Positions 1-34,804 of a DNA stretch of 34,804 nt are shown piece by piece; the stretch's first letter is position 1, and every line of letters begins with the position of its first letter. This DNA is from a virus. The stretch spans positions 5,143 to 39,946 of IMG/VR virus record IMGVR_UViG_3300030098_000845, one strand, 5' to 3'. The notes beneath the pieces are model-generated. The model made no database searches, was not told the origin of the DNA, and saw only the letters and a list, made by a program, of their open reading frames with translations. Position numbers and translations under genes: made by a program.

Positions 1-1
1 T

Positions 2-406
2 CTGGAAGATGCGATAATTCAAATCGCTGCTTACACAGATGAGCGTGGACTTTTGATCGCTGCTCGACCAAGACGCTTGATTGTTCCGCCTAACCTGATG
101 TTTGTTGCAACTAGAATCCTAGATTCTGAATTGCGTGTTAGCACCGCTGACAACGACATCAATGCTATTAAGAACAACGGTTCTATCCCAGAGGGATATT
201 CTGTCAATCACTATTTGACTGACAATAACTCCTTCTATTTGATTACTGATGTTCCTAATGGTATGAAGCATTTCGAGCGTACTCCGCTTGAGACTTCGAT
301 GGATGGCGATTTCGATACTGGTAACGTGCGCTACAAGGCGCGAGAGCGTTACAGCTTCGGTGTCTCTGACCCATTAGGAATATTCGGTTCTCCGGGTAGT
401 TCCTAA
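2..406 (+). CDS. Major capsid protein, C-terminal part (5' end outside window)
   Basis: The frame is open from base 2 without a start, so 134 C-terminal residues are present and the N-terminus is lost to the window edge. The tail carries the pattern RERYSFGVSDPLGIFGSPG. An aromatic-rich RYSFG(W/V)xDP(R/L)G(I/V)(F/Y)G ending is, from memory, typical of major capsid proteins of marine and related tailed phages of the HK97-fold type. It would be the shell subunit. A strong intrinsic terminator directly after the stop fits a very highly expressed gene that ends its own transcript. The fold assignment is inferred from the tail motif and genome position only. Another abundant head protein is the alternative. 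Confidence 0.72.
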   Translation: MEDAIIQIAAYTDERGLLIAARPRRLIVPPNLMFVATRILDSELRVSTADNDINAIKNNGSIPEGYSVNHYLTDNNSFYLITDVPNGMKHFERTPLETSMDGDFDTGNVRYKARERYSFGVSDPLGIFGSPGSS

Positions 407-414
407 AGTAGAAT

Positions 415-478
415 AAGAAGCGGATAACAGGCATCTACTTGTTTATCCCTTGTTAGATGTCTGCCGCTTCTTTTTTTT
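415..478 (+). terminator. Strong intrinsic terminator after the capsid gene
   Basis: The outer stem is AAGAAGCGG (415-423) with CCGCTTCTT (464-472), followed by a T run to 478. Inside, CAGGCATCTA pairs with TAGATGTCTG with one G-T wobble, giving a long two-part hairpin. It lies 9 bases after the capsid stop. Confidence 0.87.
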
Positions 479-689
479 ACGTCATATTAACTGGCCTAAA
501 ACCTTAATCACGTTTTGGTGAAATTTATGAAGCTGAAGCGAAACGCTTGATGAGTAAGAAAATGCTCAAATGTTCTTCCTTCTACGGTTAATATGATTTT
601 TATTCTAGGAAACATGCAGTTTTAGCGACCAGCCTAGTGGACATTTACGAAGACGCTAAGACTAATCCTTTCGTAAAGAGGTGACTCTA
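479..689 (+). other. Non-coding stretch with nested inverted repeats
   Basis: This is the longest gene-free stretch upstream of the helicase region. It holds no ORF of note; the longest ATG peptide seen is seven codons, MKLKRNA. It contains an 11-bp long-range pairing (481-491 with 587-597) enclosing three smaller hairpins, and then an 8-bp hairpin (644-651 with 670-677) next to the Shine-Dalgarno of the following gene. A TATGAT hexamer at 592-597 could be a -10 element for the operon that follows, but no good -35 lies 16-18 bases upstream. The stretch must hold either a promoter or a read-through or processing signal, because it follows a terminator. Confidence 0.6.
481..597 (+). ncRNA. Candidate structured RNA (multi-branched fold)
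   Basis: The closing helix P1 pairs 481-491 with 587-597: 11 pairs, one of them G-U. Inside it are P2, 495-502 with 512-518 (seven pairs with a bulged T497); P3, AAGCG (536-540) with CGCTT (544-548) closing an AAA loop; and P4, TGAG (551-554) with CTCA (565-568). P1 plus three branches in 117 bases is what a leader RNA, riboswitch-like element or small RNA could look like. No known family was recognised. The helices were found by eye and no folding energy was computed. Confidence 0.35.
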
Positions 690-1226
690 ATGGCTTTATC
701 AACATTTCAAGGCCCGATCAGATCAATGGGTGGTTCTTACAATCAAGGACCAGAATCAGTGGTTGCATTAACGGCTGATACTACAATTAATCCTACCGAT
801 CATGCGGGTAAACTAATTCTTATAAATAACTCTACACTAACTATTACTCTTCCTGCTGTAAACGCGGCAGCTCTTAATGCGTCTGCTGGCCCTTTTCGTA
901 AAGGTGGCGGTCCTAACACATTAAGCAATGTGGGTATTGAGTATAAGTTCTTGATGTTAACCTCTTCTGGAACAAGTACTACAATCGGTAGCTCTTCATC
1001 TTCTGATCTCATGATTGGTTCTATGGTGCAGGGTAAGGCTGGTCTAGGTCTTGTTCATGTCTTCGAGCCAAACGGTTCTTCTAACTACCAGTTGGTTTTT
1101 GATGGAACAACAACAGGTGGTGTAGCGGGGACTTACTTCTCTATAACTGCTGTATTTGCTAATCGTTATCTGGTTCAAGGTGTAAACCTTGGCAGCGGTA
1201 CTTTAGCAACTCCTTTTAGTGGCTAG
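690..1226 (+). CDS. Predicted virion protein, possible capsid decoration
   Basis: The product is 178 residues. ATG 690 is preferred to the in-frame GTG at 681, because the AGAGGTGA sequence at 678-684 then serves as the ribosome-binding site. The sequence is rich in Ser, Thr, Gly, Asn and short hydrophobic beta-type stretches, with no Cys and few charges, as in phage surface or decoration proteins. The start, MALSTFQGPIRSMGG, resembles small structural proteins found just after the capsid gene in marine phages. Its place between capsid and connector genes supports a head-decoration role. No catalytic motif is visible. A hairpin (644-677) may partly mask its ribosome-binding site. The structural assignment is inferred; the exact function is unknown. 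Confidence 0.6.
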   Translation: MALSTFQGPIRSMGGSYNQGPESVVALTADTTINPTDHAGKLILINNSTLTITLPAVNAAALNASAGPFRKGGGPNTLSNVGIEYKFLMLTSSGTSTTIGSSSSSDLMIGSMVQGKAGLGLVHVFEPNGSSNYQLVFDGTTTGGVAGTYFSITAVFANRYLVQGVNLGSGTLATPFSG

Positions 1227-1231
1227 AATAT

Positions 1232-1254
1232 AGCGGGGCTTGCCCCGCTTTTAT
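1232..1254 (+). terminator. Short intrinsic terminator or processing hairpin
   Basis: AGCGGGG (1232-1238) pairs with CCCCGCT (1243-1249) around a CTTG tetraloop, followed by TTTTATT. The T run is short, so it may terminate only partly and allow the downstream genes to be read at a lower level. Confidence 0.68.
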
Positions 1255-1265
1255 TGGAGGTTTAT

Positions 1266-1673
1266 ATGGCAGATGATGTCAATTCACAAATAATTAATGA
1301 CGGGCCTCGAAACCTTGTCATGAAATTCACTAATCTTAGTGATGGCACTGGAGAATCTTTGGTTACTAAAGTAGATGTCTCTGCGTTAAGTACGCATCCT
1401 AGAACTGAAGCAGCTTGTACAAGTATTACTATTTCTAGTATTCAGTTTTCCACAAGCGGTATGTCGGTTGATATATTTTTAGATGCTACGAGCAATGAGT
1501 TCTTGGTAACTCTACCAGAGAACTATGCTGACACTTTAGACTTCAGTTCATACACAGGTTTGCCAAACAATGCTGGTACGGGTAAGACAGGAGATATTTT
1601 GTTTAGCACTCGTGGCGCAGCAAACTTAGATACCTACATGGTAATTATTACAGGCGTAAAAAATTATGGCTAA
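1266..1673 (+). CDS. Predicted small virion protein
   Basis: The product is 135 residues. ATG 1266 follows GGAGG (1256-1260) by 5 bases, which decides it over an in-frame TTG at 1254. The N-terminus (MADDVNSQIINDGPRNLVMKF) and the pattern F(T/V)xLSDGTGES are of a kind I recall from small structural proteins of marine podo- and myoviruses, sited between capsid and connector genes. Beta-strand-like segments predominate, and no catalytic residues or membrane segments are seen. It overlaps the next gene by 8 bases (ATGGCTAA), so translation is probably coupled. The function is not known; a head-tail or decoration role is a guess from position. Confidence 0.55.
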   Translation: MADDVNSQIINDGPRNLVMKFTNLSDGTGESLVTKVDVSALSTHPRTEAACTSITISSIQFSTSGMSVDIFLDATSNEFLVTLPENYADTLDFSSYTGLPNNAGTGKTGDILFSTRGAANLDTYMVIITGVKNYG

Positions 1674-2013
1674 TAAATTACAGGTAATTCAAAACGGTAA
1701 CTTCAGTAATGGCGATCCAGTTTTTCAGATTGGTAGCATCAATGCTGATGGTGATCGTGAGATAGCAGTTTTTGACCTGATGACTGAATCGGAAGCAAAA
1801 GCAAAGCTCAAGAGTATGGGTGGTTCTTCTAAGTCTGCTGCTAAGGCTGCTGATCCAGTAGAAGAAGTTGAAGAGACAACCAAGGCTGATCTAAACAAAA
1901 TGACCAAAGTCGAGCTTGAAGAATTTGCTCGTGAGTTTGGTGTTGAGTTAGATCGCAGGGAAAAAAAAGAAACTCTTGTAAAGCAAGCTTACAAGGCTCA
2001 GTTTGATGGCTAG
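1666..2013 (+). CDS. Small protein with Rho-N/SAP-like C-terminal motif
   Basis: The product is 115 residues. The first 45 residues look like a small beta-rich module (NGxFSNGDPVFQIGSINADGDREIAVFDL). An acidic Ala/Lys linker (about 50-75) follows, and then a helical segment, MTKVELEEFAREFGVELDRREKKETLVK. The segment fits the helix-turn-helix pattern of Rho N-terminal/SAP/LEM-like modules, which bind nucleic acid or protein. It lies in a string of small virion-region genes, with 8-base overlaps on both sides. An A8 tract (1961-1968) sits in the C-terminal coding part. It may link DNA to the particle or bind scaffold. The motif is seen directly; the role is inferred. Confidence 0.55.
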   Translation: MANKLQVIQNGNFSNGDPVFQIGSINADGDREIAVFDLMTESEAKAKLKSMGGSSKSAAKAADPVEEVEETTKADLNKMTKVELEEFAREFGVELDRREKKETLVKQAYKAQFDG

Positions 2014-2530
2014 AAACTATCGTTCTGAGTATGCTAATTACCACTCAAAGCCTAAGCAGAAAAAAGATAGAGCGGGTCGTAACGCGGCTCGCAATACCTT
2101 GAAGTCGAAAGGCAAGGTAAGTAAAGGCGATAGAAAGGATGTTCATCATAGAGATGGAAATCCCAGAAATAACTCATCGTCTAACTTGGTGGTAACCTCT
2201 CAAACGACTAATCGCAAACGTACTCTCAAGAAGGGTGGTGCTACCAAGAAGAAAGGGATGGGCATAAAAACTTCTGTCAAGTCAGGTAACTTTCGCGCAA
2301 CGAAGAAAGGCGCAGGAATGACTGAGAAAGGAGTTAAGGCTTATCGTAAAGCTAACCCCGGTAGCAAATTAAAAACTGCGGTTACTGAAAAGAAACCATC
2401 AAAGGCTAATGCAAAAAGACGGAAGTCATATTGCGCTCGTTCTGAAGGACAAATGAAAAAGTTTCCTAAAGCGGCAAAAGACCCGAACAGTCGTTTGCGT
2501 CAAGCTAGGAAAAGATGGAGGTGTCGATGA
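2006..2530 (+). CDS. Very basic HNH-like protein with DUF6321-type C-terminus
   Basis: The product is 174 residues, extremely rich in Lys and Arg. Residues 45-72 carry an HNH_3-type pattern, VHHRDGNPRNNSSSNL, in which H48 would be the general base and N56 and N60 the loop and metal residues. The flanking QTTNRKR is typical of phage HNH proteins. From about residue 100 a second module, GAGMTEKGVKAYRKANPGSK, followed by KRRKSYCARSEGQMKK and ending DPNSRLRQARKRW, matches what I recall as the DUF6321 family of marine phages. It may be a DNA-nicking or DNA-condensing packaged protein rather than a mobile endonuclease, since it sits in step inside the virion operon. ATG 2006 overlaps the upstream stop; an in-frame TTG at 2003 is less likely. 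Confidence 0.62.
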   Translation: MARNYRSEYANYHSKPKQKKDRAGRNAARNTLKSKGKVSKGDRKDVHHRDGNPRNNSSSNLVVTSQTTNRKRTLKKGGATKKKGMGIKTSVKSGNFRATKKGAGMTEKGVKAYRKANPGSKLKTAVTEKKPSKANAKRRKSYCARSEGQMKKFPKAAKDPNSRLRQARKRWRCR

Positions 2531-2733
2531 AAGGCAAAGAGAAAGTTAGCTACGTTATGAACGAGTTTAAAGACGGTAAGCTCAAATCTAGTTCTGGCAA
2601 AAAAGTCACTGATCGAAATCAAGCTATGGCTATTGCGCTGAGTGAGGCTGGTATTAACAAAAAAATGTTTTCAGGAGGCAGAGTCGGTGACGGCAAAGCT
2701 GTTCAGGGACAAACGCGAGGTAGAATAGTCTAA
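2527..2733 (+). CDS. Small basic protein, DUF6496-like
   Basis: The product is 68 residues. ATG 2527 lies 5 bases after a GGAGG, so the upstream ATG at 2515 is disfavoured. The motif KVSYVMNEFKDGKLKSSSG, then TDRNQAMAIALSEAG, is the pattern I associate with DUF6496 proteins, which occur in phages and bacteria and have no known function. The IALSEAG segment looks like a short helix. The C-terminal third is Gly/Arg-rich (GGRVGDGKAVQGQTRGRIV), which could contact nucleic acid. It sits between the HNH-like gene and the connector gene, and its stop shares one base with the next start (TAATG). Family recognition is from memory, and the function is unknown. Confidence 0.6.
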   Translation: MKGKEKVSYVMNEFKDGKLKSSSGKKVTDRNQAMAIALSEAGINKKMFSGGRVGDGKAVQGQTRGRIV

Positions 2734-3428
2734 TGGCGACTAGCGGAACTTATAATTTTAATCTCGATTTGGGCGAGGTAATGGAAGAAGCTTATGAACG
2801 CTGTGGTTTAGAGTTGCGTTCTGGCTACGACTATAAGACAGCGAGAAGAAGCCTTAATCTTTTGATGCTTGATTGGCAGAACAGGGGTTTAAGTCTTTGG
2901 ACGGTAAAGAATGATAACCTGACATTAACGCCGGGACAGGGAGCTTATGCTCTTCCTGTTGACAGGTTAGACATAGTTGAAGCCTACATGCGAACAAACG
3001 CAGGCGACACTACAAAACAGTCAGACCTAACTATGCAACGGATGTCTATTGCTACTTATTCTCAACAAACTAATAAACTGTTACAAGGAAGACCTATACA
3101 GTACTGGGTTGAAAGAGCGCCTAGTGGAATAACGATTAACGTGTGGCCTGTACCAGACTCATCTCAAACATGGACATTTGGTTACTACTACATGGAACGG
3201 ATTGAAGATGCTGGTTCCCCAGCTTCTTTGGAGATGAACATACCTCCTACTTTTTTGACCTGTTTAACCGCAGGGTTAGCTTACATGATTGCGTTAAAGA
3301 GACCGCAAGCAGAAAACAGAATTCCTATGCTTAAAGAAATATATGAAGAGCAGTGGACTATGGCCTCTGATTCAGTCAGAGATAAATCATCTTACGATGT
3401 TGTTCCCGGCGGTTATCAGTATCTATGA
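2733..3428 (+). CDS. Head-tail adaptor, P22 gp4 / T7 gp11-type
   Basis: The product is 231 residues. An N-terminal helical stretch with EVMEEAYERCGLE and RRSLNLLMLDWQNRGLSLW, then TLTPGQGAYALPVD, is characteristic of phage head-tail adaptor or tail accessory proteins of the P22 gp4 kind. The beta region (GRPIQYWVERAPSGITINVWPVPD) and a late helix (FLTCLTAGLAYMIALKRP) complete the usual layout. It would dock below the portal and take part in closing the head and joining it to the tail. The length fits this family. It is coupled to its neighbours by 1- and 4-base overlaps. A second, distinct adaptor-type protein is at 5163. The family call is good; the division between P22-type and T7-type is not certain. 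Confidence 0.74.
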   Translation: MATSGTYNFNLDLGEVMEEAYERCGLELRSGYDYKTARRSLNLLMLDWQNRGLSLWTVKNDNLTLTPGQGAYALPVDRLDIVEAYMRTNAGDTTKQSDLTMQRMSIATYSQQTNKLLQGRPIQYWVERAPSGITINVWPVPDSSQTWTFGYYYMERIEDAGSPASLEMNIPPTFLTCLTAGLAYMIALKRPQAENRIPMLKEIYEEQWTMASDSVRDKSSYDVVPGGYQYL

Positions 3429-4582
3429 GCAATTACGCTAGTGGAAAACATGCTTTCGGCTTTTGTGACCGAACAGGTTTTCGTTACAAGCTAAAAGACC
3501 TCGTTCCTCAGATAGAGAACGGCAGACCCAACGGAATGCTTGTTGGTAGAGATGTGGTAGATAAAGACAATCCTCAGTGGAGATTGGGGATGATTAACAT
3601 GTCTGATCCGCAGGCTTTGAGAAATCCGCGTCCCGATGGTGGATTTTTTCAAAGCAGAGAGCTTTCGGCTTTTGATCCAGTGGGCGGTGGTAATACAGCA
3701 ATGGGAAGCCGTACCGTTGGTCTTGACATGTCAGGACATGTAGGAAGAGTTCAAGTAGAAATTACAGAGCCTGATTCGACAGTAAGCGTGTCGGGTGTTG
3801 TAGGTACAACTAATTTAGGAAACGTAAGTGTTGAATTAGGAGCGGTTGATGTAAGTGTATCTGTAACTGGGGTAAGTGCTACTTCTGCTGTTGGCTCTGT
3901 TAGTGTGGTTTCTGAAACTTTTGCAATAACCGTTGCAAATCCGGGGGTTGGTAATAGGTATTATGTAGATGGCGCACAACAAGCTACTGTTACATTAAAG
4001 GCAGGGAATATTTACAGATTCGATCAATCTGATTCTTCTAATTTAAACCATCCTCTTCGTTTATCTACTACCTCTAATGGTACTCACTCTGGAGGGACTG
4101 AGTACACTACAGGTGTGGTAACAAACGGAGTGCCGGGTTCAGCAGGAGCTTACACAGAAATTACAGTAGCTTCTGATGCTCCTACCTTATATTACTACTG
4201 TCAAAATCATTCTAATATGGGTGGAACGGTAAACGTATACACTGGATTTGCTGTTACGGTCGCAACAGGAACAAACTCTTATGGAACAGGTAATAAATAT
4301 TATATAGGTGGAGCAGTAAGTCCTACTGTTTCTCTGGTGGAGGGTTCTACTTATAGGTTTGACCAATCTGACAGCACCAACCTTAATCATCCTTTAAGAT
4401 TTTCTACCACACCAAATGGAACTTGGGGAGGTGGTGTGGAGTACACCACAGGTGTAACTACCACAGGTGTTCCCGGTAATGCTGGAGCTTATACTCAAAT
4501 AACTGTAGCTATTGGAGCGCCTACTCTTCATTATTATTGTACTAATCATAGCGGAATGGGAGGACAGGCTAATACGCCTTAA
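3425..4582 (+). CDS. Virion protein with two tandem cupredoxin-like domains
   Basis: The product is 385 residues. Residues 1-105 form a module (KHAFGFCDRTGFRYKLKDL, then RDVVDKDNPQWRLG) that I recall from marine phage structural proteins. Residues 106-165 hold two copies of a V-x-V-x-G-V-x-T-x-x-G-x-V-x-V repeat. Two homologous copies of about 105 residues follow (about 167-272 and 273-385). Each has YRFDQSDSxNLNHPLR and then YYYCxNHxxMGG. The candidate type-1 copper ligands are H209, C259, H262 and M265 in copy 1, and H322, C372, H375 and M378 in copy 2. The H...CxxHxxM set is that of plastocyanin-like domains. No signal peptide is seen. It lies between two adaptor genes, so a virion place is likely. 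Copper binding is inferred. Confidence 0.72.
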   Translation: MSNYASGKHAFGFCDRTGFRYKLKDLVPQIENGRPNGMLVGRDVVDKDNPQWRLGMINMSDPQALRNPRPDGGFFQSRELSAFDPVGGGNTAMGSRTVGLDMSGHVGRVQVEITEPDSTVSVSGVVGTTNLGNVSVELGAVDVSVSVTGVSATSAVGSVSVVSETFAITVANPGVGNRYYVDGAQQATVTLKAGNIYRFDQSDSSNLNHPLRLSTTSNGTHSGGTEYTTGVVTNGVPGSAGAYTEITVASDAPTLYYYCQNHSNMGGTVNVYTGFAVTVATGTNSYGTGNKYYIGGAVSPTVSLVEGSTYRFDQSDSTNLNHPLRFSTTPNGTWGGGVEYTTGVTTTGVPGNAGAYTQITVAIGAPTLHYYCTNHSGMGGQANTP

Positions 4583-4587
4583 TTATT

Positions 4588-4797
4588 ATGGCAGCAAGAA
4601 AAAAAGCACCAGCAAAGAAAAAGGCAAAGTCTCGTGTAAATGAGGCTGGTAATTATACAAAACCAACCATGCGTAAGAATCTTTTTAACAGAATAAAAGC
4701 AGGGTCAAAAGGTGGAAAGCCGGGTCAGTGGTCTGCACGAAAAGCGCAGATGCTTGCTTCTGAATATAAGAAAAAAGGCGGAGGTTATAAAAGCTGA
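4588..4797 (+). CDS. Small basic protein, DUF5872-like
   Basis: The product is 69 residues. A Lys/Ala-rich N-terminus (MAARKKAPAKKKAKSR) leads into NYTKPTMRKNLFNRIKAGSK, then GGKPGQWSARKAQMLASEYK and a GGGY end. The GGKPGQWSARKAQ(L/M)LA core is a widespread small domain in phages and bacteria; I believe it is DUF5872, of unknown function. The histone-tail-like lysine/alanine N-terminus suggests DNA contact. It overlaps the next ORF by one base (TGATG) and belongs to a run of small cationic proteins. The domain resemblance is from memory, and no enzymatic role is proposed. Confidence 0.62.
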   Translation: MAARKKAPAKKKAKSRVNEAGNYTKPTMRKNLFNRIKAGSKGGKPGQWSARKAQMLASEYKKKGGGYKS

Positions 4798-4934
4798 TGG
4801 CTAATTTTACTGACGCAGCAAAACGCAAAATGATAAGAGAATTACGCAAGGCTTCTAAATTACACGCAGGACAAGCTGACAAACTTGAAAAATCGTTACC
4901 TAAAAAACGAGGTAGCAAAAAACGTGGCTCTTAA
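4797..4934 (+). CDS. 45-residue basic ORF
   Basis: This small ORF starts at an ATG sharing one base with the preceding stop and ends within the next gene. It encodes MANFTDAAKRKMIRELRKAS, continues through KLHAGQADKLEKSLPKK, and ends in a Lys/Arg/Gly/Ser tail. The first 35 residues look helical and amphipathic. Tight overlaps on both sides, and the same charge character as its neighbours, support a real gene. No family was recognised. It might bind DNA or the basic proteins around it; that is inference. Confidence 0.55.
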   Translation: MANFTDAAKRKMIRELRKASKLHAGQADKLEKSLPKKRGSKKRGS

Positions 4935-5163
4935 AAAATCTCAAAAATCATTAAAAAACTGGACAAAGCAAAAATGGCGAACAAAGTCAGGAAAGCCTAG
5001 CGCTAAAACAGGAGAAAGATATCTGCCTTCTTCTGCTATCAAGTCTTTGTCTGCAAAAGAGTATGCAGCAACAACAAGAAAGAAAAGAAAAGATACGAAA
5101 GCTGGAAAGCAACATTCTAAGCAACCCAAACGAATCGCCAGAAAAACGGCTAGGCACAGATAA
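4924..5163 (+). CDS. Small Lys/Arg-rich phage protein
   Basis: The product is 79 residues from GTG 4924. This start gives MALKKSQKSLKNWTKQKWRT, which matches the N-terminus I remember for this conserved family. The TTG at 4885 would overrun most of the previous ORF. The middle, KPSAKTGERYLPSSAIKSLS, then AKEYAATTRKKRKDTKAGKQ and a C-terminal QPKRIARKTARHR, is typical of a short cationic protein widespread in marine phage contigs with no assigned function. It shares 11 bases with the upstream 45-residue ORF and one base with the adaptor gene that follows. Packaged DNA binding is possible, judging by charge only. Confidence 0.65.
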   Translation: MALKKSQKSLKNWTKQKWRTKSGKPSAKTGERYLPSSAIKSLSAKEYAATTRKKRKDTKAGKQHSKQPKRIARKTARHR

Positions 5164-5804
5164 TGGCTTTTACTTTTACGACATTAAAGACGGCTATACA
5201 GGATTATTTAGAAAGTAGCGAGACTACTTTCGTTGCTAACTTGCCTACGATTATTACGCAGGCAGAACAAAGAATTCTTAGAACGTGTCAGATACCTGAT
5301 TTACGCAGGAATGATACAGGAACATTAAGTCAGGGAAATCCCTATCTAACTATGCCTGATGGATTTTTAGCGTCTTATTCTTTAGCGATTGATAATACTG
5401 GTTATCAATATTTAATTTTTAAAGACGTTAACTTTATGCGTGAGGCTTATCCAGTAGAAGCTACTCAGGGTGTTCCTAAGTATTACAGCATATTCGATGA
5501 CACTCGTTTTATTATTGGTCCAACACCTGATGCTAATTACGCGGTTGAGCTTCATTATATGTTTGAACCTGAATCCATAACTACCACAGCAAGCGGTGAG
5601 AGTTGGCTTGGTTCAAATGCTGAAAACGCTTTGCTCTATGCTTGTCTTGTTGAGGGTTACACCTTTCTAAAGGGAGAGGCTGACCAGATGGATTGGTATA
5701 ACGCAAAGTATGAGGATGCTGTATCTCGACTTAAATCTCTTGGTGAGGGTTACGATACTACTGATGCTTTTAGGTCAGGAGCTGTGAGGAGTGTAAGAAT
5801 CTAA
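5163..5804 (+). CDS. Phage adaptor protein (second connector)
   Basis: The product is 213 residues. The start MAFTFTTLKTAIQDYLESSE, then LPTIITQAEQRILRTCQIPD, is the N-terminal helical signature of the phage adaptor family that joins portal and tail. TGTLSQGNPYLTMPDGFLAS, YSIFDDTRFIIGPTPDANYA and the end segment NALLYACLVEGYTFLKGE fit the family's beta core and closing helix. With the gene at 2733 it gives two adaptor-type proteins, as expected for successive rings between portal and nozzle. The ATG shares one base with the previous stop (TAATG), as does the next gene. Length and motif order agree with the family. Confidence 0.75.
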   Translation: MAFTFTTLKTAIQDYLESSETTFVANLPTIITQAEQRILRTCQIPDLRRNDTGTLSQGNPYLTMPDGFLASYSLAIDNTGYQYLIFKDVNFMREAYPVEATQGVPKYYSIFDDTRFIIGPTPDANYAVELHYMFEPESITTTASGESWLGSNAENALLYACLVEGYTFLKGEADQMDWYNAKYEDAVSRLKSLGEGYDTTDAFRSGAVRSVRI

Positions 5805-6094
5805 TGTTTACTGTTGATATAAAATCTGACGTTGGTCAGGTCGGTGTAGAAACCACTCACCATCGCGGTTTCACTCCTGAAGAACTTTCAGTTGATTGTG
5901 CTAATAAAATAATTTCAATCTCTAAAAGTGCTGACCCTGTATTAAGGCAACAAGCAGAAGCTTTTAAATCTCAAATCCAACAAATTGTTTTATATTACAT
6001 GAAGCAATCTGCAAAAAGTGAGCGAACAACTATCTATAATCTTTTACTTAATGCCGGGGAAGCTTCTTTGGCAGAACACATTAGGAGGCTTTAA
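5804..6094 (+). CDS. Small conserved phage protein of unknown function
   Basis: The product is 96 residues. It begins with a short beta-like stretch (MFTVDIKSDVGQVGVETTHH), then RGFTPEELSVDCANKIISIS. The C-terminal two-thirds look like two helices (LRQQAEAFKSQIQQIVLYYM and TIYNLLLNAGEASLAEHIRR). The RGFTPEELS...CA..II pattern is one I associate with small proteins in the tail-assembly region of marine phages. A chaperone or minor virion role is possible. No catalytic or membrane features are seen. Its start overlaps the adaptor stop, and AGGAGG for the following gene lies in its last codons. Confidence 0.55.
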   Translation: MFTVDIKSDVGQVGVETTHHRGFTPEELSVDCANKIISISKSADPVLRQQAEAFKSQIQQIVLYYMKQSAKSERTTIYNLLLNAGEASLAEHIRRL

Positions 6095-6529
6095 ATGGCT
6101 TTTTCAGGTAACTATATGTGTACCAGTTTTAAGACTGAACTTATGACTGGGACACACAATTTTACAGCAAGTACAGGCAATACTTTTAAGTTAGCCTTGT
6201 ATGATAACAGTGCATCTTTTACCGCAGCTACTACTGCGTATACGACTTCTAATGAAATATCAGGAAGCGGATATTCAGCAGGCGGAGGTACTCTTACTAA
6301 TGTAACGCCTACATCAAGTAGCACCACAGCTTTTACGGACTTTGATGATCTAACTTTCAGCACAGCGACCATAACAGCTAGAGGCGCACTTATTTATAAT
6401 GATACTGCTGCTGGCGACCCTAGTATTGTTGTATTAGATTTTGGTGGTGATAAGACATCTACTGCTGGTGATTTTAAAATTGTTATGCCTACGGCGGATG
6501 CTTCAAATGCGTTGATTAGGATTGCTTAA
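6095..6529 (+). CDS. Predicted virion protein, beta-rich
   Basis: The product is 144 residues. ATG 6095 follows AGGAGG (6083-6088), the best ribosome-binding site in this part, which suggests high-level production. The sequence (MAFSGNYMCTSFKTELMTGT, FKLALYDNSASFTAATTAYT, then TARGALIYNDTAAGDPSIVV) has the alternating hydrophobic Ser/Thr/Gly pattern of a jelly-roll or Ig-like virion protein. The family is common in phage tail regions and resembles tail-tube or decoration subunits. It stands at the head of the fibre block, so it may be a collar or adaptor subunit for the fibres. The structural assignment is inferred from composition, motif and context. Confidence 0.6.
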   Translation: MAFSGNYMCTSFKTELMTGTHNFTASTGNTFKLALYDNSASFTAATTAYTTSNEISGSGYSAGGGTLTNVTPTSSSTTAFTDFDDLTFSTATITARGALIYNDTAAGDPSIVVLDFGGDKTSTAGDFKIVMPTADASNALIRIA

Positions 6530-7254
6530 TGTCTGGGGTTGGTTGGGGTCGCGCCGCATGGGGTGATGGAACATGGGGTGAAGACACAACCGCCACCATT
6601 GTTATTGGGGGATGGGGTCGAGGCGCTTGGGGTGACGGCGCTTGGGGAGAATCTCTTGGACTTCAAGCGACAGGTCAGGTAGGAACAGTTTCTGCTGGGA
6701 TTGTCGCTGGAGCAACAGTCAACGTAACTGGAGTTGCCGCTACTGGAGTGGTTGGTTCAGCCAATGTTCTAGCTCCGGGGGAAGTGGCGGTAAGTAGTGT
6801 TGTAGCTACTGGGCAAGTAGGTAGCGTTACTGTACATCACAACGCTCAAATCTCGGCAACGGGAGTAGAGGCTACAGGTGAAGTTGGTAGCGCAGGAGTT
6901 TTAGAACAAACGGGAGTTTATCCTACAGGCGTAGAAGGTACGTCTGAATTAGGAACAGGCTTTAGTGTTGTTGCTCCAGCTACTGTTTCCCCAACAGGAC
7001 TTCAAGCAACAGGCGTACTTAATGGCGTTACTGTTGACTTGTTAATAGAAATACCTGTTACTGGCTTATCAGCCACATCAGAGATTGGTACGGCTTTTGT
7101 TGTAGAGGCTGCAACCAATGTATATCCGACAGGGTTAAGTGCAACAGGTGAGGTGGGTCGAGTCCTTATCTGGCAAAACATTGATCCTTCGCAAAATCCT
7201 AACTGGATTAATATGACTCCTTCTCAAACACCAAATTGGACAAGCATCCCTTGA
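6529..7254 (+). CDS. Repeat-built virion protein with Trp-Gly N-terminus
   Basis: The product is 241 residues in three parts. Residues 1-42 contain two copies of a WGRxAWGDGxWGE motif. Residues 43-215 comprise eight imperfect repeats of about 22 residues with consensus V-x-(P/V)-(T/S)-G-(V/L)-x-A-T-G-x-V-G-x-(V/A)-x-V. The end holds a doubled PSQ(N/T)PNW motif. The same 22-residue repeat appears twice in the cupredoxin protein at 3425, and the WG motif recurs in the nozzle-type protein at 15492. It is probably an extended beta structure on the particle surface or a spacer for fibres. No enzyme motif is seen. The ATG shares one base with the previous stop. Confidence 0.62.
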   Translation: MSGVGWGRAAWGDGTWGEDTTATIVIGGWGRGAWGDGAWGESLGLQATGQVGTVSAGIVAGATVNVTGVAATGVVGSANVLAPGEVAVSSVVATGQVGSVTVHHNAQISATGVEATGEVGSAGVLEQTGVYPTGVEGTSELGTGFSVVAPATVSPTGLQATGVLNGVTVDLLIEIPVTGLSATSEIGTAFVVEAATNVYPTGLSATGEVGRVLIWQNIDPSQNPNWINMTPSQTPNWTSIP

Positions 7255-7271
7255 TAACTTGAGGTATAGAA

Positions 7272-8261
7272 ATGGCAACTTACGCAAATGATTTAAGACT
7301 AAAAGAAATAGCGACAGGTGATGAAAGCGGAACGTGGGGTACATCTACCAACACGAACCTTTCGTTAGTGGCTGATGCTTTTAGTTATGGAACAAAGCAG
7401 ATGGCTGCTGATTCCAATGAAACCTTTACGATGGCTGACGCTACGGCTGATCCTACCCGCTCCTTGTTTTTAAAGATTACTTCTGCGGTTTCTTTAACCA
7501 CAACAAGAGAAGTTACTCTTGGCCCTAATACGGTATCCAAGGTCTGGATGATTGAGAACTCTACCACTGGCGGTCAGAGTATTACGATCAAGCAGGGTTC
7601 TGGTGGTACAGTAACGATTGCTAACGGCTCTAAAGCTTATGTCTATGCAGACGGAGCTGGCGCAGGAGCAGCAGTTATTGATGCTAACTTTACAGAAACT
7701 GGTGGAGGTACTGTTACTTCTATAGATGTTTCTGGAGGAACTACTGGGTTAACTTATAGTGGTGGCCCAATAACTTCTAGCGGAACCATCACTATGGCTG
7801 GAACCCTAGCGACTGCTAATGGAGGAACAGGTTCTACCGCGACTGCTTATTGTAACTTAGCTTCAAACGTCACAGGAACATTGCCTACGGCTAACGGTGG
7901 TACAGGATCAACAGCAGTTCAGTATTGTGATCTTACTGCTAACGTGACAGGAGTATTACCTTTTGCTAACGGTGGTTCTGGCGCGATAACTCCTTTGTTG
8001 AAAGGAGTTAGTTACTCTGCGGTCAATAGAGATTACATCATAGCTACAGCGGGAGGAATTACGATCACCTTGCCTTCTGGTCCATCGGCTGGAGATACCA
8101 TTACAATTAAGGATGGAACTGGAGCTGCTGCAACTACAAGTTTTACTGTAGCCAGAAACGGTAGCAACATAGCCAGTTCAGCTACTGATCTGACGTTTGA
8201 TAAAAACTTTACCGAAATTGTTATGACCTACATCGATGGAACCATTGGTTGGAGCGTATAA
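7272..8261 (+). CDS. Tail fibre protein with ANGGTGS repeats
   Basis: The product is 329 residues. The N-terminus (RLKEIATGDESGTWGTSTNT then NLSLVADAF) carries the GTWGxxTNxNLxL(I/V) pattern used by many phage fibres for attachment to the particle. The middle holds three units of about 26 residues ending in (T/L)ANGGTGSTA, the short repeat known from T4- and lambda-type fibres, each unit including an YC(N/D)L or related stretch. The C-terminal region (about 245-329) is beta-rich with TITIKDGTGAAATTSFTV and may be a tip or trimerisation knob. GAGGT (7260-7264) sets the ATG. It lies just before the three propeller fibres and may form the shaft they attach to. Confidence 0.72.
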   Translation: MATYANDLRLKEIATGDESGTWGTSTNTNLSLVADAFSYGTKQMAADSNETFTMADATADPTRSLFLKITSAVSLTTTREVTLGPNTVSKVWMIENSTTGGQSITIKQGSGGTVTIANGSKAYVYADGAGAGAAVIDANFTETGGGTVTSIDVSGGTTGLTYSGGPITSSGTITMAGTLATANGGTGSTATAYCNLASNVTGTLPTANGGTGSTAVQYCDLTANVTGVLPFANGGSGAITPLLKGVSYSAVNRDYIIATAGGITITLPSGPSAGDTITIKDGTGAAATTSFTVARNGSNIASSATDLTFDKNFTEIVMTYIDGTIGWSV

Positions 8262-10523
8262 ATGACGAATTTAGCCGATCTGCTGCCAGCAGGTGGCGGT
8301 CAAAACAACACAGACTTTGTAGCTGACGGTAATATCAGTTCTGGTGCGCCTGTCATTCTTACGGCGGCGGGGAAGGCTAAAGCAGTTGGCGAAGATGCTC
8401 AAAGCGCAAGTTTTGGCAGCACAGCCGATTATGATACGGACAGAGCTTACTACCCTGCGTTAGTTCACGATACAGCTAGTGGTAACGATGTTGTTTTTTA
8501 CCGAGATGCTGGAAATTCTAATTACGGAACGGCTCGTGTTGTTTCGGTGTCTGGTTCAACTTTGACTTTTGGAACAGCTGTAGTCTTTGCAACAGTGCAT
8601 TGTGATTATATTTCGGCGACTTACGATGCGTCACAAAGTAAAATTTTAGTTGTTTTTCGTGATGATACAAACAGTCAGCTGAAAGGAATTGTAGGTACGG
8701 TTTCATCAACTAGCATTAGCTTTGGCTCTGCGACTCAAATAGGTAGCTATCAGGGTTATCGGACGCACGCGGCTTACAACGCTTCTGCTAATGCTTCAGT
8801 CGTAAGTTTTAGCTATGCAGAAGGAGGGGGTTATAGTAATTATCCCTATGGCTGCGTTGCGACAATCTCAGGCACATCAGTTAGCTTTGGAACATTGGTG
8901 CGAATAGAAAGCACTGGACGCGAGATGTCTACTGCAACCAACATATACGATCCTTCAAGCACCAAAAATTTAATAATTTATCGAACAGGTTACGAGGGTC
9001 GGGCCGCTGTAGCCACTGTCTCAGGAACTTCGGTAAGTTTTGGTACTCATGTCGATTGGACAACAAACCCAAATTCTCCTAGCGCAACCTATGACTCGGT
9101 AAATGAAAAAATTGCAATTTGTTTTACAAACCTTTCAGTAAGTAGCTATGTTTATTATATCGTAGCCACTGTCTCAGGAACGTCTGTAAGTTTTGGTACT
9201 GAAGCTGTAGTTGCAAGCGAATACGGTTATGAGATAAGAGGTAGTTTTGACACTTCAGTCAATAAACACGTTACGACTTACACAAAAGATGCAGGGGCAG
9301 ATCAATATAGATTTCTTGTAGAAGGAACGATGAGCGGAACAACGATGTCTTGGACATCTCCAGTGTCGGCGGATAATGGAAACAACGCTCAGTACAGTGG
9401 CGCTCAATGCTTTGATCCTGTGGCAAATAAAAGTATTCTCGCTATTACGGACAACACTACCACGACCGCCTATATGCGTACTTACACAGCATCAGGCAAC
9501 ATTACAAACCTCACCTCAACCAACCTCTTAGGCATCGCCTCTGGCGCAATAAGCGACACAGCGACAGGCACGATAAACACTTGGGGTTCTAGGAACGAGG
9601 TGCAAACAGGTTTGACGATAGGTTCTGATTACTATGTTCAGACAGATGGAACAATAGCGGCGGGATCGACAAACATTGCTTACGATATTTCTTCACCTAC
9701 TTACACTCAAGCATTTTCAGTATCATCCCAAGATACAGCCCCAACTGGCCTAGCGTTTAATACTGATGGGACAAAAATGTTTGTCGTGGGAAACTCAGCT
9801 AACGCAATTCACGAATATGCCTTATCCACGGGGTTTGATATTTCGAGTGCTTCTTTCACGCAGAGTTTTAGTACCGCTAGTCAATCAACAGCCCCTTCAG
9901 GCATTGCTTTTAAACCTGATGGAACAATAATGTTTGTGGCTGAGGCTTATAACTCTAGCATTCTCCAGTACGCCTTGAGTTCGGCTTTTGACGTGTCTTC
10001 CGCATCCTATACTCATAACTTTAGTGTTGCGGCTCAAGAAGCAGATGTTCGCGGAGTAGCTTTCAACACTGACGGGACTGTAATGCTTATTACAGGGATT
10101 GGTGGAGATGATGTTAATGAGTACGCTTTATCCAGTGCATATGATGTATCCAGTGCTTCTTTTACCGATCTTTTTAGCATATCGAGTCAAGATGCTAACC
10201 CGCAGGATTTATTATTTAATTCTGACGGAACGACAATGTGGATTGTAGGAGATGACAATGATTCTATCTTTCAATACACGCTCTCTAGTGGTTTTGATGT
10301 ATCTACCGCTTCCTATGCTTCAGTAAGTTTTTCTGTGGCTGGTCAAGATACCTCGCCAATGGGAATGGCGTTTAATTCTGACGGAACAAAACTCTATGTG
10401 GTTGGAGGGCAAAATGATTCTGTCTATCAATACGCGACAACTGCCACTTCTTTTACAACGGACCATCTTATAGGCAAAGCAATCACAGCCACACAGATTA
10501 ATATCAAGGATTACACAGGATGA
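8262..10523 (+). CDS. Fibre/receptor-binding protein 1: seven-unit propeller plus inserted DGT repeats
   Basis: The product is 753 residues. The N-terminal module MTNLADLLPAGG with a following (A/V)xG(A/K)PVIL stretch is shared with the next two genes and is probably an anchor. Residues about 60-425 hold seven repeats of about 45-50 residues (aromatic-D...K(I/V)xVxYxD...GTVSGTSVSFGT), suggesting a seven-bladed beta-propeller. A capping module (TNLTSTNLLGIASGAISDTATG, then GSDYYVQTDGT) follows. Five further repeats of about 51 residues, (P/G)xG(L/M)AFN(T/S)DGTKMFVVG, interrupt the cap, which resumes at GKAITATQINI. The DGT repeats resemble NHL/YVTN-type propeller units. It very likely binds a host surface structure. 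It overlaps the next gene by ATGA. Confidence 0.68.
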   Translation: MTNLADLLPAGGGQNNTDFVADGNISSGAPVILTAAGKAKAVGEDAQSASFGSTADYDTDRAYYPALVHDTASGNDVVFYRDAGNSNYGTARVVSVSGSTLTFGTAVVFATVHCDYISATYDASQSKILVVFRDDTNSQLKGIVGTVSSTSISFGSATQIGSYQGYRTHAAYNASANASVVSFSYAEGGGYSNYPYGCVATISGTSVSFGTLVRIESTGREMSTATNIYDPSSTKNLIIYRTGYEGRAAVATVSGTSVSFGTHVDWTTNPNSPSATYDSVNEKIAICFTNLSVSSYVYYIVATVSGTSVSFGTEAVVASEYGYEIRGSFDTSVNKHVTTYTKDAGADQYRFLVEGTMSGTTMSWTSPVSADNGNNAQYSGAQCFDPVANKSILAITDNTTTTAYMRTYTASGNITNLTSTNLLGIASGAISDTATGTINTWGSRNEVQTGLTIGSDYYVQTDGTIAAGSTNIAYDISSPTYTQAFSVSSQDTAPTGLAFNTDGTKMFVVGNSANAIHEYALSTGFDISSASFTQSFSTASQSTAPSGIAFKPDGTIMFVAEAYNSSILQYALSSAFDVSSASYTHNFSVAAQEADVRGVAFNTDGTVMLITGIGGDDVNEYALSSAYDVSSASFTDLFSISSQDANPQDLLFNSDGTTMWIVGDDNDSIFQYTLSSGFDVSTASYASVSFSVAGQDTSPMGMAFNSDGTKLYVVGGQNDSVYQYATTATSFTTDHLIGKAITATQINIKDYTG

Positions 10524-12064
10524 CGAATCTCTCTGATCTTTTTCCTGCGGGTGCAGGTAAGCAAGTAAGTTTCACCGCCAGTGGTAACGTCACCAGCTCT
10601 GGTAAGCCTGTCATATTGAATAGCGATGGGACAGTTACCGAAGTGTCGGGTTCTACTACGTCAGCGGCAATAGCGGATGTTCAAGACATATGGGCTTCAA
10701 CCACAGAGTATAACTATAATGCGATTGTTTATGCGTCAACTGAGGATAGGTTTGTTGCTATATCCTCAAATAACAATACCTCTTCATACCCAGAATATTC
10801 TATAGGAACAATGTCAAGTGGCTCAATCACTTGGGGAACGCCAGTTGTTATTACAAGTAATGCAGTAGATTGGCTTGATGCTATTTACCACTCAAACACT
10901 GGCAGATTAGTATTGATTTATACAATCTCTTCTCAAGCTCAGTGCATAATCGGCACATTTGGCTCTAGCCCCTATACCACAATTTCTTGGGCGGGTCAGA
11001 CTCAGGCTTATTCACAAACAACAAGTTATCTGTACCATCAAATTGAAGAATGGCCCGGAACTGACAAGTTTGTTATTGCGTCTTTATTTGTAGACACAGG
11101 CACAAGTTATCGGGGGATTATGCAAGTTGGCACAGTAGGTGGAGCAAGCTCCCTAAGTTTTGGTTCAGAGGCTTATTTTACAAGTGGTCTTATAACCAAT
11201 TATCCCAGTTTTGCACAGTTAATGTACGATACTGCAATTACAGATCAATTTTTTATAGTGTATCAAGTCGCTAATTCATCCGTGGCTTGCCAAGCATTAA
11301 CGGTGTCAGGAACAACAATTACGGGAACCACTCCTCAAACCATAGTTACGACAACGCTTGTGAATAACTGTCTAGGAGCGGCTTGGGATGCTGATGAGAA
11401 AAAAGCCTTAGTGATGTATGGAGTAAGTCCAAGCAGTGGTACAGGTATTGCAACAACTTCATTGGTAGTTGTAAGCACTAGTTCTGGATCGACAACAGTA
11501 AATACGCCAATAGCTTTTGTCAGTGCTTCTAGTTCTAATCAATACGCAGGGCGTTATTGGAACAGCCTTGTTTATGATTCTTTTAGAAAAGTTTTTGCTA
11601 TTTCTTACTTGGCTGATAATGCGGCCCAATATGTAACACAGGCTACAATTTCAACAACCACACCCGTTCTTTCTGGAACGCATACGACTAACGGTGGTAT
11701 TAGCTCGCAAGCCGCAACAACTGACGCTACGTTTGATACAACCTCAAACCTTGTTGTATATATGGCTTGCAATGGGAATGATGCAAATAAAGTGGGGACT
11801 TATGTGTACACCCCAGAAGGAAGCGGAACAAACCTCACCGCAACTAACTTCCTCGGCATATCAGACGCAGCCATCTCAAACGCAGCCACCGGAAACATAA
11901 CAATTAAAGGCGGCATAGCAGCTACAGGTCTAAGTTCGCTAACTCCGGGCAGTGATTACTATGTTCAGATAGATGGAACATTTGGCACTTCTGCGGGTGA
12001 CCCTAGCGTTAAAGCGGGTAAAGCCCTGTCAGCCACAGCAATTAATTTGGAGTACACATCGTGA
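10520..12064 (+). CDS. Fibre/receptor-binding protein 2: single seven-unit propeller
   Basis: The product is 514 residues and is the simplest of the three paralogues. The anchor is MTNLSDLFPAGAGKQVSFTA with GKPVILNSDGTV. Seven degenerate repeats (about 60-430) follow, with units starting IVYAST, AIYHSN, QIEEWP, QLMYDT, AAWDAD, LVYDSF and ATFDTT. An uninterrupted capping module (GTNLTATNFLGISDAAISN, then PGSDYYVQIDGTFGTSAGDP and KAGKALSATAINLEY) completes the protein. It has more Ser/Thr and fewer conserved SGTSVSFGT cores than its neighbours, as if it had diverged furthest. ATG 10520 overlaps the previous stop (ATGA), and its stop overlaps the next GTG. Its probable role is adhesion to the host surface; the receptor is unknown. 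Confidence 0.68.
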   Translation: MTNLSDLFPAGAGKQVSFTASGNVTSSGKPVILNSDGTVTEVSGSTTSAAIADVQDIWASTTEYNYNAIVYASTEDRFVAISSNNNTSSYPEYSIGTMSSGSITWGTPVVITSNAVDWLDAIYHSNTGRLVLIYTISSQAQCIIGTFGSSPYTTISWAGQTQAYSQTTSYLYHQIEEWPGTDKFVIASLFVDTGTSYRGIMQVGTVGGASSLSFGSEAYFTSGLITNYPSFAQLMYDTAITDQFFIVYQVANSSVACQALTVSGTTITGTTPQTIVTTTLVNNCLGAAWDADEKKALVMYGVSPSSGTGIATTSLVVVSTSSGSTTVNTPIAFVSASSSNQYAGRYWNSLVYDSFRKVFAISYLADNAAQYVTQATISTTTPVLSGTHTTNGGISSQAATTDATFDTTSNLVVYMACNGNDANKVGTYVYTPEGSGTNLTATNFLGISDAAISNAATGNITIKGGIAATGLSSLTPGSDYYVQIDGTFGTSAGDPSVKAGKALSATAINLEYTS

Positions 12065-14625
12065 GCAATTTATCTGATTTACTCCCCGCAGGAGCGGCAG
12101 CAAAACAACTGACCTTTACTGACAGTGGTAGCGGTATAGCCACCAAGAAGCCTGTGATACTGAACAGTGATGGGACGGTTGCTGAAGTAGGGGCAACGAC
12201 TCTCCCTATAGCAGTAGGTTCAGCAATAGATTTTAGTGGAGGGGCTTCTACTGGTAAGGGTTATTACGCATCGGTTTGCTATGACACGGCTAACGATAAA
12301 ATATTTATTGCTTACGCAGATGCTGGAAATTCTAATTACGGAACAGGGGTTGTTTGTACGGTTTCTGGTACTACTTTATCCGTAGGAACCCCGGTTGTGT
12401 TTGAAGGCTCATCTACAACTTGGACTTCTTGTTGTTTTGATTCTAGTAATAATAAAGTTTTTGTCGCTTATTCAAACTCTGGCGGTCAAGGTGAGGCAAA
12501 AGTCGCTACAATTAGTGGAACCAGTGTTTCTTATGGAACGTCAAGTCGTATAGACGGAGGAAACCCATATAAAGCAAGTTACATTGAAGCTGTGTATGAT
12601 GCTAACGCAGGTAAGGTTTTTACCGCTTATTACGATAGCTACAATGTTGGTGCTTATGGAACGGTACATACCATTTCAGGCACAGGTTTCAGTTCTGGAA
12701 GTCCTGCTAGTTTTGGCAGTTATTACTATCCTTTAGGCATAACCTATGACTCAACTGCTCAAAAAATAATTACGACCATACAAACATCGGCAAATACTTT
12801 GTTTTCTGTACCTGTGACTATCTCTGGAACAAATTGGTCTTATGGAACTTATTTAAGTATCGGCCCTTGTAATGGAAGCGCTGATGTTTCGTATGATCCT
12901 GTACAAGATAAAACCCTGCAATACTTTAATGATTCAACCGCTAATACAGGAAAAGTAGCGGTACTTTCTTTGTCGGGTACGACTTTATCAAGCGGATCGC
13001 AAGTTAATAATACGGGGAGTAGCGAAGGTTACATCAAAGCTGTTTACAACGCAGCATCAGCAAGTCATGTAATTATGTGGAGTACAGGTTCGGCAGGAAA
13101 AGCTAGAGATGTCACCATTAGCGGAACGACCCCAACACTTAACGCAACAACCACTGATTGGTCTAGTGATTATTTAGATTACATTGGTGCAGCGTATGAT
13201 GAAGATCAAAAAGTAACAGTAATCGCCACGGCTAATGATGTTGCTCCTAAATGCTACGCCATTGCTTATCAAAGTTCTTATGAAGGAACCAATCTTGACG
13301 CTACTAATTTCGTAGGCGTAGCCGACTCTGCAATATCAGCCAGTGCTGCGGGTAGCATAATCGTGCAGGGTGGTACGGTGACAGGCGTATCAAGTGGTAC
13401 TGGCGTTTCTGCGGGAACTGCTGTTCAGTATTCGGCAAGTAACTTGGCTGATGTTTATGCGGCTGACTCGGTGTATGACTCTACAAACAATAAGGTTGTT
13501 GTCGTTTATGACGGTGCAGGTTCAGGTGCAGGTTACGGTATTGTCGCTACAATTAGTGGAACCTCGGTAAGCTACGGCTCTGCCGTTCAATACAGTGGAG
13601 GTAATGCACGTATGAGTCAAGTAACTTACGACAGCACTAATCAACGTGTCGTTGTAGCTTATTCAGACGGAGCAAATAGCGGATATTTAACAGTTGCGGT
13701 AGGGACAGTATCAGGAACTTCTATTTCGTGGGGTACTCCTGTTGTCGCCGACAGTACGGTTAATGATTTTTATATTGGTATTGATTTTGACATCAATGCA
13801 GGAAAGGTTTTAATTATATGGAAGGATAATAGTACAGCGTATAACTACAGCATTGTAGGAACCGTGTCAGGCACTTCAATCAGCTTTGGCACTAGAGTAT
13901 TAGTTGATGGTTCTTGGGGTTATCAAATGATTGGCGGTTTGACGTACGATGCAAATGCACAAAAGCATTTGTTCTTTAGGCCCAGAACAAGCGGAACGGT
14001 TGCTGAGGGTTATGTGGGTACAATTTCAGGAACAAGTGTCAGTTGGGGTTCTGCCACCTCTGCAACAACTACTCAATCCTTATCAGTGGGTTGGGGTTCT
14101 TACGATTCAAACGCACAAAAAGTAGTTGTAACCTACAGAATCGGTGCGGGGGGTATGGGTTCACAAGTAGCTACCATTTCAGGAACATCTGTTTCGTTTG
14201 GAACCCAAGTAGTAGTTGACGCAAGTATTAACCCTGACTTTACAGCGAACTATTACGACTCTACCGACCAGACTATTGTGGCTTTTGGTCGAGCCACCAA
14301 CTATTACGGATATATCGGAACCGTTTCGGGGACATCTATTTCTTGGTCTTCAGCTTCAACTCTTTTGTTAGATGCAGCTTTTGGTTACGGACTAGGCACT
14401 CCAGCGTATGATGCCAATGCGGATAAGGGGTTAATTCTTTTTGCTAATGCGGGAGACTCTGCGGCTGAAAGTGCAGTGACAACTGCGGGTGATCTACCCC
14501 TGACAGTAGGAACCAAATATTACGTCACCACTTCTGGTGGCTTTTCAAGTTCAGCAGGTGACCCTAGCGTCAATGCAGGATTAGCAATTTCAACAACATC
14601 ATTATTACTAAATGGAGACTCATAG
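12061..14625 (+). CDS. Fibre/receptor-binding protein 3: two seven-unit propellers
   Basis: The product is 854 residues from GTG 12061 (GTGA overlap). It shares the MSNLSDLLPAG anchor with GVA-like and KPVILNSDGTV stretches. Two blocks of seven repeats are visible, about 73-410 and 455-815. Units begin with YDS, YDA or FDS and end in TISGTSVSYGT-type strands. Between them lies the first half of the cap (GTNLDATNFVGVADSAISAS), and after the second block its other half (LPLTVGTKYYVTTSGGFSSS, AGDPSVNAGLAISTTSLLL). The second propeller thus sits inside the capping module at a different point from the insertion in paralogue 1. It shares a 27-base exact match with paralogue 1 (8504-8530 and 12318-12344). 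It is probably a host-binding protein. Confidence 0.68.
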   Translation: MSNLSDLLPAGAAAKQLTFTDSGSGIATKKPVILNSDGTVAEVGATTLPIAVGSAIDFSGGASTGKGYYASVCYDTANDKIFIAYADAGNSNYGTGVVCTVSGTTLSVGTPVVFEGSSTTWTSCCFDSSNNKVFVAYSNSGGQGEAKVATISGTSVSYGTSSRIDGGNPYKASYIEAVYDANAGKVFTAYYDSYNVGAYGTVHTISGTGFSSGSPASFGSYYYPLGITYDSTAQKIITTIQTSANTLFSVPVTISGTNWSYGTYLSIGPCNGSADVSYDPVQDKTLQYFNDSTANTGKVAVLSLSGTTLSSGSQVNNTGSSEGYIKAVYNAASASHVIMWSTGSAGKARDVTISGTTPTLNATTTDWSSDYLDYIGAAYDEDQKVTVIATANDVAPKCYAIAYQSSYEGTNLDATNFVGVADSAISASAAGSIIVQGGTVTGVSSGTGVSAGTAVQYSASNLADVYAADSVYDSTNNKVVVVYDGAGSGAGYGIVATISGTSVSYGSAVQYSGGNARMSQVTYDSTNQRVVVAYSDGANSGYLTVAVGTVSGTSISWGTPVVADSTVNDFYIGIDFDINAGKVLIIWKDNSTAYNYSIVGTVSGTSISFGTRVLVDGSWGYQMIGGLTYDANAQKHLFFRPRTSGTVAEGYVGTISGTSVSWGSATSATTTQSLSVGWGSYDSNAQKVVVTYRIGAGGMGSQVATISGTSVSFGTQVVVDASINPDFTANYYDSTDQTIVAFGRATNYYGYIGTVSGTSISWSSASTLLLDAAFGYGLGTPAYDANADKGLILFANAGDSAAESAVTTAGDLPLTVGTKYYVTTSGGFSSSAGDPSVNAGLAISTTSLLLNGDS

Positions 14626-14626
14626 C

Positions 14627-14989
14627 ATGAGCCAGACTATTACAAGAAATGACGGCAACGTAAGCGTTTATGTATTTGACGACAGCGTTCAAGTCAATCT
14701 TTCAGCTACACCTAATGCCACTGTGCGTAACAATGGCGGCAACGATTTTGACATCGGTGACCTTAACGCCAGCAACGCAACTCTTCATACGGGCGTAACT
14801 GCTCCAGATGGATGGGTCGGTGGTAAGCACACCTATGACGGCAGCTCTTGGGGCGATGTCAGCGGATGGGTAGACCCCGCAGCAGGAATGCTTGAGGCGG
14901 ATAAGGTACGCTATGCCGCTAACGCCACATACAGTTCTACTTTTACCGATGCAGTCCAAGCCGAAATAGATCGTATTAAAGCGTTGTAG
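14627..14989 (+). CDS. Small fibre-associated protein
   Basis: The product is 120 residues. ATG 14627 is chosen over the in-frame ATG 14612 because the TGGAG at 14613-14617 then serves as its ribosome-binding site, and because MSQTITRNDGNVSVYVFDD is the N-terminus I remember for this family. The first 60 residues are beta-like. The rest includes GWVGGKHTYDGSSWGDVSGW, and the end (FTDAVQAEIDRIKAL) is a short helix. It directly follows the three propeller fibres and might be a tip, capping or chaperone partner for them. No enzyme motif is visible. The function is inferred from position. Confidence 0.55.
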   Translation: MSQTITRNDGNVSVYVFDDSVQVNLSATPNATVRNNGGNDFDIGDLNASNATLHTGVTAPDGWVGGKHTYDGSSWGDVSGWVDPAAGMLEADKVRYAANATYSSTFTDAVQAEIDRIKAL

Positions 14990-15002
14990 GTAACGACTTT
15001 AA

Positions 15003-15491
15003 ATGATTGGCGAGGCTATCCTAGCAATTAAGGCTTTGGACAGCGCATTTGTCGTTGTGCAAAACGCTATCGCCAAGAAAAAAGAAGTTGAGGACATGGC
15101 CGGTGAAGTTGGGCGCTTCTTCACGGCCAAGAAAAAAGTTGAGGAGCATATACAAAAAGCTCGTCAAGCAGGTACTGATGACTTGATGGTAGGTTCTGCG
15201 TTGGAAGAAGCGATTACCATTGATCAGCAAGAAGAACGCATCGAAAAAATGATGAAAAAAGTGGGGGACTATTACTCCCGCAAAGGTCAAACGCATCGTT
15301 GGGTCAAGATTAAAAAAGAAGCGGTAAAAATAGAAAAGAAACGGGAAGTTAAAAGAAAACAAAAAGCCGCCGCAGAAAAAGCAGAAGATATTTTAATACA
15401 CGATTTAGCAGTAATGTTTGCGTGGATTATAGGGGCGGTTATTTTTATTTTTGGCGCGGTAGCTTTAATCTTTGGACTAGGCGGGGAGTAA
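15003..15491 (+). CDS. Coiled-coil protein with one C-terminal membrane segment
   Basis: The product is 162 residues. The start MIGEAILAIKALDSAFVVVQ and a long, strongly charged helical region (Lys/Glu-rich, about 20-130) lead to one hydrophobic segment, MFAWIIGAVIFIFGAVALIFG (about 138-158), followed by GGE. The topology is an N-terminal coiled coil on one side of the membrane anchored by a single C-terminal helix. Proteins starting MIGEAxxAIKALDxAFxxVQ are common in marine phages near tail genes and have no firm function. A single membrane helix and long coiled coil would suit a holin, spanin-like or infection-stage membrane protein, but there is no lipobox or paired lysis gene nearby. Confidence 0.6.
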   Translation: MIGEAILAIKALDSAFVVVQNAIAKKKEVEDMAGEVGRFFTAKKKVEEHIQKARQAGTDDLMVGSALEEAITIDQQEERIEKMMKKVGDYYSRKGQTHRWVKIKKEAVKIEKKREVKRKQKAAAEKAEDILIHDLAVMFAWIIGAVIFIFGAVALIFGLGGE

Positions 15492-17414
15492 ATGCCGTTA
15501 ACGAAGTTACAATTTAGACCGGGAGTAAACAGGGAAACTACGTCGTATACTAATGAAGGCGGGTGGTTTGACTCGGATAAAGTACGGTTTCGTTTTGGTT
15601 TGCCTGAAAAAATAGGCGGATGGGTTAAAACTTCTGTCTACAGCTTTTTAGGCGTGTGCCGCGCCCTCCATACGTGGGTTACGTTGGGTGGCACACAGCT
15701 TACGGGTGTAGGTACTTCCGAAAAATATTATGTCAACGAAGGCGGCCAGTATTACGACATTACGCCCTTGCGTGTAACCACTGCTGCCGGTGATGTCACT
15801 TTTACCGCTGTCAACGGGTCAGCGGTGCTTACTGTTACGGATGCTGCACATGGAGCGGTTATTAACGATTTTGTTACTTTTAGCGGTGCTGTTTCTCTGG
15901 GCGGAAATATTACTGCTGCTGTACTAAATCAAGAATACCAGATTACCGAAATAGTTGATGACAGCAACTACAAGATACAAGCCCGTACTGCGGGAACTTC
16001 GATACAAAGTATAACTGTAGACGGTCAACTGAGTCCGACTCTCGTTTTAGCTGACAGTGCTGACACGGGTAACGGTGGTGCTTCTGTGGTTGGCGCGTAT
16101 CAAATCAACACAGGGTTAACGCTGGCAGTAGCGGGCACAGGTTGGGGTGCAGGTACTTGGGGACGTTCTACTTGGGGTTCAGGAATTACTTCTACGACCA
16201 CTAATGAACTACGGGTATACACGCATGACAACTTTGGTGAAGATCTTATTTTTAACGTGCGTGATGGGAATATATTTTATTGGGATGTCAGTGCTAACAC
16301 TCTGGGTACTGATCGAGCTGTTGCCTTATCTACACTAGGCACAGACGCCACTACTCCTACAGTTGCCAAACAAGTTCTGGTAAGCGACAGAGATCGTCAC
16401 GTAATTGTGTTTGGTTGCGATTCGGAGACTAATCCCGGTGTACAAGATCCTTTGCTAATTCGCTTTAGCAGTCAGGAGTCTTTGACTACGTGGACCGCTA
16501 CCGTAGAAAACACCGCTGGTGATTTAAGAGTTGGCGTAGGTTCAGAAATTGTCTGTGCAGTAGAAACAAGACAACAGATATTAGTGTTTACCGATGTGTC
16601 TTTACACGCCATGCAGTTTCTTGGACCTCCGTTTACTTTTGGTATTGATCAAATATCCGAAAACATTACCATTGCCGGACCCATCGCTGCCAAAGCTGTA
16701 GACGACATGGTGTTTTGGATGGGCGTTGAAGAGTTCTACATCTATACCGGACAGGTTCAAAAGTTGCCTTGTACCGTGCGCTCTTACATTTTTAACGATT
16801 TTAACTTAGAACAAAAAGAACTGGTTACTGCTGCTCTAAACAGCTCGTTTGGTGAGATCTGGTGGTTTTACCCGTCCAGTGACTCTACCGAGATTGACAA
16901 GTACGTGATTTATAATTACGAAGAAAAAGTCTGGTCTTACGGTAGTTTGGTGCGTACTTTTTGGTTAGATCGCGGAGTTAACGATTATCCGATGGCAGCA
17001 GGTACTGACGGCTATCTGTACAACCAAGAGTTTGGTCTTAATGATGGCAGCACGTCACCGGCTTCACCGATTACAAGTTTTATAGAAAGCAGTCAGCTAA
17101 GCATTGGCGAAGGCAATGACTTTGTGTTTTTGACGCGATTAATACCCGACGTAACATTTGATGCGTCTACCGATGCGGCTGCAAGCCTCAACATGACCTT
17201 GCAAACACGCAACTATCCCGGTGGCAACTATTTGCAAAACAAAGCCTCGGCTGTCACGCAGACCGCCACAACGCCCGTGGAACAATTTACCGAGGAAACG
17301 TATATCCGACTGCGCGGCAGATCGTTTGCGCTAAAAATAGACTCCAATACGGCGGACATACAGTGGCGGCTAGGCACACCACGGGTTGACGTGCGCCCTG
17401 ACGGGAGGCGCTAG
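15492..17414 (+). CDS. Tail nozzle / packaged-DNA stabilisation-type protein
   Basis: The product is 640 residues. The N-terminus (MPLTKLQFRPGVNRETTSYT, NEGGWFDSDKVRFRFGLPEK, IGGW) is a strongly recognisable start of marine podovirus tail proteins grouped with P22 gp10 and T7 gp12 (stabilisation or nozzle). Later stretches, LGTDATTPTVAKQVLVSDRD, RHVIVFGCDSE, RFSSQESLTTWTATVENTAG and AVDDMVFWMGVEEFYIYTG, fit a beta-propeller-like nozzle body. An inserted module (about 95-215), beginning GDVTFTAVNGSAVLTVTDAA, looks Ig-like. After it comes a Trp-Gly motif, GWGAGTWGRSTWGSG (about 217-231), similar to the start of the 6529 protein. GGGGAG (15482-15487) sets the start. It would seal the tail after the adaptors. 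Confidence 0.74.
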   Translation: MPLTKLQFRPGVNRETTSYTNEGGWFDSDKVRFRFGLPEKIGGWVKTSVYSFLGVCRALHTWVTLGGTQLTGVGTSEKYYVNEGGQYYDITPLRVTTAAGDVTFTAVNGSAVLTVTDAAHGAVINDFVTFSGAVSLGGNITAAVLNQEYQITEIVDDSNYKIQARTAGTSIQSITVDGQLSPTLVLADSADTGNGGASVVGAYQINTGLTLAVAGTGWGAGTWGRSTWGSGITSTTTNELRVYTHDNFGEDLIFNVRDGNIFYWDVSANTLGTDRAVALSTLGTDATTPTVAKQVLVSDRDRHVIVFGCDSETNPGVQDPLLIRFSSQESLTTWTATVENTAGDLRVGVGSEIVCAVETRQQILVFTDVSLHAMQFLGPPFTFGIDQISENITIAGPIAAKAVDDMVFWMGVEEFYIYTGQVQKLPCTVRSYIFNDFNLEQKELVTAALNSSFGEIWWFYPSSDSTEIDKYVIYNYEEKVWSYGSLVRTFWLDRGVNDYPMAAGTDGYLYNQEFGLNDGSTSPASPITSFIESSQLSIGEGNDFVFLTRLIPDVTFDASTDAAASLNMTLQTRNYPGGNYLQNKASAVTQTATTPVEQFTEETYIRLRGRSFALKIDSNTADIQWRLGTPRVDVRPDGRR

Positions 17415-18592
17415 TGGCTGACTCTAAGCTTGGCGCATATTTTCAAGGACTCAGTGAGATACCCGGCACGACAATGGAGTATGTTGCCGAGAGTATACCA
17501 ACCAGTGGTCCGTTTGGTTTGCCTACCGGAACAGACGTAATACAAGGCTTGATGGCAATGGGTGCAGATGCGCGTGGCCTTTTGCAAGGTATGGGACAAG
17601 TAGCTAAAGACGAACCTGTCGCTACTGCACGTGGCATGATTCCTGTAATCGCTGAAACAGAATCGTTAATGGATGCAGACAATTTAATTAGTCAAGCTTT
17701 GGCTGCCGAAGACGCGGGCGATGCTCAAAAAGCCAGCACGCTGCGTCAACTTGCGGTGTTATCGGCATCTGGCGGCATTCCGTTTGTGCCTAAGTTTGGC
17801 AAAGTGGCTCGTAAAGCCATGATGACGCCTAACAACATTGATGAAAAACTTTTGAAATTAGAGCAGAAGATTAAGAATAAACCGGCTGACGCTCCAGCTA
17901 GGCAAGATCTAGGAGAAGGTCGTCAAATTGATTTGCAAGAATCTCCAAAAGATGTAAAGCAAAGAACAGATACTTTGGATGCAGCCAAAATACAGCAAAT
18001 ATCTGAGCTTCCCCGATTAGAACGAGCCAAAGCGCTAAAGTTTGAAACAGATCGAGTGTTGTACCACGGCACAGAAAAACCTTTCTTTGAGCCTGACAAC
18101 AAATTTTCTTCGGACACGTTTGATTTTCCTGACATAAGTGGAATAGACCGTGACCCTAATCTACAATATGACGCTGGACCTTATCTCACGCCTGACGTAG
18201 AAACAGCAAACAAGTTTGCTAACCGTTTTATTAATTTGGAAGCACCTCCTCAACCAAATGTAATTCCGGTGTATGTCAAAGGACCGGGTTTAAAAATAGA
18301 AGACAGGTCAGGGCCGTTTGGCGCACGAATGCGTATGGAAGCGGCGGAAAAGCTTAATATAAATATTGACGAGTTAAATGTACCCGAACAAATTGACGCT
18401 ATTTTAAGGGCGGCCAAAGAAAAAGGATACGGTTACCTTGAGATGGACAACGTGCCGGATATGGGCCGGGTAGCACCACAAATTATACCGTTAGGTCCTG
18501 ATAAAGTGCGTTCAGTGAACGCACAGTTCGATCCACGACGCGAGTTGGAAAGTAACATATCTTACGCGCAAGGAGGCATTGTTACGTTATGA
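17414..18592 (+). CDS. Probable ejected/virion protein with ADP-ribosyltransferase-like domain
   Basis: The product is 392 residues from GTG 17414, preceded by GGGAGG; the start shares one base with the previous stop. Residues 1-200 are helical and Ala/Gly-rich with no recognised domain. Residues about 214-385 follow the order of ART domains found in phage polyvalent proteins. They contain VLYHGT (H218-G-T), a spacer, GPYLTPDVETANKFANRF (Y257, T259), NVIPVYVKGPGLKIED, a GYGYLEM strand with E343, and PQIIPLGPDKVRSVNAQFDP. In this family an acidic catalytic residue usually precedes the last strand, where Q356 stands here. The domain may therefore be inactive or use another acid such as E343. 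Domain recognition is by motif, and activity is uncertain. The end carries AQGGIV, a motif repeated in the 21914 protein. Confidence 0.62.
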   Translation: MADSKLGAYFQGLSEIPGTTMEYVAESIPTSGPFGLPTGTDVIQGLMAMGADARGLLQGMGQVAKDEPVATARGMIPVIAETESLMDADNLISQALAAEDAGDAQKASTLRQLAVLSASGGIPFVPKFGKVARKAMMTPNNIDEKLLKLEQKIKNKPADAPARQDLGEGRQIDLQESPKDVKQRTDTLDAAKIQQISELPRLERAKALKFETDRVLYHGTEKPFFEPDNKFSSDTFDFPDISGIDRDPNLQYDAGPYLTPDVETANKFANRFINLEAPPQPNVIPVYVKGPGLKIEDRSGPFGARMRMEAAEKLNINIDELNVPEQIDAILRAAKEKGYGYLEMDNVPDMGRVAPQIIPLGPDKVRSVNAQFDPRRELESNISYAQGGIVTL

Positions 18593-18885
18593 GCACTCGT
18601 AAAGTAGTAAGACCTCTGTTTCCACAAGCCCCGGCGGACTACAGTCAAAACTATACGGCGGAAGTAGTTAGGGCCTTTTCTGTGTTTCTTGAGCAAGTGC
18701 AGAATCCCGGCGATTTACGGGCCACGACCCTTACGCTGACGGATTTACAAACTAATAATCAAGGTTTAGAAGTAGGTGCGGTATTCCAAGTTGACGGCGT
18801 GCTGCATATTACCTTAGTTAATCAAGCTTACTTGGCGGGTACTTCTGCCACGACAGCGGTTGGGCAAGTAACGGTGACAGTATGA
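18589..18885 (+). CDS. Small virion-region protein
   Basis: The product is 98 residues. The ATG overlaps the upstream stop (ATGA), so translation is probably coupled; an AGGAGG lies 13 bases upstream of the start. The N-terminal half (PLFPQAPADYSQNYTAEVVR, AFSVFLEQVQNPGDLRATTL) looks helical. The second half (TLTDLQTNNQGLEVGAVFQV, DGVLHITLV) is beta-like. The LTLTxLxTxxxGLExGxxF pattern is one I recall from small proteins sited between nozzle and ejection-protein genes in marine podoviruses. A minor virion or tail component is likely. It has no membrane or catalytic features. A 58-base gap follows, containing a GGAG for the next gene. Confidence 0.58.
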   Translation: MSTRKVVRPLFPQAPADYSQNYTAEVVRAFSVFLEQVQNPGDLRATTLTLTDLQTNNQGLEVGAVFQVDGVLHITLVNQAYLAGTSATTAVGQVTVTV

Positions 18886-18943
18886 CGAGTGACAACAACC
18901 CCACTTTGGGCAATAATAAGCAGCATAATAACGGAGTCTTTTT

Positions 18944-20752
18944 GTGAACGATTTTGTGCGTCCAGAATCAATGGAAGTCCCTGATGGCGGTCTAGCCACG
19001 TTTCTTACAGCTACTGTAGGCGATTGGGCAGACGACAATGAGGGCTACATTCCTCCAAGCGGCATAGGCGGCGTAAAGTCTGTAGCTGACAAATTGGCCG
19101 AGTACGGACGTTACGAAGACACTTACATGGTCCATGCTGCCGAAGGCGAGACAGTTATTCCGATGGCGGTGTTTGACGAAAACCCTCGTCTAAAAGAGAC
19201 TTTGTTTAACCAAATGCGTGCGATGGGCATTGATCCAGAGCAATACGTGGTTGGTAGCGAACTTAACTCTTTAAACCCGGTGACAGGACAGCCTGAATTC
19301 TTTTTGAAAAAACTGTTTCGGGGCCTTAAAAAAGCCGTTAAGAAAGTTGTTAAGGTTATCAAGAAAGTAGCGCCGATTGCGCTGTCTATTGGTTTGTCTT
19401 TCACGCCCCTCGGTGCAATTGCTGGTTCTGCTTTAGGTAGCGGTATCGGTACGCTTATACAGGGCGGTAGCCTCAAAGATGCACTCAAGATGGGTGCAAT
19501 AGGCGGTTTAACCGCAGGATTGTTTAAAGGTGTTACGGGCGGTATTGGTTCAAAAATGCAAGGTGGCACATTTGGCAGTGGTTTCAAAGCGGGCATACAA
19601 TCTGGTTTGCCAGACGCCATGAGGGCTTCTCAAGCAGCGGCTCTCAATCAGACAGCCGCGCAAGCCGCTAATCAGGCATTGCCTCCGGCACAAGTTCCGG
19701 CAGGTTCTACCACGGTGCAACCTCCGGCCAATGTTCCGGGCGCAAATTTATCGGGCGCAGATACAGCACAACAGTTAGGGCGTGCGGCTCCAACGGGTAT
19801 AAGAGCGGACATGCAGCAGACGGTAACCGCTCCTCGACTACAAACAGTTTCGGCAACTCCTCCAGTTAAACAGATTAGTTCGCCTTTACCGCAAGACAAT
19901 TTCTTTTACGAACAAAATGCTGTGTTTGACCCTAATGCCGCAGCGAAGGTTACACCGCCCACGCTTGAAGACGCTTTAGTTAAAATGCAAGAAGATGCAG
20001 CGGCGGGTACAGCGGGTGAAGCGGCAGCCCGTGGAATTACTGGAACTCAGGTAGGTCAAAGAACGGCAGCAGGGTTTGACCCTGAATCGTTACGACGACC
20101 GGGGTTTATGGAATCGGTTAAAGATATGTTTGACGGCGGAGGGAATTTTGTTGATGCAGCCAAAGATGTGTTTTTTCCGGGCAAAGTTGATCGGATGCAA
20201 TATATACGAGAAATGTTAGGTTTGCCGGAAACGGCAGGGAAAGCAGCTATTGAGCAAGCCTCTGGTCAGTCGTTGGGTGATTTGTTAACGCAAGTTAGTG
20301 TAGAAATTGGAGAGCAAGGGCTAAACCCAAATTTTCTACGACGTTTCGGACCGGCCGCAGGAGCGGGTCTGGGCATACTAGGTCTTACTGGCGGCTTTGA
20401 AGGCGAAGACATCCCTGTACCAGAAGATCCTTTTGGTTTAGAGGGACAAAGCGCCTTTGATCTGTTAGCGGCTGATCCTCAGAAATACAGGGTATTTTAC
20501 TCAGGTGGTCCTTACAACTTAGGCGGTAAGCCTTACGGCGCAGCAGCCGGTGGATCGACTGACGATTTTCCACGCAGAGACGGCGCGATAGCCGGACCGG
20601 GTACAGGCACATCGGACGATATTCCGGCCATGCTGTCTGACGGTGAATTTGTAATGACTGCTCAAGCGGTGCGTGGCGCAGGAAATGGCGACAGAAAGAA
20701 AGGCGTTCGAAAAATGTATGAGATAATGCGTACTTATGAAGGGGTCGCTTAA
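18944..20752 (+). CDS. Internal/ejection-type protein with cationic helix and membrane-active segment
   Basis: The product is 602 residues from GTG 18944, which follows GGAG (18933-18936) by 7 bases. Residues 58-118 contain MVHAAEGETVIPMAVFDENP and ending YVVGSELNSLNPVTGQPEFF, a stretch widespread in marine phages. Residues 119-143 are a very basic amphipathic helix (FFLKKLFRGLKKAVKKVVKV). About 144-200 are Gly/Ala-rich and hydrophobic (PIALSIGLSFTPLGAIAGSA). The Gln/Ala/Pro-rich middle is low in complexity. The last 60 residues hold GPGTGTSDDIPAMLSDGEFV and RGAGNGDRKKGVRKMYEIM, another recurrent C-terminal module. It probably travels in the capsid and inserts into the host membrane at infection. 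A tape-measure-like role is the alternative. Confidence 0.62.
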   Translation: MNDFVRPESMEVPDGGLATFLTATVGDWADDNEGYIPPSGIGGVKSVADKLAEYGRYEDTYMVHAAEGETVIPMAVFDENPRLKETLFNQMRAMGIDPEQYVVGSELNSLNPVTGQPEFFLKKLFRGLKKAVKKVVKVIKKVAPIALSIGLSFTPLGAIAGSALGSGIGTLIQGGSLKDALKMGAIGGLTAGLFKGVTGGIGSKMQGGTFGSGFKAGIQSGLPDAMRASQAAALNQTAAQAANQALPPAQVPAGSTTVQPPANVPGANLSGADTAQQLGRAAPTGIRADMQQTVTAPRLQTVSATPPVKQISSPLPQDNFFYEQNAVFDPNAAAKVTPPTLEDALVKMQEDAAAGTAGEAAARGITGTQVGQRTAAGFDPESLRRPGFMESVKDMFDGGGNFVDAAKDVFFPGKVDRMQYIREMLGLPETAGKAAIEQASGQSLGDLLTQVSVEIGEQGLNPNFLRRFGPAAGAGLGILGLTGGFEGEDIPVPEDPFGLEGQSAFDLLAADPQKYRVFYSGGPYNLGGKPYGAAAGGSTDDFPRRDGAIAGPGTGTSDDIPAMLSDGEFVMTAQAVRGAGNGDRKKGVRKMYEIMRTYEGVA

Positions 20753-21912
20753 TGGCTAATGAAACCACCACACAGATAGTCAAGGAAGATCCTAGAGTCG
20801 AAGCCTATCGGCTCGGGTTACTACAAGACGTTAAAGATTTAGTTAGTGCGCGGGTCACGGACCCTAACGCTATGCCTCCGGCGTACAAGGTTGCCGGATT
20901 GAGTGGTCTTGAAGACATGGCCGCTACAATGGGGCAAGCAGGAATAGGCGCCTATGTGCCCTATCTGCAAGGAGCAGCCAATCAAGTGGCCGCAGGTCAA
21001 GACTTGGTAGCAAGCGCGGCCGTGCCTACGTTAGGTCAAGGGCAACAGTATTTGCAAGAAGCAGGTCGTCTAGCCCAACAACTGCGTGAGATTCCGTATC
21101 AATATCAAACGGCTGCGGGCGAAGGAATGCTTGCCAGTGCGGGGACTTTCGATCCTTCTACTCAAGTGTCTAGTTTTGAAAACCCTTATGAAGATGCCGT
21201 GGTTCAACAAACCCTGCAAGATATCCAAGATCAAGGCGATGTACAGCTTCAACGGCAACGAGCCAATGCCGTCGCTAGTGGTGCGTTTGGTGGATCGCGC
21301 TCCGGCATCATGGATTCTGAACTGGCTGCTAATATACTACGAGAACAAGGCAGAGCCGCCGGTAACCTGCGTCAGCAAGGTTATGAGTCTGCACGAAATG
21401 CAGCGCAGCAAGCTTTTGAGAACACTCAGCAACGTCGATTAGCCGCCTCTCAAGGTATTGGCGATCTGGGTATCAACTACGGGCAGCTTAGTCAGGCCGA
21501 TATTGGGCAGATGCAAGGTATCGGACAGGGGCTTGGTTCTCTTGCCGGACAGTACGCGGCTCTCGGATCACAGGCCGCCAACCTTGGCTTACAGCAAGCC
21601 GGGTTAGGTGAGATGGCTCAAAGGTCAAATCTGTCGGATATTCAAACACTTACTGCGTTGGGTGCAATGCAACGTGGTCAACAGCAAGCAGAGCTAGACG
21701 CTCAAAGACAAACGCGCATGGATCAATTAGCCGCGCCATATCAACAACTAGGTTTCTTGTCCGACGTTTATCGCGGCACTCCAACAAGTCAAGCTACTAT
21801 TACTCAGCAAGGCGGGGGACAATCTCCGTCCACAGCGCAACAAGTGTTGGGTCTAGGAATCGCGGGCCTTGGAGCAGTACAAGGAGCACGAACTATGGGA
21901 TTAGGTTTCTAA
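20752..21912 (+). CDS. Helical internal virion protein
   Basis: The product is 386 residues, almost entirely Ala/Gln/Gly-rich and helical. An N-terminal module has RVEAYRLGLLQDVKDLVSAR and AYKVAGLSGLEDMAATMGQA. A conserved core (FENPYEDAVVQQTLQDIQDQ, GDVQLQRQRANAVASGAFGG, SRSGI) is one I recognise from marine phage proteins next to other internal proteins. The remainder is a long coiled-coil-like stretch of Gln-rich repeats, ending in a glycine-rich hydrophobic segment (LGLGIAGLGAVQGARTMGLG). Start and stop are tightly packed with both neighbours. It may be part of an internal core or trans-envelope channel, as T7 gp14-16 form, but no direct sequence relation to those is claimed. Confidence 0.62.
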   Translation: MANETTTQIVKEDPRVEAYRLGLLQDVKDLVSARVTDPNAMPPAYKVAGLSGLEDMAATMGQAGIGAYVPYLQGAANQVAAGQDLVASAAVPTLGQGQQYLQEAGRLAQQLREIPYQYQTAAGEGMLASAGTFDPSTQVSSFENPYEDAVVQQTLQDIQDQGDVQLQRQRANAVASGAFGGSRSGIMDSELAANILREQGRAAGNLRQQGYESARNAAQQAFENTQQRRLAASQGIGDLGINYGQLSQADIGQMQGIGQGLGSLAGQYAALGSQAANLGLQQAGLGEMAQRSNLSDIQTLTALGAMQRGQQQAELDAQRQTRMDQLAAPYQQLGFLSDVYRGTPTSQATITQQGGGQSPSTAQQVLGLGIAGLGAVQGARTMGLGF

Positions 21913-21913
21913 T

Positions 21914-24900
21914 ATGAGCGTACTTCAAAGACCAATGTTTCTGAAAAAAGGCGGGGAAGTTTTTCCTGATCTCAGCGGTGACGGCAAAGTTACGCGCAAA
22001 GACATCTTGATGGGTCGAGGTGTCATCCCACAAAACAAAAATCGCGGTGGTTTGATGCGTCACGACGAACGCACCATTCGCAACGTAGACGACGAGATTT
22101 ACCGTATCGCTCCTAAAACACACAGCAGGGGTCGAGAACGAATGGATGCACGAGAAGAATACGCTCGTGATCTGAGAGAAAAAGATTATTTAAGAGCGCA
22201 GATGAACCGTCTAGCCAATGGCGGTCAGCCGATGCCTATGATGGACCCGGCTATGATGCAGCCTCCTATGCCTATGCTCCCGGCTCCCGCGCCAGAGCAG
22301 CAAGTGCAACTGACAGAAGCCTCTGCGGCGCAACAAGGCGAAGCGTTAGGTCAAGAATACCTTGATGAGATGATGACAGGTATTGATACCGCAGACAGCA
22401 CGGAAGAATTAATCGACGCTATCCGGGGTGATGACCGAAGTTTACAAGACCGCTATGACGAGCTTGCTAACTTTGTCGGTGAGCGAGACGCTTCCGCTAC
22501 GCCGGAGTCTGTTCTGACGTTGGTGCAACCGACTATTATGATGACAGAGCAAGGCGCAATGGATTCTGGTATCGGTGAGCTAATGCAAGGCATCACTGGC
22601 GAAGTTGAAATGGAGACAGAGATGGGCGCACCTACGCCGATGGGACAAGGCGTGGGCGAACTGATGATGAGCGAGTCTGTCGAAGAGGTTATACCTGAAA
22701 TGAACGCAGGTGGTCCGGTGCAACGGTTTGCCAACGGAGGGACTCCTGACCTTTCTAATATTTTAGACCAATATCAATCACTTACGGCCCCTTCCACAGC
22801 GGATGAATTTAGTTCAATGGTGGATGCGCGTATGCCTATATATCAACGTCTGTTGGGCGACACTGATCAAACTAAACAAGATTTACAGTCCAAACTTTAT
22901 TTTGACATTGCTCAAGCCGGTTTAAACCTTGCTTCGGGTACAGACCCACGTACTGGACAATCAATGGCAGGTAAGCCGTTAGCGTCGCAAATAGCCTCTG
23001 CTGCTCAACCAGTGGCAGCAAGCGCAGGAGCGGGAGCTAGGGAATTGCGTAACATAGAGCGTGCCGCAGCGGCAGGAGCTTTACAATCGGCTGAGTCCGC
23101 CGAAGCCGCAAGGATTGGCGCTGCACGAGGCATACAAGCCGACTTGTTTAAGAGTGCGGCCGGGTTAGCAAGACAACTGGAAGGACAAGACTTTACGGCA
23201 CGTGAAAACGAACGTAATCGAAAGTTTCAACGAGGCGAAGGTGAAAGCGATCGTTCACTACAAGAACGGTTAGCCACAGAAAGAAACAGTTTAACCGAAC
23301 GCTTGTTTGATAAAGAAACAGCGCGACGATTAGACGAAATTTTAAAACAAGGTGGCGTGCGAAAAGAACTGATTAATGAGGAAGGCGAAGTTCAAATAGG
23401 ACTAATAGACGCCAATCTGGTCGCTCAATTAAAACGAGACGGCAAATTAAATGAGTATGAAATTGGTCTTATTGAAGCAAGAAAGAACGCCGAAGAGGAT
23501 TTATATGCTGTACGCGGGCAGGAAGAGCGTGCGACTGAGCGTTTACGAATTGCTGCACGAGCGGGCTTGCAAGACGATCAACAGGCTCACGCTTTAGAAA
23601 TACAAAGTAGAGACATTGCGGAGAACAGGCGCCAGTTCGACGCCAATTTAGAGCTTCTAACTCAGCGTTTGAAGTTAGATCAAAACGCCTTGTCAGATTT
23701 GTCGAAGTTTAGACAGTCGCAACAAACGATTGCAGCGCAAAACGCCGATTCGCTTGAGTATTTACGTGAGTGGGATGTTTTCTTCCAAGAGAAGGGCATC
23801 AATTTACAAGAGGAAGCTCAAAAGTTTGGTATGAATTTGCAAGAGCAAGCGGCCGAATTAGCAGAACAACAACAAGCTTTTAGGCAAAGATATCAAGACG
23901 CTCAACTGAAATTGCAACAAGAGTTAGAAAAAGCCGCCGCAATTTTAGACGTGGAAAATTTAAGCCTTGATGCTTATCAGGCCACAACTGATCGAATAAC
24001 TGCGCTTTCCAGCATGCAAACCGACTACACTAAAATATTTGGGGGTAGTCAAGAAGGGATCATGCGAGGCATTCTTTCAAACACCGAAGCGTTGCAACGA
24101 TTTGGTTTGGGACAATCTTCGCCTGACGAAGCTCAACAAATTATAACATCGATGGAGTTTTTGAGCCGACCGACCATGAGTTATGATCCAAGGACAGGCG
24201 CTCAAGTTTATTCAAACCCAATATTACCAAGTGCCGTGGTCGAGGCAGCTAGGCTTTACGAACAAAACGTCGGACCGATGTTTGCTCAAGGAGGCCCCGT
24301 TGTAAAACTAGCTAATGGCGGTGATCCTCAAATGACGGAATTTGAGCGAAGGATGATGCGACAACCACGTTCATCTATAGAGCCTACTCCTCCCCCAGAA
24401 GGTATGATTGTTGATGAGACACTAAGTTTTGAAGAGGCTACTGGCCCCATCAGTGGGTTAAAGAGAGGTCTCAACGTATTCGGAGGCACAGGACGAGAAT
24501 TTGGGTTACCTGTTTCTGCGCCGTATATGGAGGTAGATGAAGCTTCCGAACAGTTAAGAGCAGTTTCTAATATGACTCAACGCTTTATTCGCAACTCGGC
24601 AACCTCGGGCAGACCTTTGGCTCTTGAAATTGAAGCTTTGGCTGCTGAGATTGCACAACCGGGCGCGTTTAGAATGGACGAGACTACTTTGGTTAAATTG
24701 CAAACTATGAGAAATCAATTGAAAGAAGTACAAAGTTTGGCGGCAAGTGTGTTAGAAGCTCCACAAGCTTTTGATCAAAAGGTGGTTATCGGGGCACGGG
24801 AAGATTTGAGTTCTTTGACCCCTCTACTTGATAACTACGACGAAATAATTAAATCTTACCAAATCGGATTAGGTAAATTAGACAAGCCTGATCCTGCAAT

Positions 24901-24928
24901 GTTTGAAAGAGGTTTTGGCAACCGCTAA
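21914..24928 (+). CDS. Large internal virion protein with EF-hand-like loop and long coiled coil
   Basis: The product is 1004 residues. Residues 19-30 (DLSGDGKVTRKD) fit a 12-residue EF-hand or dockerin-type calcium loop, with D19, S21, D23, T27 and D30. A Met/Pro-rich stretch (about 104-130) and an acidic region lead to an AGGPVQRFANGG motif (about 264-275). A long, highly charged coiled coil (about 380-720) follows, rich in Arg, Glu and Gln. A second AQGGPVVKLANGG motif lies near 793, followed by a C-terminal helical part. The layout suggests an elongated protein packaged in the head and ejected. It lies one base after the stop of its neighbour and overlaps the next start by one base. No peptidoglycan hydrolase motif is seen. 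Confidence 0.6.
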   Translation: MSVLQRPMFLKKGGEVFPDLSGDGKVTRKDILMGRGVIPQNKNRGGLMRHDERTIRNVDDEIYRIAPKTHSRGRERMDAREEYARDLREKDYLRAQMNRLANGGQPMPMMDPAMMQPPMPMLPAPAPEQQVQLTEASAAQQGEALGQEYLDEMMTGIDTADSTEELIDAIRGDDRSLQDRYDELANFVGERDASATPESVLTLVQPTIMMTEQGAMDSGIGELMQGITGEVEMETEMGAPTPMGQGVGELMMSESVEEVIPEMNAGGPVQRFANGGTPDLSNILDQYQSLTAPSTADEFSSMVDARMPIYQRLLGDTDQTKQDLQSKLYFDIAQAGLNLASGTDPRTGQSMAGKPLASQIASAAQPVAASAGAGARELRNIERAAAAGALQSAESAEAARIGAARGIQADLFKSAAGLARQLEGQDFTARENERNRKFQRGEGESDRSLQERLATERNSLTERLFDKETARRLDEILKQGGVRKELINEEGEVQIGLIDANLVAQLKRDGKLNEYEIGLIEARKNAEEDLYAVRGQEERATERLRIAARAGLQDDQQAHALEIQSRDIAENRRQFDANLELLTQRLKLDQNALSDLSKFRQSQQTIAAQNADSLEYLREWDVFFQEKGINLQEEAQKFGMNLQEQAAELAEQQQAFRQRYQDAQLKLQQELEKAAAILDVENLSLDAYQATTDRITALSSMQTDYTKIFGGSQEGIMRGILSNTEALQRFGLGQSSPDEAQQIITSMEFLSRPTMSYDPRTGAQVYSNPILPSAVVEAARLYEQNVGPMFAQGGPVVKLANGGDPQMTEFERRMMRQPRSSIEPTPPPEGMIVDETLSFEEATGPISGLKRGLNVFGGTGREFGLPVSAPYMEVDEASEQLRAVSNMTQRFIRNSATSGRPLALEIEALAAEIAQPGAFRMDETTLVKLQTMRNQLKEVQSLAASVLEAPQAFDQKVVIGAREDLSSLTPLLDNYDEIIKSYQIGLGKLDKPDPAMFERGFGNR

Positions 24929-27900
24929 TGGCTTCTCCTTTTGACAACAATCCGCAGATTCAGTACGACCTTCGTGCCGCACAAATCGAAGGACTAAGCG
25001 CAGCGGACATTGCTCAATACGTTTCTCAAAGGCGTAACTACGATTACGACGCGGCCCGCAAAGCAGGGTTAACCGATGAGGACATTATTCAGTACAACGT
25101 AGCTAATGTCAGTGATCAAGGCGCTTATGGTGCTGCCTTTGAAGAATTTGCGACTACGACTCCAGTAGGTTTAGCTAGTGGCGCGGTGGGAACAACAGTC
25201 GGTGGCATTGGCGCACGGACCGGGGCGCGTGTTGGTGCGGGCATTGGCGGTCGCGTAGGCGGTGCGCTAGGCGCTGTTGGTGGTCCAATGGGTGCATTAG
25301 CTGGAGCAGGGGTTGGCGCTACGGTTGGTGCAGGACTCGGTTTTCTTACCGGAGGGTTGATTGGTCTAATAGGCGGCACAGCGGCTGCCGCGATACCTGC
25401 TCGTGCGGGTATAGACAAACTTAAAGAAACTTTAGATCTTGGTCGTCAAGACGAGCAGTTGCTTCCCTCCGCACAAAAGGGCCGGGTCTTCGGCGAAACT
25501 GCCGGGTTTACCGTTGGCGCACTAGCCTCGCCTTTTGCTTACAGCCGTGCAATTGAAAGTGCTGCTAAGACAGGTTTAGGACGAGCGTTGGGCTTGGGTG
25601 TCCGAGGAGAAATCCAACAAGCTGGCACAGGCGCTTTTGTACCTAACGTAAGTCCTGTGAATTTGGGTTCTACTTTTTTGTTTGAGAACGCAGCAAATAA
25701 TGTTGGTATGGCAAATAGCCTCGCAAAGGCCGTGCGAAATTTAGAACAAAGCGCAACTGCGGCGCGTGCGGCCCGAGCAAGTTCCCCTAAACTTGGCGTC
25801 ACAGGTGCGTTAGCCGCAGGTACGGCAATGGGCGCAGCCGGAGCAGTCGCTGAAACTCTTGATCCGGGTAATTTGTATTTACGTATTCCGGCTGAAATCG
25901 CAACTGGTTTTTCTCCACTTGGTATTGCTTATGCCATTGGTAGACGAGAAGCGGCGCGTGCGGCAGCCGCTAGTGAAGGGCGGGCTGAAAACCAAGTGGT
26001 TAAAGTGCTGACACGTATTGTAGATGACGTTGACGCAGGACAACAAGCTGCTTATGAACAAAGAATGGCTCGTTATAACGCTACTCCCGCAGCAGAGAGA
26101 GGGCCTAAACCTCCTGAGTATCAAGGGGTGGACACAGAGGAGATTGCCCGAAGATTAGAGTCCGATGACGTGGGCATTCCCAAAGAGTTGTTAGGCGAAA
26201 AAAACTTGCCGCCGTTTTCAGGTTACGAAAAAAGTGGCGATGAAATTATGAAAATATTTCAAGCTACATTAGCGGATATGTCGGGATCGCCCGCTCTTGA
26301 GCGTGGTAAAAAGCAATTGCTTCGCCAATCGACCGAAGCTGTCAAACAGATGGGTGCCATTCTAGACAACCTTGCTCAGTTTGACAGTCCCGCCGTTATG
26401 CAAGCGGTGAGCCTTAGTGCAGAAGAATATTATAGGCAGCTTATGGAAGCGGCTCTTAATGGCAGCATTGCACGCGCTATGCAACAAGGTGAGCGATTAG
26501 CTACTAAAGGACAAGACGGTCGGCGTGTTAAACGTGTGATAGAAGATGGCACTTTTAAATATGTACCGGAAGGTGATGCGTTAGGTGATGCGGATAGGGC
26601 AGCCGCTATTTTAATTGAAAGCGGAATAGAACGACCTTACAAATTAGTTGAGCAAGCAGAGAATAGAGCGTGGTCAAAAGTAGATAAGCGTATAGAAGCG
26701 CCGGTAAACAAAATATATAAATTTTGGTTAGAAAAAACTAATCCTTCACGAGGTGGTTCGCAAGCAGCCGAAAACTTATATATTAGGTATCTCCAAGATT
26801 TTATGAAAGAATCGATAGACCCTCTTTATCGTGACGCTTACAAGAAACAACTGGCTGAAATTGAAAACAACTTTGGACAGCTTACTAGCTTACGCGGTCA
26901 AAAAAGTGTTTTAGAACGTCAAATTAGAGTTTTAAACAGCGAATTGAAAGAAGCTGAAACAACCGCACAACGAGAGTTGGCCGAGCTTGGCCCACGTCCA
27001 AAGGAAGAACAACCAACAGGCATTGCATTGCTTGATATGACAGATGAGCAAATAGATGCGCTCAATCAATATGACTTTAAAGTCGATGAAATTAGAACAG
27101 GCGTTGACCAAATAGAGCGCAACTTGAATACAAAGATTACTGAACTTGGTGGCGTTGAAACTTCGATTTCAAACCTCGACAATCTAGTACGAAGTTCGAA
27201 TCAAATTATCGATGACATTGTAAGCAAGACTTTTGTGCCGGTCGGCCGATTGTTAGAGTTTCGATCTCAAATGTTAAAAAATGCGCGAATAACGGGCGCT
27301 ACAGAGGCCGGAGCAAGTCAATCAGGTTATTACGGTTCAATGGCACGTCGGGCTTTAGATGACATAATGACGATTGGTGGACAATTTGATAAGTCTGGCG
27401 CTATCCCTACAAGAGAATCTTTAGAACAACTTGGTTTCACGGCCAAAAACATTGAAGCTGTAGAAAAACAAATACAAGCCATTACCAATGCGCGGGCCTT
27501 GTCTTATGCTAAAAACGAAGTTTTTGACAGAGCGTTTGGTGGAACACTCCTTGCAAAAGATTCCAGCGGCGCAAAACGAGTGGACCCTTTAGAGCTTGCT
27601 CGTAAATTCATTGTTACATCGGGTTCGATGACTGCACAAAATTTTAAACAGTTAGATGATGCAATGGATTTTGCTATTGCAAACGTGACGCCCACGCAAG
27701 CGAACGAGCTACGCGCTTTGAAACAATATGAGCTAGATGGCGCAAAAGAAATAATTTTGCGGGACGTGTTTGCTAACCGAGAAGGTATTATCCGACCTAA
27801 AGGAAAACAACGCCAAGAGATAAATGTAGATGCGTTAGATCAAGTCTTAAATAAATATCAGAAAGTTTTAGCACTACCGGGCATGAAATCGGTGGAAGAA

Positions 27901-29151
27901 GATTTGCGAAAAGCAGCTACTCTGCAAGCAGAGCTAGATAAGTATCGGGATGATATTGTCGGCGCAGGTTTCAAACTGGACAAAAGTAAACGGCGTGTGG
28001 GCGTGCAGCGTGCCACGGGACCTGCCCGAGATTTTGAAGGTATTTATAACGGGCCGCAGAAAGCCGACATTGACGCTTTTCGTATGTTTTTAGACGTACC
28101 GGAAAGACCCGTCGAAGCCATGCTTGCGATTTTGGATGGAGGTAAACGCACTAATGCACCCGAAGCAAGTCTAAGAGGTTTGGCAAAATTAGCCAAAAGA
28201 GCCGACACAGGAGAGTTTGGAACTCGTCCGGGTAACGCCGTAGGAGGTCTTAAAGAAGTTGTTCTTAATGCGGCGATTGAAAAATCACGCAACCCCAACA
28301 CTGGAATTATAGACTTTGCCGCGTTTGGAAATTTTCTAATCTCACCCCTTAATCGCAACCAGAAAAATCCTAAAACTATTTTAGACGTGTTAGTTGAAGA
28401 AAATGTGGTAGACGACCAGTTTCGCAACGGTTTAGTTACCATTACTGATCTCGGAGAACGGATTAACAGAAGTCTCATGCGCGGACAAACTCCCGAGGGT
28501 GACGAGGCATTTATTCAAGAAGTTATGGAAAACAACATGTTTATTTCAGCCGGTGCAAGAGCAATGGGCGCGGGCATATTTAGTAATTTGATAAGAAGAG
28601 CGCAAGAGTTAATTGGTTTTCGGGGGTCGTCAGGGGAGCTTGTTTCTGCTGGTTTAGGTGCTAAATTAGCAAGTAGATATTTAGAAAAGTTACCTAGCGA
28701 AGCAGCTTTGGCGTTGATGATAGAAACCGCGCAAGACCCAAAAGTCGCTGCCCGCATGATGCGACAAATACGCAATCCGAAAGACGTGCGAGAGTTTCAC
28801 CTTGCCTTACAACCTCAATTAGAAACTATTTTAGGTTCAACCACTTATCAAAATATTGCTGAATACTTACAGTCTCCTGAATTTGAAATGGAAGCGACGG
28901 AAACAGTTGAAGAAACGCCACTAGCAGCAGCACCTGCACAGACCCCCTCTGAACCTTTAGTAAACGTGCCGGAGCCTATCCCGGCCATGCCTGTTCCCCC
29001 TCCCCCTCCGGTCAATGCGACTGTGCCATTACCACAGTTACCCGTGCCGGGGGGTTCTTCCAACCGCTCCCAGTACGCGGCGATGTTCCCGTTTGATAGT
29101 GTGAGCGAAGTGATACGCACTCAAGAAGGCATAGGGTCGTTGATGCAATGA
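24928..29151 (+). CDS. Very large internal/ejection protein
   Basis: The product is 1407 residues, the longest gene here. Residues 12-59 hold two imperfect copies of a 24-residue motif, YDLRAAQIEGLSAADIAQYV and YDYDAARKAGLTDEDIIQYN, of the A-x-x-A-G-(L/Y)-(S/T)-x-x-(E/D)-I-x-x-Y type seen in phage internal proteins. Residues 80-157 are Gly/Ala-rich and hydrophobic, with GxGxxxG spacing suggesting membrane-spanning helices. A second hydrophobic stretch lies near 290-337. The middle is helical with a coiled coil (about 650-770). The end is proline-rich and finishes with SQYAAMFPFDSVSEVIRTQE and GIGSLMQ, a terminal motif I recall from marine podoviruses. It probably forms the DNA-ejection channel. 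Confidence 0.64.
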   Translation: MASPFDNNPQIQYDLRAAQIEGLSAADIAQYVSQRRNYDYDAARKAGLTDEDIIQYNVANVSDQGAYGAAFEEFATTTPVGLASGAVGTTVGGIGARTGARVGAGIGGRVGGALGAVGGPMGALAGAGVGATVGAGLGFLTGGLIGLIGGTAAAAIPARAGIDKLKETLDLGRQDEQLLPSAQKGRVFGETAGFTVGALASPFAYSRAIESAAKTGLGRALGLGVRGEIQQAGTGAFVPNVSPVNLGSTFLFENAANNVGMANSLAKAVRNLEQSATAARAARASSPKLGVTGALAAGTAMGAAGAVAETLDPGNLYLRIPAEIATGFSPLGIAYAIGRREAARAAAASEGRAENQVVKVLTRIVDDVDAGQQAAYEQRMARYNATPAAERGPKPPEYQGVDTEEIARRLESDDVGIPKELLGEKNLPPFSGYEKSGDEIMKIFQATLADMSGSPALERGKKQLLRQSTEAVKQMGAILDNLAQFDSPAVMQAVSLSAEEYYRQLMEAALNGSIARAMQQGERLATKGQDGRRVKRVIEDGTFKYVPEGDALGDADRAAAILIESGIERPYKLVEQAENRAWSKVDKRIEAPVNKIYKFWLEKTNPSRGGSQAAENLYIRYLQDFMKESIDPLYRDAYKKQLAEIENNFGQLTSLRGQKSVLERQIRVLNSELKEAETTAQRELAELGPRPKEEQPTGIALLDMTDEQIDALNQYDFKVDEIRTGVDQIERNLNTKITELGGVETSISNLDNLVRSSNQIIDDIVSKTFVPVGRLLEFRSQMLKNARITGATEAGASQSGYYGSMARRALDDIMTIGGQFDKSGAIPTRESLEQLGFTAKNIEAVEKQIQAITNARALSYAKNEVFDRAFGGTLLAKDSSGAKRVDPLELARKFIVTSGSMTAQNFKQLDDAMDFAIANVTPTQANELRALKQYELDGAKEIILRDVFANREGIIRPKGKQRQEINVDALDQVLNKYQKVLALPGMKSVEEDLRKAATLQAELDKYRDDIVGAGFKLDKSKRRVGVQRATGPARDFEGIYNGPQKADIDAFRMFLDVPERPVEAMLAILDGGKRTNAPEASLRGLAKLAKRADTGEFGTRPGNAVGGLKEVVLNAAIEKSRNPNTGIIDFAAFGNFLISPLNRNQKNPKTILDVLVEENVVDDQFRNGLVTITDLGERINRSLMRGQTPEGDEAFIQEVMENNMFISAGARAMGAGIFSNLIRRAQELIGFRGSSGELVSAGLGAKLASRYLEKLPSEAALALMIETAQDPKVAARMMRQIRNPKDVREFHLALQPQLETILGSTTYQNIAEYLQSPEFEMEATETVEETPLAAAPAQTPSEPLVNVPEPIPAMPVPPPPPVNATVPLPQLPVPGGSSNRSQYAAMFPFDSVSEVIRTQEGIGSLMQ

Positions 29152-29309
29152 ACGAAGTAAAGATCACACTGCGGGGCGAAGAAGCCATGCACTTTTTAGA
29201 ACGTCTTGTTCGAATCGAGGAAGATCTAGCAGAGTGTGTAGAGTTTATTCGAGAGCAGAAAAAAAATCAGACTAGCCAATCCCGGAAGTCTTCTCCCAAA
29301 ACAGTCTGA
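29148..29309 (+). CDS. 53-residue ORF at the end of the virion operon
   Basis: ATG 29148 overlaps the preceding stop (ATGA), and the frame runs to TGA 29307-29309. The product, MNEVKITLRGEEAMHFLERL, continues VRIEEDLAECVEFIREQKKN and ends with a Ser/Lys tail. The first 40 residues look like a beta strand followed by an acidic amphipathic helix. Its last 43 bases run through the 3' end of the minus-strand helicase gene. No family was recognised. Coupling to the large upstream gene supports expression. Confidence 0.5.
   Translation: MNEVKITLRGEEAMHFLERLVRIEEDLAECVEFIREQKKNQTSQSRKSSPKTV
29259..29291 (-). terminator. Candidate terminator for the minus-strand helicase gene
   Basis: Read on the minus strand, AGACT (29291-29287) pairs with AGTCT (29273-29269), with an inner CC/GG pair, followed by GA and a T8 tract (29266-29259). 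The hairpin overlaps the last codons of the helicase and lies inside the convergent 53-residue ORF. The stem is short, so strength is uncertain. On the + strand it lacks a T tract. Confidence 0.45.
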
Positions 29310-30724
29310 GCCAAGTTTATCTTGCTGCGTAATGCTTCCAAGATGCGCTCATCTATCGTGTCCGGGCTGACCAAATCAATGTAAGTGACCGACTTCTCCT
29401 GTCCTATTCTGTGTGCCCTGTCCTCGGACTGTAAGCGAGACTCCAGATCGTAACTATTGTTGTAGTAGATGACTGTGTTGGCAGCGGTCAGAGTAATACC
29501 GTAGCCTCCTGTTTTAGGATGTCCGACAAAAAAACGTAACGGAGAGTCAACTTTTTGAAACTCCACGACAATATTTTGACGGTCATTTTGCTCGGTAGGT
29601 CCATGATAAGTAGCCACGCTGTCCTCACCATATACCGCAGCTATCGCTTCACGGATCGCTTCGATGTCATGTGTGTAAGTCGCCCAAATCAGGGCCTTCC
29701 CGCTGACCTCTTCAATAATCTCCATCAACTGACTGAGGCGGTTATTTTTCAGTGGAGTGATCGGCGCATCGTCATCCGGCTTCACAAAACCACAAGTAAT
29801 CTGCTGCAAGCGCATAATCTGCGTCAAAATACTGGCGGTAGTCACTATTTCTCCGTTGTCCAAATGCACTAAGGCTAACTCCTTCATCTGCCGGTAAGCT
29901 TTAGCTTGTTCCTCGGTCAACGGCACATTGCGCCGGGTGTATATTTTATCCGGTAAATCTAAACAATCTTCTTTCAGTACCCGACAACAAAATTTATCGA
30001 GTTTATTGCCCAGTTCATCCAAACGTCGGTAGCCCATCAGGTGCGGGTAATGACCGCCTCCCGGTCTGGGCCGTCTTTGCATCACGGCGTACCGCGCCTG
30101 AAACGCAAAAAAGTTGTCATACCCGAGAGCCTTGTCTGCCAAAAAGTCGCACTGGCTAAACAGGTCCAGAGGGCTTTTAGTAATCGGGCTGCCGGTCAGG
30201 ACTCGCCTGTATTTAGCTTGGCGGCCGCACTTAACAATAGCCTTGGTCCGGGCGCTTTTTCGATTCTTTATGGTGGTTGATTCGTCCACGATCATCATGT
30301 TGTTGGGGTTTAGTTCTAAAAACCGCAACGCCGTGGTCTGTCCTTTTTGCGTGGACAGTGCTTCTACGTTCATCACAAGAAAAGCCAGAAACTTGGTGTC
30401 CCGGTTCTTGCGTAAAGCGACTTGAGCTATTTCGTTTTTAAACTTCTCTGTCCAGTTCGGCTGCCATCTCACAACTCTACGGTCTATCGAATCTGGCAAA
30501 TGTCTCGGGATCTCTTGTTGAATCCAGTTGTCAAAGACTCCTTTAGGGGCAACGATTAGGACGGTATCAATCTCGCCTTTTTCGTACAACGCGCCTATGG
30601 AATCGATGGCGACCTTGGATTTACCAGTTCCCATCTCCATAGCCAGAAAATAAAAGTGCTTGGCCCACGAGTCTTTCCATGCGCTTTCTTGGTGTTTGTA
30701 AGGTTCGGTTTTAAAGGTATACAT
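29267..30724 (-). CDS. SNF2-type superfamily 2 helicase
   Basis: The product is 485 residues. Motif I is MGTGKSK (31-37), motif Ia LIVAPKGVFDNW (56-67) and motif II DEST (147-150) in place of DEAH. Motif III is TGSPITKSP (177-185). GGYGITLTAANTVIYYNNSY (406-425) and QSEDRAHRIGQ (432-442) are motifs V and VI of the SNF2/Rad54 class. The Q-x-x-D-R-x-x-R-x-G-Q box is decisive. It is shorter than chromatin remodellers, as phage members usually are. It would translocate on duplex DNA, perhaps in replication, recombination or displacing host proteins. ATG 30724 is chosen because the promoter at 30781-30754 predicts a transcript start near 30747, which excludes the in-frame TTG at 30748. It is the only minus-strand gene. 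Confidence 0.88.
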   Translation of the reverse strand: MYTFKTEPYKHQESAWKDSWAKHFYFLAMEMGTGKSKVAIDSIGALYEKGEIDTVLIVAPKGVFDNWIQQEIPRHLPDSIDRRVVRWQPNWTEKFKNEIAQVALRKNRDTKFLAFLVMNVEALSTQKGQTTALRFLELNPNNMMIVDESTTIKNRKSARTKAIVKCGRQAKYRRVLTGSPITKSPLDLFSQCDFLADKALGYDNFFAFQARYAVMQRRPRPGGGHYPHLMGYRRLDELGNKLDKFCCRVLKEDCLDLPDKIYTRRNVPLTEEQAKAYRQMKELALVHLDNGEIVTTASILTQIMRLQQITCGFVKPDDDAPITPLKNNRLSQLMEIIEEVSGKALIWATYTHDIEAIREAIAAVYGEDSVATYHGPTEQNDRQNIVVEFQKVDSPLRFFVGHPKTGGYGITLTAANTVIYYNNSYDLESRLQSEDRAHRIGQEKSVTYIDLVSPDTIDERILEALRSKINLAQTVLGEDFRDWLV

Positions 30725-30738
30725 TTTTTTTCTTTTTA

Positions 30739-30751
30739 CACTTGACAAGTG
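30739..30751. promoter_or_regulatory. 13-bp perfect dyad, candidate operator
   Basis: CACTTG-A-CAAGTG is a perfect inverted repeat with a one-base centre at 30745. It covers the predicted start point of the minus-strand helicase transcript and lies 15 bases before its ATG, so a bound protein would block that promoter. It matches no operator I know. The embedded TTGACA is discussed separately. Confidence 0.4.
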
Positions 30752-30753
30752 GG

Positions 30754-30781
30754 ATTATATAGGAGAATATGCGGAAGTCAA
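30754..30781 (-). promoter_or_regulatory. Sigma70-type promoter for the helicase gene
   Basis: On the minus strand, TTGACT (30781-30776) is followed after 16 bases by a perfect TATAAT (30759-30754). The predicted transcript start is near 30747, giving a leader of about 23 bases before the ATG at 30724. It points to use of host RNA polymerase. Confidence 0.65.
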
Positions 30782-30798
30782 GGGTATAAAAATCCCTT
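30780..30798. repeat. Inverted repeat AAGGG-N9-CCCTT
   Basis: It lies between the minus-strand promoter and the ribosome-binding site of the + strand operon. The spacer contains TATAAA (30785-30790), which could be a + strand -10 element, but no good -35 precedes it at the right distance. It could be an operator or the 5' leader hairpin of the replication operon. Confidence 0.3.
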
Positions 30799-30819
30799 TA
30801 ATCACGAAGAGGAAAACAT

Positions 30820-31395
30820 ATGAACGATTTGTTAGATGAAATGGAAGCCGATATGGAAGCTGCTTCTGAATTCAATGATGTTACCACGGACGGTCTGAAA
30901 ACAGTTAGTAGTCTTGCTCAAGAAGTTTCCAATTGGGAAGGCAAGGTTGCTGAACTTGAAGAACAACTCAAAACTGCGAAAGCAAAATTACTCGAACTTA
31001 CGGATCGTGATCTCCCGGATTTGATGGCGGAGGTCGGCATAACTAATTTTACGTTAGCTGACGGCAGTAAGTTGGAGGTCAAACAAACTTATGGCGCGAG
31101 GATTCCTGTAATGTACAGGGATGCGGCTTTTGCGTGGTTAAAAGAAAAAGGGCACGACGACATTATTAAAAATTTAGTTTCTGTGCCGTTTGGACGTGGT
31201 GAAGATTCCCGTGCTACTGATTTTATAAATCTTGCTCAAGAGAATGGGTATGTGCCTGATCAGAAAAAAGAGATACATCCGCAAACTTTGAAGGCGTTTG
31301 TGAAAGAACAGTTGGAAAAAGGACAGGAAGTACCAATGGATTTATTTGGGGTTTTTACAGGTCAACGAGCATCAATTAAAAGGGGTTCAAAATGA
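30820..31395 (+). CDS. Coiled-coil phage protein, first gene of the replication operon
   Basis: The product is 191 residues. AAGAGG (30807-30812) sets the ATG. The acidic start (MNDLLDEMEADMEAASEFND) leads to a coiled coil at about 35-65 (NWEGKVAELEEQLKTAKAKL). A compact conserved part follows, LPDLMAEVGITNFTLADGSK, then YRDAAFAWLKEKGHDDIIKN and HPQTLKAFVKEQLEKGQEVP. The pattern ADGxxLExKxxYxAxIP with a late LxxFVxExLExGxxVP is one I recall from phage proteins next to SSB-like and helicase genes. It may be a replication accessory or single-strand-binding partner; no enzymatic residue is obvious. It overlaps the SSB-like gene by ATGA. Family and role are uncertain. Confidence 0.58.
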   Translation: MNDLLDEMEADMEAASEFNDVTTDGLKTVSSLAQEVSNWEGKVAELEEQLKTAKAKLLELTDRDLPDLMAEVGITNFTLADGSKLEVKQTYGARIPVMYRDAAFAWLKEKGHDDIIKNLVSVPFGRGEDSRATDFINLAQENGYVPDQKKEIHPQTLKAFVKEQLEKGQEVPMDLFGVFTGQRASIKRGSK

Positions 31396-32219
31396 GTAAC
31401 AAGAAAACAGTTGCAGAAAAAAAAGCAGAGGAAGCTTCAACAGCATTAGCCAACGTCGCAATGTTTGAGGAAGATGCCGGTGAGGGTGTCGCAATGGGAA
31501 GGGAAGACGTACAACTGCCCAGAATAAAAGTCTTGCAAGGTAATAAGGTGGGTGAAGGTCAACAGAGTATGCCCGGAATTGCGGAAGGTGATTTTTATAA
31601 TGACGCGACCTTGGACTTTTTCAAAGGTTCAGATGGCATTAGAGTGATTCCTTGCGTTTATCAACGTCGTTTCTTACGTTGGCCCGCAGTGCGTGGCACG
31701 TCCCCTCCAATAGAGGAGTATTTGCCAGAAGGTCCGATGCCTACTACGGTCAGAGACGTTCAAAACAAAGATATTATTACTCAAGAGATTGATGGTAGTC
31801 CGTGTAATAACGGCGAATACTTGGAAGAAACGCATAATCATTTTGTGTTACTACTGCTTGAGAACGGCATGACGCAAATGGCGTGTCATAGCATGAAGAA
31901 AACCGGGTTGAAGCCTTCTAGGGCATGGAACTCACTGGTGGCTAGTCGTGTTGCAGAAGGCAAGAATGGTCCGTTTACTCCCGCAAGGTACAGCCACGTA
32001 TATAAGTTGGAAACTTTTGTACGGGAGAAAGATGGTAACCGATGGGCGCAAGTCAATGTTACGTTGGATTCTTCGTTAATTGAGGACAATCGCGTAGACC
32101 TTTATAAAAAGGCTAAAGATTTTGCCAACGCCGTTTCGGCCGGTGAGGTTTCGGTCAAACATGAGGGTGAAGAAGAAATCCCTAAAACTGGCAACTCGGA
32201 GGGCGATATACCGTTTTAA
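31392..32219 (+). CDS. Putative single-stranded DNA-binding protein with SSB-like tail
   Basis: The product is 275 residues. A Lys/Glu/Ala-rich N-terminal arm is followed by LPRIKVLQGNKVGEGQQSMP, then GSDGIRVIPCVYQRRFLRWP and a beta-rich body with conserved Trp, Tyr and Phe (RFLRWP, SRAWNSL, YSHVYKLET, NRWAQVNVTL) suited to base stacking. The C-terminus is acidic and ends EGDIPF. That closely resembles the DDDIPF tail that E. coli SSB uses to recruit partners, and the acidic aromatic-ended tail of T7 gp2.5. AGGGG (31381-31385) sets the start. It is followed after 3 bases by the primase. The role as a phage SSB is inferred from tail, position and composition. Confidence 0.66.
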   Translation: MSNKKTVAEKKAEEASTALANVAMFEEDAGEGVAMGREDVQLPRIKVLQGNKVGEGQQSMPGIAEGDFYNDATLDFFKGSDGIRVIPCVYQRRFLRWPAVRGTSPPIEEYLPEGPMPTTVRDVQNKDIITQEIDGSPCNNGEYLEETHNHFVLLLLENGMTQMACHSMKKTGLKPSRAWNSLVASRVAEGKNGPFTPARYSHVYKLETFVREKDGNRWAQVNVTLDSSLIEDNRVDLYKKAKDFANAVSAGEVSVKHEGEEEIPKTGNSEGDIPF

Positions 32220-32222
32220 GCT

Positions 32223-33761
32223 ATGGAAAATGCAGAGATTTTTTCACAAATCTTTGACGGTTTAAAAGCGGCATACGGTACTTATCGAATTGATCGGAAA
32301 TCAAGCAATGGTAAAAGTGTTGGAAAAGCGCAAGTTGTAAAGGCGGAACGAACACTAGAGCAATGGCAGGGGCATCTGTCTGGTAAAGGAGATGCCCTCG
32401 GTATTATCCCCATTAACGAGGACAACAAATGTGTTTGGGGTTGCATCGACATTGACACGTACCCGCTAGACCATAAAGAACTCATAACAAAAATAAGGAA
32501 GCTCGATTTGCCGCTCGTCGTGTGTCGGAGCAAGAGCGGCGGAGCGCACTGTTTTTTGTTCACCACTGAGTGGATAAGTGCGGAGCAGATGCAGGAAACA
32601 CTGCAACACATTGCAGCCTCGCTAGGATACGGGGGCTGCGAAATTTTTCCTAAACAAGTTAAGTTGTTCTTGGACCGTGGAGATGTAGGTAACTTTTTAA
32701 ACATGCCGTACTACGACGCTGAAGATGGGCTTCGTTATGGCATCAAAGACGATGGTCAATCGGCCACGTTAGAAGAATTTTTTGACATGCATAAGACTTA
32801 CGCTCAGACACTTGAGCAAGTAAGCAGCCTGACCATTGAACCAGATACTTCGGTTCCGATTAAAGATGGTCCGCCGTGTCTACAGATACTGGCACGAGAA
32901 AAGATATCAGAAGGAGGCCGGAACAACGGCCTTTTCAACTTAGGGGTCTATTTACGAAAAGCGTATCCAGACTCTTGGGAAAGTGAGTTTTTAAACTATA
33001 ACGCACAATACCTTGACCCACCTTTAGGTCTGGATGAGGTCAACATCGTAGCCAAGCAGCTACAGAAAAAAGACTATGCTTACAAATGCAAGGACACACC
33101 GATCTGCAACCACTGCAACGCGGAGCTATGTAAGACACGGAAGTTTGGTATAGAGGCGGCTGTCTCTGGCGTGGTTATCGCTAACCTACGCAAGTACAAC
33201 TCAAGTCCGCCTATCTGGTTTGTAGATGTCGGCGCACGGCCCTTGGAGCTTGAAACCGATGCTCTGATGAACCAGAAAGCGTTTCAACGCGCTTGTATTG
33301 AGCAGTTAGATTTTATGCCACGCACACAAAAGATGGATGCTTGGGAAGGTAGGATCAACGGATTGTTGCAAGAGATGTCGGAGCATGACGGCTCGATTAT
33401 TGAAGTGTCGCAGGACGCGAGTATCGAAGGTAAGTTCTACGATTTTTTAGAAGAGTTTTGTACTGGCATGCAGTTAGCGGAATCAAAAGAAGAAATTCTA
33501 TTGCGTCGGCCGTACACGGACGAAGAGGAAGGTCGCACGTTTTTTAGGCTTAAAGACTTCGAGGGCTTTTTAAAAAAGCAGCAGTTCTACGACTATAAGT
33601 CACATAAGATCGCGCAACGGTTACGGGATATTAACGGCAGCGCAGTAACCATAAAGATTAAAGGTAAAGCGGTGCGAGTCTGGGCTATCCCGGCTTATGA
33701 CAACCCAATGGTTTCTATCAACGTGCCTGACATGGGTCAAGCCGAGGAGGCCCCGTTTTGA
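32223..33761 (+). CDS. Archaeo-eukaryotic-type primase (AEP) with Cys cluster
   Basis: The product is 512 residues. The catalytic core shows DID (D76, D78) in WGCIDIDTYP, then RSKSGGAHCFLF with H109, then CEIFPKQVKLFLDRGDVGNF, the three AEP motifs in order. The IDxD/SKSGGxH/EIFPKQ combination is the one I associate with TOTE-type primase domains. Residues 228-288 (ISEGGRNNGLFNLGVYLRKA) look like a helical primase C-terminal module. C289, C295, C298 and C303 form a C-x5-C-x2-C-x4-C cluster followed by RKFGI, a likely metal site. The rest (about 320-512) holds no recognised helicase motif. It ends in EEAPF, recalling the SSB tail of the preceding gene. It would make primers for phage replication. 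Confidence 0.8.
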   Translation: MENAEIFSQIFDGLKAAYGTYRIDRKSSNGKSVGKAQVVKAERTLEQWQGHLSGKGDALGIIPINEDNKCVWGCIDIDTYPLDHKELITKIRKLDLPLVVCRSKSGGAHCFLFTTEWISAEQMQETLQHIAASLGYGGCEIFPKQVKLFLDRGDVGNFLNMPYYDAEDGLRYGIKDDGQSATLEEFFDMHKTYAQTLEQVSSLTIEPDTSVPIKDGPPCLQILAREKISEGGRNNGLFNLGVYLRKAYPDSWESEFLNYNAQYLDPPLGLDEVNIVAKQLQKKDYAYKCKDTPICNHCNAELCKTRKFGIEAAVSGVVIANLRKYNSSPPIWFVDVGARPLELETDALMNQKAFQRACIEQLDFMPRTQKMDAWEGRINGLLQEMSEHDGSIIEVSQDASIEGKFYDFLEEFCTGMQLAESKEEILLRRPYTDEEEGRTFFRLKDFEGFLKKQQFYDYKSHKIAQRLRDINGSAVTIKIKGKAVRVWAIPAYDNPMVSINVPDMGQAEEAPF

Positions 33762-33916
33762 AACTGAGTCCTAACGAGGTAGTACGCAAGAAACTGGAAG
33801 CCGATATCAAAGCCTATTTAGCTAAAGGTGGAACGATCACTAAAGTTCCTGAAGGATGCGGCAAAAAGCTTGCTGTTGATTTCGTAACGAGAAAGAAACA
33901 GGAAATCAATGTTTAG
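33758..33916 (+). CDS. 52-residue protein with LAKGGTITKVP motif
   Basis: TTG 33758 overlaps the primase stop (TTGA) and lies 7 bases after a perfect AGGAGG (33745-33750), which decides the unusual start. The product, MKLSPNEVVRKKLEADIKAY, continues LAKGGTITKVPEGCGKKLAV and ends DFVTRKKQEINV. A helix followed by (F/Y)L(A/S)(K/R)GGxxxx(I/V) recalls the RNA-polymerase-binding segment of SutA-like regulators; this is a weak motif-level likeness. It overlaps the next gene by 8 bases. It could be a small transcription or replication modulator. Confidence 0.55.
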   Translation: MKLSPNEVVRKKLEADIKAYLAKGGTITKVPEGCGKKLAVDFVTRKKQEINV

Positions 33917-34804
33917 AATATTCGGACCACCGGGCACAGGGAAGACTACCCGGTTACTTAACATGGTAGATAACGCTTTACAGGACGGAGTTTCTCCTGA
34001 CCGCATTGCCTTTTTGGCGTTTACCCGTAAAGCGGCTAACGAGGCTAAAGAGCGTGCGGCTGATCGGTTCGAATTAAGTTATGAGGAGCTGCCTTTCTTT
34101 CGCACGTTACACAGTTTTGCTTACAGGACCCTGTCTGTGCAAAAGCATAACTTGATGCAGAAGGACCACTTTGATGACCTGTCTAACAAGATCGGCGTTG
34201 CCCTGAACGTAACCAACGACATGAACATAGAGGACGGTCCGGCCTTGGTTGAGCACGAAGTTCTGTCCTTGATTAACCTGTCACGATTAAAGAAAACGTC
34301 GCTACGCAAAGAGTACAACGACAGCTCTGTGGAGCTACCGTGGCATGAAGTTGATTACATCGAACGAAGCTACGTGGAATACAAAAAGATACACGGTCTA
34401 CTTGATTACACCGACATGCTTACGCTGTTTGCAAAAGACTCAGAGTTTATTTGCCCCGAGTTTGAGGTGTGTTTTCTTGACGAAGCGCAGGATTTATCGC
34501 CACTACAGTGGGATATTGCTCACATTCTCGACCGTAAGTCCAAGAAGATGTACATAGCGGGCGATGATGACCAAGCTATTTACCGTTTCAGTGGGGCAGA
34601 CGTAGAGTTCTTTCAAAGTCTGGACAGCGGATCGGAAGTGTTAGAGCAGTCATACCGCATACCACGCGCTGTGCATTCGCTTGCTCAGAAGATTGCGTCA
34701 CGCATACATCGACGTTTTCCTAAAGTCTACAAACCGAAACCGGAAGAGGGTCGGGTCACACGTTTAACAAGTTTACAAGAACTGGACATGAGCGAAGGGT
34801 CTTG
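33909..34804 (+). CDS. UvrD/Rep-type superfamily 1 helicase (3' end outside window)
   Basis: The frame runs open from ATG 33909 to the window end, giving 298 residues with about half of the enzyme present. Motif I is GPPGTGKTT (6-14), Ia AFTRKAANEA (38-47), Ib FRTLHSFAY (64-72), II LDEAQD (190-195), III GDDDQAIYRFSGAD (218-231) and IV QSYRIP (247-252). All are canonical for UvrD/PcrA-type 3'-5' helicases. Motifs V and VI would lie beyond the window. The 1B domain between Ib and II is short, as in compact phage enzymes. It would unwind the replicating phage DNA or act in recombination. It shares 8 bases (ATGTTTAG) with the preceding small gene, so it is coupled to it. Confidence 0.87.
   Translation, partial: MFRIFGPPGTGKTTRLLNMVDNALQDGVSPDRIAFLAFTRKAANEAKERAADRFELSYEELPFFRTLHSFAYRTLSVQKHNLMQKDHFDDLSNKIGVALNVTNDMNIEDGPALVEHEVLSLINLSRLKKTSLRKEYNDSSVELPWHEVDYIERSYVEYKKIHGLLDYTDMLTLFAKDSEFICPEFEVCFLDEAQDLSPLQWDIAHILDRKSKKMYIAGDDDQAIYRFSGADVEFFQSLDSGSEVLEQSYRIPRAVHSLAQKIASRIHRRFPKVYKPKPEEGRVTRLTSLQELDMSEGS

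Follow-up and report, generated by a model that had tools for sequence, protein, structure and literature searches.

In the viral DNA analysed here, a core replication helicase appears to have been inverted in place, and we consider it likely (roughly 70%) that it is fired together with the neighbouring replication operon from one two-promoter element of about 40 bp. The window, meaning the whole stretch analysed, comprises 34,804 nucleotides of IMG/VR record IMGVR_UViG_3300030098_000845. The sequence suggests that in this marine phage one small stretch of DNA turns on both the helicase and the replication genes, at whose head the helicase lies in reverse, and that the helicase is thus no stray add-on. 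The likely role of this arrangement is divergent, co-ordinated expression of the replication helicase, with a timing that we infer.

The helicase gene

29267 to 30724, minus strand: SNF2 helicase gene, 485 aa, with a TTG extension to 30748 (PF00176, PF00271, phrog_62, conserved N-terminus)

Read from TTG, the helicase ORF covers 29267-30748 on the minus strand and encodes 493 aa. Because the N-terminus MY.FKT.P is conserved, the likely start was placed at the ATG at 30724, giving 485 aa with the stop at 29267. Both the SNF2 domain (PF00176, E 1.5e-25, 90.3 bits against a cut-off of 24.9) and the helicase C domain (PF00271, E 7.2e-13, 49.2 bits against 23.5) score above their curated cut-offs, and the protein matches the DNA helicases of phrog_62 with an E of 2.1e-125. 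The GTGK and DE residues are invariant among its homologues. It is thus an SNF2-family helicase of phrog_62, with predicted ATPase and DNA translocation activities. Its matches among solved structures are to the general SNF2 family only, and a single weak Rfam match within the gene falls far under the gathering score. PADLOC matches to ZorD, DpdE, and similar defence helicases arise through the common SNF2 part, and a defence role was rejected, the gene context being that of replication. The protein is a core replication gene of the Pam3 gp31 type; from its family and gene context, it most likely acts on replication forks or recombination intermediates, remodelling them.

A preliminary description of this DNA had noted a lone minus-strand SNF2 helicase, and this holds: the longest-ORF map keeps a single other minus-strand ORF, of 77 aa, at 4685-4918. 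Similarly, in a near-complete 56.7 kb relative (G001) the helicase is the sole large ORF on its own strand, which carries seven further kept ORFs of 75-97 aa. The GC3 of the helicase (0.55) is close to that of the primase (0.50) and UvrD (0.53). The window helicase is 46% identical to that of HTVC027P, and its best cellular relatives, found in a one-query scan, reach 26-30% identity.

Gene order and orientation in relatives

30820 to 31395, plus strand: gp33-like gene (Pam3 gp33, DUF7307), first gene of the operon (PF23984, E 2.2e-33)
31392 to 32219, plus strand: gp34-like gene (Pam3 gp34; PF23977, E 7.7e-38)
32223 to 33761, plus strand: primase gene (phrog_21866 primase, E 8.4e-97)

The neighbours of the helicase were surveyed after ten records had been skipped as duplicates, window-derived, or whole-genome pieces; four of the remaining 137 had no scorable helicase ORF. 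Among the 133 scored, the helicase is divergent in 115, co-directional in 10, and co-directional at a distance in one (ct3Et533), and seven have no gp33 in view. Within the marine set, it lies immediately upstream of the gp33(or gp32)-gp34-primase operon and diverges from it in every relative with the neighbour in view (115/115). These 115 are loci, the window included, and several IMG/VR contigs appear in duplicate among them (L008/L067, L015/L073, and L024/L083, for instance); the distinct loci number 83 in the facing-core test and 85 in the stem-loop test described below. Sixteen of the 115 segments lack the N-terminal anchor and may be misplaced. A search with gp33 as the query gave only two loci, both in contigs already in the set.

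In other phage families the order helicase-gp32-gp33-gp34 is found with all genes sharing a strand, as in Pam3, LKO4, RHph_I65, FoX7, Pluto, Gekk3-15, CN2, Sonora, and Maja, so that, on sequence comparison, the helicase is taken to have been inverted in place in a marine phage clade that includes the HTVC023P-type pelagiphages. The closest known system is the Pam3 gp31-gp34 block (also found in Yuavirus LKO4 and others), where the same helicase lies beside homologues of gp32, gp33, and gp34; there the four genes are co-directional, whereas in the window only the helicase is turned round, and it adjoins gp33 with no gp32 in between. The HTVC023P-type phages (HTVC027P, HTVC023P), compared over the helicase-gp33 region only, show a similar layout: the helicase lies upstream of gp32/gp33, from which it diverges, and the gene beyond its 3' end is convergent with it. 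In HTVC027P and 023Pt, gp32-gp33 run forward with the helicase alone reversed. Unlike the window, HTVC027P has gp32 first. The helicase tree forces only one change of orientation, although its shortest reconstruction needs two; the branches leading to HTVC023P, ct3Et533, and Rostov 6 are long. For this tree, the 92 de-duplicated helicases were thinned to 53 by keeping alternate unnamed divergent sequences and omitting the two that lacked the neighbour in view.

The passages of PMC9599517 consulted give the HTVC027P homologue (QGZ17868.1) as one of five conserved marker proteins and count helicases as core genes in a set of 82 genomes. They do not describe the orientation of the helicase; Figure 3 there shows the direction of ORFs, according to its legend, so that of the helicase is visible in print.

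These data bear on the suggestion that the helicase is an independent moron or an early unit under separate control, as had been proposed for a self-contained gene. The gene does have its own near-consensus promoter and faces late genes, which supports the proposal in part, and it may have its own terminator (promoter and terminator are described below). Its place and orientation, however, the very comparison that had been recommended, are constant in all 115 loci, PMC9599517 uses it as a marker for HTVC023P-type genomes, its GC3 is replication-like, its cellular relatives are distant, and its promoter is interlocked with that of the operon. Presence that varies between close relatives, as expected of a moron, was not seen among these loci, which were fetched via the helicase, so that its absence is not directly countable. 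Early expression is disfavoured as well: according to the portions of PMC12753301 consulted, all early genes of HTVC027P have unknown function, which would leave an annotated helicase outside that group. The main text of that paper does not name gp87, the HTVC027P helicase. Directional RNA-seq of this phage is deposited as PRJNA1253180, and the published read counting specifies no strand setting. An independent unit is therefore very improbable, and a moron or recent gain from a host was rejected on place, conservation, GC3, and the weakness of the cellular relatives.

Predicted facing promoters between the helicase and the replication operon

30776 to 30781 (read 30781 to 30776), minus strand: predicted helicase promoter -35, TTGACT (promoter scan, conservation)
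30754 to 30759 (read 30759 to 30754), minus strand: predicted helicase promoter -10, TATAAT (promoter scan, conservation)
30742 to 30747, plus strand: predicted replication-operon promoter -35, TTGACA, inside the 13-bp dyad (conserved as GTCAA on the helicase strand)
30765 to 30770, plus strand: predicted weak replication-operon promoter -10, GAATAT, with a 17-nt spacer (promoter comparison)
30739 to 30751, no strand assigned: 13-bp dyad, CACTTGaCAAGTG (chance-level; beyond GTCAA not conserved)

The near-consensus TTGACT-16-TATAAT promoter reported earlier for the helicase is present, matches at 11 of 12 positions, and ranks first among the 40 promoter-like sites that two scans gave for the window (29 and 11). 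The number of such sites in the window is not above that in shuffles, so the weight of this promoter comes from its position and conservation. Whole helicase promoters scoring at least 10/12 occur in 18 of 25 distinct loci, and whole replication-operon promoters scoring at least 9/12 in 23 of 25. For the latter, one script chose a site other than GAATAT as the gp33 -10 in the window.

Facing TTGAC...GTCAA cores occur in 37 of 83 distinct loci, compared with a mean of 0.125 and a maximum of 1 in 40 shuffles. The exact pair is missing in the other 46, and 18 loci have one arm alone while 13 have only the opposite arm; since those 18 keep GTCAA with no facing TTGAC, pairing is not obligatory. The arm-to-arm spans seen are 34, 36, 37, 38, 40, and 41 bp. 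Both promoters are predictions from sequence, and as such the helicase promoter is interlocked with that of the replication operon, which does not support the idea of separate control.

The facing arms could instead form an operator at which a dimeric repressor or activator binds, with that protein rather than promoter geometry controlling helicase and operon. The conservation of inverted arms in 37 loci and the extra dyad at one arm in the window are in keeping with this, but the variation in span is easier to reconcile with promoter spacers of differing length than with a rigid site for a dimer, single arms are found on either side, and the dyad itself is not conserved, which together leave such an operator decidedly unlikely. 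The dyad was correctly reported at the helicase start, although not as a conserved element: the window contains seven perfect 6-1-6 dyads, and only the GTCAA core of this one survives in four relatives of 86-89% identity (L008, L010, L012, and L013). A conserved operator dyad was ruled out on these grounds.

Under the favoured reading, of paired firing from one element, the inverted helicase would read away from the gp33(or gp32)-gp34-primase operon and would no longer head it. The element of about 40 bp would consist of two sigma70-type promoters in opposite directions, with each -35 beyond the other's -10, and host RNA polymerase would therefore presumably be seated in one direction at a time. 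HTVC027P has no RNA polymerase gene of its own and depends on that of the host, according to the portions of PMC12753301 consulted. The predicted starts, at about 30747 for the helicase and about 30777 for gp33, lie 30 bp apart, and both transcription units would be switched on together, in one phase and from one site.

Bidirectional promoters in E. coli, as described in the passages of PMC12825309 consulted, resemble the pair predicted here in having two divergent starts with overlapping promoter elements, and one polymerase excludes the other. In that type the -10 is common to both directions and a spacing of 18, 10, or 23 bp between the starts is common, whereas in the window the predicted -10 elements (30754-30759 and 30765-30770) do not overlap, the -35 elements are nested outside, and the predicted starts are about 30 bp apart. 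No description of this two-way promoter or of the leader was found in the literature searched.

The predicted leader of the operon mRNA

30780 to 30798, plus strand: stem-loop, AAGGG-loop-CCCTT, where the replication-operon mRNA is predicted to begin (covariation, presence in gp33-first loci)
30796 to 30808, plus strand: conserved leader motif CTTTAATCACGAA (a single copy, at this site, in each of 6 out of 7 records searched)

Of the two predicted transcripts, only that of the operon would open with a conserved stem-loop. It is present in 45 of 52 gp33-first loci, against 8.0 expected (sd 2.3), and in none of 33 gp32-first loci (25 with the anchor), HTVC027P having this gene order; a guard hairpin is thus not needed in all relatives. 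Across 16 loci, with near-identical loci excluded beforehand and L032, L034, and L035 excluded as too diverged, five of six pairs covary, 93.8% of alignment cells are paired, and covariation is 0.501 compared with 0.204 when shuffled (0/500). The letters of stem and loop vary while the pairing is kept. The stem-loop mostly begins 9-11 nt past the predicted -10, the 5' end itself being predicted. A repeated phage promoter motif was rejected as an account of the leader motif, which occurs once per record.

In general, stem-loops at the 5' terminus lengthen the life of an mRNA, and work by Emory in 1992 and Bouvet in 1992, both cited in PMC3997798, reportedly found such stabilisation. Like these, the stem-loop in the window would stand close to the 5' terminus, no more than a few bases from the start as predicted; unlike them, its structure is conserved by covariation across a phage clade, and any stabilising effect is putative. 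By this analogy, it is most likely a 5' guard that would prolong the life of the operon mRNA. It is possible, though on balance doubtful, that it serves instead as an attenuator, or as a translational operator to which gp33, gp34, or another phage protein binds. A sequence-conserved motif, CTTTAAYCACGAA, follows it right before the ribosome site, as might be expected of such an element, but most protein operators do not change their letters while keeping their pairing, and the T run after the stem-loop is short (TTT) and not terminator-like.

The 3' end of the helicase gene

29259 to 29309, minus strand: hairpin with a T8 tail, which may serve this genome as an intrinsic terminator for the helicase mRNA (folding; T-rich tail counts)
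29148 to 29309, plus strand: 53-aa convergent ORF with a 43 bp overlap with the helicase 3' end (homologues in L008-L012)
24928 to 29151, plus strand: gene for a putative late virion protein of 1407 aa, convergent with the helicase (homologues convergent in relatives)

The T8-tailed hairpin inside the convergent 53-aa ORF is present as first described: the stem-loop at 29309-29267 (-17.4 kcal/mol, z -2.0) is followed by T8 at 29266-29259, within the ORF at 29148-29309. A terminator scan of the window did not list it. At least seven T in eight positions follow the helicase stop in only 8 of 108 loci, and a conserved terminator was rejected for the family, being plausible for this genome only. 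Among L002-L045, the 53-aa ORF has homologues in L008-L012 only, and it has no match in the phage collection. A virion role is inferred for the 1407-aa protein from its place behind structural genes.

Read-through RNA from the late genes could be antisense to the helicase and shut it off as the virion genes come on. The rarity of T-rich tails makes late read-through plausible, and in 81 of 108 loci a convergent ORF of 100 aa or more lies within 400 bp of the helicase end (54 overlapping the helicase, 27 of them by exactly 4 bp). Against this, the remaining 27 loci have no such ORF in range, 16 of them listing a co-directional ORF of at least 100 aa right behind the helicase, and overlapping stops are ordinary genome packing. 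We regard an antisense switch as unlikely.

Implications

More tentatively, and with more doubt than confidence, a single inversion of the operon's first gene may have left a nested two-way promoter that, with a 5' stem-loop on one side, fixes the stoichiometry of helicase to replisome without a regulator protein. If this is true, the direction of polymerase at one site and a stem-loop on one mRNA, the latter shifting the balance, would form a built-in ratio setter. The helicase offers an example of a gene that was apparently flipped yet kept its place. Together, the conserved two-way promoter, as predicted, and the covarying leader stem-loop provide a concrete site at which replication genes may be paced by host polymerase alone.

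The helicase gene and its place among relatives

The features around the start of the helicase gene are as follows.
29267-30748, minus strand: SNF2-type helicase gene by longest ORF, the window's one large minus-strand gene
30781-30777 (TTGAC, helicase strand) and 30742-30746 (GTCAA): facing arms
30759-30754, minus strand: predicted helicase -10, TATAAT, between the facing -35 arms
30765-30770, plus strand: predicted operon -10, GAATAT, between the facing -35 arms
near 30747 (minus) and near 30777 (plus): predicted transcription starts
30780-30798, operon strand: stem-loop AAGGG-loop-CCCTT at the predicted 5' end of the operon mRNA

The preliminary description of a large minus-strand helicase with its own promoter, a dyad and a T8-tailed stem-loop was confirmed as a whole. 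The gene is assigned to the SNF2 type by matches to PF00176, PF00271 and phrog_62, and an N-terminus conserved among relatives points to ATG 30724 as the likely start, giving 485 aa. Its predicted promoter, TTGACT-16-TATAAT, is the best among 40 promoter-like matches in the window, a count not above that of shuffles, so the case for it rests on position and conservation. The 13-bp dyad (30739-30751) is one of seven such dyads in the window and is reduced to a GTCAA core in the relatives L008, L010, L012 and L013 (86-89% protein identity). At the 3' end, the stem-loop and T8 (-17.4 kcal/mol, z -2.0) lie, as described, inside the convergent 53-aa ORF. The scan's strongest simple terminator-like site is elsewhere, at 1232-1249 (+), just past ORF 681-1226, with 7 pairs, 6 of them G-C, followed by TTTATT.

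Relatives comprised 38 IMG/VR records with the helicase, 80 further ones with an alignment (some from contigs already in the first set) and 15 named phage records. Among 133 records with a scorable helicase, gp33 or gp32, the first gene of the replication operon, lies upstream on the opposite strand in 115, the window included, and downstream on the same strand in 10; in ct3Et533 it shares the helicase's strand but lies far upstream, and in seven it is out of view. Three of these seven (HTVC027P, HTVC023P and 023Pt) are also divergent, since their records break between helicase and operon and, at the opposite ends, gp32 or gp33 is directed away. The ten phages with the co-directional arrangement all belong to other groups, including Pam3, Yuavirus LKO4 and Bordetella CN2; nine have the order helicase-gp32-gp33-gp34, and in the tenth, Rostov 6, no gp32 was found. 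Whereas the helicase is co-directional with gp32-gp33-gp34 in those phages, it is divergent in the window's clade, and therefore appears to have been inverted without moving. A 53-helicase tree requires two orientation changes, only one of which is compelled by branches with good support; one flip could thus suffice, within the limits set by the long branches of HTVC023P, ct3Et533 and Rostov 6.

It had been suggested that the gene is a moron. This was not borne out, given the shared divergent place, cellular relatives only 26-30% identical (one scan), and the use of its homologue in HTVC027P, gp87 (QGZ17868.1), among the five conserved markers of a study of 82 HTVC023P-type genomes (PMC9599517). 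A near-complete relative carries three small adjacent minority-strand ORFs of 75-97 aa (L053, G001:C1:42258-43155) that may form a second reverse cassette.

A probable nested two-way promoter

The segment separating helicase from operon repeatedly holds two facing copies of TTGAC, one per strand, with the operon-strand copy reading GTCAA on the helicase strand. Each arm is predicted to act as the -35 for a -10 lying between the arms. In a first set of 25 distinct loci, the helicase-side promoter matched at least 10 of 12 positions in 18 and the operon-side promoter at least 9 of 12 in 23. The exact facing pair at 34-44 bp occurs in 37 of 83 distinct loci of a larger set, whereas 40 rounds of dinucleotide shuffles averaged 0.125 and never exceeded 1; 16 of 115 loci lack the N-terminal anchor, and their segments, possibly misplaced, were scored as misses. 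Facing arms might also form the operator of a dimeric protein, but spans vary (41 bp in 15 loci, 40 in 10, 37 in 6, 38 in 3, 36 in 2 and 34 in 1) and each arm also stands alone, one in 18 loci and the other in 13, so two promoters appear to fit better.

Bidirectional promoters of E. coli are described as sharing a -10, with starts commonly separated by 18, 10 or 23 bp; when one direction is strongly active, the other can be repressed (PMC12825309). The predicted -10s here are separate, and the arrangement is therefore a variant of that class as described, rather than a member. The proposal that the helicase is under separate control found no support, as its predicted promoter interlocks with the one predicted for the replication operon.

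The leader stem-loop

At the position of the AAGGG/CCCTT stem, relatives carry AAGGC/GCCTT, AAGAC/GTCTT, AGTGAC/GTCACT and others. In an alignment of 16 loci, 5 of 6 pairs show changes on both sides and 93.8% of cells are paired. Covariation scores 0.501; shuffles gave 0.204 (0 of 500 as high), and sliding gave at most 0.179. By hand count of the aligned rows, four G-U pairs form on the operon strand and one in the reverse case, which hints weakly that it is the RNA of the operon strand that matters. The stem-loop stands at the expected distance in 45 of 52 distinct gp33-first loci (51 anchored; shuffled 8.0, sd 2.3, maximum 15) and in none of 33 distinct gp32-first loci (25 anchored; shuffled 4.0). 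It is followed by CTTTAAYCACGAA, which in 6 of 7 records has a single occurrence, here. With its stem letters free and its place fixed, the stem-loop may serve to protect the mRNA end through its structure; 5'-terminal stem-loops stabilise E. coli mRNAs, according to titles cited in PMC3997798. In several loci among L099-L111 and L123 (such as L099, L100, L101, L105, L111 and L123), an intergenic stem of the GGCGGTT...AACCGTC type overlaps the TTGAC of the helicase -35 and seems to be another kind of leader stem occupying that position.

The 3' side, timing and neighbouring genes

In 81 of 108 loci with sequence past the helicase stop, an ORF of at least 100 aa converges on the helicase within 400 bp; it overlaps the helicase in 54 of these 81, by exactly 4 bp in 27. 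At least 7 T in 8 follow the stop in just 8 of 108 loci, including the window. With convergent ORFs common, overlaps frequent and T-rich tails rare, late read-through antisense to the helicase is plausible in most relatives; of the 27 loci without an in-range convergent ORF, 16 have an ORF of at least 100 aa immediately after the helicase and in its direction. The directional RNA-seq libraries of HTVC027P (PRJNA1253180; PMC12753301) make the antisense question answerable from public data. The early genes reported there are all of unknown function, so an annotated helicase would presumably not be among them, in this distant relative (46% identity). HTVC027P encodes no RNA polymerase of its own (PMC12753301), which the sigma70-type signals fit.

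Between the primase and a UvrD helicase, a 52-aa ORF (33758-33916, +) scores 33.9 bits against PF20661, the SutA RNA-polymerase-binding domain (cut-off 29.3; 37.9 bits for its L010 counterpart), and could be a phage-borne polymerase modulator within the replication operon. Further upstream, three consecutive ORFs (8262-14625, +; 753, 514 and 854 aa) with similar N-termini (NLADLLPAGG, NLSDLFPAGA, NLSDLLPAGA) and numerous SGTsvsFGt-like repeats are probably duplicated tail or receptor-binding proteins, and an ORF with repeated ATGxVGs-like units (6529-7254, +) is apparently a low-complexity virion protein.

Overall account

The gene most likely encodes a helicase of the replication core that was inverted where it stood and is expressed from a two-way promoter also serving the replication operon; on sequence comparison, this architecture of flip and promoter is well supported. 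Helicase and operon would be transcribed from the one promoter, with polymerases in the two directions excluding each other, and the operon mRNA would be protected by its leader stem-loop.
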